Below, in pieces: positions 1-64,000 of a DNA stretch of 64,000 nucleotides. The position numbers were made by a program, and so were the translations under genes. The DNA comes from Pontiella agarivorans. Lineage in GTDB: Bacteria; Verrucomicrobiota; Kiritimatiellia; Kiritimatiellales; Pontiellaceae. The notes under the pieces were generated by a model, which did no database searches, had not been told where the DNA came from, and saw only the letters and a program-made list of their open reading frames with translations. The DNA is taken from the NCBI RefSeq assembly GCF_034531395.1, contig NZ_JARVCO010000007.1, positions 124,001-188,000 of the forward strand, given 5' to 3'. Position 1 is the first letter of the stretch. Every line of letters begins with the position of its first letter.

Positions 1-1
1 G

Positions 2-1600
2 TCATCCGAGGATATTAAAAAACCGTTTATTGCGGTTTGTAATGCTTTCAACGAGGTGATTCCGGGCCACGCTCATCTCGATCAGGTCGGAAAAATTATT
101 AAGGATGCTGTGCGTGAGGCCGGCGGCACCCCGATTGAATTCAATATGATCGGCGTCTGCGACGGCATTGCGATGGGGCACGCGGGCATGAAATATTCGC
201 TGCCGAGCCGGGAGCTGATTGCCGATGCCGTGGAAACCATGGTCGGTGCCCATGCGTTCGATGCAATGATCTGCATTCCGAACTGCGATAAAATCGTTCC
301 GGGCATGATCATGGGCGCGATGCGTGTGAATATTCCGACGATCTTCGCATCCGGCGGTCCGATGAAAGCCGGAAAAACAAAAGATGGTCGGGTCGTTGAC
401 CTGATCAGTGTTTTTGAAGCGGTGGCTGAGCATAAACAGGGCTCCATTTCCGACGAAGAACTGGAAGAGATCGAATGCAAAGGCTGCCCGAGTCAGGGCT
501 CCTGCTCCGGGATGTTTACGGCCAACTCGATGAACTGTCTGTGCGAAGCGATCGGTCTGGCGCTGCCGGGCAACGGTACCATTCTTGCTCTGGATCCGGC
601 GCGGCATCAGCTCTGGAAAGATGCCGCGAAACGCGCCGTGGAAATGGCCCGCGCCGATGGCCCGCTGCCGCGAGAGATCGTGACGCAGGAATCGCTCGAC
701 AATGCCTTTGCGCTGGATATGGCGATGGGCGGCAGCACCAACACCGTGCTGCATACGCTGGCCATTGCGAAAGAAGCCGGGGTGGAATACGATCTGGACC
801 GCATCAATACCGTTTCCAAAAAATGCCCGAACATCTGCAAGGTTTCGCCGTCTTCGCACTATCATATTGAAGATGTGCATGCCGCCGGCGGCATCAGTGC
901 GATTCTGGCGGAAACAGCAAAGAAAGAAGGATTGCTGAATCTCGACTGCCCGACGGTGACGGGTAAAACGCTGGGCGAAAATATTGCCGGAGCGGAAAGC
1001 AAGGATCTTGAGTGTATTCGTAAGGTTGAAAACGCCTATTCCGAAACCGGCGGCCTCTCTATTCTCTGGGGTAACCTGGCGGAAGGCGGCTGCGTAGTGA
1101 AAAAAGCCGGCGTAGATCCGAAAATGCTGGTGCATACCGGCCCGGCGGTCATCTTTGAATCGCAGGAAGATGCGTGTGAAGGCATTCTGGAAGGCAAGGT
1201 TAAAGCCGGCGACGTGGTGGTCATCCGCTATGAAGGCCCGAAGGGCGGACCGGGTATGCAGGAAATGCTGGCACCGACCTCTTACATTATGGGGCAGGGA
1301 CTCGGTGACAGTGTGGCACTGATTACCGACGGCAGGTTCAGCGGCGGAACGCACGGTGCGTGCATCGGTCATATTTCCCCGGAAGCGGCGGAAGGCGGCC
1401 CGATCGGTCTGCTGAACGAAGGCGATATCATTGAAATCGATATTCCGAATAACCGGTTATCCGTCGCATTGTCCGAAGAGGAGCTTGCGGAACGTCGTAA
1501 GAACTGGAAGGAGCCGGAACCGCGCTTCACCACCGGATGGCTTGCGCGTTATGCCAAAATGGCGACCAATGCCAGCAACGGAGCGGTTCTGCAGGGATAA
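2..1600 (+). CDS. ilvD: Dihydroxy-acid dehydratase, 5' end outside window
   Basis: Dehydrates 2,3-dihydroxy-3-methylbutanoate and its isoleucine-pathway counterpart to 2-keto acids in branched-chain amino acid synthesis. The reading frame is open from base 2, upstream of the first GTG at 56, and reads [13 protein letters not shown] then PGHAHL, so roughly 30 N-terminal residues are missing. Visible family motifs are [15 protein letters not shown] (a cluster-ligand Cys), [18 protein letters not shown] and, near the C-terminus, [21 protein letters not shown]. coli IlvD has CPTCGSCSG where this protein has CPSQGSCSG, so one Cys of that segment is Gln here; the Cys preceding SG is kept. The next gene starts one base after the stop, which suggests co-transcription. 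Identification is secure. Confidence 0.96.
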
Positions 1601-1601
1601 C

Positions 1602-2468
1602 GTGCAACTGAAATTAAAACGTTTATGTCTGGGCATGCTGGCGGTTTCGCTGGCGTGCTCCGCTGTGGGTGGTTTTAAAGAGCGAGAACAGGAAATAAAG
1701 GAACGCTCCAAGGCCAAAAAAGCAAAGGATGCAGGGAAGAAAGTTTATTCTGATAATGATGATATTGCACATGTAGCGTTCGGTTCCGGAACTTATCCTA
1801 CTGCCAGTAATGCTTCATCAGGCGGTTTTATGTCTGATTTCTGGGGCTGGCTGGTTATGGCACCCTTTGCTTATAGGAATGATGACCCTTTAACCTCTAT
1901 GAATAGCGAACAGAATGTTTGGAGCGATGAGCCTCGATCTCTTTTTCCACATCATGAGGTAGGGCAGGCAACGGTTCCATATGTACGGTTCGACTACAAC
2001 TTTCAATGGGCGGAAGAATCGGATGCCCATGATGGTCGAGTTGAAGTAGGATACAGATTTGTTGCTTTACAGGCTAGGATGACTCGATATAGCGACCGGG
2101 AAGGTGTTTCTTTGGACCATCGTCAGTATTATGGGTTATTGCGATATGGAGGGTGTCGACCGGATTTTTTACCAGGCTCTTTTGAAGCAAATATTGGTGC
2201 GGGTGTAGCTACGTATGGCGGTGATCTGGAGGATACGACTTCGGGGGCATTCACGTTTGGGCTCAAATATTATCCTGTAGAATGGGGTGGTATTGAATTC
2301 CGGCCAGCATTTTATCGTTGGGATGAAATTTTTATTCGCGATTACGATTTGTCGGCCAGTTTAGGAGCCCGCTACTTTCAGGTCCGTGCCGGATACCGCT
2401 GGATCTGGGATCAGGGTGTGGTTGATCTACGTAGCGGTTTCTACACCGGTTTTACGCTAAGCTATTAA
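1602..2468 (+). CDS. Secreted, outer-membrane beta-barrel-like protein of unknown function
   Basis: Not recognised as a named family. A GTG start one base after the ilvD stop gives 288 residues beginning with a positively charged stretch and a hydrophobic signal segment (LGMLAVSLACSAVGG). A short Lys/Glu-rich segment follows. The second half is rich in alternating aromatic and polar residues (VPYVRFDYNFQW, VEVGYRFVALQ, GLKYYPVEWGGIEFRPAFY) and ends GFYTGFTLSY, with a C-terminal aromatic residue as in outer-membrane barrels. The Cys in SLAC could be lipidated, but the preceding residues are not a good lipobox. The codon style is more AT-rich than in ilvD. Location is inferred; function is unknown. 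Confidence 0.7.
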   Translation: MQLKLKRLCLGMLAVSLACSAVGGFKEREQEIKERSKAKKAKDAGKKVYSDNDDIAHVAFGSGTYPTASNASSGGFMSDFWGWLVMAPFAYRNDDPLTSMNSEQNVWSDEPRSLFPHHEVGQATVPYVRFDYNFQWAEESDAHDGRVEVGYRFVALQARMTRYSDREGVSLDHRQYYGLLRYGGCRPDFLPGSFEANIGAGVATYGGDLEDTTSGAFTFGLKYYPVEWGGIEFRPAFYRWDEIFIRDYDLSASLGARYFQVRAGYRWIWDQGVVDLRSGFYTGFTLSY

Positions 2469-2606
2469 AAAAAGACGGTGTTGCTGTATATAAGTTGGAT
2501 GACTGTGAGGCCCAAAGTCTATGCATCTGGGATGCTTTTCCCGCTTCCCAACCCCGGGAAACCCACGTAAAGTTCCGGAGTTGATCAAACGCAGGAGTGC
2601 TGACGG

Positions 2607-3926
2607 ATGGCCGGAACGTTTATAGAACAGTGGAAGAAGTTTCTGCACTTTCTTCAGTACGACCTTTGGCGGATTAATCAGGAACATCATTCGCGGATGC
2701 GGGCTTTCGGAATTGAAACCCTGCGCGTCATGCATCTGGTTTTCCGGGGGACCAAAACCAACCGCTGTAAACTGCATGCTTCGGCATTGACCTTTGCCAC
2801 GCTGATGGCGCTGATTCCATTCCTCGTAATCATCTTTTCCATTTCCAGTGCCATCGGGTTCACCACGGCCAAGGAATGGATGATGGATCAGTCGGCTGAA
2901 ATGCCTCAGATCCAGGAGTTTGTCTACCAGCTTATTGAGCTGGTGGAAAAAACCGATATGGGGGCGTTGGGTACACTCGGCGGCGTGATTTTCATCTACA
3001 TCATTTTCAAACTGCTGAGTGAAATCGAGGAATCGATCAACCAGATCTGGGGCGTACAATCCTCGCGCGCGGTGGTGGATAAAATCCGGAATTATCTTTC
3101 GGTACTGATCATTACGCCGGTATTGATGATTACCGCCAACTTTATTTCCATCCAGTTATCCGCATTTTCGGACCACTATGTATGGCTCGGGCCGGTCATT
3201 AAAACCGTGCTGCAGCTGGCACCGGTACTGATGATGACGCTGGCGTTCATTATGGTGTTCATGTTTATCCCGAATACCCGGGTGAGTTTCCGCGCGGCGC
3301 TGATCGGCGGGTTTACCAGTTCGTTGCTGGCGCTGATCCTGCAGATTTTCATGGTCAAGCTGGGTATTGGAGTGACGCGGCTGAGCAAAATTTACGGTAC
3401 GTTTGCTTATTTCCCGATTTTCCTGTTCTGGCTGCAGATGAGCTGGACCATTCTGCTGTTCGGGGCGGAACTGGCCTTCGCGGTGCAGAACCGCGATACC
3501 TATGCCGAGGAGCAGGCGGCGGTCCGTGCCAGCATGGTGGCCAAACTCTGGGTCGCATTTTCCGCCATGAAAGAAGCCGTCCGCATTTTTCTGAGCGATG
3601 ACCGGGCACTGAATACCGCTGTATTTGCCCGGGCCAATAATATTCCGGTCCGCCTGATGAATGAGGTGGTTGAAGTGCTCGCCAAAGCCGATCTGCTCGG
3701 CCGCGTCGGGCCGGAGGACGGTACGGAATATGTCCTGCTGCACGCCCCGGAGCACGTGACGGCAAAAAAAATCTATGATCTTCTGATCCACGACGGTGCC
3801 TCGCCGTCCGAGCTCGGGCTGGCCGAAGATTTCGCGGCGGATGAAATGCTCGAAGTACTCGATGTCTCGCTCGACGAAACGCTCGATGCCATCACCATAA
3901 AAAAATTCACGGATAGGGAAGATTGA
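2607..3926 (+). CDS. YihY/BrkB-family inner-membrane protein
   Basis: A 439-residue polytopic membrane protein. Residues about 55-300 match the YihY/virulence factor BrkB (UPF0761) family: an N-terminal KLHASALTFATLMALIPFL helix, then the ISEIEESINQIWG-like segment (LLSEIEESINQIWG), several more helices, and the KIYGTFAYFPIFLFWLQMSW signature with GAELAFAVQN after it. A soluble C-terminal tail of about 130 residues looks winged-helix-like (AVFARANNIPVRLMNEVVEVLAKADLL), as in other long family members. The family was once called ribonuclease BN, but that activity belongs to another gene; the actual function is unknown. An AGGAG lies about 10 bases before the ATG. Confidence 0.9.
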   Translation: MAGTFIEQWKKFLHFLQYDLWRINQEHHSRMRAFGIETLRVMHLVFRGTKTNRCKLHASALTFATLMALIPFLVIIFSISSAIGFTTAKEWMMDQSAEMPQIQEFVYQLIELVEKTDMGALGTLGGVIFIYIIFKLLSEIEESINQIWGVQSSRAVVDKIRNYLSVLIITPVLMITANFISIQLSAFSDHYVWLGPVIKTVLQLAPVLMMTLAFIMVFMFIPNTRVSFRAALIGGFTSSLLALILQIFMVKLGIGVTRLSKIYGTFAYFPIFLFWLQMSWTILLFGAELAFAVQNRDTYAEEQAAVRASMVAKLWVAFSAMKEAVRIFLSDDRALNTAVFARANNIPVRLMNEVVEVLAKADLLGRVGPEDGTEYVLLHAPEHVTAKKIYDLLIHDGASPSELGLAEDFAADEMLEVLDVSLDETLDAITIKKFTDRED

Positions 3927-4079
3927 TTTTCTCCCTGAGATTCAGAGATGCAAAATATGACCGTGCTGTTGTGAGAAACACGTTTCGGTTAACAAATCCG
4001 GTCCGTGGTTTTGTGTGAGTGCTCTATTCATGGCTAACGGGGCTTTAAGCGATGCCGACATTCTGGCAGATTCTCGCGC

Positions 4080-6527
4080 ATGATTTCAGATGCAGCACAA
4101 AGTAATGGGGGCGGGACCTCAAAAGAAGTATACGACCTCTTAAAAAAACATTTGATGACCAACGGAATTGTCTATCTTCCCGGGCAGACCGGGACCTATG
4201 ACGGTGCAGCGATCGAGGTGCAGGAACCGAAGCCCGTTTCATTCAAGGCCGTCACGGAGCTTGGTGATTTTGGAAAAGGCCAGGTCGCTTTTCTCTGTAC
4301 CAGCTATCACGATGAACAGATTGTTATTGTGGATCCCGGGAGTACCGGGCTGGCCGCAGATTATACTGAAAAAAAGATTCCCGTGCTCGTGCTTGAACCG
4401 GAAAGCCTGATCCCGGGAAAGCGGGGCGTCACGCGCGCCCGGTTCACGAAATTCATCACCTCCGGCAAAGGCCGCTCATGGCACAGTTTTTCGCAGCCGG
4501 AAACTCCGCCTGAAAAAATAAAGGAAGCAGAATCCGATTGGAAACCGCCGGTGCGCCACAAGCGGAACTTTGTGGAGCTGGCAGCCGAAATTGATTTTGA
4601 AAATGAACTGAATGAAGAGCAGCTCGCCGCCGTCCAGGCACCGGATGGTCCTACGTTGGTGATTGCCGCCGCCGGTACCGGAAAAACACGCACGCTGATT
4701 TACCGTCTGGCCTACCTCGCCACACAGAAACGGGTTCATCCCGATCATGTACTGTTGTTGACGTTCACGAATAAAGCCGCGCGGGAAATGCTGGAACGCA
4801 CCCACCAATTGGTCGGAAATCAGTTCGGCAGTTATGACAGCGGAACCTTTCACTCTTTTGCCAACCGGGTTCTGCGGGCCGGTGCCAACCGCATCGGATT
4901 CGGCCGCGATTTTACGATTCTGGATTCGGATGATGCCAAAAAGCTGATGCGTACGTGTATTGATGATATCGGCGTGTCTAAAAAACATTTTCCGAAACCG
5001 GAAGTGCTGTTGAGCTTATTCGGCGTGGTGAGCGGCCGCATGGGAGATCTTAATGCGGCGATTGACGAGGAGTTCGAATATTCCGACGTCGAGGCCGATG
5101 ATGTCATTAAAGCACACAATCTGTATCAGCAGAAAAAAAAGGCATCCAATGCCATGGATTTCGATGACCTGCTGATCTATGCCCATAAGTTGCTACTGGA
5201 ACATGAAGATATCCGGCACCACTATCAGGAAGAATTTAAATACGTGCTGGTCGACGAGTATCAGGATACGAATGCCATTCAGGCCGAGCTGGTTCATCTG
5301 CTGGTACAGACGCATGGGAATCTCATGGTGGTCGGCGATGATTTCCAAAGCATCTATTCCTGGCGCGGTGCCGACTTCCGCAACTTCCTGGAGTTTGAAA
5401 AGACCTATCCCGGCACGCAGACCTTTAAATTGCAGACCAACTACCGCTCGACGCCGGAAATTCTGGATGTGGCCAACGAAGTGATTGCCGGGAATCCGGA
5501 GCAGTTCCAGAAAGAGCTGAAGGCGGTTCGTGAAAGCGATGTGCTGCCGAAATTGGCCAAGGTACGCGACGGATCGGTACAGGCCCGTTATGTGATTGAA
5601 AAAGCAAACGAACTGCGGCGGAAGGGGATTGCACTCTCCGATATGTGTGTGCTCTATCGCTCGCATTTCCATGCGATGGAACTGGAAATGGAACTGAACC
5701 GTGCGGGAATGGCCTATTCCCTGACCTCCGGTGTGCGCTTCTTCGAAAAAGCACACATTAAAGACGTCTGTTCCACACTCCAGCTGCTGGTCAATCCGGC
5801 CAACGAGCTGGCGTTTTCGCGCCTTGTTCAGCTTTTTCCGAAGGTTGGAGCAAAGACGGCATCGAAAATTTTCAAAAAACTTGGCGGGCGCATAAATCTG
5901 CAACGTCCGGAAGCCTGTGCGGAAGTGCTGGCGGCACTGCCCGCCGCGGCCAAAGCGGACTGGGAAAAAATACAGGATATTTTCGTGGCCTACCGCGAGG
6001 AAAATCTGGTCAACGATCCCGGGGAAATCATCTTCCGTTTCGTCAAAGCATTCTACAAAGAATACATGGTTGAAAATTTTGATAACCATAAATTCCGGCA
6101 GGAGGATATTGACGGGCTGATCGATTTCACCGTGAAGTTTGATTCCACCGAGCTGTTTCTTCAGGAAATTGCGCTGCTCACCAATATGGATGCCGAGGGC
6201 GGGAACGCTCCGGCCGAAGAGGAGCAGCGCGATGCGATCCGCTTGAGCACCGTGCATCAGGCTAAAGGGCTGGAATGGAAAGTCGTGTTTATCCTGTTCG
6301 TCAACGAGGATATGTTTCCGTCCAAGAAGTCCGTGGAGGAAAACGGCGATGCCGAAGAGCGGCGGCTTTTCTACGTTGCGGTCACCCGCGCCGAGGATGA
6401 ACTCTACATCTGCTCACCGATGGTGCGCCGTCAGCGCGACGGCGGCATGATTTTCCTCGACCCCTCGCGGTTTATTTCAGAAATCCCCGCAGATCTGCTC
6501 GAAGTGGATGGCGGTGGATTTTATTGA
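4080..6527 (+). CDS. UvrD/Rep-type superfamily 1 DNA helicase with unusual N-terminal extension
   Basis: A 3'-5' SF1A helicase, probably acting in repair or replication restart. Seen in order: Q-motif region (LNEEQLAAVQAPDGP), Walker A (AAAGTGKT, about residue 200), Walker B (VLVDEYQDTNA), motif III (VVGDDFQSIYSWRGAD), motif IV (LQTNYRST), motif V (STVHQAKGLEW) and motif VI (RRLFYVAVTRAEDELY). About 180 residues before the helicase core do not belong to the standard UvrD/PcrA layout and match nothing I recognise. The protein lacks the long C-terminal tail of UvrD. Its 3' end overlaps the convergent gene by seven bases. The start is uncertain because no clear ribosome site precedes 4080. Confidence 0.9.
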   Translation: MISDAAQSNGGGTSKEVYDLLKKHLMTNGIVYLPGQTGTYDGAAIEVQEPKPVSFKAVTELGDFGKGQVAFLCTSYHDEQIVIVDPGSTGLAADYTEKKIPVLVLEPESLIPGKRGVTRARFTKFITSGKGRSWHSFSQPETPPEKIKEAESDWKPPVRHKRNFVELAAEIDFENELNEEQLAAVQAPDGPTLVIAAAGTGKTRTLIYRLAYLATQKRVHPDHVLLLTFTNKAAREMLERTHQLVGNQFGSYDSGTFHSFANRVLRAGANRIGFGRDFTILDSDDAKKLMRTCIDDIGVSKKHFPKPEVLLSLFGVVSGRMGDLNAAIDEEFEYSDVEADDVIKAHNLYQQKKKASNAMDFDDLLIYAHKLLLEHEDIRHHYQEEFKYVLVDEYQDTNAIQAELVHLLVQTHGNLMVVGDDFQSIYSWRGADFRNFLEFEKTYPGTQTFKLQTNYRSTPEILDVANEVIAGNPEQFQKELKAVRESDVLPKLAKVRDGSVQARYVIEKANELRRKGIALSDMCVLYRSHFHAMELEMELNRAGMAYSLTSGVRFFEKAHIKDVCSTLQLLVNPANELAFSRLVQLFPKVGAKTASKIFKKLGGRINLQRPEACAEVLAALPAAAKADWEKIQDIFVAYREENLVNDPGEIIFRFVKAFYKEYMVENFDNHKFRQEDIDGLIDFTVKFDSTELFLQEIALLTNMDAEGGNAPAEEEQRDAIRLSTVHQAKGLEWKVVFILFVNEDMFPSKKSVEENGDAEERRLFYVAVTRAEDELYICSPMVRRQRDGGMIFLDPSRFISEIPADLLEVDGGGFY

Positions 6528-7477
6528 GCGAATGTAAAATCTACGATAATCGGCAGATGATCGGATCCGATGCGTTTTCCGGTCATACGGTTGTGAATCG
6601 TGATTTCTTCAGAATACAGCACGTGATCAATCGGGATTTTAAGGAAGAATCGGTCGGCCGGCCAGCTGGGTTGAAAGCCGAATCCTTTCATGCTGTTTTT
6701 CAGCCCGCTCTCTTTTTCCAGTCTTTGGAAATGCGGCGACCAGGGCGAGGTGTTCAGGTCGCCGATCAATAAAACAGGATGAGGCTGATTTTTAACAAGA
6801 TCCGGCAGAGCCCGGAGCTGAAGGTTGCGGGATTCTGAATAGGCTTTTCCAATAGGTGGAAGTGGATGGGTGCCGATAAAGGAAATTTCGCCCTGCGGGG
6901 TGTGGATCGTGGTGAGGATGGTCGGAACATCGCGTTCGCTGATCGATTTAATTTCACTTTTTGAAAGCGGCAGTTTGCTGAACAGTTTAATGCCGAAGCA
7001 GTCATCGCGCGGCTGCTCGATGTGGTGGGGATAGGCGTCATTCAGTGTCCGGAGTTCGTTGTCCCATTTGGGCGTGACCTCTTCAAGCAGTAGAATGTCC
7101 GGATCCGCATCATGAATGGCGCTCAGCACCTCATCGGTATTTCCGTTGAGTGCATTGATATTCATGAGCATCGCGCGGATCGGCTCTTTGGTTGGTGCAT
7201 CGGGTTTCCCGAAATACAAGGGCAGAACCAGCGCATAATTAATGGCGGCGAGCAGAATCATCGCCGCGCCTTTTTTATTCATCCGTTTCCAGAGATAGAT
7301 TCCAATGATTGGAAGACACAGCTGCATATATTGCACCCGGAAATGCGAAAAAAGATCGAGAAACCAATGGAGCCGGCCGAGAAAGCCGAAGACCGTTGCC
7401 GCGACGAGTCCGAGGGCAATGAAATCAATGGCGCTCGCCGGATTCAGCGACCGCTTTCGCGTCGTTTTTTCAGACAT
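6521..7477 (-). CDS. Membrane-anchored endonuclease/exonuclease/phosphatase family protein
   Basis: Three hydrophobic N-terminal helices (about residues 15-95) are followed by an EEP catalytic domain: MNINALNGN, DILLLEEV (metal-binding Glu), IGTHPLPP, LIGDLNTSPWS (Asp/Asn) and GSDHLPI (catalytic His). The layout resembles E. coli YafD-type proteins, with the catalytic domain probably outside the inner membrane. Substrate unknown; family members cleave nucleic acids, phospholipids or inositol phosphates. Its ATG overlaps the prmA stop by eight bases (ATGTCTGA), so translational coupling is likely. Two copies of the dispersed palindrome lie inside the gene, at 6714 and 6845. Confidence 0.9.
   Translation of the reverse strand: MSEKTTRKRSLNPASAIDFIALGLVAATVFGFLGRLHWFLDLFSHFRVQYMQLCLPIIGIYLWKRMNKKGAAMILLAAINYALVLPLYFGKPDAPTKEPIRAMLMNINALNGNTDEVLSAIHDADPDILLLEEVTPKWDNELRTLNDAYPHHIEQPRDDCFGIKLFSKLPLSKSEIKSISERDVPTILTTIHTPQGEISFIGTHPLPPIGKAYSESRNLQLRALPDLVKNQPHPVLLIGDLNTSPWSPHFQRLEKESGLKNSMKGFGFQPSWPADRFFLKIPIDHVLYSEEITIHNRMTGKRIGSDHLPIIVDFTFAQ
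6714..6732. repeat. Dispersed palindrome copy in the EEP gene
   Basis: TTTTCCA-GTCTT-TGGAAAT; coding strand reads FQRLE. Confidence 0.87.
6845..6863. repeat. Dispersed palindrome copy in the EEP gene
   Basis: TTTTCCA-ATAGG-TGGAAGT; centre ends in G rather than Y; coding strand reads PPIGK. Confidence 0.7.
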
Positions 7478-8330
7478 CAATGATCATCCCGCACCATTTG
7501 CCGTCGCCATCGCGCGAAACCTCTTTGCAACCGAGTTCCATAAAGGTGCCGGCCACGGCGTCGGCCTCGATCTCGCGGATGCCGCTGAGCAGGAGGCGTT
7601 TGTTGGCCGCGCGTTTCAGGAGAGGTGCGGCCTCCAGCAGCACCGAGGTTAAAATGTTGGCGCAGATGAGGTCGGCCGGTTTGGCGTTCCAGCCGGGCTG
7701 CAGAACATCCGCCTGGAAAAAGTGGATTTTTCCCTCCACGCCGTTGCGTGCCGCATTGAGGTTGCACTGGTCGACGCAGACGGGATCGTAATCGAAAGCG
7801 ACGATGTCGGGAATACCCAGCTTGACTGCGGCGATGGAGAGAATGCCGCTGCCGGTGCCGGCATCGATCATGGTGTTGATTTCCATAGATTGGAGCGATG
7901 CCTCCAGCGCTTCGAGGCAGAATTTGGTGGTGAAATGTCCGCCGGTTCCAAAGCTGAGACCGGGATTGATGATGATGTTGATTTTGTCATCTTCCGGCAC
8001 CGGTTCCCATTCGGGGACGATGCGCAGGTTCCGACCCAGTTCCATAATCTTGAAGTGGTGCTGCCAGAAGGTGGTCCAGTCCTGCTCTTTGTATTCCTTG
8101 GCTTCAGCGTGCTCGATGATCAGGTCGGCCGGGAGGGCTTTCTGCACCAGCTGGGCTTCGACCAGCGAGTCAAAATAGATTTCAATCTGGGCCCGTTCTG
8201 CATGGGGGTGGCTGACTTCGATCGGTTCTTTGCCGAGGGCATCGCGCACCCATTCACAGATCCGTTCCGCGTGTTCGGCCGGAACCAGCAGGTTGAGTTG
8301 TCCGCCGCAGTTTTTGTTTTTTTCTTTCAT
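7470..8330 (-). CDS. prmA: Ribosomal protein L11 methyltransferase
   Basis: Uses S-adenosylmethionine to methylate ribosomal protein L11. The 286-residue protein has the PrmA signature NPGLSFGTGGHFTT (usually NPGLAFGTGTHPTT), the SAM-binding glycine motif IDAGTGSGILSIAA, an acidic residue after strand 2 (AFDYDP) and the ANIL motif. The N-terminal third is the PrmA substrate-recognition region and contains EQDWTTFWQHHFKIM. It is the second gene of a minus-strand operon, three bases after the radical SAM gene and overlapping the EEP gene start. The unusual GTGGH (His second, not in GTGTH) is a mild variation. Confidence 0.93.
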   Translation of the reverse strand: MKEKNKNCGGQLNLLVPAEHAERICEWVRDALGKEPIEVSHPHAERAQIEIYFDSLVEAQLVQKALPADLIIEHAEAKEYKEQDWTTFWQHHFKIMELGRNLRIVPEWEPVPEDDKINIIINPGLSFGTGGHFTTKFCLEALEASLQSMEINTMIDAGTGSGILSIAAVKLGIPDIVAFDYDPVCVDQCNLNAARNGVEGKIHFFQADVLQPGWNAKPADLICANILTSVLLEAAPLLKRAANKRLLLSGIREIEADAVAGTFMELGCKEVSRDGDGKWCGMIIDV

Positions 8331-8333
8331 AAA

Positions 8334-9971
8334 TTATTCTTTCAAATGCCGGCGCTGCCGCGCCATGGCAATAAACGGTTTTACTTCGGTTGTGTCACGT
8401 TTTTCAAATCCGAATTTTTTCAGGAATCCGGGGACGTCGGGACGATTTCCGCGCTGGTAGTCGTTCCACAGCGCCTCGGCCACATCTTTTTCAGCAAGAC
8501 CTTTTTCCTGTGTTAAAAATTCCAGCAGCAGTTTGGCCAGCCGGATAACATGCAGATTCCCGGTGGTATTTGTTTTGGCGTAAAGCCAGTCGGAAAAATG
8601 CATGAAGTCGGCGAAAGGGGAGTTCCCGTTTGACGGCAGCAGGCGGGCCGCCTGCGGTACGGGGGTTTCGGGCTGGGCGGAGGACTGCGGTGCATTCGGG
8701 GCTGTATCGCAGGCGGCCCGCCTGCCTGCCGTCCAGAGGAGGGGAGCCGTTTCGATAAACTGTCCGTTGTTGACGACGAGGTTCCAGTAGCGGGCGAAGC
8801 GGTTGAGGCGCTGCATGTTTTTGAAGGAAACCGAACGGGTGCTGAGGATGTCGTAGGGGGCGTGGGGGCTGTAGACCATATTCCAGTCTTTGGAATGGCG
8901 GTCAATCGGTGCTCCGCGGAGCCGTTTGAGAATGCCGAGCTGGATTTCCTGCGGGTTCAGAGCGAGCAGGCGGCTGAACCCGTGTTCGAAACTTTCGAGA
9001 TCTTCGCCGGGCAGTCCGGCAATGAGGTCGGAATGAATATGCACGCCGGTTTCGGTACGCAGGCGGCGCATGTTGTTTTCTATTTTTTCGATATCGAGCG
9101 GGCGCTGGATTCGATGGGCAACCGCTTCATTAAAGGTCTGGATGCCGATTTCAAACTGGAGCATGCCGGGCGGGCAGTCTTTGACGGCGTCCATGAGTTC
9201 ATCCGGCAGGTGGGAGGGAATGATTTCAAAGTGCAGCATCATGCCGGGCTGATAGCGGGTCTTGAAAAAATCGAGGACTTTGAGGGCAAAGCGGATATCG
9301 ATGTTGAACGAGCGGTCGACAAATTTAAAATTCAGCGCTCCACGGTCGAGCAGTTTGCCGAAGGCTGAAAACAGTTTTTCTTCGGGGAAATAGCGGACAC
9401 AGGGATCGAGCGACGACATGCAGTATTCGCATTGAAACGGACAACCGCGCGAGGCTTCCACATAGATGGCCCGGTGTTTGATGTCTTCATCGGAATAGAG
9501 ATCGTAAGGCAGTTCAATCTTTGAAACATCCACAGGTTCAGCCTGTATGATTTCATTACGGGGCGGGCTGGCCGCCTGTCTGCCTAGCAGTTCGCGACAG
9601 AGTTTCGGGAGTTCGATTTCGCCCTCGCCGCAGATGACGTGATCTGCATACCGGAAAATTTCCTGCTGTTCGGTTTCGTAGGAAATTTCGGGGCCGCCGA
9701 GAATGAGTTGGATGTCCGGGCGGATGGCTTTGAGCAGGGCGGCGACTTTGGTGACGAGGTCGATGTTCCAGATGTAGCAGCCGATGCCGATGATTTCCGG
9801 GTCGTGTGCGAGGATCTTTTCGACGGCGATGCGGGGCTGCACCTGAAGATCAAATTCAAGGAGTTCGGAACGGGGTTTCAGATCGCCCATATTGGCAAGC
9901 AGATAACGTGCTCCGAAGGCCGTATGGGCGTAGCGGGCATTAAAGGCGACAAAAAGGATCTCGTTTAACAT
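8334..9971 (-). CDS. B12-binding-domain radical SAM protein (DUF4080 type)
   Basis: A 545-residue protein with an N-terminal cobalamin-binding-like Rossmann domain (LFVAFNARYAHTAFGARYLL, IGIGCYIWNIDLV, LILGGPEISYE) and a radical SAM core with the cluster motif CPFQCEYC (about residue 175). The C-terminal DUF4080 region is present. Substrate unknown; members modify tRNA, lipids or small molecules. First gene of the operon with prmA and the EEP gene. Near residue 420 there is a low-complexity Ala/Pro-rich insert of about 35 residues bounded by two GC-rich palindromes (8639-8660 and 8709-8725). A dispersed palindrome copy lies at 8879, read as SKDW. Confidence 0.9.
   Translation of the reverse strand: MLNEILFVAFNARYAHTAFGARYLLANMGDLKPRSELLEFDLQVQPRIAVEKILAHDPEIIGIGCYIWNIDLVTKVAALLKAIRPDIQLILGGPEISYETEQQEIFRYADHVICGEGEIELPKLCRELLGRQAASPPRNEIIQAEPVDVSKIELPYDLYSDEDIKHRAIYVEASRGCPFQCEYCMSSLDPCVRYFPEEKLFSAFGKLLDRGALNFKFVDRSFNIDIRFALKVLDFFKTRYQPGMMLHFEIIPSHLPDELMDAVKDCPPGMLQFEIGIQTFNEAVAHRIQRPLDIEKIENNMRRLRTETGVHIHSDLIAGLPGEDLESFEHGFSRLLALNPQEIQLGILKRLRGAPIDRHSKDWNMVYSPHAPYDILSTRSVSFKNMQRLNRFARYWNLVVNNGQFIETAPLLWTAGRRAACDTAPNAPQSSAQPETPVPQAARLLPSNGNSPFADFMHFSDWLYAKTNTTGNLHVIRLAKLLLEFLTQEKGLAEKDVAEALWNDYQRGNRPDVPGFLKKFGFEKRDTTEVKPFIAMARQRRHLKE
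8639..8660. repeat. GC-rich palindrome, first copy
   Basis: 22 bases, identical in reverse complement to 29087-29108. Core GCAGGCGGGCCGCCTGC. In-frame in the DUF4080 gene. Confidence 0.85.
8709..8725. repeat. GC-rich palindrome, second copy in the same gene
   Basis: GCAGGCGGCCCGCCTGC, 70 bases from the copy at 8639; the two bound the low-complexity insert. Confidence 0.8.
8879..8897. repeat. Dispersed palindrome copy in the DUF4080 gene
   Basis: TATTCCA-GTCTT-TGGAATG, same centre as the copy at 6714; coding strand reads SKDW. Confidence 0.85.
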
Positions 9972-10034
9972 AGGTAGTTGTGTTTTCTAAATTCGATTGA
10001 CAATAGCGGACTTCTCACGGAAAACCTAGCGCCT

Positions 10035-10589
10035 ATGAGCTTACCGATTTGTACCTATGGAAATCCGATTCTGCGTCAGAAGGCCGTTGAAGTGATGATG
10101 GTTAATGACGATATCCGTGCGCTGGCGAAAGAGATGCTGGAGACGATGTATGCTGAACAGGGCGTTGGCCTGGCCGCTGAACAGGTTGGCCGGACGGAAC
10201 GTATGTTTGTGGTGGATATTCCGCCGGACGGCGATGTCGGCGAAGATGGCGAGCGGGAGAATCCCGGAATTGAAATGCCGCTGGTTTTCATTAATCCGAA
10301 AATTGTCGGCCATTCTGAAACGGTGCAGGTGGGGCCGGAGGGCTGTCTGAGTTTCCCGGACATTTTTGCCAACGTCGAGCGCTGGTATGAAGTCGACGCG
10401 GAATACATTGATCTCGATGGCCTGCCGCAGCGGATTCATGCCAAAGGGCTGCTTTCCCGGGCGATTCAGCATGAGCTGGACCACCTTGACGGCGTTCTGC
10501 TCGTTGACCGGATGTCGCATGTCAAGAAAGTGGCCATGGGCGGCAAGCTCAAACGTCTTGTTAAAGAGACGAAGAAGAAACTGGGGTAG
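10035..10589 (+). CDS. def: Peptide deformylase
   Basis: Removes the formyl group from the N-terminal methionine of new proteins; cytoplasmic metalloenzyme. All three family motifs are seen: GVGLAAEQ (motif 1), EGCLS (motif 2, metal-binding Cys) and QHELDH (motif 3, two metal-binding His and catalytic Glu). The 184-residue length is normal, with a small acidic insert (GEDGERENPG) after the VVDIP strand. The ATG at 10035 starts MSLPICTYGNP, the expected deformylase N-terminus; an in-frame ATG further upstream adds a stretch unlike the family. A hairpin follows at 10599-10635. Divergent from the radical SAM gene. Confidence 0.96.
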   Translation: MSLPICTYGNPILRQKAVEVMMVNDDIRALAKEMLETMYAEQGVGLAAEQVGRTERMFVVDIPPDGDVGEDGERENPGIEMPLVFINPKIVGHSETVQVGPEGCLSFPDIFANVERWYEVDAEYIDLDGLPQRIHAKGLLSRAIQHELDHLDGVLLVDRMSHVKKVAMGGKLKRLVKETKKKLG

Positions 10590-10598
10590 TCGGGTTTC

Positions 10599-10635
10599 AG
10601 GGTTGAAAGGAAACCGTTTTGAACGGTTTAACCCT
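10599..10635. other. Hairpin between def and the NAGS-like gene
   Basis: AAACCGTT-TTG-AACGGTTT (10611-10629) with outer arms AGGGTT/AACCCT. No T-run; may still end def transcription or fold in the leader of the next gene. Confidence 0.6.
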
Positions 10636-10655
10636 TGAACTTTGCAACCGTTTCG

Positions 10656-11753
10656 ATGCTAATCGAGACAATGATCGCTTTGAATAAAACCATACGGCTG
10701 TTTCTGGACAGCATCGGCCGGCGGGATGAGTATGAGTTCTATCTCAACAAGTTCCAGTCCGGGCCAACCGACTGTTTTGCGCTGCTGTGTCCGGATGCGG
10801 GCAGTATTGAAGCCGGTGCGGAAGTGCTGGCTTTTGATCTCCATTTTCTGCTGCGGCTCGAACTGGTTCCCGCCATTCTGCTGGCGGGGGATGAGGCGAT
10901 GACGATGCAGCAGACGCTGGCGAAGGAGCCGATTTTTATTTTCCAGACCCTGGAAAAAGGCACGACAGCTTCGTTTATTGAACATGCCCGTGCTCAGGAA
11001 CGCGTGCCGGTACTGGTGGCGGCAGGACAGAGCCTGGAAGAGGCGCTGCTGCAGCTGCTGCCCGAAACGGCGCAGCGGGTTCACTTTATCCGTGCCGCGG
11101 GGGGGCTGAAAAATACCGCCGGCGAACTGGTGCCTTATGTCTACACCCACAAGGAAAATTTCCAGGCTCTGGAAGCGCTTCCCTTTGATTATCCGGCACT
11201 TGGGAAAAAACTGCTGGAGACGCGCCCGGGGGTTCATCTTTCAATCACTTCGCCGATTAATCTGCTGGAGGAGATTTTTACGGTCAAAGGGGCGGGTACG
11301 CTGTTTCGAAAGGGGTCGGAAATCCTGCATTTCCAGGGGTTGGAAGATGCCGACCGCGGGCGGTTGCTGGAGCTGCTCGAAACGGCATTCGGTAAAAAAC
11401 TCGCGGGGACGGATTTTCTGGATAATGTGGCACATGCCTATATTGAGCAGGATTATCGCGGGGCCGTTCTGCTGGAGGAACATCCGGCGGGACTGTATCT
11501 CTCTAAATTTGCCGTTGGAAAAGAGGCGCGGGGTGAAGGGCTGGCGCTGGAACTCTGGCGCGAGGTTCATGAAACGCACAATGCTCTGTTCTGGCGGTCG
11601 AATGTAAATAATCCGTTTAACTCATGGTATCACAAAGAGTCGAACGGTCATCATCATGCCGGAAAATGGCAGATCTACTGGCGCGGCGTTGATCCGTCTG
11701 ATATTTCGGGGATTATTGAATACTGCAGTGCCCGCGGCGAAGATTTCTGTTAG
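10656..11753 (+). CDS. Vertebrate-type N-acetylglutamate synthase-like protein (AAK plus NAT domain)
   Basis: Likely makes N-acetylglutamate, the first step of arginine synthesis. The C-terminal about 150 residues match the NAT domain (PF04768) of vertebrate and fungal NAGS and of Xanthomonas-type NAGS-kinase: GEGLALELWREV, LFWRSNVNNPFNSWYHKESNG, KWQIYWRGV. The N-terminal about 200 residues look like a diverged amino-acid-kinase domain (PAILLAGD, VLVAAGQS). This differs from the E. coli ArgA acetyltransferase domain. The start is unclear: TTG 10635, ATG 10656 and ATG 10671 are all in frame, none with a good ribosome site. No other arginine genes are in the window. Three dispersed palindromes sit inside the gene, read as FQTLE, FQALE and FQGLE. 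Confidence 0.75.
   Translation: MLIETMIALNKTIRLFLDSIGRRDEYEFYLNKFQSGPTDCFALLCPDAGSIEAGAEVLAFDLHFLLRLELVPAILLAGDEAMTMQQTLAKEPIFIFQTLEKGTTASFIEHARAQERVPVLVAAGQSLEEALLQLLPETAQRVHFIRAAGGLKNTAGELVPYVYTHKENFQALEALPFDYPALGKKLLETRPGVHLSITSPINLLEEIFTVKGAGTLFRKGSEILHFQGLEDADRGRLLELLETAFGKKLAGTDFLDNVAHAYIEQDYRGAVLLEEHPAGLYLSKFAVGKEARGEGLALELWREVHETHNALFWRSNVNNPFNSWYHKESNGHHHAGKWQIYWRGVDPSDISGIIEYCSARGEDFC
10939..10957. repeat. Dispersed palindrome copy in the NAGS-like gene
   Basis: TTTTCCA-GACCC-TGGAAAA, read FQTLEK. Confidence 0.92.
11158..11176. repeat. Dispersed palindrome copy in the NAGS-like gene
   Basis: ATTTCCA-GGCTC-TGGAAGC, read FQALE. Confidence 0.87.
11329..11347. repeat. Dispersed palindrome copy in the NAGS-like gene
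   Basis: ATTTCCA-GGGGT-TGGAAGA, read FQGLE. Confidence 0.86.
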
Positions 11754-12967
11754 TCCGTTGAAAAGCGGGTCAGGGTGACTTTTCCGGAGCGCCCGTTCAT
11801 GCCGATGGTGAAGTGGCGGAGAAAGCTCATGCCCAGCAGACCGTCGGCCCGGCTGTTTATACCGTTGCCCAGTACGGCCGCGGTTATATCTTTTACTTCC
11901 GCATCGCCGACTTTCACCGAGGAAAGGATCACCGGTCGCATATCGACTTTCCGGCCGTCTGCAACGGTAGCCTGCTGAAGAGGGAGGTGGTCGAGCTGAA
12001 GACCGATTTTTCGGGCAAAAGGTTCTGAAATCACCATCGAAGTTGCGCCGGTATCAAAGATAAATACGCCCGGTGTATTTCCATTGACCAGAGCCCGGAC
12101 AAAAGTGGTGTTATCTTCGTTCCAGGAATCGATGACCACCCTGGAAGTTTCGTTGCGGAACCGGGCCATGTAATAGTCGATCTTATCAAACAGCAGTCTG
12201 GCAGGTTGGTCGATCGAGTCGGGGCTGAGCGCTTTCCGGTATGCGGCATACCGGATGCCGAACTGCTCTACCGCATTGAAGTAAATCGGCAGTGGAGCGA
12301 TGGTTTTATTGATTTTTTGCTGTAGATCTCCGTTCTTTTTTTCGGTTTCAGAGCGTTCCGCCTGCAGGCCGGACATGGCGGCATTCAGTTCGATGAGCCG
12401 GTCTCGCAGGGCTGATTTTTTTTGCATCAGAGCATTCTTTTCATCATATTCCCGGTGCGTGCGTGGAGTCTGGGCAGGAATCTGAATGGCTTTAATGGCG
12501 TTGACCGTGGATTCAATCATCAGATGCATCTGTTTCAATTTTGCGAGCAGCTGTTCCGCCCTGAGGTTTTCCTGCTGAATCTGACTTTCATACAGATTCA
12601 TCATATACTGAGCATCAAGCGCCGCATTGCGCTGATTCATGAGCTGACGAAATTCCGCCGCCAGTTCGGCGTGGGCGGGCGGGGCGTGTTGTTCGCTCAG
12701 GATGTTGCCGGATGTCGGCTCTGACAGGTCGGCCGTTTTCCTGTCCGGCGTGCGGACAAGCCGTTCCAGTCGGTTTTTCGGAATTTTTACGGTACCGGTG
12801 CCCAGAGAGACTTCGACGTATTCGGCCTGTACCGAAAGAATCGTGCAGTCCAGCGTGCGGCCGTTGCGGAGGATGATCTGATCTCCGAAAGCCACCTGAT
12901 GACCGAGCAAAAGGACCGTCAACAGCCGGCTTATCCGGGGTAAAAATGAAATATTTTCTCTCTTCAT
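11750..12967 (-). CDS. Secreted retropepsin-like aspartic protease with coiled coil
   Basis: From the ATG at 12967 the protein begins MKRENISF and then a signal peptide ending near HQVAFGDQ. A short beta-rich segment follows (IILRNGRTLDCTILSVQAEYVEV). Residues about 80-215 are a coiled coil. The C-terminal domain is a clan AA retropepsin-like fold: VFIFDTGATSMVIS (catalytic Asp in DTGA, about residue 306), a matching GLLGMSFLRHF segment, and strands between. Such one-domain aspartic proteases probably dimerise and act in the periplasm; the substrate is unknown. An upstream in-frame start at 13021 would place the signal peptide internally and is rejected. Overlaps the convergent NAGS-like gene by four bases. 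Confidence 0.82.
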   Translation of the reverse strand: MKRENISFLPRISRLLTVLLLGHQVAFGDQIILRNGRTLDCTILSVQAEYVEVSLGTGTVKIPKNRLERLVRTPDRKTADLSEPTSGNILSEQHAPPAHAELAAEFRQLMNQRNAALDAQYMMNLYESQIQQENLRAEQLLAKLKQMHLMIESTVNAIKAIQIPAQTPRTHREYDEKNALMQKKSALRDRLIELNAAMSGLQAERSETEKKNGDLQQKINKTIAPLPIYFNAVEQFGIRYAAYRKALSPDSIDQPARLLFDKIDYYMARFRNETSRVVIDSWNEDNTTFVRALVNGNTPGVFIFDTGATSMVISEPFARKIGLQLDHLPLQQATVADGRKVDMRPVILSSVKVGDAEVKDITAAVLGNGINSRADGLLGMSFLRHFTIGMNGRSGKVTLTRFSTD

Positions 12968-13026
12968 TGTTGAATTAAACCGTTTCCATTTCTGCGAAAA
13001 CAAAATCCCTGACGGAGTCAACGCAA

Positions 13027-13055
13027 TTGACAGGCCAACAGTGAACCTTTATTTT
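13027..13055 (+). promoter_or_regulatory. Likely sigma-70-type promoter of acnB
   Basis: TTGACA at 13027-13032, a 17-base spacer and TATTTT at 13050-13055. The -35 is a perfect consensus and the promoter is about 40 bases before the acnB start. No operator was recognised. Confidence 0.6.
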
Positions 13056-13093
13056 CCCGAGCATTCTCTAACCAAGAAAAGGATGATCGCATT

Positions 13094-15652
13094 ATGAGCC
13101 TATTTTTTGACGAATATTATGCCCACGTTGAAGAGCGTGCAAAAGAGGGAATTCCCCCGCTTGCGCTCAGCAAAGAGCAGACTGAGCAGGTGATTGATCT
13201 GCTGAAAAATCCGCCGGCCGGGAAAGAAGACGAGCTGGTCGCGCTGATTATCGATCGCGTGAATCCCGGCGTTGACCCCGCAGCCCAGGTGAAAGCCGAG
13301 TTTCTTTTCAAGGTTGCGCACGGTGAAGAATCCACTCCGTTGATTGCCCCTGAACGGGCAGTTGAGCTGCTGGGAACCATGGTCGGCGGCTATAACCTTG
13401 ACGGACTTATTAAGCTGGTGGAAGAGCAGGGTGCACTTGCTGTTTCCGCCGCCACGGCGCTGAAAAATATGGTGCTTTCGGTAAACCGTTTCGATGACGT
13501 CAAAGCGCTGGCCGATGCCGGCAACGATGTGGCGAAAGATATTATTACATCCTGGGCGAATGGGGAGTGGTTCACTTCGCTGCCGGAAATTGATGAAGAG
13601 ATAGAAACGGTCATTTATAAGGTCGACGGCGAAATCAATACCGATGATTTTTCACCTGCGTCGTTTGCGTTCACCCGCGCCGATATTCCGTTGCACTCGA
13701 ACTGCATGGGCGGTTCGCTCTTTCCCGACGGCCCGCAGGAAATTGCGAAACTGAAAGAAGAAAACAACCTGCCGGTCACTTTTGTGGGTGATGTGGTCGG
13801 AACGGGATCTTCCCGAAAATCAGCCTGCAACTCGCTGATCTGGCACATCGGCAATGACATTCCGTGCATTCCGAACAAACGCCGCGGCGGCCTTATTATC
13901 GGCAGCACCATCGCCCCGATTTTCTTCAATACCGCGGAGGACTCCGGAGCCTTCCCGATTCAGACCGACGTTTCAGAGCTGACGACCGGAAAAGTGATTA
14001 AGGTTTATCCGGTCAAAGGGCTGATCACCGATGCCGACGGCGCTGAACTCACGACCTTCCCGGTTAAACCTGATACCATTCTGGACGAGTTCCGTGCCGG
14101 TGGTCGTGTTCCGCTGATTATCGGAAAACAGCTGACCGAAAAAGCACGGGAAGCGCTCGGAATGAGCTCAATCGATGAATCCGGTATTTTTGTGGTTCCG
14201 GACAATCCGAAGCCGAAAGAGGGCCAGGGTTATACTCTTGCTCAGAAAATGGTCGGTAAAGCCTGCGGCGTTGACGGCATTCTGCCGGGCACAGCCTGTC
14301 TGCCGAAAATGACCACCGTCGGATCTCAGGATACCACCGGCCCGATGACCGCCGGCGAGATTACCGAACTGGCCTGCCTGAAATTCAATGCTGATCTCGT
14401 AATGCAGTCGTTCTGCCATACGGCGGCCTATCCGAAACCGACGGATGTCATTACGCATGCCACGCTGCCGGATTATATCATGAACCGCGGCGGAGTTGCG
14501 CTGCGTCCGGGCGACGGGATTATTCACTCCTGGCTCAACCGCCTGCTGATTCCCGACACCGTCGGAACCGGAGGCGATTCACATACCCGTTTCCCGCTGG
14601 GCATCTCTTTCCCGGCCGGCTCCGGTCTGGTCGCCTTTGCGGCCGCGCTCGGCGTGATGCCGCTGGATATGCCGGAATCGGTGCTGGTTCGATTCAAAGG
14701 AGAGCTGCAGCCGGGCGTGACGTTGCGTGACATTGTAAACGCCATTCCCTATCAGGCCATTCAGGACGGTCTGATGACGGTTGAGAAAAAGAATAAAAAG
14801 AATGTCTTTGCCGGGCGTATTCTCGAAATGGAAGGGCTGCCGAAGCTGAAGGTCGAACAGGCTTTCGAGCTGACCGACGCTGCCGCCGAACGCTCTGCCG
14901 CCGCTGCTGCGATCAAACTGGACCGCGAGCCGATTGAGGAATATCTGAATTCCAACATCACGCTGATGGAAGAGATGATCAAGGGCGGTTACGGTGATGC
15001 TGAAACGCTGAAAAAACGCATTGCCGATGTGAAGGACTGGCTGGCTAACGGTGAACTGATGGAAGCTGACGCGAATGCGGAATATGCCGCCGTCATTGAA
15101 ATTGATCTCAATGAAATCAAGGAGCCTATTCTTGCGTGTCCGAATGATCCGGACGACGTGAAAAAACTGTCCGATGTTCAGGGCGCGAAGGTCGACGATG
15201 TATTCATCGGAAGCTGCATGACCAACATCGGCCACTTCCGTGCCGCCGGCGAGGTGCTGGACGGTCAGGGATTCGCCAATGTGCTGCTATGGGTCTGTCC
15301 GCCGACCAAGATGGATGAAAAACAGCTGATCAAGGAAGGCTATTATTCCAAGTTCAGCGCCGCCGGCGCCCGTATGGAAATTCCGGGTTGTTCGCTTTGT
15401 ATGGGCAATCAGGCGCGCGTAAAGGACGGGGTGACGGTGTTCTCGACCTCCACCCGGAACTTTAACAACCGCATGGGTAAAGACGCGCAGGTTTATCTCG
15501 GTTCTGCTGAGCTCGCTGCTGTTGTGGCGCTGAAGGGTGAACTGCCGAGCCCGCAGGAATATGTCGATATCGTCAGCCCGAAACTGGAAGGCCGGACGGA
15601 TGAAATCTACCGGTATCTGAACTTCGATCAGATGACAGAGTTTTCCGTGTAG
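13094..15652 (+). CDS. acnB: Aconitate hydratase B
   Basis: Interconverts citrate and isocitrate through cis-aconitate in the TCA cycle, and may also handle 2-methylisocitrate. The 852-residue length and order of domains (N-terminal HEAT-like domain, then swivel, then catalytic domains) are those of AcnB rather than AcnA. The N-terminus ([30 protein letters not shown]) aligns with E. coli AcnB. [4Fe-4S] ligands are visible as Cys in [12 protein letters not shown] (about residue 705) and the pair in GCSLCMGNQ (about 766 and 769). An AAGAAAAGGA lies upstream of the ATG. A promoter precedes it and a strong terminator follows, so it is a single-gene unit. Confidence 0.97.
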
Positions 15653-15660
15653 TGTGAACA

Positions 15661-15691
15661 AAGGCGGCCTTGAGCGGGCCGCCTTTTTTTT
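15661..15691 (+). terminator. Rho-independent terminator of acnB
   Basis: Perfect 9-bp stem AAGGCGGCC / GGCCGCCTT with a seven-base loop, followed by a run of T to 15691. Eight bases after the acnB stop. Confidence 0.93.
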
Positions 15692-15806
15692 GCCCCGGAG
15701 CAATTCAAAGAAGGTCGGCATCGCTGAATAAGAATCGGTGTTTTCCTGATATCCGGCGGTGATTGGGGGATGCGAGCGTCCCCGGCGTATAATGAAAGGA
15801 TGCAGT

Positions 15807-16139
15807 ATGTCAGAATTTAATAATGTAACGGTCGTGCGCGAAGCAAATGTCTATTTCGGTGGAAAAGTGACCAGTCGCACCGTTATTTTTGAAGATGGAA
15901 AAAAGAAGACGCTCGGCTTTATGCTGGCCGGAGAATACTCTTTCGACACCGGTGCGGCGGAAATCATGGAAATGATCGGCGGGGCGATGGATGTAAAACT
16001 ACCGGGTTCCGACGATTGGAAAACGTTTAAAGCCGGAGAATCTTTCGAGGTTCCGGCAGATTCAAAATTTGATTTGGTGGTCAAGGAATATGCCGACTAT
16101 TGCTGCGCCTATCTCGAAGACGGATTGCCGGCCTGCTGA
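15807..16139 (+). CDS. ppnP: Pyrimidine/purine nucleoside phosphorylase
   Basis: Small cupin-fold enzyme that splits several nucleosides with phosphate into base and ribose-1-phosphate. The 110-residue sequence matches PpnP (YaiE, DUF1255): [43 protein letters not shown] and [25 protein letters not shown]. coli PpnP is about 94 residues; the extra residues are a short insert and tail. ATG 15807 is preceded by AAAGGA about nine bases upstream; an upstream in-frame start at 15759 has no such support. Confidence 0.92.
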
Positions 16140-16156
16140 TTGGCGATCGGGTTTCC

Positions 16157-16190
16157 TTTCTCGTGCTTAAGCGAGATCAAAGACGAGAAA
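16157..16190. other. Inverted repeat downstream of ppnP
   Basis: TTTCTCGT at 16157-16164 and ACGAGAAA at 16183-16190 form a perfect 8-bp inverted repeat with an 18-base loop. It might end ppnP transcription, but there is no clear T-run. Confidence 0.35.
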
Positions 16191-16197
16191 TTCAGAT

Positions 16198-16216
16198 TTT
16201 TCCAAGGCCTGGAATA
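16198..16216. repeat. Dispersed palindrome copy (intergenic)
   Basis: TTTTCCA-AGGCC-TGGAATA between ppnP and the DUF429-like gene, the first of four copies within 590 bases. Confidence 0.85.
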
Positions 16217-16298
16217 TCAGGTCGTCGGCAAGCACAGAATAAACAGGAAGACATAAGCTGTTGAATGCATACTGTCTTCGGTCATGCTGAAAGGCCGG

Positions 16299-16949
16299 AT
16301 GAAAAATATATTCATAGGCATAGATGTTCAGGTGAGCCGTCCCTGCGTATTTGTGGCGATCGATGCGTCGGGCTCGATGGTCGATTCGGGATGGTTTAAA
16401 ACGCCGCGCGAAATTTTCCAGACTCTGGAAAATCTGGGGCATACGGCAGCTCTTCACCTGGGCATCGATGCATCGCGCGTTCCGCTTTCCGGGCCCCGGA
16501 CGTGGTACTGGAACGGCGCGAAAAAACAGTGGCGGGGAAAAACGGAAAAAGACAAGGGGCTCGGCCGGCACTGCGAGGTGGTGATTAAGGCGCATAATCT
16601 GGCCAATCCCCAGTGGACCCCGCAGCGGAAGGATGCGCCGGCCTGGATGCAGCTGGGTTTTGACCTTTTCCAGAGCCTGGAAGCCTTCGGAGCAACGTAT
16701 GAAGCGTTTCCTTCGGCGGCATACACTCAGCTTCATGAAGATCCGTCCGTCAGAATAACCATTAATTTTTCCAAGGTCTGGAAACGGGGGACGGGGGATC
16801 TTTTTGACGCCATGGCGGCGGCGGTTACCGTGCGCGAATTTGTGGAGGGACGCGGCAGCGAAGTGGGCGGCGGCGACGGGCTCGGAAGCATTATTCTGCC
16901 TCGCCCGCTGGTTAATCCGATTGAAGCGGTTCTGCGGTGGCCGGATTAA
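16299..16949 (+). CDS. DUF429-like predicted RNase H-fold protein
   Basis: Resembles the DUF429 family, predicted RNase H-like nucleases of unknown role: an N-terminal acidic strand (FIGIDVQVSRPCVFVAIDA), a GIDASRVPL segment, AFPSAAYTQL and a C-terminal DLFDAMAAAVTVREFVEGRG followed by VGGGDGLGSIILP. Start placed at the second Met (MKNIFIGID, GAAAGG just upstream); ATG 16284 is also possible. It carries three dispersed palindromes in 370 bases, read in two different codon phases (FQTLE, FQSLE and SKVWK), which is the densest cluster in the window. A different RNase H-fold assignment cannot be excluded. Confidence 0.65.
   Translation: MKNIFIGIDVQVSRPCVFVAIDASGSMVDSGWFKTPREIFQTLENLGHTAALHLGIDASRVPLSGPRTWYWNGAKKQWRGKTEKDKGLGRHCEVVIKAHNLANPQWTPQRKDAPAWMQLGFDLFQSLEAFGATYEAFPSAAYTQLHEDPSVRITINFSKVWKRGTGDLFDAMAAAVTVREFVEGRGSEVGGGDGLGSIILPRPLVNPIEAVLRWPD
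16414..16432. repeat. Dispersed palindrome copy in DUF429-like gene
   Basis: TTTTCCA-GACTC-TGGAAAA. Arms are perfect and the pairing extends into the centre (TTTTCCAGA with TCTGGAAAA). Encodes FQTLE. Confidence 0.9.
16666..16684. repeat. Dispersed palindrome copy in DUF429-like gene
   Basis: TTTTCCA-GAGCC-TGGAAGC, encoding FQSLE. Confidence 0.88.
16767..16785. repeat. Dispersed palindrome copy in DUF429-like gene, second codon phase
   Basis: TTTTCCA-AGGTC-TGGAAAC. Here the same DNA is read as FSKVWK, a different phase from the two upstream copies in this gene. Confidence 0.9.
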
Positions 16950-16976
16950 TGAGCACCGAAGAGCGGTGGGCCTCCG

Positions 16977-18686
16977 CTAGAAAAGACTTTTGGTGTAAAG
17001 CATGTGGTAATAGCCTTTAAGTTCGGTCAGTGCTGCATGGCTTCCGTTTTCAACCACTTCGCCGTTACGCAGCACGAAGATGGTGTCGGCATGTTTTACG
17101 GTGGAGAGACGGTGGGCGATAATGATGGTCGTACGGTCTTTGCAAAGACGTTCCATGGCTTCCTGAATCAGCTGTTCGGATTCGGTGTCGAGGGCCGAGG
17201 TGGCTTCATCAAAAATCAGGATCGGCGGATTTTTCAGAAAAACGCGGGCAATGGAAATGCGCTGTTTCTGGCCGCCGGACAGTTTGACTCCGTGCTCGCC
17301 GACCAGGGCGTCGAAGCCGTCGGGCAGGGATTCGATGAAATCAAGAATGTTGGCCTGGCGGGCTGCGGCCATCATTTCCTCTTCTGATGCATCGCGGTTG
17401 CCGAAGAGAATGTTGTCGCGAATGGTGGTGTCGAAGAGGAAGGGCGACTGCTGAACAATGCCGATCTGTTCGCGCAGGAACTGCTGGCGAAGATCGAGCA
17501 CATTCACGCCGTCAATCGAAATGGATCCCTCGCAGGCCTCATAAAAACGGGGAATGAGAGCAGCAATGGTTGATTTTCCGGCGCCGGATTCGCCGACGAG
17601 TGCAACGGTTTGTCCGGAGGTGATGTTCATTGAGATCTTTTTCAGGACCAGCGCATCGTTGCCGTAGTAGGCGAAACTGAGATCGTTGATCTGGATGGCC
17701 CCTTTGACGGATGCGGGTTCGACGGGATTCGGGCGGTCCTGGATGTCGGGCTCGATATCCATGATTTCGGTAAAACGTTCGAATGAGGCCGCACCCTGAC
17801 CGAACTGTTCAACAAAATTGACCATCCGGTCGATCGGCTTGTTCATGAAGCGGGCAAACATGAGGAAAACGAGTACATCGGAAATGGATGCGATTTCATT
17901 GAAAACCATGACAGCGCCGGTGACGGTGATGAGAATCTCGTGAAAATGGATCAGCCCCATCATGGTGGAGTGAAAGGCGGCCATGGTGTGATACATGGTT
18001 TCCTTGGATTCCCGGAAATCGTGGTTTACCTCGTCGAACTGGGTCACCGCGTGCTGTTCACCGGCGAAGGATTTCACTTCACGAATGCCCTGAATCGAGT
18101 TTTCGATGTTGGCATTGATGTCGGCTACGCGACGGCGCATGGCACGAACATTTTTTCGGAAACGTTTCTGGAACAGAATGCCGCTGATGATCATCAGCGG
18201 GATGGGAATCAGTGCGATGATGGCGAGCAGCGGATTCATCCAGAACATGCAGATGAAGGCACCGCTGATGGTGATCACGGCGAGGAAGATATCCTCAGGG
18301 ACATGGTGCGCAACCTCCGAGATGGTAAAGAGGTCGTTGCTCAGACGGGACATAATATGTCCCGTCTTGGTTCGGTCAAAATAACTGAAAGAGAGTTTCT
18401 GCAGGTGACGGAAGAGTACGCCGCGCATATCAGTTTCGATACGCGTTCCCAGCACATGACCCCACTTGATGTTATTGAATGCCGAAAACGCCAGCACGGC
18501 CACCAGGGCCATCAGCAGCGCCACGATGCCGGCGATTTCCGCGCCGGATGCCTTCTGCATCTCAAACAGGTGTTTGGTGACCAGCGGAATCAGAATCGCA
18601 CACAGCGCACGAACAAACGCCATCGACAGATCGAGCGCAAACAGGGGTTTGTGCGGCCCGTAAAAGGCGATGAAGCGTTTGATCAT
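16977..18686 (-). CDS. MsbA-like ABC exporter, fused permease and ATPase
   Basis: A 569-residue half-transporter. The N-terminal about 310 residues are six membrane helices of the type I ABC exporter fold, with the ILGTRIETDMRG-like coupling segment (VLGTRIETDMRGVLFRHLQKL). The ATPase has Walker A GESGAGKST, a Q-loop (IVQQSPFLFDTTIRDNI), signature LSGGQKQRISIARV, Walker B ILIFDEATSALD and an H-loop (IIIAHRLSTV). Probably exports lipid A, other lipids or a drug as a homodimer; the substrate cannot be told from sequence. It starts 12 bases after pyk ends and probably shares its transcript. Confidence 0.92.
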   Translation of the reverse strand: MIKRFIAFYGPHKPLFALDLSMAFVRALCAILIPLVTKHLFEMQKASGAEIAGIVALLMALVAVLAFSAFNNIKWGHVLGTRIETDMRGVLFRHLQKLSFSYFDRTKTGHIMSRLSNDLFTISEVAHHVPEDIFLAVITISGAFICMFWMNPLLAIIALIPIPLMIISGILFQKRFRKNVRAMRRRVADINANIENSIQGIREVKSFAGEQHAVTQFDEVNHDFRESKETMYHTMAAFHSTMMGLIHFHEILITVTGAVMVFNEIASISDVLVFLMFARFMNKPIDRMVNFVEQFGQGAASFERFTEIMDIEPDIQDRPNPVEPASVKGAIQINDLSFAYYGNDALVLKKISMNITSGQTVALVGESGAGKSTIAALIPRFYEACEGSISIDGVNVLDLRQQFLREQIGIVQQSPFLFDTTIRDNILFGNRDASEEEMMAAARQANILDFIESLPDGFDALVGEHGVKLSGGQKQRISIARVFLKNPPILIFDEATSALDTESEQLIQEAMERLCKDRTTIIIAHRLSTVKHADTIFVLRNGEVVENGSHAALTELKGYYHMLYTKSLF

Positions 18687-18698
18687 TTCAAATGCCGA

Positions 18699-20120
18699 TT
18701 ACGATGAGAGCAATGTGGCGGGGGTTTCCACCTGCAGAAAGTTTGTATGCGAAGAATAGATCTGTCCGCCGCCGATGAACATGATGAGGTCATCTTTTTC
18801 AAAATAGCCTTCATTTAGCAGCATCTGCACACTGGATTTCACGAGTTCGCTTGTGCTGGCCGGAATTTCGATCTGGCGGGCGTAGATGCCGTAGCAGAGC
18901 GAAAGTTCGCGTACCGTGCGGGCGCTGGCGGACAACGCATAAATCGGGGTTTTTCCGCGATAGGAGCCGCAGACCATGGCGGTATCGCCGGACTTGGTGC
19001 TGGTAATAATTGCTTTGGCGGGCAGGTTGGCGGAAATCGAAACGGCCGAACGTGCAATGTGGTTGCGGGGGCGCATTTCTTCCGACTGCTGCACAATGTG
19101 AAGTTTTTTCCGAACGAGATCTTCTTTCTGATCTTCCACCCGTCGGGCGATTTCGGCCATGGTGGTTACGGCTTCAACCGGATATTTACCATAAGCGGTT
19201 TCGCCGGAAAGCATGACGGCGTCGGTACCATCGTAAATAGCGTTGGCTACATCGGATACTTCGGCGCGGGTGGCGCGCGGATTATCGATCATGGTGTGCA
19301 GCATCTGTGTGGCGGTGATTACCGGCTTGATGCGGCGGATGCAGGTTTTGATCATCTGCTTCTGGATAATCGGGACTTCTTCGGCCGGGATTTCAATGCC
19401 GAGGTCGCCGCGGGCGACCATCACTGCGTGGGCTACATCGAGAATGGATTCCAGATTGTCTACCCCTTCGCGGTTTTCAATTTTCGCGATAATTTTGATG
19501 GGGCTTTTCCGCATGTCTAGAATGCTTTGAATCGCCATCACGTCATCGCGGTTGCGTACAAACGAGTGAGCAATAAATTCGATTTCTGAGCGCGTGGCCC
19601 AGTCGATAAATTCTGCATCCTTTTCGGTGAGTGCCGGAAGGCCCAGCTCAACGTTCGGGATATTTACGCTTTTGTTGTTTTTAATGACGCCGTTGTTTTC
19701 GGCGCGGCAGACCACCAGATCGGCTTTTTTCTCGATTACGGTCAGCCGGATCTCACCGTCATCAATGAGGACATCGCTACCGATCGGTACGTCGTTCACG
19801 AATTCTTCGTAATTCACCATGAATCCGTTTTCCGGCTGTATTTTATCGCCGATTTCGATGATGTCACCGGTGCAGAGTTCAAGGATTTCGTTGCCCATGC
19901 CCGAGGTTCTGACTTCGGGCCCTTTGGTATCAATCAGGATACCAATATCTTTCGAAACGGAACGGATTCGCTGGACCATGAGGTCCGCTTCAACCGTTGA
20001 GATGTGGGCGGTGTTGAGTCGGGCGACGTTCATGCCCGCTTTGTGCAGCTTGCGAAGAAAATCTTCTTCGCAACGGTTTCCGGCAATAGTGCAGATAATT
20101 TTTGTCTGTTTTTTAAGCAT
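18699..20120 (-). CDS. pyk: Pyruvate kinase
   Basis: Converts phosphoenolpyruvate and ADP to pyruvate and ATP. Motifs: KIICTIAGN at the N-terminus (usually CTIGP), IDTKGPEVRTSG, and the active-site region KIENREGVDNLESILDVAHAVMVARGDLGIEIPAE, followed by TATQML and RAEVSDVANAIYDGTDAVMLSGETAYGKYP. The C-terminal regulatory domain is present, giving a length of about 473. The start is ATG 20120 (MLKKQTKI), with GAGGG just upstream, and not the in-frame codon at 20141. Middle gene of a slyX-pyk-ABC run on the minus strand. Confidence 0.96.
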   Translation of the reverse strand: MLKKQTKIICTIAGNRCEEDFLRKLHKAGMNVARLNTAHISTVEADLMVQRIRSVSKDIGILIDTKGPEVRTSGMGNEILELCTGDIIEIGDKIQPENGFMVNYEEFVNDVPIGSDVLIDDGEIRLTVIEKKADLVVCRAENNGVIKNNKSVNIPNVELGLPALTEKDAEFIDWATRSEIEFIAHSFVRNRDDVMAIQSILDMRKSPIKIIAKIENREGVDNLESILDVAHAVMVARGDLGIEIPAEEVPIIQKQMIKTCIRRIKPVITATQMLHTMIDNPRATRAEVSDVANAIYDGTDAVMLSGETAYGKYPVEAVTTMAEIARRVEDQKEDLVRKKLHIVQQSEEMRPRNHIARSAVSISANLPAKAIITSTKSGDTAMVCGSYRGKTPIYALSASARTVRELSLCYGIYARQIEIPASTSELVKSSVQMLLNEGYFEKDDLIMFIGGGQIYSSHTNFLQVETPATLLSS

Positions 20121-20191
20121 AGGCCCTCGGTGTGATTGCAAGCGCAGGTTTTTATCAGATTGGTTCAGTGAGGCTAGCCCAATTTTATTAT

Positions 20192-20389
20192 TTAATAATG
20201 AGGCGGGCGTTCATTTCCGGCGATTTCGTTCGGATGCTGCAGCTGCAGAATTTTTTCTTCCATTCGCTCCAGCCGTTTGGTCAGCCGGGCAATATCCTGT
20301 TGCTGCCGGTAAATCTCTTCGTTCAGGCTTTCGATGGTTTTATCCTGCATCGCAGCCAGTGTTTCAAGTTGGATAATTCGTTCTTCCAT
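20192..20389 (-). CDS. slyX: SlyX family protein
   Basis: A 65-residue coiled-coil protein: EERIIQLETLAAMQDKTIESLNEE, then DIARLTKRLERMEEKI, ending in RPPHY. Length, heptads and the C-terminal PPHY match SlyX, whose function is unknown. Seventy-one bases upstream of pyk, same strand. Confidence 0.88.
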   Translation of the reverse strand: MEERIIQLETLAAMQDKTIESLNEEIYRQQQDIARLTKRLERMEEKILQLQHPNEIAGNERPPHY

Positions 20390-20445
20390 GACCTGAAGCC
20401 TAGCAGATTCATTCGGCTTGGGGAGTTGATTAATCGCCTTTTACG

Positions 20446-20473
20446 TTGAAGCCGTGAAAAGCTTTGCTAACAA
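20446..20473 (+). promoter_or_regulatory. Possible promoter of the PAS-SpoIIE operon
   Basis: TTGAAG at 20446-20451, a 16-base spacer and TAACAA at 20468-20473, about 28 bases before the start codon. Weak match at the -10. Confidence 0.35.
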
Positions 20474-20500
20474 TACGCGTAATCGGGGAGATTGATTGAT

Positions 20501-21712
20501 ATGTCCGGACAGTTGCAGGATACAGGATTCTTATTGCAGAACCTCATGGAACACATGACGGATAATATTTATTTTAAGGATCGGGAGTCCCGGTTCATCA
20601 TGGTCAATAAGTCTTTCTGCGACTGGACGGGGCTTTCCAACGAGGCGGTTATTGGAAAAACCGACTTCGATCTTTTCGCCTCTGCGCATGCCCAGCAGGC
20701 CTACGACGACGAGCAGCGCATCATTGCCACCGGGGAGCCGATTATCGGTATTGAGGAAAAGGAGACGTGGGAAGACGGGCGCATCACCTGGGTTTCTTCC
20801 ACCAAAATGCCGTTGAAAAGTGCCGAAGGCGAAATTATCGGGACCTTCGGTATTTCACGGGATATTACCGAGCACAAAGAAGCAGAGCTTCGTGCGGCAT
20901 ACTATGCCGAGCAGATTCGCCGCATTAAGGAAGAGATGGAAGAGGACGTCCGCATGGCGGCCGAACTGCAGAAAACTTTTTTCCCGCGCACCTATCCGGT
21001 CTATCCGCCCGGCGCTGCACCCGGTCACCGCAGATTTGAATTTCTTCATCACTACAACGCCAGCGGCGGAGTCAGCGGCGATTTCTGTACGATTCAGGAA
21101 TTGAGCGATTCAAAAGTGGGTATTTTTCTGTGCGATGTCATGGGGCATGGGGTACGGGCGGCTTTGGTGACCGCTCTGATCTGCGCATTGGTCGAGGAAA
21201 CGGCTCCGGTTGAGTCGGATCCCGGCCGCTTTCTCAGCAGGATGAACAGTTTGTTGCTGCCGATTCTGCGGCAGGAGGATATTTTCCTCTATGCCACGGC
21301 GTGCTACATGGTGCTCGATATGGAAACCGGCCTGTTGCAGTTTGCCAATGCCGGGCATCCTGTACCGTTTCATTTCCAGGCATTGGAAAAACGGGCGGTC
21401 TGGCTGATGGATGATCCCGCTCAGCGGGGTCCCGCACTGGCCATTGCCGAAGGGATGCAGTTCCAGACTCTGGAACGGCAGGTGGCTGAAGAAGACAGGG
21501 TGGTCATGTATACCGACGGCCTTTATGAAGTCATTGGAGACGACGGCGAAGAGCTGGGCGAAGAACGCCTGCTGGCCGCAGCCTCCAGACAGGCCGGAAA
21601 AGATCTGCCGGATCTGTTCTCCGGACTGCTTGAAGAGGTCCGCTGCTTTGCTGCTGACGGGAAATTTGACGACGATATCTGTTTGGCGGGCTTCCGCCGT
21701 CGGGCTTTATAG
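20501..21712 (+). CDS. PAS domain-SpoIIE (PP2C-type) serine phosphatase, copy 1
   Basis: Likely a sensor phosphatase in a partner-switching pathway. An N-terminal PAS domain (MTDNIYFKDRESRFIMVNKSFCDWTGLS to GTFGISRDITEHKEAE) leads through a short coiled coil (RRIKEEMEEDVRMAAELQKTFFPRTYP) to a SpoIIE domain with GDFC, CDVMGHGVRAAL, FANAGHPVPF, MYTDGLYE and DDDICL. The metal-binding acidic residues are in place. The start is ATG 20501 with GGGGAG about ten bases upstream; the in-frame TTG 20492 is less likely. A close paralogue follows eight bases later. Two dispersed palindromes (21372, 21459) are here and not in the paralogue. No anti-sigma or STAS partner is nearby. Confidence 0.93.
   Translation: MSGQLQDTGFLLQNLMEHMTDNIYFKDRESRFIMVNKSFCDWTGLSNEAVIGKTDFDLFASAHAQQAYDDEQRIIATGEPIIGIEEKETWEDGRITWVSSTKMPLKSAEGEIIGTFGISRDITEHKEAELRAAYYAEQIRRIKEEMEEDVRMAAELQKTFFPRTYPVYPPGAAPGHRRFEFLHHYNASGGVSGDFCTIQELSDSKVGIFLCDVMGHGVRAALVTALICALVEETAPVESDPGRFLSRMNSLLLPILRQEDIFLYATACYMVLDMETGLLQFANAGHPVPFHFQALEKRAVWLMDDPAQRGPALAIAEGMQFQTLERQVAEEDRVVMYTDGLYEVIGDDGEELGEERLLAAASRQAGKDLPDLFSGLLEEVRCFAADGKFDDDICLAGFRRRAL
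21372..21390. repeat. Dispersed palindrome copy in PAS-SpoIIE copy 1
   Basis: ATTTCCA-GGCAT-TGGAAAA, read FQALEK. Confidence 0.88.
21459..21477. repeat. Dispersed palindrome copy in PAS-SpoIIE copy 1
   Basis: AGTTCCA-GACTC-TGGAACG, read FQTLER; the paralogue has YPVVER at this place. Confidence 0.88.
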
Positions 21713-21720
21713 GTTCACCC

Positions 21721-22929
21721 ATGCCGCTGAAAGAAGAAGAATACGGGGATCTGCTTGAAAACCTGATGGTGAACAATACGGATGTCATCTACTTCAAGGA
21801 TCTCCAGTCCCGCTTCATCAAGATCAATGAAGCCTGCGCACACAAACACGGATTTCTTTCTGCGGATGAAATTGTCGGGAAAACGGATTTCGACCTGTGG
21901 TCGGAAGAACATGCACGTCAGGCCTTCGAGCGCGAACAGCGCATTATCGCCACCGGTATACCACAGAACTCATTCGAAGAACGGGAAGTCTGGCCGGATG
22001 GACGGATCACCTGGGTATCCTCCACCAAAATGCCGTTGCGCGACGGAGAAGGAAACATTATCGGTACCTTTGGCGTTTCGCGTGATATCACGTTGCGCAA
22101 AGAGGCCGAGCTCCGAATTCGTCAATATGCCGAAGACCTCAAAAACATGACTGATGAGCTGGAAGAGGACGTCCGTATGGCCGGCAAGCTTCAGAAAAGT
22201 TTTTTCACCGGCGGCTATCCCATTTTTACCAATGAAAATGGAAACTGCATCGAGTTTATGCATCGCTTTGTGCTCAACCGGCAGATCACCGGCGACTACT
22301 GCGCATTTTTTAGGATTTCCGATACGCAGGCCGGAATATTTATCTGCGATATCAATGGATCGGGCATTCGCGCCGCGCTTGGAACGGCGCTGATCCGCGG
22401 CCTGATTCAGGAGCTCAGCATCTGTGCCGATGATCCCGGAAAATTTCTCCAGCGCATGAATAATCTGCTCCGTCCGTTGCTCACTGTTGAAGAACTTTCT
22501 CTCGGGGCCACGGCTTGCTATATGGCTGTTGATCTTAAAAGCGGATTGGTTCGGCTGGCCAATGCCGGTCATCCCATGCCGATCTATTTCCGTCAGGAAT
22601 ATTCGGCATCCTGGTTTTCCGAGGAAAACGGTATCATCGGTAAGCCGCTGGCGCTTGAGCCCGATGTTGAATATCCCGTGGTTGAACGGAGCATCGAGCC
22701 CGGTGACACTGTGATCGCCTTCACCGACGGACTTTATACCGTCCGGAACCGGATGGACGACGAATACGGTCTCAAGCGCCTGCTTGATTCGGCACACAGT
22801 TGGGCCGGTGAGCCACTCGAAGATGTCTTCGACGGACTCGAAGGCGATGTGCACGCCTTTGCCGGTACGGGAAAATATACCGACGATGTCTGCCTGATCG
22901 GGTTCAAACTCAAACAGCTGCTGGATTAA
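21721..22929 (+). CDS. PAS domain-SpoIIE phosphatase, copy 2
   Basis: Tandem paralogue of the preceding gene with the same layout: PAS (NTDVIYFKDLQSRFIKINEACAHKHGFLS to GTFGVSRDITLRKEAE), coiled coil with VRMAGKLQKSFFTGGYP, and SpoIIE domain with GDYC, CDINGSGIRAAL, LANAGHPMPIYF, FTDGLYT and TDDVCL. The usual DVxGHG motif is DINGSG here, so its His is lost while the metal-binding Asp remains; activity may differ from copy 1. The two PAS domains differ most in the ligand-facing middle, which suggests two inputs to one output. Same operon as copy 1. Confidence 0.93.
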   Translation: MPLKEEEYGDLLENLMVNNTDVIYFKDLQSRFIKINEACAHKHGFLSADEIVGKTDFDLWSEEHARQAFEREQRIIATGIPQNSFEEREVWPDGRITWVSSTKMPLRDGEGNIIGTFGVSRDITLRKEAELRIRQYAEDLKNMTDELEEDVRMAGKLQKSFFTGGYPIFTNENGNCIEFMHRFVLNRQITGDYCAFFRISDTQAGIFICDINGSGIRAALGTALIRGLIQELSICADDPGKFLQRMNNLLRPLLTVEELSLGATACYMAVDLKSGLVRLANAGHPMPIYFRQEYSASWFSEENGIIGKPLALEPDVEYPVVERSIEPGDTVIAFTDGLYTVRNRMDDEYGLKRLLDSAHSWAGEPLEDVFDGLEGDVHAFAGTGKYTDDVCLIGFKLKQLLD

Positions 22930-22953
22930 CGGCTGCCGTCGGGCCGTTCGCAT

Positions 22954-23469
22954 ATGACCACTTTTCTTCACAACCGGCAGATTTATGAAGAGGTCATTCA
23001 GGGGCTCATTCCCGAGGCCGCAGAATATATCTGGATCGCTACTGCGGACATCAAAGATATGCATGTCTCCGATCACGGGAATTTTCGTCCGTTTCTCGGG
23101 ATTCTCTCTGATTTAGTGGGCCGCGGGGTTGGAATTCGTCTGCTGCACGCCAAGGAGCCCGGAGAAAATTTCCGACGTGATTTCGACTGTTATCCGAACC
23201 TTATCCAAGGACTGGAACGCAACATTTGCCCGCGTGTACACCTCAAAACCATTGTGGTTGACGGCCGCGCCGCCTACCTCGGTTCCGCCAACCTCACCGG
23301 AGCCGGCATGGGGGCGAAAAGTGCCAATCGCCGGAATTTTGAATCCGGTATTCTCACCCGGGACCCGCAACTGCTTGCCGGCATCATGAACCAGTTCGAT
23401 GAAATATGGATGGGCGCCCGGTGCGACGCCTGCCAACGCCGCAGTTTCTGCGCGGATCCCATTGCTTGA
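22954..23469 (+). CDS. Phospholipase D-like phosphodiesterase, single HKD motif
   Basis: A 171-residue protein with one HKD motif (RVHLKTIVVDGRAAYLGSANLTGAG; His96, Lys98, Asp103). Single-motif members such as the Nuc nuclease act as dimers on DNA or phosphodiesters. No signal peptide is seen. A C-terminal Cys cluster (RCDACQRRSFC) could bind metal. Twenty-four bases after the phosphatase pair, in the same run. A dispersed palindrome with one mismatch is at 23201, read as IQGLE. Confidence 0.85.
   Translation: MTTFLHNRQIYEEVIQGLIPEAAEYIWIATADIKDMHVSDHGNFRPFLGILSDLVGRGVGIRLLHAKEPGENFRRDFDCYPNLIQGLERNICPRVHLKTIVVDGRAAYLGSANLTGAGMGAKSANRRNFESGILTRDPQLLAGIMNQFDEIWMGARCDACQRRSFCADPIA
23201..23219. 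repeat. Dispersed palindrome, one mismatch, in the PLD-like gene
   Basis: TTATCCA-AGGAC-TGGAACG, read IQGLE. Confidence 0.6.
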
Positions 23470-23490
23470 ATAAATAAGGGAAATGAAATC

Positions 23491-24252
23491 ATGAACGATC
23501 ACAAAAAACGGATCGCCATTGTAACAGGAGCAACATCAGGAATCGGCGAAGCCACGGCACGTAAATTTATCGCCGGCGGTATGCAGGTTGTGGGCTGCGG
23601 CCGGACGAAAGAAAAGCTGGTTGCGCTTGAACAGGAACTGGGAGACCGATTTTACGGTGTGGCCGGAGATGCTTCAAATGAAGAGGTGCTGGACCGGTTG
23701 TTTGAGGCAGCTCATGAAGAGTTCGGCCGGGAAGCGGATATTGTGGTGGCAAATGCCGGCCGCGGGCTCGGCGGGTCGGTAAGAGAGGCCGATCTCGCAC
23801 AGTTGAAGGAGCTGATCGATCTTAATATCACTGGCACGACTTATCTGATTCAGAAAGCGGCGCAGCGCATGGTTGAAATACAGAAAACCGCGTTCCCGGA
23901 ATCAGCCGCCGATATTGTCATTATCGGTTCCGTGGTCGGCCGCCATATTTCGCCCTTCAGTGCGGTATACGGGGCATCAAAATTTGCGGTTCATGCGCTG
24001 GCCGAAGCTTTGCGTCGCGATGTTGGCCCGCAGGGCGTGCGTGTTTCTCTGGTACAACCGGGCATTGTCATCAGCGGATTTCAGGCGGTTGCAAACTACA
24101 GTGACGAACTGGTGGACAGTTTTCATGAAAAATTCGGACCGTTACCGGAGTGCAGTGATATCGCCGATGCAATTCATCATGTAGTCACACTGCCGCCGCA
24201 CATCAACATCAGCGATATTGTGGTACGTCCCACCCGCCAGGATTATCCCTGA
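23491..24252 (+). CDS. Short-chain dehydrogenase/reductase
   Basis: NAD(P)-dependent oxidoreductase of the classical SDR family: TGATSGIGEA (cofactor binding), VANAGRG (in place of NNAG), a catalytic Ser in IIGSVVGR, and YGASK (Tyr and Lys of the active site). GRTKEK after strand 2 suggests NADP preference. 253 residues, YdfG-like; the substrate is unknown. AAGGGAA precedes the ATG. Last gene of the PAS-SpoIIE operon. Confidence 0.93.
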   Translation: MNDHKKRIAIVTGATSGIGEATARKFIAGGMQVVGCGRTKEKLVALEQELGDRFYGVAGDASNEEVLDRLFEAAHEEFGREADIVVANAGRGLGGSVREADLAQLKELIDLNITGTTYLIQKAAQRMVEIQKTAFPESAADIVIIGSVVGRHISPFSAVYGASKFAVHALAEALRRDVGPQGVRVSLVQPGIVISGFQAVANYSDELVDSFHEKFGPLPECSDIADAIHHVVTLPPHINISDIVVRPTRQDYP

Positions 24253-24273
24253 TGTCCGTGTCAAATGGATGAC

Positions 24274-26937
24274 TCAGAATTTCGCACGAATATCCGCCCA
24301 GCGTTTTTCCGTCACCATCACGAAAAGGCCGGTGCCGTCACTCAGCTCTTCCCAGAGCTGGCCGACCAGCCGGTCGGGTTCTGCATTGTTCCAGCGATCG
24401 GCCCCTTTGTATTCCACGATAAGAATACGGCCATCTTTCAGTTTACAGACAAAATCGGGATAGAATTTTTTCGTGGCCGTCTGGAGGAAAAAGGAGGCCT
24501 CGTTTTTGCCAACGAGATTGCGGACCCAGAATTCGATTTCCGGCTGCCGGTCCAGCCAGCAGGCGCACTGATACTCTTCTCCGGAGTCAAAGGAACCGAT
24601 ACGGGGGTAGAAATGGTGCTCAAATACATAGTCGCCAAACTCCCCTTCATCCACGCGTGATGGTGCGTAGGCATCAGGATGAAATTCGAAATGATATTCA
24701 GAGCCCACCCGCACCCGGTCATTAACGTTGTCGGTAAAGAGAAACTGCTGATAGGCCGTATGCACCGCCTCTTTTCTCAGCTCGTTGATGCGTTCTTCGA
24801 GGAGGTTGCGCAAGTCAAATTTTTTCCGGTTTACGGCGGCGAGATCCAGTCCGCCCTGTTCCAGCAGGCTGGTGATCCACTGCGCCACGAAAGCACGTTT
24901 ACTCGCATGGGTGATGTAGGGATCGTTCAGCTGCCGGCAGAACCAGGCCGCCAGTTTAGCTTCATCCCAGTGCTCCGGGTGGTAACTCAACCCGAGATCA
25001 CGCGTCAGTTCCAGCGTGAACCGGGTCTGCACCCGGCCCTTTTCTTCATCGATATCAATGAGGCCCGCTTCCGCAATTTTTCCGCCTCCGTTCAGTTTGG
25101 CCAACTGTGATTCCGTGATCCCCGCCTGATACAGCGGAAGCTCCCAGGGATAGTCCAGCGCCTCGGGTTCATCAAAGATCCGAAGTTCACCGTCAATCAT
25201 CACTTCCAGCTGCGGAACCCGGAAGGCGAGCCCCTTTTCCGAAGGGGTGTGGAAAATCTTTACGGCTTCGTTGCGACTGGCGGCACCGGCGGTGGCGATG
25301 GTTTCCCGGCTGGAGTCCATGATGGCCGCGGTCTGGACTTCAAGCGTTTCGGCTTCGCTTAACGGGGCCGTAAACGTCAGCGTTTTATCCTTTTTATTCC
25401 AATTCAGTTTCCGGCGGGTCGGCCGGGATATGGCGGAAAGGTTCAGTTCTTCAGAAACTTTAACCTCCACAGGAGTGAAGCGGATGCGCCCGCTGGACAG
25501 ATCGAGTTTCGCCTGTTCGGGTTTTAGTGCGGCGACAAATTCGGCCGCATCGTGCCGGTTAAAGCCGGCGGTCTGCACGAGGCTGTCGCGCAGGGCGGCA
25601 GCGGTTTCGCCGAAATCGTGCGAAACCACAAACGCATACGAACGGTTGAGGGCTTCGGTGGTTCGGTGCGCGGCCTGCGGCTGGCGCAGAATACGGCCCA
25701 GCAGCTGTTCCACCGCCGTGGCGCTGCGGATGCCGGCCAAACTGACCAGCACATAGGCAAACGCGCAGTCCCAGCCTTCGGCCAGCGCTTTCTGGGTAAT
25801 CACAAATTTGACCGGGCAATTTTCGGAAAAAATACCGCCATCAAACTCCTCTGCCAGCGCTTCCAGTCCGCGTTCACTGCCCGTGGCAATCACAATTTCC
25901 TCCGCGGGAATATTATGATTGCTCATCAGTTCATTTTTCACCCATTCGGCATGGCGCGTTTCTTTGGTTTTTGATTTCGGCTCCGACTGGATCAGCACCA
26001 GCGGGCGGAGATAGGGTGCCCCTTCGCGCTGTTCCTGAATTGCTGCCTGACTGAGCATTTCGCGCTGATTGATTGCCAGATTAAGACAGCGCTGTTCGTC
26101 GGCTTCCACTTCCAGCTCGATCGGCAGCTTGATCATCTGCTCACGTTTGAGTTCCACCGCCGAAACCGCGTGCAGCACATTGCTGGGTGTTTTTTCGGTA
26201 TCCGGCGTGGCAGTCAATTCCATGATGCCCGCCGGTTTAAATTTGGCCAACGTGTCGAAGGCGAGTTCGGTCCGGCTGTTATGGGCTTCGTCCACAATCA
26301 CGAACGGGCGACGCAGCCGCAAGGCATTGGCCAGCGAAAAGGGGAGGGTGCCGTCGGCGTCCTTGAGCAGATCATCTTTCTGTTCTTCGGTCAGATCGCT
26401 GAACAGCGGCATCAGGGACCCGCTGCTTTCATAGACTTTCCGGTTTTCCTCGTTTTCCACCTGGAACGCCTGACGGGTGGCAACAATGACCACGGTGCTG
26501 GTATCGAGGGTGGAGCGGCTCAGATCCTTTGCTTCCTCCAGACTGAGCACCGAAACCGGCCCGGCTTCACGCAGGGCGGCATGATAGGGATGCTCCCGGT
26601 TGCGCAGTCCCGCCAGCGTCTGGTCGCGGATCGCCTTCGACGGCACCAGCCAGAGGATGACGCCGTGTTCGTTGAACAGCAGATGATTGTTCACCAGCGC
26701 CACACTTTTGGCCGCCAGAAAGGTTTTGCCGCCGCCGGTGGGAATCCGCAGACAGAAATAGGGCATATCTTCCGGAAAACCTGTCAGCGGCGTAAAAGCC
26801 GATTTCCGTCCCCAAAGTTCCTTCGTAGTTTCCTGAAAAGCATAGTCTGCATTGCCCATGCTCCGGCAGGTTCGGAAATACTGCTCAATACTGTTGAGAG
26901 CGCTTTGCTGATAGTTTTTCGGGGTAAATGTGTTCAT
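24274..26937 (-). CDS. res: Type III restriction-modification system, restriction (Res) subunit
   Basis: ATP-dependent DNA translocase/nuclease that cleaves when its Mod partner finds unmethylated sites. Of about 887 residues, the N-terminal two thirds form an SF2 helicase: RIPTGGGKTFLA (Walker A), VIVDEAHNSR (DEAH box), MELTATP, and EGWDCAFAYVLVSLAG with EQLLGRILRQ (motifs V and VI). The C-terminus has YPDFVCKLKDGRILIVEYKG, a PD-(D/E)xK-type nuclease motif. All expected catalytic residues are present, so it looks intact. The start is ATG 26937 with GGAA just before it; TTG 26946 is an alternative. Upstream are three imperfect tandem repeats. Confidence 0.88.
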   Translation of the reverse strand: MNTFTPKNYQQSALNSIEQYFRTCRSMGNADYAFQETTKELWGRKSAFTPLTGFPEDMPYFCLRIPTGGGKTFLAAKSVALVNNHLLFNEHGVILWLVPSKAIRDQTLAGLRNREHPYHAALREAGPVSVLSLEEAKDLSRSTLDTSTVVIVATRQAFQVENEENRKVYESSGSLMPLFSDLTEEQKDDLLKDADGTLPFSLANALRLRRPFVIVDEAHNSRTELAFDTLAKFKPAGIMELTATPDTEKTPSNVLHAVSAVELKREQMIKLPIELEVEADEQRCLNLAINQREMLSQAAIQEQREGAPYLRPLVLIQSEPKSKTKETRHAEWVKNELMSNHNIPAEEIVIATGSERGLEALAEEFDGGIFSENCPVKFVITQKALAEGWDCAFAYVLVSLAGIRSATAVEQLLGRILRQPQAAHRTTEALNRSYAFVVSHDFGETAAALRDSLVQTAGFNRHDAAEFVAALKPEQAKLDLSSGRIRFTPVEVKVSEELNLSAISRPTRRKLNWNKKDKTLTFTAPLSEAETLEVQTAAIMDSSRETIATAGAASRNEAVKIFHTPSEKGLAFRVPQLEVMIDGELRIFDEPEALDYPWELPLYQAGITESQLAKLNGGGKIAEAGLIDIDEEKGRVQTRFTLELTRDLGLSYHPEHWDEAKLAAWFCRQLNDPYITHASKRAFVAQWITSLLEQGGLDLAAVNRKKFDLRNLLEERINELRKEAVHTAYQQFLFTDNVNDRVRVGSEYHFEFHPDAYAPSRVDEGEFGDYVFEHHFYPRIGSFDSGEEYQCACWLDRQPEIEFWVRNLVGKNEASFFLQTATKKFYPDFVCKLKDGRILIVEYKGADRWNNAEPDRLVGQLWEELSDGTGLFVMVTEKRWADIRAKF

Positions 26938-26946
26938 TTTTTCCAA

Positions 26947-27184
26947 CGGTTAAAATTTTATCTTATTTCCGGCCTTTTTCTTATGTCGGTTCCGGGAGTT
27001 GGGAATTCACATATAAATGGTTAAAGAAAAGCCAGTTAAAATGAATTTCCTGTTTTTTCCTTATTTCCGGCCTTTTTTTCCTTAAGCGTTCTGAATGAAT
27101 AGAAATTCATGCATAACCCGCTGAAAAACAGTCGGTTAAAATGAATTTCCTGTTTTTTCCTTATTTCAGCCCTTTTTTCCTTAA
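26947..27184. repeat. Three imperfect tandem repeats between res and the AlbA_2 gene
   Basis: Units begin at 26947, 27033 and 27133. Units 2 and 3 lie exactly 100 bases apart and share 33 identical bases (27035-27067 and 27135-27167), then a near-identical pyrimidine run ending CCTTAA at 27085 and 27184. Unit 1 is shorter and more diverged but keeps GGTTAAAAT and TTATTTCCGGCC. Unit 3 includes the stop codon of the upstream gene, and unit 2 carries a degenerate copy of that gene's last codons. On the transcribed strand the units are purine-rich with repeated GGAAA. Confidence 0.85.
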
Positions 27185-28647
27185 CCGCTTCTGAAGCGAT
27201 AAATTGCCTGTGGATCGCGCTCTTTTTCGCTGACCCGTTCTAAAACACCAATCTTTAGCAGATATCGTAAATTATAGCGTACAGACTGTTTGGTAAGCTC
27301 CATGCTGTCTTCCAGCTGATCAACAGTGGCTTCCTGGCATTCGAACAAAATAGAAATGATCTGTTTTTGGCTAGGGTTGAATGATTTCCACATGGAACTG
27401 ACCTGATCGAGCACTTCGCCAAGAATCGTTTCTTTATGATCTGACACTTTATTGCGGAGCGTAAGCGTCACTGTATTGTGTGTATCCGTATATTCAGGTT
27501 TGGCCAGCATGACCTCCTGCATGGAGCTGTATATACGCGGAACACCTTCATTCAGTTCCCGGACATAGCCCATATCAGCCAATGCCCGGGCAATACGGGG
27601 ATTCCGGGAATAGCGCTCGTGCGCAATATTCTCGACGGTAACTTGTGCCGGAAGTGGACCGCTGTTGGAGATTTCCAGACGGTCGTCAAAATGCCGGATC
27701 ATGACCGGGTTTCCCTGCAGATTGTAGGAGCGGTGGCATAGGGCATTCACAATGCCTTCCAGCCATGCCTCCTTGGGAAATTCCGGAAGTCGATGGAATT
27801 TCCCTGTATCCATATTTAAGTAGTAATAGTCCCGGAGCGACGCCTCCATGAAGGTTTCAAGTTCCTGAATCAGTTTTGGAATGCTGCTTTCAAGCCGGAC
27901 ATCCTTAACCACATTGAATGCCGATCCGGACTTTCGTTCCATTCCTTCATGACGAACATAGCGTACAGATGCGTTGGGAATATATTTTTCAGGGTCGGTG
28001 GAAAATAAAAGAATGGAAGCGTTTTTATAAAGCACTTGACCTTCGCGTCGGATAGCCAAATTGCGTTTGATGGCCAAATCTTCAAAAGAGCCCTCATAAC
28101 TCATGGTAGTGCGATAGTCTTCGCAGGCATTTCGATCCAAATCCAGCGGATCGAAATCCAGGCGAATCTCGTCCTCGAAAGAGCGTATGGCCTTGTCGTA
28201 TTCCAGCTTTTTGACTTCATCCCGGTTAAGCTTATTATTGCTGTCAGCTACGCGCAGATAGACTTCTTCATTGTCCGAGCGCTGGAAAACCCGTTCATAA
28301 TCCTGGTCTACATGGAAGAGGAAGATCAGCTCGCCGCTTTCCAGATAGATTTCCTCCAGCTGAATATTGGCTGGAGGCTTGATGAATTCGTGAACCAGTT
28401 TGCGATAGGCATCCAGCTTGGTCGGTTCGTTCGGCAGCAGTCCGCCTACATGCGCCAGATCCTCAATGGTTCCGTCATCCGCAATTCCATAAACCAGCGT
28501 TCCCCCGCCGGCGTTCAGCATGCCGATCAGTTCATTGGCAATCTTAGTCGGTTTGGTATCCCGGCCCTTACGTTCCAGATATTGGTTTTCGGGGCTGAGC
28601 CGTAGATTTTCGAGCGTCAGTTTTGAATGGTATGTGGACAGGGACAT
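27181..28647 (-). CDS. AlbA_2 (Schlafen-type) / HATPase_c-4 / winged-helix protein within the type III locus
   Basis: A 488-residue protein. The N-terminal about 130 residues match the divergent AlbA (AlbA_2) domain: ENQYLERKGRD, IANELIGMLNAGGGTLVYGIADDG. The middle has the RecG-like HATPase_c_4 region: EGIVNALCHRSYNLQGNPVMIRHFDDRLEISNSGPLP, EGVPRIYSSM. The C-terminus is a winged helix (QEATVDQLEDSMELTKQSVRYNLRYLLKIGVLERV). Often annotated as transcriptional regulator or ATP-binding protein. A strong AGGAGGT precedes the ATG. It lies between mod and res in the same direction, so it may regulate or assist that system; this is inference from position. Confidence 0.85.
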   Translation of the reverse strand: MSLSTYHSKLTLENLRLSPENQYLERKGRDTKPTKIANELIGMLNAGGGTLVYGIADDGTIEDLAHVGGLLPNEPTKLDAYRKLVHEFIKPPANIQLEEIYLESGELIFLFHVDQDYERVFQRSDNEEVYLRVADSNNKLNRDEVKKLEYDKAIRSFEDEIRLDFDPLDLDRNACEDYRTTMSYEGSFEDLAIKRNLAIRREGQVLYKNASILLFSTDPEKYIPNASVRYVRHEGMERKSGSAFNVVKDVRLESSIPKLIQELETFMEASLRDYYYLNMDTGKFHRLPEFPKEAWLEGIVNALCHRSYNLQGNPVMIRHFDDRLEISNSGPLPAQVTVENIAHERYSRNPRIARALADMGYVRELNEGVPRIYSSMQEVMLAKPEYTDTHNTVTLTLRNKVSDHKETILGEVLDQVSSMWKSFNPSQKQIISILFECQEATVDQLEDSMELTKQSVRYNLRYLLKIGVLERVSEKERDPQAIYRFRSG

Positions 28648-28774
28648 GCGGTTTACCTCCTGTGCCCGGAAAAAAAGTAACCCGCCGATTTGAGCATCTC
28701 CGCAGAGCTAGGCTTGGCAGGTATTGTTGATTTGAACGTTAGCAGGTCATCCCCTGTTTTCAATATTAACCTGC

Positions 28775-28793
28775 GGGCACTCGGCGAGTGCCC
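28775..28793. repeat. Perfect GC-rich palindrome between mod and the AlbA_2 gene
   Basis: GGGCACTCG-G-CGAGTGCCC, a 9-bp perfect inverted repeat around one base. There is no T-run, so it is not a standard terminator. It sits in the 182-base gap after mod. Confidence 0.7.
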
Positions 28794-28829
28794 CTCCACA
28801 AACGGCTGAACAAATCCGATCATCGTTTC

Positions 28830-30473
28830 CTAAACCTCAATCGCATACGGGGTCTGTTTGAACACAATGTTTTCGCGCTGGAGCGCCGCCGGGCCGAGGC
28901 GCGTGGCGGCCGCATAAATCGTTTTCGGGCCATCGTACGGCGGTAAAGAATCCAAAACCGCCTTCGTCAGAATATTTCCGCCCTGCGGCCGGCGATCGCC
29001 CAGAATGCCGTTGAACAACAGGTAGATGGCCCGGTTTTCGTGTATTCCAAGCCTTGGAGATTCTTCGATTTTGCCGGCATCCTGCCGTACCGCAGGCGGC
29101 CCGCCTGCCCCGTCCCTGCCGCGGCCGGTTTCTGAAAACCAGACAAAATCGGCGAGCTGGGTAAAGGTGACATCGTCGCGGATATCGCCGAACTCATTAA
29201 ACAGCGGCTCATCGCTCAATCGGCAAAACTGGAAGCCGCTTCCAAGGCCTGGAACGTCGTTGCCTTTGGCATCGGTATAACCTGCTGCCACGCGCCTCAC
29301 CCGTTCCGCTGTAATATTTGCCGCAATCTGCTCCTCCATCTCCACCAATATAAACTTCCGGTTTCCGCCGTCCGCCGCATTCTGCTTCAGCACCGCGTGA
29401 CCCGTCGTCCCCGATCCCGCAAAGCTGTCGAGTATGATCGAATCTTTGTCGCTCGCAATCTGCAGAATCCGCTGAATCAAACGCGTGGGTTTGGGGGTGA
29501 TGAAAACGTCATCGGATCCAGCGAAGGAGAGCACCTCAAGCAAATCTCTTTTTGCTTCCTGAGTATGGCCAACATCATCATAAAACCATAGACTCATTGG
29601 TACCACGCCATCTTGCACTTCATTTAAGAAGATTTTTGGGGCAGGAACATTATTACCATCTTTGCCCCACCAAATTCTGCCATCACGATCAAGCTCCCAA
29701 AATTTTTCCTCTGATACTCGCCAATACGAACCAGAAGGCGGTCCATCAATAACACGACCGGAAGGACATTTTATAGAGTACGTACCTTTACTATAATAAT
29801 TTCGAGCGGCGAGATTGTTTGGCCTCCAAAGTCCTCTCGGATCATTATCATAATTTTTGTAATTTTTATTCTGTTTTTCTGAGCGCGGAATTAGGTTCCG
29901 TCCCCAATTGCCGATTCCTTTGTAGACAACAATGTAGTCATGAGCTTCTGAAAAATGCTTGGCAGAAGCTTTTGGCGCATAGTTTTTTTGCCAAATAATG
30001 GTTTCTACAAAATTCTTCTTCCCGAAAATCTCATCCATCAGTAGCCGTAGCGACGCGACTTCGTTGTCGTCGATGGAGACAAAGATTGCGCCGTCGTCGG
30101 AGAGGAACTGTTTGAGTAGGACGAGGCGCGGATACATCATGCAGAGCCATTTGTCGTGGCGGGAGAGGTCTTCGGCTTCTTTGCCGACGGTCTGGCCGAG
30201 CCAGCGGTTGATTTCGGGGGAGTTGACTTTGTCGTTATAGATCCAGCCTTCGTTGCCGGTGTTGTAGGGCGGGTCGATATAGATGCATTTGACGCGTCCG
30301 GCATATTTCGGCAGCAGGGCTTTGAGGGCGTGCAGATTGTCGCCCTGCACAATCAGATTTCCGTCGGATTCGTCGCCGTGCGACAGGGCGGCGTCGGGTT
30401 CCAATAGTCGGAATTCCACCTCTTTGTGGTGGCGGATTACGGCGTCTTTTCCAATCCAGTCGAGCGTGGGCAT
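28830..30473 (-). CDS. mod: Type III DNA methyltransferase (Mod), N6-adenine
   Basis: Methylates adenine in the system's recognition site and gives Res its specificity. Beta-class order: catalytic motif IV DPPY (residues 67-70, CIYIDPPYNTGNEGW) comes before SAM-binding motif I (ILDSFAGSGTTGHAVL). The segment between, about 29540-29990, is the target-recognition domain; it is visibly AT-richer than both flanks. The start is ATG 30473 with AAGGAG four bases upstream. Near the C-terminus an in-frame insert (GAGGPPAVRQDAG) is encoded by a GC-rich palindrome that also occurs in the radical SAM gene at 8639. Two dispersed palindromes lie nearby (29043, 29238). No frameshift or simple repeat suggesting phase variation was seen. 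Confidence 0.9.
   Translation of the reverse strand: MPTLDWIGKDAVIRHHKEVEFRLLEPDAALSHGDESDGNLIVQGDNLHALKALLPKYAGRVKCIYIDPPYNTGNEGWIYNDKVNSPEINRWLGQTVGKEAEDLSRHDKWLCMMYPRLVLLKQFLSDDGAIFVSIDDNEVASLRLLMDEIFGKKNFVETIIWQKNYAPKASAKHFSEAHDYIVVYKGIGNWGRNLIPRSEKQNKNYKNYDNDPRGLWRPNNLAARNYYSKGTYSIKCPSGRVIDGPPSGSYWRVSEEKFWELDRDGRIWWGKDGNNVPAPKIFLNEVQDGVVPMSLWFYDDVGHTQEAKRDLLEVLSFAGSDDVFITPKPTRLIQRILQIASDKDSIILDSFAGSGTTGHAVLKQNAADGGNRKFILVEMEEQIAANITAERVRRVAAGYTDAKGNDVPGLGSGFQFCRLSDEPLFNEFGDIRDDVTFTQLADFVWFSETGRGRDGAGGPPAVRQDAGKIEESPRLGIHENRAIYLLFNGILGDRRPQGGNILTKAVLDSLPPYDGPKTIYAAATRLGPAALQRENIVFKQTPYAIEV
29043..29061. repeat. Dispersed palindrome, one mismatch, in mod
   Basis: TATTCCA-AGCCT-TGGAGAT, 26 bases from the GC-rich palindrome at 29087. 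Confidence 0.6.
29087..29108. repeat. GC-rich palindrome in mod
   Basis: Matches the 8639 copy over all 22 bases in the other orientation; encodes part of GAGGPPAVR. Confidence 0.88.
29238..29256. repeat. Dispersed palindrome copy in mod
   Basis: GCTTCCA-AGGCC-TGGAACG; coding strand reads PGLGS. Confidence 0.82.
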
Positions 30474-30520
30474 GGGTCTCCTTAAAACATGCAAAAATGA
30501 ATGTTAAGAGAATGCCGATT

Positions 30521-30539
30521 TCTTCCAGAGGTTGGAAGG
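30521..30539. repeat. Dispersed palindrome copy (intergenic)
   Basis: TCTTCCA-GAGGT-TGGAAGG between nrdG and mod, downstream of nrdG and upstream of mod. Confidence 0.8.
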
Positions 30540-30602
30540 GAAAAGAGCGGTAGGGCGAGACCGCCGGGCGCGCCTGGGTCAGTTCGGCGGCCTGAATCTG
30601 CC

Positions 30603-31298
30603 TCACGCCCCGCGCAGGAGTATTTCGTCGGCGCATCCGGCCATCCGGTCTTTGAGTTCCTGGAGGCGGGAGGAGGGGGTGCGGGGGAGGACGGTGAATT
30701 TTTTGTCGGGCAGGTTGTCGCGCGGAATAAAAGCCTGAAGAGCCATACGTTTGGAGCCGGCGATGACATCGGCGACTTCGTCCATCAGGGCATCGGTGTG
30801 TAAAGATTCGATGACGGTGGTGCGGAATTCGTAATCTTTGGCTTCGGCTTTGATGAGTTCAATGGATTCGCTGATTTTTCCAAGGTCTGGAAAGTGTACC
30901 AGTTTGCGATACCCCGAAAGACCGGTTTTGACATCCATTGCCACGTAATCCACCAGAGGCAGCACCTCGCGCAGTTTTCCGGGGTTGGAACCGTTGGTGT
31001 CGAGTTTGACCGCAAAGCCATATTTTTTCATGAGTTCGATCAGTTGCGGAAGATCGTCGGCCAAGGTGGGTTCGCCGCCGGTAATGACGGCTCCGTTGAC
31101 CCAGTTGTGTTTAAATTTTGTGCAGGCGAGTTCGAGGGCCTCCTGGTCGATGCCGGAACGTTTTCGGCCCATGAGCGAAGCGTTGTGGCAGAAGCCGCAT
31201 CTGAAGTTACAGCCGCTGGTGAAAAAAACCGCGGAGAATTTTCCGGGGAAATCTACCATAGAGGGTTTTTCGAGGTAGGCATATACCGATGAAGTCAT
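30603..31298 (-). CDS. nrdG: Anaerobic ribonucleotide reductase activating protein
   Basis: Radical SAM enzyme that installs the glycyl radical on NrdD. Cluster Cys residues are C30, C34 and C37 (SGCNFRCGFCHN). Other motifs: ITGGEPTL (SAM binding) and LDTNGSNP. At 231 residues it is longer than E. coli NrdG (about 154) and resembles the longer pyruvate-formate-lyase-activase-like type. It is the last gene of the nrdD-thioredoxin-fold-nrdG run. A dispersed palindrome at 30876 is read here as FPDLGK. Confidence 0.92.
   Translation of the reverse strand: MTSSVYAYLEKPSMVDFPGKFSAVFFTSGCNFRCGFCHNASLMGRKRSGIDQEALELACTKFKHNWVNGAVITGGEPTLADDLPQLIELMKKYGFAVKLDTNGSNPGKLREVLPLVDYVAMDVKTGLSGYRKLVHFPDLGKISESIELIKAEAKDYEFRTTVIESLHTDALMDEVADVIAGSKRMALQAFIPRDNLPDKKFTVLPRTPSSRLQELKDRMAGCADEILLRGA
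30876..30894. repeat. Dispersed palindrome copy in nrdG
   Basis: TTTTCCA-AGGTC-TGGAAAG; on the coding strand it gives PDLGK, the third codon phase. Confidence 0.88.
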
Positions 31299-31346
31299 AA
31301 TGTAAAACCTGCAATTTTAGGTTTGAAATGGGCTCTGGTTTCCGTG

Positions 31347-31410
31347 TTCACCTTAGGGCCCGCCGGACGCTCCGAGGGAAGGAATGGAGGCATCCGGCGG
31401 ACCGGGTGAA
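31347..31410. repeat. Long imperfect inverted repeat between the thioredoxin-fold gene and nrdG
   Basis: Left arm from 31347 (TTCACC then GCCGGACGC) pairs with the right arm ending at 31410 (GCATCCGGC then GGTGAA). The 8-bp core CCGCCGGA / TCCGGCGG is perfect. It nearly fills the 120-base gap. It could be a small mobile repeat, a processing site or an attenuator. Confidence 0.65.
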
Positions 31411-31418
31411 GGAAACGT

Positions 31419-31814
31419 TTACTGCCGGGCTTCGGCCAGTACAGTCTGAATCATTTTCGGGGTAAGGATTCCTTTGCCCGCCGGGCTGTAGTCGGTTTGA
31501 AGTCCGACGTATTGGTAGAGCCGGGATTTTTTGCAGATAGGGTCTGCACTGCCGGGGTTTGCGGTTTCGACGGGAATGTAATCCTGCTCCTCGTCGTCCC
31601 AGCGGCTGATGAGCATGGCGGGGATGCGGGAGGGGTTGATGCATTCGGCTTCGGAGAAAGCGACGAGTCCGTCGGTGGTTTCGACGTCGCAGTAGCATTT
31701 TTCAAAATCGTTGAAATCTTCTTTTTTCAATAATTTATCGAGGCGCTGATTCAGGGTGTGGCATTTGTCGCACCCCTCTTTTCCGAATACTTTGATCTGA
31801 TATTTTGCACTCAT
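31419..31814 (-). CDS. Thioredoxin/glutaredoxin-fold protein of the nrdD operon
   Basis: A 131-residue protein with a thioredoxin-fold start (YQIKVFGKEGCDKCHTLNQRL; redox pair C15-C18) and a cis-Pro-like SRIPAMLIS segment. Some class III reductases draw electrons from thioredoxin- or glutaredoxin-like proteins in place of formate, so its place between nrdD and nrdG suggests it reduces this NrdD. That is inference. It is longer than NrdH (about 75 residues) and has extra Cys residues (CYCDVE, AECIN, PICKK). Confidence 0.75.
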   Translation of the reverse strand: MSAKYQIKVFGKEGCDKCHTLNQRLDKLLKKEDFNDFEKCYCDVETTDGLVAFSEAECINPSRIPAMLISRWDDEEQDYIPVETANPGSADPICKKSRLYQYVGLQTDYSPAGKGILTPKMIQTVLAEARQ

Positions 31815-31846
31815 TTTAAAAATCCTTTCTATAGGAAGACCGGCCT

Positions 31847-31900
31847 CAAAAGAGCGCAGTATATACTGAGTGGATATTTGGTGCCTTCTGCGTTCTTTTG
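31847..31900. other. Inverted repeat between nrdD and the thioredoxin-fold gene
   Basis: Arms of 13 bases, 31847-31859 (CAAAAGAGCGCAG) and 31888-31900 (CTGCGTTCTTTTG), pair with one mismatch around a 28-base loop. It may partly terminate or stabilise the transcript so that nrdD and the downstream genes are expressed at different levels. Confidence 0.55.
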
Positions 31901-31917
31901 CGGCTGATTATTCATTT

Positions 31918-34614
31918 TTAAACCGTAACCATTTCGTTGTCGCCGGCCTCAACGATGTTGTATTTGCCAGCGTGGCGGGCAAGCAGCTCGCCGTAGCGTT
32001 TGGATTTGTTCCAATTCTGGATTTTACTGAAGTAGCCGACCACACGGGTTTCGCCGACGACGTCGGTGGATCCGCATTCCGGGCATTGTTCGAGCAGTCC
32101 GCGGGTTTGGTGCTGACAGTGGTTGCAGAAGGTGAATTCAGGCGAAATGCAGACCTGTGCGGACTGGGTGCGGTAGAAAACCTCCGTCATGAGGTGTGCA
32201 ATGGATTCAGCATTGGGCCGTTCTTCACCGATGAAACAGTGGGTGATGGCACCGGATTCGATCATGCTGTGGTATTTCGCCTGTTCGGTGATGCGGTCGA
32301 CCAGTGATACGTCGGCTTCGGCGGCGAGGTGGATGGAGTTGGTGTAATATTCCGCATCTTCCGGGCCTTTGACGATGTCGGCGGCTTCTTCGGGAAAGTA
32401 GACGAGGTCAGACTTAGCGAGGCGCCGCGCTGCGGATTCGGCCGGAGATTCTTCAAGCGTAAACTTAAGGTTGTGCTTGGCGGCGAGTTTTTTTGCTTTG
32501 CGGTACATGTGGGCCACGATTTTCAGACCGAACCGCTGTGCTTCTCTGCTTTCGTGCAGTTCCTGTCCGATCAGGAATCTGACGGCGTCGTTTACCCCGA
32601 TGAGGCCGAGGATATAGGTGCAGTTTTCGAGATCGACGTAGGGTTTTCCGTCGTTGGCGGTTTTTCCGATCTGCCAGAGCGGGTGGCCGGGTCCCGAGAG
32701 CATCTCAGCGGCTTTGCGTTTTTTCTGCAGGTGGGCATCAACGGCAAGTTCCATGGTACGATCAATCTCGGCGTAGAAATTTTGCACAATATTTCCGCCG
32801 GTTCGGGCTGCGCGGTAGGAGGCTTGCGGAATGTTGATGGTCACATTCTGGAATCCGCAGAAGCGCATGCTTTCCGGATGCTTGAGCATGCGGTTGTCGT
32901 CGATCGTGGTGCGCAGACGGCAACAGGCGGAGAGGGTGACTTCGTCGCGATCGAAAATGAAATAGGTGGAGCCGTTTTTCGAGGCGAGTTCGCAGGCTTC
33001 TTTGAAGATTTCGAACTGGGCGGGATCTTCATAGGTTTCATCGGAAACGTGGAAGTCGCATTTGGGAAATTCGAAGATGCGGCCGTGGGCATCGCCTTCA
33101 GCGAAGACTTGAAGCAGGGCGCGGCAGAAATCCTGTGTTTCCTGGGTGTAGTCGCCATAAGTAACGATGGCTTCGCCGTTTTCGGCGAGCATGGCTGCCA
33201 CATCGGGATCGTAGATTGTGCCTTCACTTTCGTCGGTGATTTCGCGCAGTACCAGGCGTTTTCCGAGGTTTGGATCTTCGTAGTAAAGATCCATGAGCCG
33301 GTTTCCGCCGGCATCGGTTTCCTCGCGCAGTTCTTCGGTCAGTTCCGCAATCGATCCGTCCTGGAGGCGGAGTTGGTAGCGGCCGCCGGGGCCGATGGCC
33401 GGAACGGTTTTCATGTAGGACGGAACTCCGGTGTGAATGTTGAAGTCGAGGAACAGGGTTTGTCCGCCGCGGGAAAAAGCATTCTGGGACCCGTTGAAAA
33501 TCAGTTCCTGGGCAACCTGCTTGAGCTGCTGTGCATCCATGCCGACGAGGAACGGGGCATAGAGGATGTTGATGTAGGCGATGCCGAGTGCCCCGGCATA
33601 GTTGGCCTGCATGGAAGCAAGGAAGGTGTTGAGGTGGCCGGTCAGAACGGAGGCTGAGCGCGCCGGATCGGAGGAGGTGTTGAGGTTGATCAGTCCGTTG
33701 AGTCCGTATTTTTTGACGTATTCGATGGAGTGGGACGAACAGTAGACGCGGGTTGGATAGCCCAGATCGTGTACGTGAATGGCACCGGTGTCGTGAGCAC
33801 GTTTGACGTCCGGACTGAAAATGGTGTCGAGGGCCCACTGCTTCAGGACCAGTTCGGCAATACCCAGGTTTACGGCTTCCGGGTTGTTGTTCACGATGTT
33901 CGAGTTTTCGGTCGATTTGGTGAACATCAGATTTTCCAGGTAATCTTTGGAAACGCGGTAGAGCGAGAGATCGCGAAGCTGCTGGGCATAGCCGCGTTCG
34001 GTCAGTTCGTTATTGACCAGCTCGCGGATGAGCGCGGTGGAAATGATGGTCATATCGCCGCCGATAATGCGGTTTTCGACCGCTTTGGCGACATTGATGG
34101 CCACTTCGACCGAGAGGTCGGTTTTGTCGAGAATCTGTTTAACAATGCGTTTTCGGTCCCACGGAAGATTGACATTTTTTGAAGAAGATTCCACCAGAAG
34201 AAGGGCGGCGTCGGTGACATCGACAGCAGCGGAATCGGTTCCGCGTACACGGATGTTGCGACGGGCAATTTCGCGTTGTTTGCGGTAGCGCTTATAGGTT
34301 GCGACGACGAGGGTTTCGCCCTGTTCGGCCAGTGTGATTTCCACGAGGTCCTGCACATCTTCAATTTTGGGAATGCGTTTTCCGTTTTCGTCGGCATGCA
34401 CATAAAATTCGCTGTTCGGATTGTTCAGCTGCTGCAGTACCAGATCGGCTGTTTTCGAGTCCAGCCCTTCGTTTTTTTCACTGCCTTGTTTGCGTGCAAC
34501 GTCTTCAACGGCGCGGTCGATGGCGCGCTCGATTTTCTGCCCGCTGAATGGAACAATGAGTCCTGAACGTTTCTGAAAACCGTCAAATGCGGTGTTGGGT
34601 CTTTCCCCCGGCAT
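31918..34614 (-). CDS. nrdD: Anaerobic (class III) ribonucleoside-triphosphate reductase
   Basis: Makes deoxyribonucleotides without oxygen using a glycyl radical. The 898 residues start with an ATP-cone (LIVPFSGQKIERAIDRAVEDV), a further cone-like segment near residue 150, then the reductase barrel (ACCRLRTT; HVHDLGYP). The C-terminal zinc site is CISPEFTFCNHC with CPECG, and the radical Gly is in RVVGYFSKIQNW. It is at the head of an operon with the redoxin and nrdG. A promoter with candidate NrdR boxes lies upstream. Start ATG 34614, with GGGGGA seven bases before. Confidence 0.95.
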   Translation of the reverse strand: MPGERPNTAFDGFQKRSGLIVPFSGQKIERAIDRAVEDVARKQGSEKNEGLDSKTADLVLQQLNNPNSEFYVHADENGKRIPKIEDVQDLVEITLAEQGETLVVATYKRYRKQREIARRNIRVRGTDSAAVDVTDAALLLVESSSKNVNLPWDRKRIVKQILDKTDLSVEVAINVAKAVENRIIGGDMTIISTALIRELVNNELTERGYAQQLRDLSLYRVSKDYLENLMFTKSTENSNIVNNNPEAVNLGIAELVLKQWALDTIFSPDVKRAHDTGAIHVHDLGYPTRVYCSSHSIEYVKKYGLNGLINLNTSSDPARSASVLTGHLNTFLASMQANYAGALGIAYINILYAPFLVGMDAQQLKQVAQELIFNGSQNAFSRGGQTLFLDFNIHTGVPSYMKTVPAIGPGGRYQLRLQDGSIAELTEELREETDAGGNRLMDLYYEDPNLGKRLVLREITDESEGTIYDPDVAAMLAENGEAIVTYGDYTQETQDFCRALLQVFAEGDAHGRIFEFPKCDFHVSDETYEDPAQFEIFKEACELASKNGSTYFIFDRDEVTLSACCRLRTTIDDNRMLKHPESMRFCGFQNVTINIPQASYRAARTGGNIVQNFYAEIDRTMELAVDAHLQKKRKAAEMLSGPGHPLWQIGKTANDGKPYVDLENCTYILGLIGVNDAVRFLIGQELHESREAQRFGLKIVAHMYRKAKKLAAKHNLKFTLEESPAESAARRLAKSDLVYFPEEAADIVKGPEDAEYYTNSIHLAAEADVSLVDRITEQAKYHSMIESGAITHCFIGEERPNAESIAHLMTEVFYRTQSAQVCISPEFTFCNHCQHQTRGLLEQCPECGSTDVVGETRVVGYFSKIQNWNKSKRYGELLARHAGKYNIVEAGDNEMVTV

Positions 34615-34683
34615 GATTTTTCCCCCTGCATTGTTGTGTATTAAGGTCTCTGTGCGGCAGTTTCTGCCAGATTTCGAGAAAAT

Positions 34684-34713
34684 AAATTACGCAAGTAAGA
34701 GTGTCGTTGTCAA
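34684..34713 (-). promoter_or_regulatory. Promoter of the nrdD operon
   Basis: On the minus strand, TTGACA (34713-34708), an 18-base spacer and TAATTT (34689-34684), about 70 bases before the nrdD start. Confidence 0.65.
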
Positions 34714-34721
34714 GGGGGGTA

Positions 34722-34779
34722 TACCATATATTGTGGTTAAAAGGTAAAAAATGCTAAATACCTAGTAAAGTATGGTATT
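34722..34779 (-). promoter_or_regulatory. Candidate NrdR box pair upstream of nrdD
   Basis: ACCACAATATATGGTA (34737-34722, minus strand) resembles the NrdR box consensus ACACWATATATWGTGT. A second AT-rich inverted repeat, ATACC/GGTAT at 34759-34779, lies about 40 bases away. NrdR boxes come in pairs about three helical turns apart; here the spacing is nearer four turns and both sites are upstream of the -35. Tentative. Confidence 0.45.
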
Positions 34780-34860
34780 TTCAATTTTTGGTATCGGGAT
34801 GGCTTTGAACTTGCTTATATCCGGTTGGTGCTCCCTGCTTATTGAAAAGGAGAAGGTTTT

Positions 34861-35433
34861 ATGTTGCCCAATTGGTTGAGTTTCGTTGATGCGGCTTATG
34901 TGCTGATCGTCTGTCTGTTTGCATGGGGCGGTTTGCAAAAAGGTTTTGCCGCACAGGTGGCCCATGTGATCACCTTTGTGGCCGTGGGCGCATTGCTTTA
35001 TTTTGCTTATCCATTCTGCTTCGTATATTTCGGGCGTATTTTCCGGAATCTGGAAGAGACCTATCTAATGTGGATTCTGCTGTGCCTGCTGCTGTTGGCG
35101 GGAGCGGGGATTTTTGTGCTGTTCAGTAAAATTCTGGCTGCGGTTTTGAAGTCGAATGTATCCGATGCCGCCGACGCGGGTTGGGGTACTGTGCTCGGAC
35201 TGATCCACGGGGCTCTGTTTGGACTGATTGCATTGATTATTCTGGTGATGGTTGACCGTACGGGCGGATCGTACGACAAGCTTCGTATGAAATCCTATGT
35301 CGGGAAAACCGTATGTCATAAAATTGTGCCGCGCATTCAACCGCGTTTAACGACGCTGTATGAAAACAAAATCAGGGACTGGAAGGCGGAACTGCTCCGG
35401 CGTGAAGAAGCCGCAAGTGAAGTGGATATGTAA
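34861..35433 (+). CDS. CvpA family membrane protein
   Basis: A 190-residue protein with four hydrophobic helices and a charged C-terminal tail. FVDAAYVLIVCLFAWGGLQKGFAAQVAHVITFVAVGALLYF matches the N-terminal CvpA (colicin V production) region, and DAGWGTVLGLIHGALFGLIALIIL matches its last helix. CvpA proteins are envelope proteins of unclear biochemical role, linked to envelope stress tolerance. GGAG precedes the ATG. A decayed dispersed palindrome is at 35039, read as FRNLE. Confidence 0.85.
   Translation: MLPNWLSFVDAAYVLIVCLFAWGGLQKGFAAQVAHVITFVAVGALLYFAYPFCFVYFGRIFRNLEETYLMWILLCLLLLAGAGIFVLFSKILAAVLKSNVSDAADAGWGTVLGLIHGALFGLIALIILVMVDRTGGSYDKLRMKSYVGKTVCHKIVPRIQPRLTTLYENKIRDWKAELLRREEAASEVDM
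35039..35057. repeat. Dispersed palindrome, one mismatch, in the cvpA-like gene
   Basis: TTTTCCG-GAATC-TGGAAGA, read FRNLE. Confidence 0.55.
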
Positions 35434-35453
35434 TTCGGCCGATTTTCGACGGT

Positions 35454-35762
35454 TCATGAATAATCGGGAGTACTGTTTTTCTGTTTTTCCCGTGTCTGCA
35501 GAATCTTCAGGAAATGCAGTTGGGTTTCATACTTGGTCATTACCACCAGCGAGATGATCGCCAGTGCAAGAGAAAGAATGCAGAGCGTAGTGCGTGCAAT
35601 AAGTGCGGTATAAAGCATGCAGAGCATTCCGATGAGGAAGAGGCACAGATATACATTACGCCGAATGCTGATCCTTTTTTTCCAGCGCGCGCGCATCGTT
35701 TTGTCGAACGCTTCGTGCATGAAGCGCTCACTGTCAAATTTTTCCAGTTTCGGTAGATTCAT
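35454..35762 (-). CDS. Small two-helix membrane protein, unknown
   Basis: Not recognised. 102 residues: a charged N-terminus (about 35 residues), two hydrophobic helices (VYLCLFLIGMLCMLYTALIA and LCILSLALAIISLVVM) and a charged tail. GGAGAGGA lies upstream of the ATG, which supports a real gene. Convergent with the cvpA-like gene. Confidence 0.65.
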   Translation of the reverse strand: MNLPKLEKFDSERFMHEAFDKTMRARWKKRISIRRNVYLCLFLIGMLCMLYTALIARTTLCILSLALAIISLVVMTKYETQLHFLKILQTREKQKNSTPDYS

Positions 35763-35897
35763 CGGGTCCTCTCCAGCTTGTTTAAAAAGCGATTTTTGTG
35801 CCAGTCAGGCAGCAGGCGTAAAATTCCGCCCCTCAGGATTGAGGGGGATGCAAGGTTCCGGTATGTCTATAGCCAGTTTTAATTTCGGAGAACCATC

Positions 35898-36623
35898 ATG
35901 CTCAAACACACTTTATCCCTGCTTTTCATCGCAACTCTTTTGGCGGGATGCCATAGCTACAGTCCAGCGCAATACGGAGCTGATTTTTCCGCGGATGCCG
36001 CCATCGAGGCTCGTCCGCTGTCGGAAGCCGGTGGGGCGGGTTTGCCGGAGCAGATGCTGATCTGGACCGGGTCGATTTCCATTGAAGTGGTGAGCATCAC
36101 GAATGCTTCTGCGCAGATTACCGTGCAGGCCGAAGCTGCCGGCGGCTATATTGAATCGACGAGCCGGTATGAGTCCGGTGAGGGACCGACCGCCACCATG
36201 GTCGTTCGTATTCCGGCTGACCGGCTGGGCGGCATGGTGGATTCAATGGGCAGCCTGGGTGAAGTGACCGCGCAGAGTCTGTCTTCGCAGGATGTAACCG
36301 AGCTCTATATCGATATGCAGGCCCGTCTCGGCACCAAGAAAAAACTGCGTGACCGGTTGCAGAACCTGTTAGATCGCGCCGACGAAGTGAAAGATATTCT
36401 GGCCATTGAAAAGGAGCTGACCCGTCTGCAGGCAGATATCGATTCCATGACTGCCCGTCTCAAGGCCATGAAGGGAAAGGTGGATTATGCATCGCTTACG
36501 GTTCAGCTGAAGGCCCTGAAGCATGAAAAAGTGCTCGGTCCGCTCGGTTATGTATGGAAGGGTGCTGAATGGTGTGTCACCAAATTGTTTGTCTGGAAGG
36601 ATGAAACGTACGAACAGCAGTAA
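35898..36623 (+). CDS. DUF4349 lipoprotein
   Basis: A 241-residue lipoprotein: signal with lipobox LLAGC (Cys about 18), then the DUF4349 domain (LIWTGSISIEVVSITNASAQITVQAEAAGGYIES, VRIPADRLGGMVDSMGSLGEVTAQSLSSQDVT, DMQARLGTKKKLRDRLQNLL) with a helical hairpin near residues 140-190. The family's C-terminal membrane helix is not obvious, so it is probably anchored only by lipid. Function unknown. Three bases before dnaG. Confidence 0.88.
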   Translation: MLKHTLSLLFIATLLAGCHSYSPAQYGADFSADAAIEARPLSEAGGAGLPEQMLIWTGSISIEVVSITNASAQITVQAEAAGGYIESTSRYESGEGPTATMVVRIPADRLGGMVDSMGSLGEVTAQSLSSQDVTELYIDMQARLGTKKKLRDRLQNLLDRADEVKDILAIEKELTRLQADIDSMTARLKAMKGKVDYASLTVQLKALKHEKVLGPLGYVWKGAEWCVTKLFVWKDETYEQQ

Positions 36624-36626
36624 ATT

Positions 36627-38456
36627 ATGGCCATGATTCCCAAAGAGCAGATCGAGGAAATTCGTGCACGATGCAATATTGTGGACGTGGTGGGAGCGTA
36701 CCTGCCCGAACTGCGTCGCCGCGGCTCGACCTATAAGTGCTGCTGCCCTTTTCATAAGGAAAAGACGCCGTCGTTTACGGTCAATGATGCCCGTCAGATT
36801 TTTCACTGTTTCGGCTGTGGTGCAGGTGGGGATGTCTTCAAGTTTGTCATGGATTATGAAAAGGTTGATTTTGTGACGGCGGTGAAGATTCTGGCCGAGC
36901 GCGTCGGCGTGGAAATTGTGTATGAAGGGGGGCAGCCCGACAAAAGCGGAAATAAAGATGTGCTGTTTAAACTGCATACCGATGCCGCCGCCTTTTATCA
37001 TCGTATATTGACCGACAGCCCGGATGGCGAGGAAGCCCGGCGCTACATGGAAGAGCGCGACTTGCCGATGGAAATTATCAGAGAATGGCAGATCGGTTAT
37101 GCGCCGCAGGGCTGGGAGGAGCTTCGTTCGCGGGCGAAGAAAAAGGGATATACAGACGAGCAGCTCGAAGCGGCCGGCCTGGTAGTGCCTTCCGACCGTA
37201 ACGGAAAAAAGAGTTTCTACGACCGTTTCCGCAGTCGTGTCATGTTTCCCATCTGCGATCAGATGGGGCGGGTCATCGGTTTTTCCGGCCGCATCATGAA
37301 TAAGGCCGAAAAAACCGCAAAATATGTGAACAGTCCGGAAACTTTACTCTTCAAAAAAAACCGGGTGCTGTTCGGGTTTGATAAAGCGCGAAAACCCATC
37401 GTTGAGTCGCGACAGGCGATTGTGGTGGAAGGGCAGATTGATGCCATCCGGTGCCATCAGGCCGGCCTTGATAATGTGGTGGCTTCGCAGGGCACCGCGC
37501 TTACCGACAACCATGCCAAAATGATCAAACGCTATGCCGACGAAGTGGTGCTGGTGCTCGATGCCGATGCCGCCGGCGTGAAGGCTGCGTTGGCTTCCTC
37601 CGAAATCTTTATCGCCAACGAGTTGAGTGTTCGCGTGGTGACGCTTCCCGAAAAAGAGGATCCGGATTCATTGATTAAGAACAGCGGCCGGGACGTCCTG
37701 ATTAAACTGGTTGAGGAAGCACCCGGCGCGCTGGATTTTCTGATTGATGCTTTCCAACGTTCGGAAAATATAAAAACGGAAGCCGGGAGGATGCGTGTTG
37801 TGAAGGCGGTACTCAACCTGATCAGTCATTGTCCTTCCGCCGCACGGCGTGATCCGATGATTCGTGGGGCTTCGGACCGGCTGAATATTTCTCCATTGGC
37901 TTTGAACCAGGATTTGGGGCGCATTAAGCCGCAGCAACGCAGTGGAAAGAAAAAAGAGGAACCGGCTGCTGTACCGAAAGTGCCGCAGAAAACCTATCCG
38001 CGACAGGAGACGGCGTTGCTGGAGCTGCTGGTTCACCACTATCGCGAGGTTCATCCGCTGGTGCACGATTTCCTGCCGACGGAGCATCTCACGGATCCCA
38101 CCTGCCGGCATTTGGTCGAAGTGCTCATGCTTGATCCGCCGGAAACGCTGACCGAAGCCTTTCATGAATTTTCAGAACCGGAGCAGAAAATTATCAGCCG
38201 GGTGCAGGTGGAGGAATCGCGGAAAATCGATGTGGAAACGCTGCCGCTGGAACTGGCGCAGCGTTATATCCTGCTTTTCTGGAAACGGTCTCTGGAGCGC
38301 GAACAGCAGGTGCTTGCCCGGCGGACCGATATGACCAACGAAGAGCGGTTCAGAGAGACCACCCGTATTAAGCATGACCTTTATGCTCTTTCCAAAGGGT
38401 GGAGCGAGGCGCGCCCGATGCTCGAGGCGCGTCTGCACAAAGACGTGGAATTTTAA
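36627..38456 (+). CDS. dnaG: DNA primase
   Basis: Makes RNA primers for replication at the fork. The N-terminal CHC2-type zinc finger is CCPFH (C40, H43) and FHCFGCGAGG (about 61-66). The TOPRIM core contains VVEGQIDAIRCHQAG, VASQGTALT and VLVLDADAAGVKAA. The C-terminal helicase-interacting region is present but diverged, and total length (609) is normal. dnaG often precedes rpoD; here it follows a lipoprotein gene and is followed by a small membrane protein gene. Decayed dispersed palindromes at 37750 and near 38390. Confidence 0.96.
   Translation: MAMIPKEQIEEIRARCNIVDVVGAYLPELRRRGSTYKCCCPFHKEKTPSFTVNDARQIFHCFGCGAGGDVFKFVMDYEKVDFVTAVKILAERVGVEIVYEGGQPDKSGNKDVLFKLHTDAAAFYHRILTDSPDGEEARRYMEERDLPMEIIREWQIGYAPQGWEELRSRAKKKGYTDEQLEAAGLVVPSDRNGKKSFYDRFRSRVMFPICDQMGRVIGFSGRIMNKAEKTAKYVNSPETLLFKKNRVLFGFDKARKPIVESRQAIVVEGQIDAIRCHQAGLDNVVASQGTALTDNHAKMIKRYADEVVLVLDADAAGVKAALASSEIFIANELSVRVVTLPEKEDPDSLIKNSGRDVLIKLVEEAPGALDFLIDAFQRSENIKTEAGRMRVVKAVLNLISHCPSAARRDPMIRGASDRLNISPLALNQDLGRIKPQQRSGKKKEEPAAVPKVPQKTYPRQETALLELLVHHYREVHPLVHDFLPTEHLTDPTCRHLVEVLMLDPPETLTEAFHEFSEPEQKIISRVQVEESRKIDVETLPLELAQRYILLFWKRSLEREQQVLARRTDMTNEERFRETTRIKHDLYALSKGWSEARPMLEARLHKDVEF
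37750..37768. repeat. Dispersed palindrome, one mismatch, in dnaG
   Basis: CTTTCCA-ACGTT-CGGAAAA, read FQRSE. Confidence 0.5.
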
Positions 38457-38576
38457 TGATTTATGGTTTCTATTTTTCGTGCTGAAAATAAATCGGCATT
38501 TTGATGCACAATAATTTTTCAGGCCTCCCGTTATTCATGCAGCTAAAGAAACTGTATTGAAACTGGAGACTGAAAA

Positions 38577-38798
38577 ATGAAAAACCGTAGAAGAAAATAT
38601 ACCGTTCAGCCCATATCGTCTAAGGGCGAGTCTAAAGTAATTACCCGTCCCGTCCAGACGCCGGAGCGTAACCTTCCGGGGCATCCGATTGCGGTTGCTA
38701 TCGTGATTGCAGGCCTGCTGGTCGTTGTGCTCGGGGTTACCCTTTCCAATATTGAGGTAACGACCGCTTCCACCGCCAGCTGGAATCTGTTCGGTTGA
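38577..38798 (+). CDS. Small single-helix membrane protein, unknown
   Basis: Not recognised. 73 residues: a basic N-terminus (KNRRRKYTV), one membrane helix (PIAVAIVIAGLLVVVLGVTL) and a short polar end. GGAGA lies upstream of the ATG. Confidence 0.6.
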   Translation: MKNRRRKYTVQPISSKGESKVITRPVQTPERNLPGHPIAVAIVIAGLLVVVLGVTLSNIEVTTASTASWNLFG

Positions 38799-38990
38799 TT
38801 GTATGAGAACTCCCGGGGATATATTGAATTGCTGAAACGGGGCTCTGTTCCGTGGATCATGATAGCGCTACACGGCGCAGAGCGACGTTCTGCACAAAAA
38901 ATAAAACCGGTTTCTCTCGATCTGTACGAATGGCGGCATAGTGCATCAGCGCCGGTTCCGGGGATTGTAAATACGGGAGCTGCTCCCATC
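38799..38990. other. Stretch without a recognised gene
   Basis: No ribosome site, tRNA signature or family match was found between the small membrane protein gene and the terminator at 38991. A reading frame of 100 codons exists from 38799 but shows no family resemblance. Confidence 0.5.
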
Positions 38991-39017
38991 AAAAAAAGCC
39001 CCGGCCATGCCGGAGCT
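38991..39017 (-). terminator. Terminator of the Sel1-repeat gene
   Basis: Read on the minus strand: AGCTCCGGC-ATG-GCCGGGGCT followed by a T-run (AAAAAAA at 38991-38997 on the plus strand). 9-bp stem with one mismatch, about 80 bases after the gene's stop. Confidence 0.85.
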
Positions 39018-39097
39018 TCAGACTTCATCAACTTAAAAGTTGGTGCGGCGTTATCGGCCCGGAAAAAGAATTTACATCCTTTTCTGGGCTTTGCGGC

Positions 39098-40060
39098 TTA
39101 GCTTTCGCGGCCGCGCAAGGGGGTTTCGTTTTCGCTGGCTTTGGCTTTCCAGACTGCGGCTTCTTCGGGATTCCGTTTAACTCCGTTTCCGCTGGAGAGG
39201 CAGATGGACAGGTTATACATGGCTTCCGCGCACCCGGCCTCGGCTCCCATGCGGTAGTACTCGACGGCTTTGACCATGTCCTGCTGTACGCCCAGACCCC
39301 GCTCATAGCAGACTCCGAGATTATGCATGGAATCGGGATCGCCTTCCTTGACGGCTTTTCTGATGAGGCTGATGCCGGCAACCATATCCTGATTCACCCC
39401 TTTACCCATCATATAGCAGGCCCCCAGTTTTCCGGTTGCGGCCACCGACCCGGCGGTTGACGCTTTCTGGTACCAATCCACACCGAGTTTTTCATTCTTC
39501 TTTATGCCGTTTTTGCCTTTGGCATAGGAACGGGCCACATAATACATGGAATCGATGTTGCCCTGTGCAGCGAGTTGCAGATGAAGCTGAAAGGCTCTTG
39601 CCGGGTCCTTGTCGACCCCGACCCCGATTTCCAGCAGACCCGCCATAATGGTCATGGCATCGATATTTCCGGCTTCCACTTCCGAATCCAGCAGTTGAAT
39701 GGCTGTGTCCGGCGACGGTGTGGTGCCGATACCCTGCAGATAAAAAATCGAAATATAGGCTTTTGCTTTTGAGGAGCCGGCATCGGCCGCCCGCTTGATC
39801 CAGCTGAATCCCAGTTCTTCGTCCCGGTCAACGCCGGTGCCGTAGGTATAGCAGGTGCTGAGTTCCATCATGGCCCCGGCATGACCGCTTTCTGCTGCAG
39901 TTGTCAGCACTTCAACGGCCTGGGCCTGATCGGTATCTAGCAGGGCGATGCCTTTGTTATAAAGGGTTTTCGGATCCTGTGTTCCCCCGCCGCAACCGGT
40001 GAGTAGCAGAATCAGACTCGTGCTGCCGATCAGATTTCTTAACAGTGTTTTTCCATTCAT
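39098..40060 (-). CDS. Sel1-repeat lipoprotein
   Basis: A 320-residue lipoprotein: signal with lipobox LLTGC, then seven or so Sel1-like repeats of about 36 residues (for example GHAGAMMELSTCYTYGTGVDRDEELGFSWIKRAADAG and DPDSMHNLGVCYERGLGVQQDMVKAVEYYRMGAEAG). Sel1 repeats form an alpha-solenoid for protein binding. Likely attached to a membrane facing the periplasm; partner unknown. AGGTAA precedes the ATG. Confidence 0.9.
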   Translation of the reverse strand: MNGKTLLRNLIGSTSLILLLTGCGGGTQDPKTLYNKGIALLDTDQAQAVEVLTTAAESGHAGAMMELSTCYTYGTGVDRDEELGFSWIKRAADAGSSKAKAYISIFYLQGIGTTPSPDTAIQLLDSEVEAGNIDAMTIMAGLLEIGVGVDKDPARAFQLHLQLAAQGNIDSMYYVARSYAKGKNGIKKNEKLGVDWYQKASTAGSVAATGKLGACYMMGKGVNQDMVAGISLIRKAVKEGDPDSMHNLGVCYERGLGVQQDMVKAVEYYRMGAEAGCAEAMYNLSICLSSGNGVKRNPEEAAVWKAKASENETPLRGRES

Positions 40061-40146
40061 ACCGTTACCTATAGCTGACCAGGCAATAGACTTTCAAGTC
40101 AGGGCGGTATGGAATTTTCCTTAGGCCTTTCCCTGCATGGCATTAC

Positions 40147-40175
40147 TTGCATATCGGGCAGGCAAGCAGTATAAA
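40147..40175 (+). promoter_or_regulatory. Likely promoter of alaS
   Basis: TTGCAT (40147-40152), 17-base spacer, TATAAA (40170-40175), about 58 bases before the start. Confidence 0.55.
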
Positions 40176-40233
40176 GTGCGCTTTTTCCGCCGGATGAATT
40201 CCGGCACACTCATTTTAGAAAGCAGGGAATGCC

Positions 40234-42897
40234 ATGACATCCAATGAAATCCGCCAATCGTTTTTTGATTTTTTTGAATCGAAACAGCACACGGTCGTAA
40301 AATCCGCCAGTCTTCTGCCGGATGCGCCGAACCTGCTGTTCACCAATGCCGGGATGAACCAGTTTGTTCCAATTTTTCTCGGGCAGCAGAAGTGCCCCTA
40401 TACACCCGGCCGCGCCGCCGACACGCAGAAATGTATCCGTGCCGGGGGCAAGCACAATGACCTCGACGATGTCGGGCTCGATACGTATCACCACACCTTT
40501 TTCGAAATGCTGGGCAACTGGTCGTTCGGGGACTATTTCAAGCAGGAGGCTATCGACTGGTCGTTTGAGCTGATCACCAAGGTCTGGGGATTTCCGGCGG
40601 AGCGGGTTTATGCGACCTATTTCGGCGGCGACGAGAAATCAGAAGCCGATCTGGAAGCAAAGGAAATGTGGCTGAAGCTGCTTCCGCCGGAGCGTGTGGT
40701 GCCGGGTAATCGCAAAGATAATTTCTGGATGATGGGTGACACCGGTCCGTGCGGTCCGTGCTCGGAGCTGCACGTCGATCTGACACCGAACGGCGATTGC
40801 GGGGCGGAGATGGTGAATGCCGACAGCGCCGACTGTATTGAAATCTGGAATCTGGTTTTCATTCAGTTTAATGCCAACCCCGACGGCACCTTTACGCCGT
40901 TGCCGGCGCAGCATGTGGATACCGGTATGGGGTTCGAACGCGCCTGCTCGATTATCCAGTGCACCAAAAACTTCACCGATTTTTCCGGCGTCATCTCCAA
41001 CTATGAAACCGATGTCTTTACACCGATTTTCCAGACCCTGGAAAAAATGAGCGGAAAATCCTATACCAGCACGCTTCCGAAAGACCCTGCGAAACAGACC
41101 GAGCAGGAGGCGGTTGATGTGGCGTTCCGCGTGATTGCCGACCACATCCGCTGCCTGTCGTTCTCGATTGCCGACGGCATCATTCCCTCCAATGAAGGCC
41201 GAGGTTATGTCCTGCGCCGCATTCTGCGCCGTGCCGTGCGCTACGGCCGTACGCTCGGATTCACGGAGCCCTTCTTCTTTAAGCTGGCGGACACGGTCGT
41301 TGAGCATTTCGGCGGGGCCTTTCCGGAGCTGGTCAACAACCGCGGCCGCGTGAGCAAAACGCTGAAGGCGGAAGAGGAATCGTTCAACCGCACGCTGGAT
41401 AAAGGCATGGAGGTTTTTGATTCGATTCTGGGCAGCACCAAATCGAAGACGATTGACGGCGCGGATGTATTCAAGCTCTACGACACCTATGGATTCCCGT
41501 ATGACCTGACGGAGCTGATGGCGCGCGAAAAGGGCATGCATATTGATGAGGACGGTTTTGAGCGCCTGATGAATGAACAGCGCGAGAAAGCCCGGGCCGA
41601 CCACGCCGCGAAAAAATCGGTGGTGATGGCGTCGGACAAAACACTGGATGTGGATGAAACGCCGTTCCTTGGATATGAAATGACGCAGCTTCAGACCGAA
41701 GTGGCGGAGGTGCTTGACAACAATACGCTGATTCTGAAAGAGACCCCGTTTTATGCCGAGTCCGGGGGGCAGCAGGGCGATCACGGTGAAATCAAAGGAA
41801 ACGGGTTCGGCTTTAAAGTAACCGATACGCAGAAGACGCCGGAGGGCATTATTGTGCACAAGGGTGAGCTGGTATACGGCGCACCGATGAAAGGGGTTCC
41901 TGTGATTGCAGCAGTTGACCGCTTCCGCCGCGGGCAGATGCGGCGGAATCACACTGCGACGCATTTGCTGAACGCGGCGCTGCGTCAGATTGTTGATCCG
42001 AACATCAAACAGGCTGGATCGCTGGTGGCGAATACCTATCTGCGTTTTGATTTTAATCATTTTGAAGCGCTCAACTCGCAGCAGATTCGCCAGATTGAGC
42101 AGATGGTGAATCATGAAATTATGAAAAACACCGAACTTCAGACTGCGGAAATGGAGTTGGCTGATGTGCAGAATTCAACGGATATTCAGGCGGTGTTCGA
42201 TGATAAATACGGTGATGTGGTTCGTGTGGTTTCCATCGGGGAAACCAGTAAAGAACTCTGTGGCGGAACCCATGTTCAGATGACCGGCGATATCGGCCAG
42301 TTCCGTATTGTTTCCGAATCGTCCGTGGCGTCGGGAATCCGACGGATCGAAGCGGTGACCGGTCTCGATGCGCTGAATTGGGCGGCGGAGGAACATGCTC
42401 TGCTGAGCGGTCTGAGTCAGAGCCTGAGTGTAAAACCGCAGGAACTGCCGGAGCGGATTAAGTCTATGGCCGACCAGATTAAGGCGGCGGAAAAACAGCT
42501 GAAAGAACTGCAGACCAAAGCGGCCGTGGCCAATGTCGATGGTCTTGTGGATAAAGTGCAGGAAAGCAGCGGCGTGAAAATACTGGCGGCTGAACTCGGC
42601 GAAATGCCGATGGATGCGTTGCGTCAGGTACTTGACGGTCTGCGCCAGAAAATTGAGAGCGCCGTCATTGTGATCGGTTCCTCCAATGAAGGAAAGGCCT
42701 GTCTTGCAGCCAGCGTCTCCGAAGATCTGGTGGCGAAGGGTATTCACGCCGGCAAGCTGATCGGGCAGATTGCGAAAATCTGCGGCGGCGGGGGCGGCGG
42801 CAAGCCCGATAAAGCCCAGGCCGGCGGGAAAGACGCTTCCAAAATCGGTGAGGCCATTCAGGCGGTTGCCGGCGTGGTCGATAAAATGGCCGGCTGA
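40234..42897 (+). CDS. alaS: Alanyl-tRNA synthetase
   Basis: Charges tRNA-Ala. 887 residues with the full layout: class II catalytic core (SFFDFFESKQHTVVKSASLLP, FTNAGMNQF, HTFFEMLGNWSFGDYFK), tRNA-binding helices, an editing domain with zinc-binding HTATH and CGGTH, and a Gly-rich C-Ala domain (CGGGGGGKPDKAQAGG). AGGGA precedes the ATG. An exact dispersed palindrome at 41027 encodes FQTLE in the catalytic half. A terminator follows. Confidence 0.97.
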   Translation: MTSNEIRQSFFDFFESKQHTVVKSASLLPDAPNLLFTNAGMNQFVPIFLGQQKCPYTPGRAADTQKCIRAGGKHNDLDDVGLDTYHHTFFEMLGNWSFGDYFKQEAIDWSFELITKVWGFPAERVYATYFGGDEKSEADLEAKEMWLKLLPPERVVPGNRKDNFWMMGDTGPCGPCSELHVDLTPNGDCGAEMVNADSADCIEIWNLVFIQFNANPDGTFTPLPAQHVDTGMGFERACSIIQCTKNFTDFSGVISNYETDVFTPIFQTLEKMSGKSYTSTLPKDPAKQTEQEAVDVAFRVIADHIRCLSFSIADGIIPSNEGRGYVLRRILRRAVRYGRTLGFTEPFFFKLADTVVEHFGGAFPELVNNRGRVSKTLKAEEESFNRTLDKGMEVFDSILGSTKSKTIDGADVFKLYDTYGFPYDLTELMAREKGMHIDEDGFERLMNEQREKARADHAAKKSVVMASDKTLDVDETPFLGYEMTQLQTEVAEVLDNNTLILKETPFYAESGGQQGDHGEIKGNGFGFKVTDTQKTPEGIIVHKGELVYGAPMKGVPVIAAVDRFRRGQMRRNHTATHLLNAALRQIVDPNIKQAGSLVANTYLRFDFNHFEALNSQQIRQIEQMVNHEIMKNTELQTAEMELADVQNSTDIQAVFDDKYGDVVRVVSIGETSKELCGGTHVQMTGDIGQFRIVSESSVASGIRRIEAVTGLDALNWAAEEHALLSGLSQSLSVKPQELPERIKSMADQIKAAEKQLKELQTKAAVANVDGLVDKVQESSGVKILAAELGEMPMDALRQVLDGLRQKIESAVIVIGSSNEGKACLAASVSEDLVAKGIHAGKLIGQIAKICGGGGGGKPDKAQAGGKDASKIGEAIQAVAGVVDKMAG
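41027..41045. repeat. Dispersed palindrome copy in alaS
   Basis: TTTTCCA-GACCC-TGGAAAA, the same sequence over all 19 bases as the copy at 10939 in the NAGS-like gene. Encodes FQTLEK in both. Confidence 0.92.
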
Positions 42898-42900
42898 AAA

Positions 42901-42919
42901 TTTTACAAGGGCTGGAAAC
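42901..42919. repeat. Dispersed palindrome, one mismatch, after alaS
   Basis: TTTTACA-AGGGC-TGGAAAC, just before the alaS terminator. Confidence 0.55.
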
Positions 42920-42923
42920 GCTG

Positions 42924-42963
42924 AAGGCACGAGGGCTTTACGCCCTTCGTGCCTTTGTGTTTT
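42924..42963 (+). terminator. Terminator of alaS
   Basis: AAGGCACGAGGGC pairs with GCCCTTCGTGCCTT (one bulged T) around a five-base loop, followed by an interrupted T-run. It ends close to the start of creB. Confidence 0.75.
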
Positions 42964-42971
42964 ATAGAGGG

Positions 42972-43682
42972 ATGGGATTAGATGTTAACCATACACAGAA
43001 ACGGATCCTGATTGTTGAGGATGAGCAGGCGATTGCGGATAATATTGCTTTTGCCGTCGAGACCGAGCACATGGAAGCGGTGTATGCGCCCACGGCCGGG
43101 GAAGCGGAACAGCGGCTTGCTGAAGGGGCTGTCGATCTGATCGTGCTGGATGTCGGGCTGCCCGATGAAAGCGGTTTTGACTTTTGCCGGCGTATTCGTG
43201 GGCGGAGTGATGTGCCGATCATTTTTCTGACGGCGCGTGAATCGGAGATTGACCGTATTGTCGGGCTTGAACTCGGGGCCGATGATTATATGTCGAAGCC
43301 GTTCAGTCCGCGGGAGCTGACCGCCCGGATACGGGCGATTCTGCGCCGCAGCGGCAATGCGGTTCCAGGGGATGGAAGAGGAAAACCGGAGCCGCTGTTT
43401 TCCGTAGACCAGAAAACAAAAACCATCTTTTACAGAGGCGCAGCGCTGAATCTTTCACGCTATGAGTTCCGCATGCTGGAGCTGATGATCCGTCATCCGG
43501 GCCAGGTCTTTTCGCGCGATCAACTGATGAATCATGCCTGGGAGGAGCCAGACGCGAGTTATGACCGGACAGTGGATACGCACATAAAAACACTGCGTTC
43601 CAAACTGCGGAATGTGGACCCGGTGTGCGACTGCCTGCAGACGCGTCGCGGTTTCGGCTATTGCCTGAGGGTCGATGTATGA
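42972..43682 (+). CDS. creB: CreB-like response regulator
   Basis: OmpR/PhoB-class response regulator: receiver with VEDE (acidic pocket), phospho-acceptor Asp in IVLDVGLPDESG, Thr in FLTARE and Lys in MSKPFS; C-terminal winged helix (LNLSRYEFRMLELMIRHPGQVFSRDQLM, DRTVDTHIKTLRSKL, RGFGYCL). Called CreB because it is followed by creC-like and creD genes and a matching binding tag precedes creD. The start is ATG 42972; GTG 42957 is possible. It overlaps creC by ATGA. A dispersed palindrome at 43361 lies in the linker, read as PGDGR. Confidence 0.88.
   Translation: MGLDVNHTQKRILIVEDEQAIADNIAFAVETEHMEAVYAPTAGEAEQRLAEGAVDLIVLDVGLPDESGFDFCRRIRGRSDVPIIFLTARESEIDRIVGLELGADDYMSKPFSPRELTARIRAILRRSGNAVPGDGRGKPEPLFSVDQKTKTIFYRGAALNLSRYEFRMLELMIRHPGQVFSRDQLMNHAWEEPDASYDRTVDTHIKTLRSKLRNVDPVCDCLQTRRGFGYCLRVDV
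43361..43379. repeat. Dispersed palindrome copy in creB linker
   Basis: GGTTCCA-GGGGA-TGGAAGA. Arms TTCCA/TGGAA exact; the centre does not follow R-N3-Y. Confidence 0.7.
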
Positions 43683-45079
43683 AGATGCGGAGCCGCCTGC
43701 TGCTGACGGCCGTGCTGCTGCTGTCGATCGGTTTTTACTGGCTGGTCGACTGGATTGTTCGCGATGTCCGGTTGCATTATTTTATCACCATGGAGGAATC
43801 ACTGGCGGATACGTCGGTGCTGCTGGCGGAGCAGCTGGCCGGTGGCGGGGGTACCCGTCCGGATTTTGAAGATGCGCTGGTGAGGGCGCGCGAGAGAGAG
43901 ATTGCTGCAAGGATTTATAACCACACCAAAACCAACATGAATCTGCGGGTGGTGGTTGTGGATGCCGGAAGCCGGACGGTATTTGACTCGCGCGGCGATC
44001 TGCGGCGCGGTGCACGGTATGACTGGCGCGATGCAACGTTGGCCCTGCGGGGGGAATACGGGGCACGCACCACCTATGAAAATCCATACGATGCCTACAG
44101 TACCCACATGTATGTGGCGGCACCGATTCTGAGCGGAGAGGAGATTGTGGGTGCAGTGGCGGTGGGAAAACCGTTGGTCAGTGTTACCCCGTTTATGAAA
44201 TCGGCCCGGTTGCGGCTGGTGGTTTCGGGGCTGGCGGGATTTACAGCCATTGTGCTGCTGCTGATTCCGGTTTCGCTCTGGATTATTCAGCCGGTGCGTG
44301 CGCTGACGCGGTATGCCCGGGCGGTTCGCGACGGCCGGAAAGCGCAGCGCCCGAAGCTGGGCCATGGCGGGGAAATGAGTGAGCTGGCGGATGCCTTTGA
44401 AGAGATGCGGGATGCGCTGGAAGGAAAACAGTATGTCGAAGAATATGTGCAGTCGCTCACCCATGAAATGAAAAGTCCGCTTGCGGCAATCCAGGGGGCG
44501 GCGGAACTGCTGGATGAAAAGATGAGTGATGAGCAGCGCCGGCGTTTTCTGCTGAATATCAAAACGGAATCGGAACGACTGCACGGTTTGGTGGAACGGA
44601 TGCTTGCACTGGCCGCCATTGAAAAACGAAAAGAACTGGAACTGCACGAGTACATTGATCTTCAGGTGCTGTTGGAGGATGTTGCCGACAGCCTGCTGCC
44701 GGTGGCGCAGGCCAAAGAAATCACGATTCGCACATCGGTTTCCAATACCGATATTTTGAAAGGCGATTATTTTCTGCTGCGGCAGGCGCTGATGAATCTG
44801 GTGATGAATGCGATTGATTTTTCCCCCTTGAACAGGGGGGTTGAAGTGGCGGCATCCGAATCGCAGATCACGGTGAAAGATGAAGGCGGCGGCATTCCGG
44901 CCTATGCGCTTTGTCGTGTTTTTGAACGGTTCTATTCGCTGCCGCGTCCCGACGGAGGCGCCAAAAGTTCGGGACTGGGGCTTAATTTTGTGCGTGAAAT
45001 TGCGCGGTTGCATGGCGGTGATGTGGAGTTGAACAACCGTCCGGAAGGCGGCGTGGAGGCCGTGTTGCGGTGGGGCTGA
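43679..45079 (+). CDS. creC: CreC-like sensor histidine kinase
   Basis: Partner of CreB. Two membrane helices (about residues 7-25 and 180-200) enclose a periplasmic domain of about 150 residues with MEESLADTSVLLAEQL and NLRVVVVDAGSRTVFDSRG, as in CreC. HAMP follows, then a HisKA domain with the phospho-His in LTHEMKSPLAAIQGAAELL and an ATPase domain (LMNLVMNAIDFSP, DEGGGIP, GLGLNFVREIARLHGG). Complete and intact by eye. The signal is unknown; in enteric bacteria CreC responds to carbon metabolism and envelope conditions. Confidence 0.9.
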   Translation: MKMRSRLLLTAVLLLSIGFYWLVDWIVRDVRLHYFITMEESLADTSVLLAEQLAGGGGTRPDFEDALVRAREREIAARIYNHTKTNMNLRVVVVDAGSRTVFDSRGDLRRGARYDWRDATLALRGEYGARTTYENPYDAYSTHMYVAAPILSGEEIVGAVAVGKPLVSVTPFMKSARLRLVVSGLAGFTAIVLLLIPVSLWIIQPVRALTRYARAVRDGRKAQRPKLGHGGEMSELADAFEEMRDALEGKQYVEEYVQSLTHEMKSPLAAIQGAAELLDEKMSDEQRRRFLLNIKTESERLHGLVERMLALAAIEKRKELELHEYIDLQVLLEDVADSLLPVAQAKEITIRTSVSNTDILKGDYFLLRQALMNLVMNAIDFSPLNRGVEVAASESQITVKDEGGGIPAYALCRVFERFYSLPRPDGGAKSSGLGLNFVREIARLHGGDVELNNRPEGGVEAVLRWG

Positions 45080-45082
45080 TTT

Positions 45083-45098
45083 TTCACGTCGAGTTCAC
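45083..45098 (+). promoter_or_regulatory. cre-tag, predicted CreB binding site before creD
   Basis: TTCAC-GTCGAG-TTCAC is an exact match to the CreB tag TTCAC-N6-TTCAC known in E. coli and Aeromonas. Further half-sites follow in register (TTCAC at 45100, TGCAC at 45111). It lies in the 86-base gap between creC and creD. Confidence 0.75.
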
Positions 45099-45125
45099 AT
45101 TCACTTCAACTGCACTTCAAACACG

Positions 45126-45144
45126 GATTCCAACCTCTGGAAAC
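45126..45144. repeat. Dispersed palindrome copy in the creD leader
   Basis: GATTCCA-ACCTC-TGGAAAC, between the cre-tag and the creD ribosome site. Confidence 0.82.
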
Positions 45145-45165
45145 AACATTAACCGGAGGTGAAGT

Positions 45166-46494
45166 ATGCGTAAAAATATGGTCCTGAAATTGTTGGTGCT
45201 CTTCCTGATTTCGATGGGGATGCTGATTGCGCTGTCGTCGATCGACGGCCTGGCGCGGGAGCGAAAGGACCGGTCGGCCGCGGTGCAACGGAATATTGCG
45301 GAAAGCTATGCGCGGAGTCAGCGGATCATCGGGCCGGTTTTCACGGTGCAGTTCCGTGAATGCTGGAATGAGCGAAAATACAACCGTGAAACCGATACGT
45401 GGTACGAAGAAGAATTGAGTGCTGACCGTATCCATGTGGTGTATCCGGCGCGTTATGCGTATTCAGGGAAAATGGAGGTGGAGGAGCGGTACCGCGGAAT
45501 TTTCAAGGCCAATATTTTCCAAACTGAAGGCGCCATCGAGGGCGAAGTGGTCTTCCCGGAATGGGAAAGCCTGCGGACGCGGCAGGGTTCCGGACTGGAG
45601 CTGCTGTCGGTTGAAGCCCATATGATACTGAGTGACCTGCGGGGACTCACCCGGGTGCCTGCATTTTTCTGGCAGGACAAAACGCTGGAGATTGAACCGG
45701 GGAGTGAGCTGGATTTTGCGGGAAGCGGCATTCATACAACGCTGCCGGAATCGGCTGAACTGTTCGGTGCCCGTTTCGGCTTTGAAGTGGAACTGGCGGT
45801 ACACGGGATGGGCGAAGTGACGTTTGTGCCGGTCGGAGACCAGAACTGCATCCGGTTGTCTTCCGCCTGGCCGCACCCATCTTTTACCGGCGATTTTCTG
45901 GCGACGGAACGGACGGTTTCAGAAAACGGATTTTCGGCGGAATGGAATGTGAACGGCCTGGCCAGCACAGTGCAGCAGGATCTTTCCCATGCCCGGAAAG
46001 GCCGCCTGCAGGAAATGGGGGTGAGCCTGATGGATCCGGTCAATGTATATTCGCTGACTGACCGCGCGCTGAAATACGGCTTTCTGTTTATTTTCATCAC
46101 ATTTGCCGCTTTCTTCCTTTTTGAAATGCTGGCGGCGCTGCGGATTCATCCGGTGCAGTATGTTTTTGTCGGACTGGCGCAGGCGGTATTTTTTCTGTTG
46201 CTGCTCAGCCTGTCTGAGCACATCGGTTACGGCTTTTCCTATCTGACGGCAACGGTTGCCACGGTGCTGCTGATTACCGTTTATCTGTGCCATGTACTTT
46301 GCGGAGTCGGGCGCGGCGGACTCTTCGGCGGGTTGCTCCTGCTGCTCTACGGGGTGCTGTATGCCCTGCTGCAGTCGGAGGATCATGCCCTGGTCGCCGG
46401 CTCTGCGCTGGTGTTCGGGCTCATTGCGCTCACGATGATGCTCACCCGGAAGGTCGACTGGTATACCCTGAGTGCGAAGTCCGGGCAGCCGTGA
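45166..46494 (+). CDS. creD: Inner-membrane protein CreD
   Basis: A 442-residue member of the CreD family (PF06123): an N-terminal membrane helix (KLLVLFLISMGMLIALSSIDGL), SQRIIGPVFTVQF, a large periplasmic domain, and about six C-terminal helices beginning RALKYGFLFIFITFAAFFLFEML. In E. coli and Pseudomonas creD is the strongest target of CreB and affects colicin E2 or beta-lactam tolerance and envelope integrity. GGAGGTGAAGT precedes the ATG. Expression from the cre-tag is probable. Confidence 0.93.
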   Translation: MRKNMVLKLLVLFLISMGMLIALSSIDGLARERKDRSAAVQRNIAESYARSQRIIGPVFTVQFRECWNERKYNRETDTWYEEELSADRIHVVYPARYAYSGKMEVEERYRGIFKANIFQTEGAIEGEVVFPEWESLRTRQGSGLELLSVEAHMILSDLRGLTRVPAFFWQDKTLEIEPGSELDFAGSGIHTTLPESAELFGARFGFEVELAVHGMGEVTFVPVGDQNCIRLSSAWPHPSFTGDFLATERTVSENGFSAEWNVNGLASTVQQDLSHARKGRLQEMGVSLMDPVNVYSLTDRALKYGFLFIFITFAAFFLFEMLAALRIHPVQYVFVGLAQAVFFLLLLSLSEHIGYGFSYLTATVATVLLITVYLCHVLCGVGRGGLFGGLLLLLYGVLYALLQSEDHALVAGSALVFGLIALTMMLTRKVDWYTLSAKSGQP

Positions 46495-46502
46495 GTATTC
46501 AG

Positions 46503-47900
46503 CTATTTCTTCGGCGTCAGCTTGAGGATGATTCCGGGGCTGTTGAGCACGATGTAGACGGCGCCGTCGGGGCCGCAGCAGACGTCGCGGACGCGGCCGG
46601 CGTTTTTGAGGATAACCTCTTCGTGCATGACGCGGTGCCCTTCAATACTGAGGATGCGGACGTCTTCGTATTTGAGTGCGCCGACGATCAGTTTGTTGTT
46701 CCATTTCGGAAACAGATCCCCGGAATAAAAATCGATTCCGCAGACGGCGGTGGAGGGGTTCCAGTACCAGATGGGCTGTTCCATACCCTCTTTATGGGTG
46801 AGCTCGGTGATGATGGATCCGTTGTAATTCCGGCCGTACGAAATCACGGGCCAGCCATAGTTTTTTCCGGCTTTGATGACGTTGATTTCATCGCCGCCGA
46901 GCGGTCCGTGTTCGGAGGCCCAGAGTTCGCCGGTTTCAGGATGAAAGGCAAGGCCCTGCGGATTGCGGTTGCCGAGAGAACAGATGGATTTGATTGCATC
47001 TTTGGTGCGGCGGTAGGGGTTATTTCGCGGAATTTTGCCATCGCGGTGAATGCGGTGGATTTTTCCGTTGGGCCGTGCCGGATCCTGAGCATGCATACCG
47101 GTGCCGCGATCTCCGATGGAAAAATAGAGGTCTTTGTTTTTATCGAAAACAATCCGCGTGCCGTAGTGGTGACGGGTGGTGCGGTAGGTTTCGTGCGGTG
47201 CCTCGAAAATCACCTCTTCGTCTTTCCAGAGGTTACCGTCGATGCGGCCACGTACAATCCGGGTCATGGCCGGCGCCTTACGGCCGTTGGGGCCGATTTC
47301 GAGACCATGGCTGTAGGCCAGATAGACCCATTGGTTACCTTCGTCTGTATAGTCGGGATCGAAAGCGACGGCAAGCAGCCCGCCCTGGCCTTCGGCAACG
47401 ACTTCGGGGGTGCCTTCGACCGGTTTGGAAAAGAGGTGACCGTCGGCATAAACGCGCAGCGCACCGGAGCGTTCGGTGATCAGGGCGGTGTCCTTATCCA
47501 GAAAAGCGATATCCCACGGAATGTCGAGTCCTTCGGCAAAAACTTCCACATTAATTTGATAATCCAGAGTCTGGAGATAAGCGGGCAACGGCAGAGGGAC
47601 GGGTTCTGCGGCGGATTCCGCTTTCCGCAGAAAAGAGACGAGATCTCGGATTTCTTTATCGGACAGCGTGTTTTCATAAGCCGGCATGCCGAGATGGGTA
47701 ATGCCGAATTTGATGTTTCGCTGGATGGCACCGTCGGCATCGCCGAACTGCCAGATGCCGTCGATCAGGCTCTGAGCATTACCGCCCTGGAACTTGGTAC
47801 CGTGGCAATGCGAGCAATGTTTCTGGTAGAGTTTTTCGGTTGTTGCTCCGGCGGCGGCTGCGGCATAGAGGAGCAGGCTGTAGAGTAACGTTATTTTCAT
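46503..47900 (-). CDS. Cytochrome c-fused sugar dehydrogenase (GSDH-type beta-propeller)
   Basis: A secreted fusion. From ATG 47900: signal peptide (LLYSLLLYAAAAAGA), a c-type haem domain (KHCSHCH, Met ligand probably in GMPAYENTLSD) of about 100 residues, then a six-bladed GSDH propeller (INVEVFAEGLDIPWDIAF, GGLLAVAFDPDY, HHYGTRIVFDKNKDLYFSIGDRG, NRNPQGLAFHPETGELWASEHGPLGGDEIN). PQQ-type soluble aldose dehydrogenases share this propeller; the fused haem could take the electrons. Whether the cell makes PQQ cannot be seen here. Upstream in-frame starts are rejected because they bury the signal. Confidence 0.88.
   Translation of the reverse strand: MKITLLYSLLLYAAAAAGATTEKLYQKHCSHCHGTKFQGGNAQSLIDGIWQFGDADGAIQRNIKFGITHLGMPAYENTLSDKEIRDLVSFLRKAESAAEPVPLPLPAYLQTLDYQINVEVFAEGLDIPWDIAFLDKDTALITERSGALRVYADGHLFSKPVEGTPEVVAEGQGGLLAVAFDPDYTDEGNQWVYLAYSHGLEIGPNGRKAPAMTRIVRGRIDGNLWKDEEVIFEAPHETYRTTRHHYGTRIVFDKNKDLYFSIGDRGTGMHAQDPARPNGKIHRIHRDGKIPRNNPYRRTKDAIKSICSLGNRNPQGLAFHPETGELWASEHGPLGGDEINVIKAGKNYGWPVISYGRNYNGSIITELTHKEGMEQPIWYWNPSTAVCGIDFYSGDLFPKWNNKLIVGALKYEDVRILSIEGHRVMHEEVILKNAGRVRDVCCGPDGAVYIVLNSPGIILKLTPKK
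47570..47588. repeat. Dispersed palindrome, two mismatches, in the cytochrome-GSDH gene
   Basis: TAATCCA-GAGTC-TGGAGAT; one mismatch in each arm. Confidence 0.45.
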
Positions 47901-48075
47901 GTTGGGAATATGAACAGGAATCGCAGGGGGAAGCAACGGGAAAAATGCAGGGGGATTCATCCGGCGGAAACCAGTTCAGAAAGAAGGTTTATAACAAATG
48001 TGCACCGATTTATACGGATTAATTTTCGGCCTATTTCAGTTGATGCCGCTTCAGAAATGTACGACATAAAGGGTT

Positions 48076-49011
48076 ATGACTAAAAACTTTAAATACCTTT
48101 TTGGTCCTGTTCCTTCGCGCCGCCTGGGCCGCTCGTTGGGAGTGGATCTGATTCCGTTCAAGACGTGTACGATGGACTGCACCTTTTGTCAGTTGGGCGA
48201 AACGCCGTGTGCGGTGAGTGAACGGGGGAACTATGTGCCGATGCAGGATGTGCTTGCCGAGCTGGATTTGTGGAAGCAGAAAGACGGGCAGGCGGATCAT
48301 ATTACGCTGGCTGGTTCCGGTGAGCCGACGCTGCATTCTCATTTCGGGGATGTATTCCGCTGGACGAAAGAGGAGACCGAGATCCCGTCGGTTCTTTTGA
48401 CGAACGGTACGCAGTTGCACGATCCGGATGTGCGGAAACAGGCGGTGCTGGCGGACCGAGTGAAGGTGACACTGAGCGCCTGGGATGAGGAAAGTTTTCA
48501 GCAGATTCACCGCCCGGCAAAAGGGATCAATTTTGAGTTGCTGGTAGAGGGAGAGCGAGCCTTCCGGCACGAATATCTCGGTGAGCTTTCGGTGGAGGTA
48601 TTTATCATCGATGGCGTAAATTCTCAGTTTGACCAGGTGAAGAAAATTGCAGAACTGGTGCAGTCATTGAGTCCGGACCGAATTGATATCAATACGGCGG
48701 TCCGTCCGCCGGCTGATCCGTCAGTAAAACCGTCCGCGGAAGAGCATCTGAAGGCGGTCGCTGAAATTTTCGGTCCGACGGCTTCGGTTGCGGCTACGTT
48801 TAAAAAGCAGGGATTCCAGTCGCTGGACATCAGCGAAGCGGCTCTGGTGGGCCTGCTGAAACGACATCCGGCAACCTGCAGTCAGCTGGCCGAAGAGTTT
48901 AATCTGGCCGAAGACAAAATATTCAAGACGCTCAGGCAGCTGGTGGTAAGCGGATTGTTGTATGAAAATCGGCGTGACGGCGACGTGTATTTTTTCTGCC
49001 GCGATCAATAA
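48076..49011 (+). CDS. Radical SAM protein with C-terminal winged helix (COG0731-like)
   Basis: 311 residues. Begins FGPVPSRRLGRSLGVDLIPFKTCTMDCTFC, a start typical of the COG0731 radical SAM family; cluster Cys C31, C35 and C38. LAGSGEPTLH is the SAM-binding motif. The last 70 residues are a winged-helix segment (LLKRHPATCSQLAEEFNLAEDKIFKTLRQLVVSGLL). COG0731 includes the archaeal wyosine tRNA enzyme, but most bacterial members have unknown substrates. AAAGGG precedes the ATG. A near-palindrome copy at 48812 is read as FQSLD. Confidence 0.88.
   Translation: MTKNFKYLFGPVPSRRLGRSLGVDLIPFKTCTMDCTFCQLGETPCAVSERGNYVPMQDVLAELDLWKQKDGQADHITLAGSGEPTLHSHFGDVFRWTKEETEIPSVLLTNGTQLHDPDVRKQAVLADRVKVTLSAWDEESFQQIHRPAKGINFELLVEGERAFRHEYLGELSVEVFIIDGVNSQFDQVKKIAELVQSLSPDRIDINTAVRPPADPSVKPSAEEHLKAVAEIFGPTASVAATFKKQGFQSLDISEAALVGLLKRHPATCSQLAEEFNLAEDKIFKTLRQLVVSGLLYENRRDGDVYFFCRDQ
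48812..48830. repeat. Dispersed palindrome, one mismatch, in the COG0731 gene
   Basis: GATTCCA-GTCGC-TGGACAT, read FQSLD. Confidence 0.5.
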
Positions 49012-49478
49012 GGTACTTTATCGGGCAGTGCTTCCCATGCCTGAAAAACTGCGCGGGCTTCGTTTTGCAGGGCCTGCTGCATGTCTATTTTCCGCGCCGG
49101 CCAGGGGCGGGCCATTTCGGCATAGAGTTCCCGGTCATCAAAACCGGCTTTGGCGGCATCGGCCATATCGCCGGCAAAATAGACGGCGTCGAGCCGTGCC
49201 CAGTAGATGGCGGCCATGCACATGGGGCAGGGTTCGCAGCTGGAATAGATTTCACAGCCTTCCAGATTAAATGTTCCAAGTTTCCGGCAGGCTTTCCGGA
49301 TCGCCATCACTTCGCCGTGAGCGGTGGGATCGTTTTCGGAGGTGACACAGTTCCAGCCTCTGGAAATAAGCTCGCCGTTTTTAACAATAACCGCGGCGAA
49401 CGGCCCGCCTTCGCGGGCTTCCATTTTTTCTCTGGAAAGCCGGATGGCTTCGTGCAGGAAGGATTCGGAGAAGGCCAT
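49005..49478 (-). CDS. Guanine deaminase-like zinc nucleoside/base deaminase
   Basis: 157 residues; closest in style to Bacillus GuaD, which turns guanine into xanthine. Zinc ligands H54, C84 and C87 (PTAHGEVMAIRKA; SCEPCPMCMAAIYW) and catalytic E56 are present. The usual HAE is HGE here. DAAKAGFDD and the C-terminal tail FQAWEALPDKVPY match the GuaD tail. The start is ATG 49478, aligned with the family; no clear ribosome site. Sixteen bases after the ankyrin gene. Contains a dispersed palindrome (49349), read as SRGW. Confidence 0.87.
   Translation of the reverse strand: MAFSESFLHEAIRLSREKMEAREGGPFAAVIVKNGELISRGWNCVTSENDPTAHGEVMAIRKACRKLGTFNLEGCEIYSSCEPCPMCMAAIYWARLDAVYFAGDMADAAKAGFDDRELYAEMARPWPARKIDMQQALQNEARAVFQAWEALPDKVPY
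49349..49367. repeat. Dispersed palindrome copy in deaminase gene
   Basis: AGTTCCA-GCCTC-TGGAAAT; coding strand reads SRGWN. Confidence 0.82.
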
Positions 49479-49494
49479 GATGGGGAGGCTGGAT

Positions 49495-50076
49495 TTATTT
49501 TTCCGTCTGTACGTCTTTCGCGGCCTGTTTGAGGCAGCGGGCAACGGCATAGTGTCCGGCTTTTGCGGCGAATGATTCGGCGGTATCGCCATCCACATCG
49601 GCGAGCGCGAGGTCGGCCCCTTTTTCGAGCAGCAGTTCAACGTTTTCCAGCTGGCCTTCGGCGGCGGCCCACATGAGGGCGGTGAAGTGTTCGTTGTTGT
49701 CCACGCGGTTGATTTCCGCGCCCGCGTCGAGCAGCAGCATCACGGCATCTTTGCCGCTGGGGGCACTGGCTGCAAACATGAGCGGTGTGGTTCCCGTGGT
49801 ATCCTGAGCATCGATAACTGCTCCGGAGGCAATCAGCATTTTCACAATTTCGGTCTGTCCATTATACGCGGCAAACATGAGTGGTGTACGCTTGTCCGGG
49901 TCGGCTGTGTTGACATCGAAGCCCTGTTCCAGCGCGGTTTTGATAATGTCTGTTTTTCCATAAAGAGCGGCTTCGACGACTTCCTGTTGAGTGACCGTGT
50001 TCACGGCGTTCGACGAAGTCTGGGCAAAAGCGGCGGCCGGAAGCAGCGCGGCGAGAACGAGTGCAATAGATTTCAT
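49495..50076 (-). CDS. Secreted ankyrin-repeat protein
   Basis: 193 residues with a clear signal peptide (MKSIALVLAALLPAAAFAQT) and four ankyrin repeats (KRTPLMFAAYNGQTEIVKMLIASGA, GTTPLMFAASAPSGKDAVMLLLDAGA, HFTALMWAAAEGQLENVELLLEKGA and a partial one). Periplasmic protein-binding role inferred. Leads into the deaminase gene. Confidence 0.9.
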   Translation of the reverse strand: MKSIALVLAALLPAAAFAQTSSNAVNTVTQQEVVEAALYGKTDIIKTALEQGFDVNTADPDKRTPLMFAAYNGQTEIVKMLIASGAVIDAQDTTGTTPLMFAASAPSGKDAVMLLLDAGAEINRVDNNEHFTALMWAAAEGQLENVELLLEKGADLALADVDGDTAESFAAKAGHYAVARCLKQAAKDVQTEK

Positions 50077-50147
50077 GGATTATCCCTGGTTAATGTAAAG
50101 GGAGCATCGGACCACAGAGTGCGGTTTAACGCAAGGGCAATTCCCTG

Positions 50148-50176
50148 TTGTTGAATGGATAAGAATGTTTTATTCT
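50148..50176 (+). promoter_or_regulatory. Likely promoter of the M23-like gene
   Basis: TTGTTG (50148-50153), 17-base spacer, TATTCT (50171-50176), about 24 bases before the start. Confidence 0.45.
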
Positions 50177-50199
50177 TTCACGTTAAGAGGAGTGTTGAA

Positions 50200-51654
50200 A
50201 TGCATCGACTAGCACCTATCTTTGCGGCGGGCCTGTTTGCACTCGGGGTTGAAGCCGCGGCGCGTAAAAACAATGTCTCGGTGGGAGATGCACGTCGGGA
50301 GCTCGGCATTGTGGCGGCGTATCAGGGCTTTCCGGAGCGCCACCGGATCAGCCGGTTTGCTGTGCTGGAGGCGGAGGGGGAATATTATCATATTTTCACG
50401 GCGGAGCTTCCAAAGGCTCGAATATGGCGCACACTGGTTTATGCCAACAGCGGGGATTATCTCGGTTATTACGAAACCGTGGACCCTCCGGTTGCTTATG
50501 ATGCCGACGCTTTGATTTATGCGGGGGGAGACTACAGTTCCGAAAACGGCGATTTTGTGGAAGGTCTTTTTGATTCGGGGAATGCCTACACCATTCGTTT
50601 CAGTGCTGCCGGTCCGCCCGATGAGGTGGTGTTTGAAAACTGCACCTTTCGTTTTATTTCATCGCCGCGGCGGATCCGGCCGGATGACCCTGCATATCGG
50701 TTTGTTCGGTTGGCAAACCGTTTGGCGGATGCGATCAACAGCGGCCGCTACAAAACGGTTCGCGAATATTTCAGTGCGGCTGCGCTGGCGCGTATCCCTG
50801 AAGAGGCTACGGTGAAGACCCTCGAAGGGGTGCGTAAAAAACTCGGGCGTATCGAACGTGTGGGCGATCCGTGGGTGCAGTCGGCCGATACCGCTGTGTT
50901 ACCGATCATCTTTAACGAAGCTGCCGCAGGGCTGAAATTGCAGGTTACCGATGACGCCAAAATTATCGGGTTGTGGGTGCAGCCCTTCAAAACGGCTTTT
51001 CCGGATATTGGAAAAAATACCACACCCATCCGGCTTCCGTTCGATGGGCAGTGGCGGGTGTTGTGGGGTGGTGATACCCGCGACACCAGCAAATATTTCG
51101 GCAGCCGGGTGAGCCACAATGCCTGTGAATTTGTGGTGGCGAACCGGTTTCGTAAAACGTTCCGGAATGAAGGTCGCGATAATCGGGATTATTTTGCCTT
51201 CGGACGAATTGTTCGTGCACCGGCTTCCGGGACTGTTGTGGGGGTGATTAACGGCGTGGAGGATAATCGGCCGCATGCCCCGAATTCGTTCGACCGACTG
51301 GGTAATGCGGTGATGATTGAGCACTCGTTGAATGAATATTCGGTGGTGGGTCATCTGATGAAAGACAGCATTACCGTGGCGGTCGGTGAGCGTGTGACCG
51401 GCGGCCATCCGATTGCGCGGTGCGGAAATTCCGGAGATTCCTCGCAACCGAGCGTCTATTTTCATCTGCAGGATTCTGCACGGCTGCTTGCGGGTTCCGG
51501 ATATCGACCGTTGTTTCGGAACCTCTATCTCTGGAAAAGCGGCGGTATTGAGGTGGTTGCTGAGCACGCGCCGCTGCGCGGCGAGTATGTTCAGCAACGC
51601 TCAGTCTCTGTAAAAGGTGACTCCGCGTGGAAGAGGGGAAATTCCGAAGAGTGA
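50200..51654 (+). CDS. Secreted M23 (LytM) peptidase-like protein, degenerate active site
   Basis: 484 residues from ATG 50200 (AGAGGAG eight bases before), beginning with a signal peptide (MHRLAPIFAAGLFALGVEAAA). A middle segment (residues about 170-270) resembles NTF2/DUF3887 domains that precede such peptidases (RLANRLADAINSGRYKTVREYFS). The C-terminal domain has the M23 fold order: SHNACEF (HxxxE where HxxxD is usual), GTVVGVINGVEDN, GNAVMIEHSLNEYSVVGHL, VTGGHPIARCGNSGDSSQPSVYFHL. The usual PHLHF zinc motif reads PSVYF, so both His of HxH are lost. It may be a non-catalytic regulator, as EnvC is. Overlaps deoB tail to tail by 54 bases. Confidence 0.8.
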   Translation: MHRLAPIFAAGLFALGVEAAARKNNVSVGDARRELGIVAAYQGFPERHRISRFAVLEAEGEYYHIFTAELPKARIWRTLVYANSGDYLGYYETVDPPVAYDADALIYAGGDYSSENGDFVEGLFDSGNAYTIRFSAAGPPDEVVFENCTFRFISSPRRIRPDDPAYRFVRLANRLADAINSGRYKTVREYFSAAALARIPEEATVKTLEGVRKKLGRIERVGDPWVQSADTAVLPIIFNEAAAGLKLQVTDDAKIIGLWVQPFKTAFPDIGKNTTPIRLPFDGQWRVLWGGDTRDTSKYFGSRVSHNACEFVVANRFRKTFRNEGRDNRDYFAFGRIVRAPASGTVVGVINGVEDNRPHAPNSFDRLGNAVMIEHSLNEYSVVGHLMKDSITVAVGERVTGGHPIARCGNSGDSSQPSVYFHLQDSARLLAGSGYRPLFRNLYLWKSGGIEVVAEHAPLRGEYVQQRSVSVKGDSAWKRGNSEE

Positions 51655-52770
51655 GGCAATGGTCTGTGCAATGTCGTAGAAACCCCTGCGAATGCCTAAA
51701 GGTTCGGCGGGGCGTGTGCGGCAATAGGAAAGCAGGGGGACATATTCCCGAGTGTGATCAGTGCCTGGGTAGGTCGGGTCATTCCCGTGATCGGCCGTGA
51801 TAATCAGTACATCATCGTCTTCAAGCCGTGGAAGAAAGCGCGCGAGCCAGGCATCGGTTTGCTGCAGTGCGCGGGCATAACCTTCGGGGTCGCGGCGGTG
51901 ACCGTAGAGCATATCGAAGTCGATAAAATTCGCGAAGATGAAGCCGTCGCCCTTTTTCTGTAAAAACTGTTCAACGACCTGCTGTGATTCCACGGTGTTT
52001 CCGGAATGGATGCTTTCAGTGATGCCGCGGTGGGCGACGATGTCTTCAATTTTACCGACGGCGTAAACGGGAATACCGGCTTCGGTGAGGCGCTCGGTGA
52101 TGAGCGGCTCTTCCGGGGTATAGGCATAGTCGCGCCGGTCTTCGGTGCGCTGGAAATTTCCAGGTTTTCCGATGAACGGCCGGGCAATGACGCGGCCGAC
52201 TTTGAGCGGATCGCACAAACGCCGGGCAATTTTGCAGCCGCGGTACAGTTCGTCGAGTGGAATGACGTCGTTATGGGCGGCGAGCTGCATGACGGAATCC
52301 GCGCTGGTGTAGGCAATCCAGGCGCCCGTTTTCATATGCTCGGGGCCGAGCTCTTCAATGATGGCAGTGCCGCTTGCGGCTTTGTTTCCAAGGATTGGAC
52401 GACCGGTTTCTTTTTCGAAGGTTTCGAGGAGCTCTGCGGGAAAAGAGGGAAAGTCCATTGGGAAGTTGTGGAAGCCGGGATTGATTTCGAGGCCGCATAT
52501 TTCCCAGTGGCCGGTGATGGTATCTTTGCCTATGGATTGTTCTTCGAGTGCGCCGCAGGAGGCCCGCGGTTTTTCCGCAGCCGGAATGCCAGAGATTGGG
52601 AAATCGGGGCGGATATTTCCGAGGCCGAGCTTTTCAAGGGTGGGTAGTTTGAGCCCGCCGACGGTTTCCGCGATGTGCTGGAGGGTTGCACTGCCGGCGT
52701 CGCCATAGTCGGCGGCATCGGGCGCGGCACCGATGCCTACGGAATCGAGTACAATCAGAATCACCTTCAT
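51601..52770 (-). CDS. deoB: Phosphopentomutase
   Basis: Interconverts ribose/deoxyribose 1- and 5-phosphates in nucleoside salvage. 389 residues with metal-binding motifs VLDSVGIGAAPDA (N-terminal Asp), IGKDTITGHWEI, NFIDFDMLYGHRRD and ITADHGNDPTYPGTDHTREYVPLL. Functionally linked to ppnP and the deaminase elsewhere in the window. A decayed palindrome at 52384 lies inside. Confidence 0.96.
   Translation of the reverse strand: MKVILIVLDSVGIGAAPDAADYGDAGSATLQHIAETVGGLKLPTLEKLGLGNIRPDFPISGIPAAEKPRASCGALEEQSIGKDTITGHWEICGLEINPGFHNFPMDFPSFPAELLETFEKETGRPILGNKAASGTAIIEELGPEHMKTGAWIAYTSADSVMQLAAHNDVIPLDELYRGCKIARRLCDPLKVGRVIARPFIGKPGNFQRTEDRRDYAYTPEEPLITERLTEAGIPVYAVGKIEDIVAHRGITESIHSGNTVESQQVVEQFLQKKGDGFIFANFIDFDMLYGHRRDPEGYARALQQTDAWLARFLPRLEDDDVLIITADHGNDPTYPGTDHTREYVPLLSYCRTRPAEPLGIRRGFYDIAQTIASLFGISPLPRGVTFYRD
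52384..52402. repeat. Dispersed palindrome, one mismatch, in deoB
   Basis: GTTTCCA-AGGAT-TGGACGA. Confidence 0.5.
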
Positions 52771-52897
52771 AATAAGAGCAGGTTATCGCTTTTTACATCC
52801 GCTTGAAAGCGGAATGGGCGATGCTGTTTTTGGGGATTTACATTGATTTCCGAGGGGGTGCAGGGAGAATAGAGCATAATTTAACGGAGGTTAGTTT

Positions 52898-53476
52898 ATG
52901 GCGTTTACTTTGGAAATCGGCGAACGGGCTCCGTCGTTCAGTTTGCCGGCGACGGATGGAAAGACCTATGCACTGGACGATTTCAGCGAGAAGTTTCTGG
53001 TGATCTTTTTTACCTGCAACCATTGCCCGTATGTGATCGGGTCGGATGAAAATACCCGGCAGATTGCGGAAAAATTACAGGGTCCGGATGTACGTTTTGT
53101 GGCGATTAATTCGAACAGTCCGAATACCTATGAAGAGGATAGTTGGGAGCATATGATTGAGCGGATGGAGGAGCATCAGTTTCCGTGGCTCTATCTGCAC
53201 GATGCTTCGCAGGATGTGGCGGAAGCCTATGGTGCACTGCGTACACCACATTTCTATGTCTTTGATGCGGAACGGAAACTGGTCTACGTCGGCCGTGCCA
53301 TTGACACGCCGCGGGATCATACGCAGTCTACCACTCATGAATTGGTAGATGCGCTGGAGGAGTTGCTGGCAGGAAAACCGGTGAGCGTACCGGTAACCAA
53401 TCCGATCGGCTGCAATGTGAAATGGGATGGAAAGGACCGCAAGTGGATGCCGCCGGAAGCGTGCGATCTGGTCTAA
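52898..53476 (+). CDS. Redoxin (AhpC/TSA-thioredoxin fold), cytoplasmic
   Basis: 192 residues: [22 protein letters not shown], then [10 protein letters not shown] (CxxC, C40 and C43), a cis-Pro in RTPHFYVFD. No signal peptide. It resembles the thioredoxin-family proteins that carry TCNHCPY, whose role is unknown but probably disulfide reduction. ACGGAGG precedes the ATG. Confidence 0.88.
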
Positions 53477-53518
53477 AACGGAAAATTAATTAAACCGCAA
53501 TAAAGTCAGTCAGAGGGG

Positions 53519-53546
53519 TTGAATTTATCAAAACCCGCCATATACT
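53519..53546 (+). promoter_or_regulatory. Promoter with overlapping inverted repeat, coiled-coil lipoprotein gene
   Basis: TTGAAT (53519-53524), 16-base spacer, TATACT (53541-53546). AGTCAGT (53504-53510) and ACTGACT (53544-53550) form an inverted repeat that covers the -10, so it could be an operator. Confidence 0.5.
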
Positions 53547-53598
53547 GACTACATTTCTGGGGAAAGCGATATTGAACCTTAACAGAGGAAGGATACTC

Positions 53599-54174
53599 AT
53601 GAAGAAAATCGCAATGTTGTTGGTAACGGCTGGAGCAATCGGAATGTTGACCGGTTGTGGTGTGCCGGAAGAAGAACATCTGGCTGCGCTGGAAAGTCAG
53701 AAAACCGATTATGAAGCGCAGATCGATAAGCTGAAAGGTGATATCGAATCGCAGAAAGAACTGGTTTCCAACGAAAAGAAAAAAGTGCGTCAGGGTCGTA
53801 TTGAGCTTGATGATGCCACCGAACGCATTCAGGACCTGCAACAGAAATCTGCAGAAACCTCGAAAGCACTTGCCGCGGAAAAATCTAAAGTGGCCAAGTT
53901 GGAATCGGAACTGAAGACGACAAAATCCAAGGCTGCAGCAGCGCAGGACCGTGCAACGGAAGCTGAAACTGCACTGAGTACACTGGATGTTGAATATCAG
54001 GAACTGAAGCGCCGCTTCGAAATGTTCCAGAAGAACATGTCCAGCCTCTCTACGGCGCCTGCAAGTGCACCGGCTGCTGTTGAGGCTGCTCCGGTTGTTG
54101 AAGCTGCTCCGGCAGCTCCGAAAACGGACGCTGAAAAGGCTTCCAGCCTGCTGGATCAGATGGGAACGCTCTAA
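53599..54174 (+). CDS. Coiled-coil lipoprotein, unknown
   Basis: 191 residues from ATG 53599 (GAGGAAGGA upstream). Lipobox MLTGC, then a continuous coiled coil of about 120 residues (Lys/Glu-rich heptads), an Ala/Pro linker and a short end (EKASSLLDQMGTL). Lpp-like in layout; possibly a structural link between outer membrane and cell wall. A promoter and a terminator frame it as a single-gene unit. Confidence 0.82.
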   Translation: MKKIAMLLVTAGAIGMLTGCGVPEEEHLAALESQKTDYEAQIDKLKGDIESQKELVSNEKKKVRQGRIELDDATERIQDLQQKSAETSKALAAEKSKVAKLESELKTTKSKAAAAQDRATEAETALSTLDVEYQELKRRFEMFQKNMSSLSTAPASAPAAVEAAPVVEAAPAAPKTDAEKASSLLDQMGTL

Positions 54175-54194
54175 ACAACAGATTCCCGTTATTG

Positions 54195-54222
54195 AAAGCC
54201 CGGTTTATTCCGGGCTTTTTTT
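54195..54222 (+). terminator. Terminator of the coiled-coil lipoprotein gene
   Basis: Perfect 9-bp stem AAAGCCCGG-TTTATT-CCGGGCTTT followed by T to 54222. Confidence 0.95.
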
Positions 54223-54262
54223 ATACCTTAACGATGTGGGGTTCATGCGGAGGAGATTGAAA

Positions 54263-54808
54263 ATGAAATGCTATACGACACTGTTTGCTCTGTGTGCAGG
54301 TATTGCGGTCCGGGCATTGGAAGTGGGGCAGACTGCGCCGTTCTTTACGGCAAAAGATCAGGATGGCCAGGTCTGGAAGCTGGAGGAACAGCTCGGCGGG
54401 AAACCCGTTTTGGTCTATTTTTATCCAGCTGCCATGACCGGAGGATGTACGAAACAGGCCTGTGCATATCGCGATTATGTGGCGGCGGGCGATTCAGCGT
54501 TTAATGTGGTCGGTATCAGTGCGGACAGTCCGGAGGGACTGAAGATTTTCCAGACTTCGGAAAAGCTCAATTTTCCGCTGTTGTCTGATCCCGGTGGAGC
54601 GGTTGCCGAAGAATTCGGGGTCGAAGTCAAAAAAGGGGTAAAGACGATTAAGCGCATGGTCGCCGGCAACGAGGTTGAACTCACGCGGTCGGCAACCACA
54701 ATGCGCTGGACTTTTGTGATCGGTCCGGATGGAAAAATTATCTACAAATCCGACAAGGTAAAACCGACCGAAGACCTTCGGCATGTACTGGCTGCACTTA
54801 AGAAGTAG
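54263..54808 (+). CDS. Exported peroxiredoxin (BCP type)
   Basis: 181 residues. YFYPAAMTGGCTKQACAYRD matches BCP/PrxQ, with peroxidatic C62 and resolving C67 five residues on. The N-terminal 18 residues (KCYTTLFALCAGIAVRA) look like a signal peptide, so it probably works in the periplasm, unlike E. coli Bcp. CGGAGGAG precedes ATG 54263. An imperfect palindrome at 54546 is read as FQTSEK; an exact copy follows the stop at once. Confidence 0.88.
   Translation: MKCYTTLFALCAGIAVRALEVGQTAPFFTAKDQDGQVWKLEEQLGGKPVLVYFYPAAMTGGCTKQACAYRDYVAAGDSAFNVVGISADSPEGLKIFQTSEKLNFPLLSDPGGAVAEEFGVEVKKGVKTIKRMVAGNEVELTRSATTMRWTFVIGPDGKIIYKSDKVKPTEDLRHVLAALKK
54546..54564. repeat. Dispersed palindrome, one mismatch, in peroxiredoxin gene
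   Basis: TTTTCCA-GACTT-CGGAAAA; TGG is CGG, read as FQTSEK. Confidence 0.65.
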
Positions 54809-54809
54809 A

Positions 54810-54828
54810 TTTTCCAAGGGTTGGAAAT
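54810..54828. repeat. Dispersed palindrome filling a convergent gap
   Basis: TTTTCCA-AGGGT-TGGAAAT lies between the peroxiredoxin stop (54806-54808) and the apt stop (54829-54831), leaving one spare base. Flanks extend the pairing (AGATTT/AAATCT). Confidence 0.9.
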
Positions 54829-55347
54829 CTATGATTTAACGAGCGAGAACACCTTGTGATTTCCGAGTTTCTTGCGGCCGTTCAAAAAGCCGAGTTCCAG
54901 CAAGAAGGCGAGTTCCACGATTTCGACTTCAAAGTTGTTGCTGATCAGCTTGGCGGTAGCGCCAACGGTTCCGCCGGTAGCGAGGATGTCATCAATCACC
55001 ACAATGCGTTGGCCGGGCTCAAAGGCATCCTGATGGATTTCCACGGAATCGGTGCCGTATTCAAGTTCATACGATTCACGATGGACGGTGTGGGGCAGTT
55101 TGCCGGGTTTTCGGACCAGACAGGTTCCTGCCCCAAGTACGTATGCAAGGGCCGAGGCAAAGATAAAACCGCGTGCTTCGACGCCGACCACCATATCGAT
55201 ATGCTCATTCCGGTAGCGTTCCGCGAAGGTATCGATGGTCATTCGGAAGAGTTCGCCATCGCTGAGCAGGGTGGTGATGTCTTTGAATTCAATCCCGGGT
55301 TTGGGAAAGTCGGTAATGGTGCGGATGCCGTCGCTGATCTTTTTCAT
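54829..55347 (-). CDS. apt: Adenine phosphoribosyltransferase
   Basis: Salvages adenine to AMP with PRPP. 172 residues: DFPKPGIEFKDITTLL, VVGVEARGFIFASALAY, LVRKPGKLPHTV, and the PRPP loop VVIDDILATGGTVGA. Start ATG 55347 (MKKISDGIRTI) fits the family; an upstream in-frame codon at 55389 does not. Downstream of a secreted hypothetical gene, same strand. Confidence 0.96.
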   Translation of the reverse strand: MKKISDGIRTITDFPKPGIEFKDITTLLSDGELFRMTIDTFAERYRNEHIDMVVGVEARGFIFASALAYVLGAGTCLVRKPGKLPHTVHRESYELEYGTDSVEIHQDAFEPGQRIVVIDDILATGGTVGATAKLISNNFEVEIVELAFLLELGFLNGRKKLGNHKVFSLVKS

Positions 55348-55395
55348 GAATAAATCTTTCTTGGGTTGAGGATGGGGCCGGGCCTGCACTGGAAA

Positions 55396-56031
55396 TCAGT
55401 AGCGGCTCATGCCCATCGGTCGGGTTATGCGAATGATGTAATAGGTGCTGTGAATCCCGTTGTCCCCCGATCCGGAAAGGCCGCCAAGCACCAGCCAGGA
55501 GCCGAGCGACTGATTGAGTTCAGTGTTGATTTGGCGCGTCTCAAAGCGGGGAAGTTTTACATGGATATCGTTTTTCAGGATGACTTCTTCATACCCTTTC
55601 AGTTCTTTGTTGCTGAATTCGAGTTCGTAGGTCGCCATGTTGTTTTCGAGTTTGCGGATGGTGACTTTTGTTCGCATTCCGAGCTCAACTTTGCTTTTCA
55701 CCGGGACGGCTTTTCCGTCTTTGATGTTATAGTTTTCGGCCATGTGAACACATTTGGTTTGGTCGCAAATGGCGGGTATACCGAGTGCTGAATAGAGCAC
55801 CGGGTAGGTATTAATCCGGTTTTGTGCATTTTCAAAAAGTTCGGGAATGGAGATGTTCTGTTTCAGAAATCGGGCTTCTTCAAATGGATTGGGGCTTTCA
55901 ATTCGGAAGAGTTCTATGGCGAATTTATTGTGTTGCGGTTGCGGAGCATCCGGTATCTGTGCGTGAGCAGCATTGCCCGCAGTCAAAGTGTGCAGGATGA
56001 GAATTTCCAAGATGGGCAGGTAGAGCTTCAT
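55396..56031 (-). CDS. Secreted protein of unknown function
   Basis: 211 residues, signal peptide (LPILEILILHTLTAGNAAHA). The mature part is mixed alpha/beta with two Cys (ICDQTKC) and ends SLGSWLVLGGLSGSGDNGIHSTYYIIRITRPM. That C-terminal stretch recalls strands of secretin-like proteins, but the match is too weak to name it. CGGAA precedes the ATG; apt follows 48 bases on. Confidence 0.65.
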   Translation of the reverse strand: MKLYLPILEILILHTLTAGNAAHAQIPDAPQPQHNKFAIELFRIESPNPFEEARFLKQNISIPELFENAQNRINTYPVLYSALGIPAICDQTKCVHMAENYNIKDGKAVPVKSKVELGMRTKVTIRKLENNMATYELEFSNKELKGYEEVILKNDIHVKLPRFETRQINTELNQSLGSWLVLGGLSGSGDNGIHSTYYIIRITRPMGMSRY

Positions 56032-56189
56032 TTCCGAGGTTTGTTACAACATTTATAAGGGTTTAAGGGTAGGGGAATTCTCGATTGAAAAACAAGCCTT
56101 TTAAGGCGGCTGTCCTGCCACCTTGGCGGTATTTACGCTTGATTTTTCCCGCAGTGTATTATATGCATACTTCTGAAGGGAAGCGGGTT

Positions 56190-56417
56190 ATGAGAAGATG
56201 TATCATAGAAGAAGAAGTGATCGTTCACCCCGTGAACGGCATGCAGCTTTCGGAAGGATATATTCGGGAGGACGGACAGGCTCATTTCCGCGGATGTCTG
56301 CCCGGTATTGAGCCTGAGGCTGGCGATACGGTCGATGAAGTGCTCACCCGTCTGGATGCGAAAGCCAAGGCCTATTACGGCGATGATGTGATTGTTGAAA
56401 TTACAGTACACCATTAA
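56190..56417 (+). CDS. Small protein of unknown function
   Basis: 75 residues from ATG 56190 (GAAGGGAA upstream): CIIEEEVIVHPVNGMQLSEGYIREDGQAHFRGCLPGIEPEAGDTVDEVLTRLDAKAKAYYGDDVIVEITVHH. No family recognised. Alternative in-frame starts lie at 56163 and 56085. Confidence 0.55.
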   Translation: MRRCIIEEEVIVHPVNGMQLSEGYIREDGQAHFRGCLPGIEPEAGDTVDEVLTRLDAKAKAYYGDDVIVEITVHH

Positions 56418-56519
56418 ATAGGACCCGAAAGCATGTTCAGGAATGAGGGCAGCCGATTGGTTGCCTGCGGGTTTTTTTACTCTTTTCACGGTGCTCGAAA
56501 CGGAGCACTATTCGTTCCG

Positions 56520-56538
56520 GTTTCCAATCTGTGGAAAA
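56520..56538. repeat. Dispersed palindrome over the rsgA ribosome-binding region
   Basis: GTTTCCA-ATCTG-TGGAAAA, ending three bases before ATG 56542. Its right arm forms part of the AAAAGGG ribosome site. Confidence 0.78.
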
Positions 56539-56541
56539 GGG

Positions 56542-57636
56542 ATGAAAAAACTCATGACGCTTGAAGAGTTCGGTTACAGCGATTGGTTTGCAGGTCAGGT
56601 CGACTCCGAAATGGAGGAAGGGCTGACTGTTGTTCGGGTTACGGCCATTCACAAGGGCGAGTGCGAGGTATCGGACGGTGAAGAAACTTATCCGGCGAAA
56701 ATGACCGGGCGACTGCGGCATCGTGCAAAATCTAAACGGGACTATCCAACGGTTGGTGACTGGGTGCTTGTGAAAGATTTTGAGGACGAGGAACGCATCA
56801 GCCGTATCACGCGTGTGCTGAACCGTCAATCGGAACTGAAGCGGAAGTCCGCTGGGCGAACGACGCGCTATCAGTTGATTGCGGCGAATATCGACACGGC
56901 CTTTATTATGCAGACGCTCGGTCCGGGATTTAATCTTAAGCGGCTGGAGCGTTATCTGGTAATGGTCAACGAAAGCGGTATTGAGCCGGTGGTTTTGATG
57001 AGTAAAACCGATTTGCTCAAGTCGGAAGAATTGGCACTTCGGATACAGGAGATTGAGGAGCGTATGCCGGGCATCCGGATTTTTGCCTTCAGTAACCATA
57101 AGAAGGATGGCCTGGCGGAGGTGGCCGAACTTTTCGAGCCGAAAAAAACGTATTGTATTATCGGAACATCGGGCGTAGGAAAAACGACTTTGCTGAACAA
57201 CCTGTTGGGTGAAGAGGACTGCCTCTTTACACTGCCGGTTCGTGAATCGGATGGAAAAGGCCTGCATTCGACCACGTGGCGGGAGTTGATTACACTTGAA
57301 AATGGCGCACATGTGATTGATACGCCCGGCATGCGTGAACTGGGTAATATGGATGTGAATGAGGGGATTGGCGAAACGTTCGACGATATTACCGAACTTT
57401 CCGCACAGTGTAAATTCAACGACTGTTCACATGTAAATACGAAGGGCTGTGCAGTCATTGCTGCTGTTGATTCGGGGGCGCTTCCGGAAGCACGCTACCA
57501 GAATTATGTTCGCCTGATGAAAGAGGCCGCATTTCATGAACAGTCGGCCTTGGACAAGCGGGATCAGGACCGAAAGCTGAGCCGGTTTTACCGCTCCACC
57601 CAAAGCCGGAGCAGAAAAATGAAGGGCGAAAAGTGA
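56542..57636 (+). CDS. rsgA: Ribosome small-subunit-dependent GTPase
   Basis: Late 30S ribosome assembly factor. N-terminal OB fold, then the circularly permuted GTPase: G4-like MSKTDLL first, then G1 GTSGVGKTTLLNNLLG, G3 DTPGMREL, and a C-terminal zinc knuckle CKFNDCSHVNTKGC. Length 364 is normal. The start could also be ATG 56554. A 9-bp tandem repeat follows. Confidence 0.95.
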   Translation: MKKLMTLEEFGYSDWFAGQVDSEMEEGLTVVRVTAIHKGECEVSDGEETYPAKMTGRLRHRAKSKRDYPTVGDWVLVKDFEDEERISRITRVLNRQSELKRKSAGRTTRYQLIAANIDTAFIMQTLGPGFNLKRLERYLVMVNESGIEPVVLMSKTDLLKSEELALRIQEIEERMPGIRIFAFSNHKKDGLAEVAELFEPKKTYCIIGTSGVGKTTLLNNLLGEEDCLFTLPVRESDGKGLHSTTWRELITLENGAHVIDTPGMRELGNMDVNEGIGETFDDITELSAQCKFNDCSHVNTKGCAVIAAVDSGALPEARYQNYVRLMKEAAFHEQSALDKRDQDRKLSRFYRSTQSRSRKMKGEK

Positions 57637-57666
57637 TTGGGAATACAGATTGAAAATGCGGGAATG

Positions 57667-57710
57667 CCCGGTCAGCCCGGTCAGCCCGGTCAGCCCGGTC
57701 AGCCCGGTCA
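57667..57710. repeat. 9-bp tandem repeat downstream of rsgA
   Basis: CCCGGTCAG four times in perfect array plus a partial fifth unit. Intergenic, about 65 bases before the thioesterase start. Slipped-strand length change is possible. Confidence 0.95.
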
Positions 57711-57775
57711 TGTGCGAGGTGACTTTTCTCTATTCTGAAAGCTTTGATTCGTCATTTTAAGGAGTATGGGGTCCG

Positions 57776-58186
57776 ATGAATTTTGTTTTTGAGACTGAGA
57801 TGATGGTTCGCGACTATGAGTGCGATTTGCAGGGTATTGTGAATAATGCCGTCTATCAGCATTATTTAGAGCATGCCCGCCATGAATTTCTGCATGAGGT
57901 TGGAGTTGATTTTGCGCAGCTTTGTCGTGATGGGATTGATGCGGTCGTTATCAAAGTTGAGCTGAATTATAAATTGCCGCTGATGCCGCGTGATGTATTT
58001 GTTGTGAAAGTAGGTATGCACAAGCAGGGGCGTGTCCGGTTTGTTTTTGAACAGGCCATTTATCGGAAAAAAGATGAAAAGTTGATTCTTGAAGGAGAAG
58101 TTACTGGCGTCCTGACGCGCAGGGGACGGCCGATTCAGCCTGATATTTTTGACGAAATCTTTATTTCCCGGGGCTGGACGTTTTAG
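57776..58186 (+). CDS. Hotdog-fold acyl-CoA thioesterase (YbgC/4HBT type)
   Basis: 136 residues. VRDYECDLQGIVNNAVYQHYLEHARHEFL is the 4HBT/YbgC active-site helix (Asp, Asn, Glu). Hydrolyses acyl-CoA esters; substrate unknown. A few bases after AAGGAG. Confidence 0.9.
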   Translation: MNFVFETEMMVRDYECDLQGIVNNAVYQHYLEHARHEFLHEVGVDFAQLCRDGIDAVVIKVELNYKLPLMPRDVFVVKVGMHKQGRVRFVFEQAIYRKKDEKLILEGEVTGVLTRRGRPIQPDIFDEIFISRGWTF

Positions 58187-58353
58187 CTTATTCGCGTTAG
58201 AAGATTGCAAATAGTTTCAATTTTGTATTAGGCGGTACTGTTTTGGCCAAATCCGTTATGTTAAACCCAATTAAGCGCGCAAATGGATTGACGGGGCCGG
58301 GGGTTTTGAGCAAATTAGCCCGCTATTTTGACTGAGCCACACGAGGTTTAAAC

Positions 58354-61300
58354 ATGAGTAATAAGCAAGCGATTTCGAAGAAAGATGAACTCAACATGTT
58401 CGGGATGCCCGAAGGTCAGGGGCTGTATCGTGCAGATTTTGAGCACACCAGTTGCGGGATTGGTTTTGTTGCCAATCTGAAAGGCCGAAAAAAGCACGCC
58501 GTGATCACGGATGCACTCGATATGCTCGAGCGCATGGAGCACCGTGGTGGTACCGGTTTTGACGTCAAGTCCGGCGATGGTGCCGGCATTCTGTTCCAGA
58601 TTCCGCATGAACTCTTTATGGAAGAGTGCCCCAAACAGGGAATCAAACTGCCTAAATTCGGGGAATACGGCGTCGGTATGACCTTCTTCCCAAAGGACAA
58701 AATTAAGCAGTCTGAATGCAAAGAAATCATTGAGCGCAACCTAAAGAAGATGAATCTGCCACTACTGGGTTACCGCATCGTTCCGGTTGATAATTCCGAT
58801 CTGGGCCGCGATTCTGCTGAAACCGAACCGAGCGTGCAGCAGATCTTTATCGCCAAGCCTGAGGGCATGGATGCGTCGACTTTTGACCGTAAACTTTTCG
58901 TTTTCCGTAAATATTCCGAGCGGGTCTGCAACGAAACAGTTGCCGGCATCGGTCCTGACGGACTGAACATTATTTCCTGCTCGTATAAAACCATTAACTA
59001 TAAAGGGCAGCTGGTCACCGAACAGGTTCCGAAATATTTCCTCGACCTGCAGAATGAAACCGCTGTTTCTGCCATCGCGCTGGTCCATTCCCGTTTTTCG
59101 ACCAACACCTTCCCTTCGTGGAAACTGGCCCAGCCGTTCCGCTATATTGCCCATAATGGTGAGATCAATACGAACAAGGGAAATATCAACTGGATGCGTG
59201 CCCGCGAAATCCTGCTGGAATGCACCGCTTTCTCTAAAGAAGAGCTCGAAATGATCTTCCCGATCTGTGATCCCGCGGCATCTGACTCTGCCAATCTCGA
59301 TATGGCGATCGAGATGCTGGTGCTCTCCGGCCGTTCGCTGCCGCATGTACTCATGATGCTCATTCCTGAGGCGTGGCAGAATGATCCGGATATGGATCCG
59401 GCTAAGCGCGCGTTTTATGAATTCTACTCGGCGATGATGGAGCCCTGGGACGGACCAGCATCGGTCTGCTTTACCGACGGCGTACTGGTTGGCGCCACAC
59501 TTGACCGCAACGGCCTGCGCCCGTCGCGTTACTGTGTCACCGATGACGACATGCTGATTATGGCGTCGGAAACCGGCGTGATCGACGTTGACCATAATAA
59601 GGTTAAAATCCGCGGCCGTCTGCAGCCGGGTAAGATGTTTGTGGCGGACCTCGAAAAGGGACGCATCATTTCCGATGATGAGCTCAAGGCCGACCTCTGT
59701 TCACGTCAACCCTATCAGGAATGGATTAACCAGACGATGGTTCATCTCGATGACCTTCCGGCACCGGAAGATTTTGAGCTGAAAACTCCGAAACACGATG
59801 TGCTCTTCCGCCGGCAACAGACGTTCGGCTTCACCTATGAAGACATCACGGAAATTCTCAAGCCGATGGCCACTGGTGGTAAAGAGCCGCTCGGTTCGAT
59901 GGGGGCAGACAATCCGCTGGCCGTTCTTTCGGACCGCCCTGTGCAGCTGTCACACTATTTCAAACAGCTTTTCGCACAGGTGACCAACCCGCCGATCGAT
60001 TCGATTCGGGAGCGCGTAGTGATGGACCTGCGCACGTATGTCGGCGGGTTTAAAAACGTTCTGACCGAGTCTCCGGAACACTGCCGCCGGATTGCCATTC
60101 CACAGCCGGTGCTCACCAACGAGGATCTGTCCAAGCTGATTCATGTCGACACCAATCATTTCCAGACCAAACGGCTGGATATTGTATTCCCCGCGACCGG
60201 TAAGCCGGGGGTGCTGGAAAAAACACTCGACCGCATCTGCCGCTATGCTGAAGATGCCATTGATGAAGGTTATTCCATCATCCTGCTCTCCGACTTTGCG
60301 AAAGATACTGACCACGCGCCGATTCCGTCGGTACTGGCCGCAGCAGCCGTGCACCACTACCTCATCCGCGCCGGAAAGCGCGGTAAGGCCGATATTATTC
60401 TCGAAGTCGGCGACGTCCGCGAAGTTCACCACTTCGCCACGGTGCTCGGCTACGGGGCTTCGGCCATTAACCCCTACATGGCGCTCGATACCATCCGCGA
60501 CATGGAGAAAGAGGACCTGCTCAATGGTCTTGATGCCAACACCGCCATTAGCAACTACATCAAAGCGATCGACGGCGGTCTGCTGAAAATCTTTTCGAAG
60601 ATGGGAATCTCGACGCTAGCGTCCTACCAGGGTGCGCAGATTTTTGAGATTGTGGGTATTAACTCCGATGTGGTTGAAAAATACTTTACCGGAACCGTGA
60701 GCCGTATCGAAGGGCTCAGTCTCGATGACATTGCCAAGGAAACCCTTCAGAAACACCGTAAAGGTTTCCCGGCCCGCGGCGGTGCCGCTAAGGTGCTGGA
60801 TCCGGGCGGTGAATACCACTGGCGCAAGGACGGTGAACGCCACCTGTTCAACCCGACGACGATCCGTCTGCTGCAGGAGTGCACGCGCGATAACGACTAT
60901 GAGAAATACAAGGAATATTCCAAGGCCGTTAACGACCAGAATAAAGCGGCCTTCACGCTGCGAGGCCTGATGGAATTCAGTCCTGACCGCAAACCGATCT
61001 CGATTGATGAAGTCGAACCGGCGGAAAATATCCTGAAGCGTTTTGCCACCGGCGCCATGTCTTTCGGTTCCATCTCCTGGGAAGCACACACCACGCTGGC
61101 GATTGCGATGAACCGCATTGGTTCGCGCTCCAACTCCGGTGAAGGCGGGGAAGACCCGAAGCGCTACACCAAACTGCCGAACGGCGACGATATGTGCTCT
61201 GCCACCAAGCAGATTGCTTCCGGCCGTTTCGGGGTGAACAGCTATTACCTGTCGAAAGCCTCTGAGCTGCAGATTAAAATGGCGCAGGGTGCGAAACCGG

Positions 61301-62991
61301 GCGAAGGCGGCCACCTGCCGGGTCATAAAGTGAACGGCTGGATCGGGCGTACCCGCGGTTCCACGCCGGGGGTCGGACTCATTTCTCCGCCGCCGCACCA
61401 CGATATCTATTCGATCGAAGACCTCGCGCAGCTGATCTATGACCTGAAGAACTCCAATCGCGATGCCCGTGTTAACGTGAAGCTGGTCTCTGAAGCCGGC
61501 GTCGGCACGATTGCCGCCGGGGTGTGCAAGGCGAAAGCCGATGCGGTTCTGATTGCCGGCTACGACGGCGGCACGGGTGCATCGCCGCTCAGCTCTATCA
61601 AGCATGCCGGCCTACCGTGGGAACTGGGCCTGTCCGAAACCCATCAGACACTGGTCCGTAACCGCCTGCGTAACCGTATTGTGGTTCAGGCTGACGGCCA
61701 GATGAAAACTTCGCGTGACCTCGCCATTGCTACGCTGCTTGGTGCGGAAGAGTGGGGCGTAGCTACAGCGGCGCTGGTGGTGCAAGGCTGCATTATGATG
61801 CGTAAATGCCACAGCAACACCTGCCCGGTCGGTATCGCCACCCAGCGCGGTGAACTCCGCGCCAAATTTACCGGTAACCCGGATCACGTGGTGAACTTTT
61901 TCGAATTCCTTGTGGACGGTTTGCGCGAAATTATGGCTGAGCTCGGCTTCCGAACCATCGACGAGATGGTCGGCCAGTCACAGGTGCTCAAATTCCGTGA
62001 CAACGTCGACCACTGGAAATATAAGAATCTCGATCTGTCCCCGATCCTGCATAAGGAAACCATCGGGGCTGAAGAAGGCGGAACCTACCACTGCAAAAGC
62101 CAGAACCACATGCTTGAAAGCGTGATCGACTGGAAACTGATCGATGCCGCCAAGGGGGCCATTGAAAACGGCGAAAGCGCCAGCGGCGAATTCGACGTTA
62201 TCAACACCGATCGTTCAGTCGGCACGATTCTGTCGAACGAACTGACCAAAGCGACCGAAGGCAAGGGCCTTCCGGATGGAACCATTAAGTTCAAGCTGAA
62301 CGGTTCCATCGGCCAGTCCATGGGGGCATTCATGTGTAAAGGGATTGAGCTGGAACTCGAGGGCGATGCCAACGACTATGTGGGAAAAGGGCTCTCCGGC
62401 GGTCAGCTGGCGATCTACCCGAGCAAAGGCGCACCCTTTGCTGCCGAAGAGAATATCCTCGTCGGAAATGTCTGTTTCTACGGAGCAACGGCCGGCAAAG
62501 CCTATATCCGCGGCGTAGCCGGTGAACGTTTCTGCGTTCGTAACTCCGGTGCTGAAGTGGTGGTTGAAGGGATTGGAGACCACGGCTGCGAATATATGAC
62601 CGGCGGTAAGGCGATCATCCTTGGCCGTACCGGCCGTAACTTCGGCGCAGGTATGTCCGGCGGTGTTGCGTATGTTTACGATGTCGACGGCGACTTTGCC
62701 GAAAAGTGTAACATGGAGATGATCGAGCTCGAAAAGGTTCATGTGGTCAGAGAGATCGAAGACCTTAAGGCCATGATCACTGTGCATCAGCAGAAGACCG
62801 GTTCGACCGTTGCGGCCGCTATGCTGGCCGACTGGGATGACGCACTGGCAAAATTCGTGAAGGTCATCCCTACGGACTATAAGCGTATGCTCGAGTATAT
62901 CGAACAGGCGCGCGACACCGGCGAATATGAAACTGAAGAACAAATCATCGATGCAGCGTTCGATATGCATATCGCGTCGCTCAACGCCTAA
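58354..62991 (+). CDS. gltB: Glutamate synthase, large subunit
   Basis: Makes glutamate from glutamine and 2-oxoglutarate, with GltD feeding electrons. 1545 residues. N-terminal glutaminase domain with the nucleophile C34 (EHTSCGIGF), so about 33 residues should be removed. The synthase domain carries FMN-binding and [3Fe-4S] motifs (KCHSNTCPVGIAT) and GYDGGTGASPLSS; the C-terminal beta-helix is present (GGVAYVYDVDGDF). No dispersed palindrome occurs in its 4.6 kb. gltD begins 23 bases later. Confidence 0.98.
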   Translation: MSNKQAISKKDELNMFGMPEGQGLYRADFEHTSCGIGFVANLKGRKKHAVITDALDMLERMEHRGGTGFDVKSGDGAGILFQIPHELFMEECPKQGIKLPKFGEYGVGMTFFPKDKIKQSECKEIIERNLKKMNLPLLGYRIVPVDNSDLGRDSAETEPSVQQIFIAKPEGMDASTFDRKLFVFRKYSERVCNETVAGIGPDGLNIISCSYKTINYKGQLVTEQVPKYFLDLQNETAVSAIALVHSRFSTNTFPSWKLAQPFRYIAHNGEINTNKGNINWMRAREILLECTAFSKEELEMIFPICDPAASDSANLDMAIEMLVLSGRSLPHVLMMLIPEAWQNDPDMDPAKRAFYEFYSAMMEPWDGPASVCFTDGVLVGATLDRNGLRPSRYCVTDDDMLIMASETGVIDVDHNKVKIRGRLQPGKMFVADLEKGRIISDDELKADLCSRQPYQEWINQTMVHLDDLPAPEDFELKTPKHDVLFRRQQTFGFTYEDITEILKPMATGGKEPLGSMGADNPLAVLSDRPVQLSHYFKQLFAQVTNPPIDSIRERVVMDLRTYVGGFKNVLTESPEHCRRIAIPQPVLTNEDLSKLIHVDTNHFQTKRLDIVFPATGKPGVLEKTLDRICRYAEDAIDEGYSIILLSDFAKDTDHAPIPSVLAAAAVHHYLIRAGKRGKADIILEVGDVREVHHFATVLGYGASAINPYMALDTIRDMEKEDLLNGLDANTAISNYIKAIDGGLLKIFSKMGISTLASYQGAQIFEIVGINSDVVEKYFTGTVSRIEGLSLDDIAKETLQKHRKGFPARGGAAKVLDPGGEYHWRKDGERHLFNPTTIRLLQECTRDNDYEKYKEYSKAVNDQNKAAFTLRGLMEFSPDRKPISIDEVEPAENILKRFATGAMSFGSISWEAHTTLAIAMNRIGSRSNSGEGGEDPKRYTKLPNGDDMCSATKQIASGRFGVNSYYLSKASELQIKMAQGAKPGEGGHLPGHKVNGWIGRTRGSTPGVGLISPPPHHDIYSIEDLAQLIYDLKNSNRDARVNVKLVSEAGVGTIAAGVCKAKADAVLIAGYDGGTGASPLSSIKHAGLPWELGLSETHQTLVRNRLRNRIVVQADGQMKTSRDLAIATLLGAEEWGVATAALVVQGCIMMRKCHSNTCPVGIATQRGELRAKFTGNPDHVVNFFEFLVDGLREIMAELGFRTIDEMVGQSQVLKFRDNVDHWKYKNLDLSPILHKETIGAEEGGTYHCKSQNHMLESVIDWKLIDAAKGAIENGESASGEFDVINTDRSVGTILSNELTKATEGKGLPDGTIKFKLNGSIGQSMGAFMCKGIELELEGDANDYVGKGLSGGQLAIYPSKGAPFAAEENILVGNVCFYGATAGKAYIRGVAGERFCVRNSGAEVVVEGIGDHGCEYMTGGKAIILGRTGRNFGAGMSGGVAYVYDVDGDFAEKCNMEMIELEKVHVVREIEDLKAMITVHQQKTGSTVAAAMLADWDDALAKFVKVIPTDYKRMLEYIEQARDTGEYETEEQIIDAAFDMHIASLNA

Positions 62992-63014
62992 TTGATTTGT
63001 AAGGAGATTTAGTT

Positions 63015-64000
63015 ATGGGAAAGCCAACTGGATTTTTAGAATATGTTAGAAGCACCAATCCCATGCGCCCTGAAGAAGAGCGCGTGAAGGATTGGGACGA
63101 GGTGTATGTCCTGCGCGACGAGCAGACCTGCCAGGAGCAGGGCGCCCGCTGTATGGACTGCGGTGTTCCGTTCTGCCATCGCGGCGAACTGATGCAGGGC
63201 GGCGCAAGCGGCTGCCCGATCAACAACCTGATTCCCGAGTGGAATGACCTGATCTACCGCAACCGCTGGCGCGAAGCGCTCGACCGCCTGCACCACACCA
63301 ATAATTTTCCGGAAGTCACTGGGCGTGTATGCCCGGCGCCGTGTGAAGCAGGTTGTGTGCTAGGCATCAACGAGCCGTCGGTAACGATTCACGACAACGA
63401 ACGCACTATCATCGATAAAGGCTTTGAAAACGGCTGGGTTGTTCCCGAGCCGCCGGAAGTCCGTACCGATAAAAAGGTCGCAGTAGTCGGTTCCGGTCCG
63501 GCCGGTCTGTCCTGCGCTCAGCAGCTCAACCGCGCCGGCCACAACGTCACGCTGTTCGAACGGTCTGACCGTATCGGCGGGTTGATGATGTACGGCATTC
63601 CGAACATGAAGCTCGATAAAGGCGTTATGCAGCGTCGTATCGACATCATTGAAAAAGAAGGCGTTGTCTATAAAACCAGCACTGAAGTCGGCAAGGACAT
63701 TTCGGCTGCGGAACTCAAGAACGAGTTTGATGCCGTGATTCTGACCACCGGCGCCACGAAACCGCGTGATCTTCCGGTGGAAGGCCGTGGGCTGAAGGGC
63801 GTCTATTTTGCGATGGAATTCCTCCACGCCAACACCAAGTCGCTGCTCGACAGTAATCTTGAAGACGGCAAATTTATTTCCGCCAAGGACAAGAAAGTCA
63901 TCGTCATCGGCGGCGGCGACACCGGTACCGATTGTGTGGGCACCTCGCTCCGTCATCGGTGCGAAAGTGTTGCACAGCTTGAAATTATGCCGAAGCCGGA
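63015..64000 (+). CDS. gltD: Glutamate synthase, small subunit, 3' end outside window
   Basis: Oxidises NAD(P)H and passes electrons to GltB. 328 codons are visible. N-terminal Cys clusters for two [4Fe-4S] centres ([25 protein letters not shown]), then FAD-binding [20 protein letters not shown] with [13 protein letters not shown], and the start of the NAD(P) fold ([13 protein letters not shown]). AAGGAG precedes the ATG by nine bases. Open at the window end, no stop. Confidence 0.97.

Follow-up and report, generated by a model that had tools for sequence, protein, structure and literature searches.

A palindromic motif dispersed through the genome of Pontiella agarivorans: origin by base substitution in a PAS–SpoIIE phosphatase gene and probable role as a protein-binding site

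Tandem phosphatase genes and the palindromic motif

The window, i.e. the entire stretch of 64,000 nucleotides of the genome of the marine bacterium P. agarivorans that was analysed, carries two adjacent genes for PAS–SpoIIE phosphatases, hereafter copy 1 and copy 2, which match Pfam PF07228 and PF08448 (Table 1). Copy 1 contains two instances of a 15-base palindrome, TTCCAN5TGGAA, with the extended form (T)TTCCA-RNSNY-TGGAA(A). Both had been recognized in the initial annotation, with starts (21372 and 21459) that lie 2 bp early; the residues quoted there for the two copies were correct, the copy-2 counterpart of site 2 being ungapped and that of site 1 one residue shorter. Copy 2 of P. agarivorans has zero exact motifs. 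Since the counterpart of its near-site at 22828-22842 is a perfect motif in the copy-2 orthologues of B1224, B12227, B12219, L009 and L013, the picture of a motif present in copy 1 and lacking in copy 2 is a strain-specific snapshot.

Table 1. Genes, motif sites and related positions in the window
Feature	Position	Strand	Description
Copy 1	20501..21712	+	PAS (PAS_4) + SpoIIE/PP2C-type phosphatase, 403 aa; orthologues throughout Pontiellaceae
Copy 2	21721..22929	+	Tandem paralogue, PAS + SpoIIE, 402 aa; duplication old, lineage separated from that of copy 1 with 100/100 support
Motif site 1	21374..21388	.	TTCCAGGCATTGGAA, in frame in copy 1 as FQALE
Motif site 2	21461..21475	.	TTCCAGACTCTGGAA, in frame in copy 1 as FQTLE
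Copy-2 counterpart of site 1	22588..22599	+	TTCCGTCAGGAA, one codon shorter
Copy-2 counterpart of site 2	22672..22686	+	TATCCCGTGGTTGAA, ungapped, 4 arm mismatches
Copy-2 near-site	22828..22842	+	TTCGACGGACTCGAA, 2 mismatches
Motif copy	5667..5681	.	TTCCATGCGATGGAA; arms identical in B12227
Motif copy	6716..6730	.	Exact match
Motif copy	6847..6861	.	Exact match
Motif copy	7300..7314	.	Exact match
Motif copy	8881..8895	.	Exact match
Motif copy	10941..10955	.	Arms identical in B12227
Motif copy	11160..11174	.	Arms identical in B12227
Motif copy	11331..11345	.	Arms identical in B12227
Motif copy	16200..16214	.	Exact match
Motif copy	16416..16430	.	Arms identical in B12227
Motif copy	16668..16682	.	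Arms identical in B12227
Motif copy	16769..16783	.	Among few sites with gapped orthologues
Motif copy	29240..29254	.	Exact match
Motif copy	30523..30537	.	Exact match
Motif copy	30878..30892	.	Exact match
Motif copy	41029..41043	.	Arms identical in B12227
Motif copy	43363..43377	.	Exact match
Motif copy	45128..45142	.	Exact match
Motif copy	49351..49365	.	Exact match; included in orthologue comparison
Motif copy	54812..54826	.	Exact match
Motif copy	56522..56536	.	Exact match

Sites 1 and 2 belong to a much larger set. Altogether 23 exact copies were found in the window, versus 0.06 ± 0.24 in shuffled sequence, and the P. agarivorans genome (4,436,865 bp in 12 contigs) contains 1146, versus 5 for the reversed pattern. 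The spacing is strict: 464 kb of this genome gave 116 arm pairs at spacing 5 and no more than 5 at each alternative spacing between 0 and 15. Most of these 116 sites are coding (81, with 35 non-coding), as are 179 of the 228 sites in B12227. All three reading frames are in use (38/24/25). In Pontiella and Tichowtungia the motif occurs within genes too, yet it is 3–4 times denser between them. The intergenic sites displayed no firm preference among convergent, divergent and tandem gaps, for which reason a role as terminator or promoter element was dropped. A search for the motif string in one literature library gave no hits. Phage origin was also discarded as an explanation; the whole of IMG/VR contains 116 stretches with the motif and, among the matches listed, all but one are single-site.

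The make-up of the motif gives some indication of how it is read. Its excess is limited to the classes with 0 and 1 mismatch, the commonest near-matches having C at position 11 or G at position 5. Matches with one base wrong in the outer TT/AA are roughly as scarce as those with one wrong at an inner position, so that the outer bases belong to what is kept. Positions 6 and 10, at the edges of the spacer, are purine and pyrimidine, respectively, in about 87% of sites, without pairing (AC 27, GT 27, AT 24, GC 23). This favours contacts on the double helix over a hairpin; formation of a hairpin in RNA or single-stranded DNA was dropped on this ground.

The window harbors other repeated sequences as well. 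Two diverged 92-nt direct repeats lie at 27004-27195, 100 nt from start to start, and a partial third copy lies shortly before them (26956-26979). A 24-nt GC-rich inverted repeat, GCAGGCGGGCCGCCTGCGGTACGG, at 8639-8725 recurs 20 kb away at 29084-29109 with 100% complementarity, and the 9-mer GCCCGGTCA forms a perfect tandem array at 57666-57710.

Origin of the sites in copy 1

Public genomes supplied orthologues of both genes, which were codon-aligned, and a protein tree was built without the motif columns. The tree splits the copy-1 and copy-2 lineages 100/100, both being present throughout Pontiellaceae. The one-residue gap at site 1 occurs in all 15 sampled rows of the copy-2 lineage, and is therefore an old difference between the paralogues, uninformative on the motif. 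The initial annotation had taken the comparison of the two copies as evidence for replacement, an argument that is not supported: the paralogues separated deep in the family, long before the motif, so that comparing them does not show replacement, and copy 1 versus copy 2 was given up as an evolutionary pair.

That the motif came about by replacement and not by insertion is nevertheless supported at both sites by the orthologues of copy 1. These have the same length at both sites, with no clear indel, the sole gap being one placed at site 1 by an automatic pairwise alignment to a distant P. desulfatans paralogue (62% identity). The site-1 sequence is TTCCAAGCCGCGGAA in the orthologue from P. 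sulfatireligans and TTCCAGAAGGCGGAA and TTCCAGGGACAGGAA in two further relatives, each one arm base off the motif, and TTTCAAGCGGCGGAA, two off, in the P. desulfatans MAG; the site is perfect in B1224 and B12219, and has one mismatch in B12227 (TTCCAGGCTTCGGAA). Site 2 is perfect only in P. agarivorans, B1224, B12219 and B12227, and the nearest outsider, the P. desulfatans MAG, is one base off (TACCAAACGCTGGAA). The spacer retains the older codon in both cases, Ala GCN at site 1 and Thr ACN at site 2. Judged from extant relatives and counts of state changes, with gain versus loss resting on nesting rather than on a rooted reconstruction, site 2 requires one change, on the stem of the clade in which it is perfect, and site 1 three changes on the tree, which take in the exact site of L013, acquired independently, and the one-base variant in B12227.

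It is well supported that both copy-1 sites arose by one or two base substitutions in sequence that was already close. Stepwise point substitution suffices at both, gene conversion or templating not being needed. Among the processes offered in the initial annotation, substitution is the one that stands, with outsiders one or two steps off, and gene conversion or a templated change is not supported, since the older spacer codon was kept and the arms of orthologues lacking the motif already resemble it. A simple transposed hairpin, against which it also argued, is contradicted at both sites by the absence of clear indels; the orthologues revealed neither an insertion with a compensating deletion nor a motif ancestral to both copies.

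Conservation, distribution and helical phasing

In order to follow conservation, 48 motif sites of four motif-rich Pontiella genomes were compared with their orthologues, using syntenic stretches of five related genomes together with the copy-1 loci. Within the motif-rich clade the arms are identical in 47/67 cases versus 102/1340 for control stretches of the same genes, and the spacer diverges more than the control (1.82 versus 1.37 of 5). In the comparisons with motif-poor genomes, which are not independent, the copy-1/copy-2 genes supplying 118 of the 140, the spacer value was 2.54 versus 1.82 for the control, and the arms mismatched at a mean of 3.3 of 10 positions, where about 7.5 would be expected for a block superimposed on unrelated sequence. 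Gaps inside the site numbered 4/140 versus 31/2800 in the control, and with 18 nt included on either side they were not in excess (4/140 versus 98/2800). Third bases of codons for an amino acid conserved in the clade are identical in 160/175 instances in the arms (TTC 38/38, GAA 37/37, TCC 16/16 and GGT 9/9), where those codons at other places in these genes predict 109.8, and in 43/88 in the spacer, versus 51.7 expected. Since all three frames are used, no protein feature accounts for the conservation of the arms. Selection acts on the arms at the DNA level, and the spacer drifts.

Not all sites are equally conserved. Outside the two phosphatase genes, sites in frame 1 show lower conservation (2/12) and more divergence, and there are sites, for the most part in frame 1, at which 5–8 of 10 arm positions differ from the orthologues without gaps; a larger replacement may have taken place at the latter. 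Given these frame-1 sites, substitution is established for copy-1 sites 1 and 2 and is the simplest reading elsewhere.

The motif is patchy within Kiritimatiellae and hardly present in other classes of the phylum. Even within one genus, copy numbers range from 5 to 2297 per genome, which opens gain and loss to natural comparison within a single class. Two genomes of the window's genus (G004 and G019) have 20 copies each in 4.3 and 3.0 Mb, an apparent loss within the genus; an alternative dialect of the motif was considered for them, and no other spaced palindrome stands out in their sampled DNA. Two observations on more distant genomes may be recorded here. A genome of another family of the phylum (G096, family f28) has 55 matches to the control pattern AAGGTN5ACCTT and 0 to the motif, possibly reflecting an unrelated repeat family, and in a genome of the same class (G150, family f17) the ComEC match contains 3 in-frame TAG and the Y1 transposase match 1, which could indicate a TAG reassignment.

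In several relatives neighbouring sites are helically phased. Distances between neighbours in a Tichowtungiaceae genome (G028) are 22, 31/32, 42, 53, 63, 73/74, 82-84, 115, 126, 135 and 145/146 bp, approximating whole helical turns, except for a single distance of 29. Over the range from 22 to 146 bp the phasing at 10.5 bp reaches R = 0.88 (p <= 5e-5), and R = 0.85 when the 31/32 pairs are left out; the sequences between phased sites are unrelated. The sites are spread chromosome-wide in this genome, unevenly, three of twenty 20-kb samples being without any, and a Ter- or ori-restricted site was dropped because their concentration does not follow GC skew. The same phasing was seen in other genomes of family f2, in family f5, where 60/62 sites are intergenic, and in the two arrays read from family f11. 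Phasing was not seen in the two most deeply sampled Pontiella genomes, one of them the window's own (G000, 9 pairs; G017, 28 pairs, R = 0.25, p = 0.17); the sites of P. agarivorans and B12227 are mostly solitary. The argument from phasing is therefore borrowed from the relatives.

Interpretation and comparison with known systems

Dyad symmetry, fixed spacing and spacer preferences that do not involve pairing are features of an oligomeric binding site, and the motif has them all. We consider it probable that the motif is a genome-wide binding site for a putative DNA-binding protein of Kiritimatiellae that acts as a dimer, and that its sites are acquired through substitution and then maintained by selection. 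A protein is the likely reader of the motif, and its role would be in chromosome organisation rather than in local regulation. New sites would arise from one or a few substitutions where the sequence is already near the motif, after which the arms would be held by DNA-level selection and the five-base spacer would drift, the motif being read as double-stranded DNA by the putative dimer; site 2 would then have been gained on the stem of the four-species Pontiella clade, and site 1 there and once elsewhere. More tentatively, and with somewhat less than even confidence, we envisage a chromosome-organising system of Kiritimatiellae in which a predicted protein would occupy hundreds to thousands of TTTCCARNSNYTGGAAA sites, with helically phased arrays in several families, tightly enough for selection to write and keep sites through coding sequence by point mutation.

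Two alternatives concern the way in which the sites were acquired. A mobile or transposed hairpin, either REP/RAYT-like or a small inserted palindrome, would be in line with the outcome of a PF01797 profile search of 56 Kiritimatiellae genomes, where all motif-rich genomes tested had Y1 transposase genes and the 9 genomes lacking such genes were all motif-poor. However, many Y1-carrying genomes are without the motif (G053 has 21 Y1 matches and 18 sites), there are no clear indels at copy-1 sites 1 and 2, gaps do not exceed those of control stretches once 18 nt on either side of the sites are counted, and the spacer-edge positions are unpaired, which leaves this explanation the slenderest of chances. 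Copying of whole motif units between sites, by gene conversion or templating, could produce the ungapped sites at which 5–8 of 10 arm positions differ, but the older spacer codon was kept at sites 1 and 2, with outsiders one or two steps away, and the excess divergence of the spacer is similar for motif–motif pairs and for pairs with motif-poor genomes, so that there is no block signature; we attach very little probability to it.

The other two alternatives concern function. A DNA uptake signal, i.e. a motif favoured by a competence receptor and propagated by uptake-biased recombination (molecular drive) as for the DUS of Neisseria or the USS of Haemophilus, would share its mode of origin with the motif, as DUS and USS evolve gradually by point mutation in existing sequence and not by insertion (PMC1939737). 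The abundance is similar, as is the mix of coding and intergenic sites, with its greater density between genes; the excess is limited to 0 and 1 mismatch, and ComEC was found in 54/56 genomes. Yet ComEC is equally present in motif-free genomes, and the competence gene profile was dropped as an explanation because, being nearly universal, it does not discriminate. The motif is moreover a perfect dyad, in contrast to known DUS and to DUES, neither of which is palindromic (PMC1939737), and the phasing and intergenic arrays of the relatives would be unexpected for an uptake tag. On balance we regard an uptake signal as unlikely. Decidedly improbable is a HIP1-like situation, in which a methylase would read CCAN5TGG and the enlarged palindrome would be favoured by methylation-linked repair or selection. 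CCAN5TGG, the PflMI/Van91I target, does sit inside the motif. HIP1 too encloses methylase sites (PMC4390886). Against this, the outer TT/AA are kept about as strictly as the inner bases, mismatches being similarly rare at both, and phased spacing is not predicted.

To our knowledge, few bacterial genomes contain a short oligonucleotide iterated a thousand times, and the classes that have been studied (DUS, Chi, HIP1 and KOPS) have each led to a genome-wide machine or are suspected of doing so. If the motif is indeed a binding site, helical phasing in the relatives would make the binding protein directly testable in cultured strains.

Among known systems, the motif resembles REP/BIME sequences with their RAYT transposases in being a dispersed palindrome that is denser between genes. 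Unlike these, it is not confined to extragenic positions but lies in genes in all frames, and it bears no mark of spread by insertion, the two copy-1 sites having no clear indel and the sampled genes no excess of nearby gaps; its spacer edge is unpaired. HIP1 (GCGATCGC) of cyanobacteria is likewise a palindrome iterated many times, with a patchy distribution in one large clade and an unsettled function (PMC4390886), and the motif matches it in occurring far above the expected frequency across one clade. It differs from HIP1 in being longer, interrupted and, between neighbours, helically phased. With the DUS/USS of Neisseriaceae and Pasteurellaceae it has in common that a short exact oligonucleotide is dispersed in some thousand copies, genic and intergenic, and, at copy-1 sites 1 and 2, an origin by point mutation, so that by analogy the substitution origin has a precedent in DNA uptake sequences. 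Unlike DUS, in which the core is non-palindromic, it forms a perfect dyad around a spacer fixed at 5 bases, is phased at the helical repeat in several families and does not track ComEC. The consensus of matS is GTGACRNYGTCAC. The motif is like matS/MatP in being an odd-length palindrome with an RNY-like centre, matS being read by a dimeric chromosome-organising protein. There are 23 matS copies, all within the 800-kb Ter domain (PMC3330122); unlike matS, the motif occurs in hundreds to thousands of copies, spread in the Tichowtungiaceae genome over the chromosome independently of GC skew.
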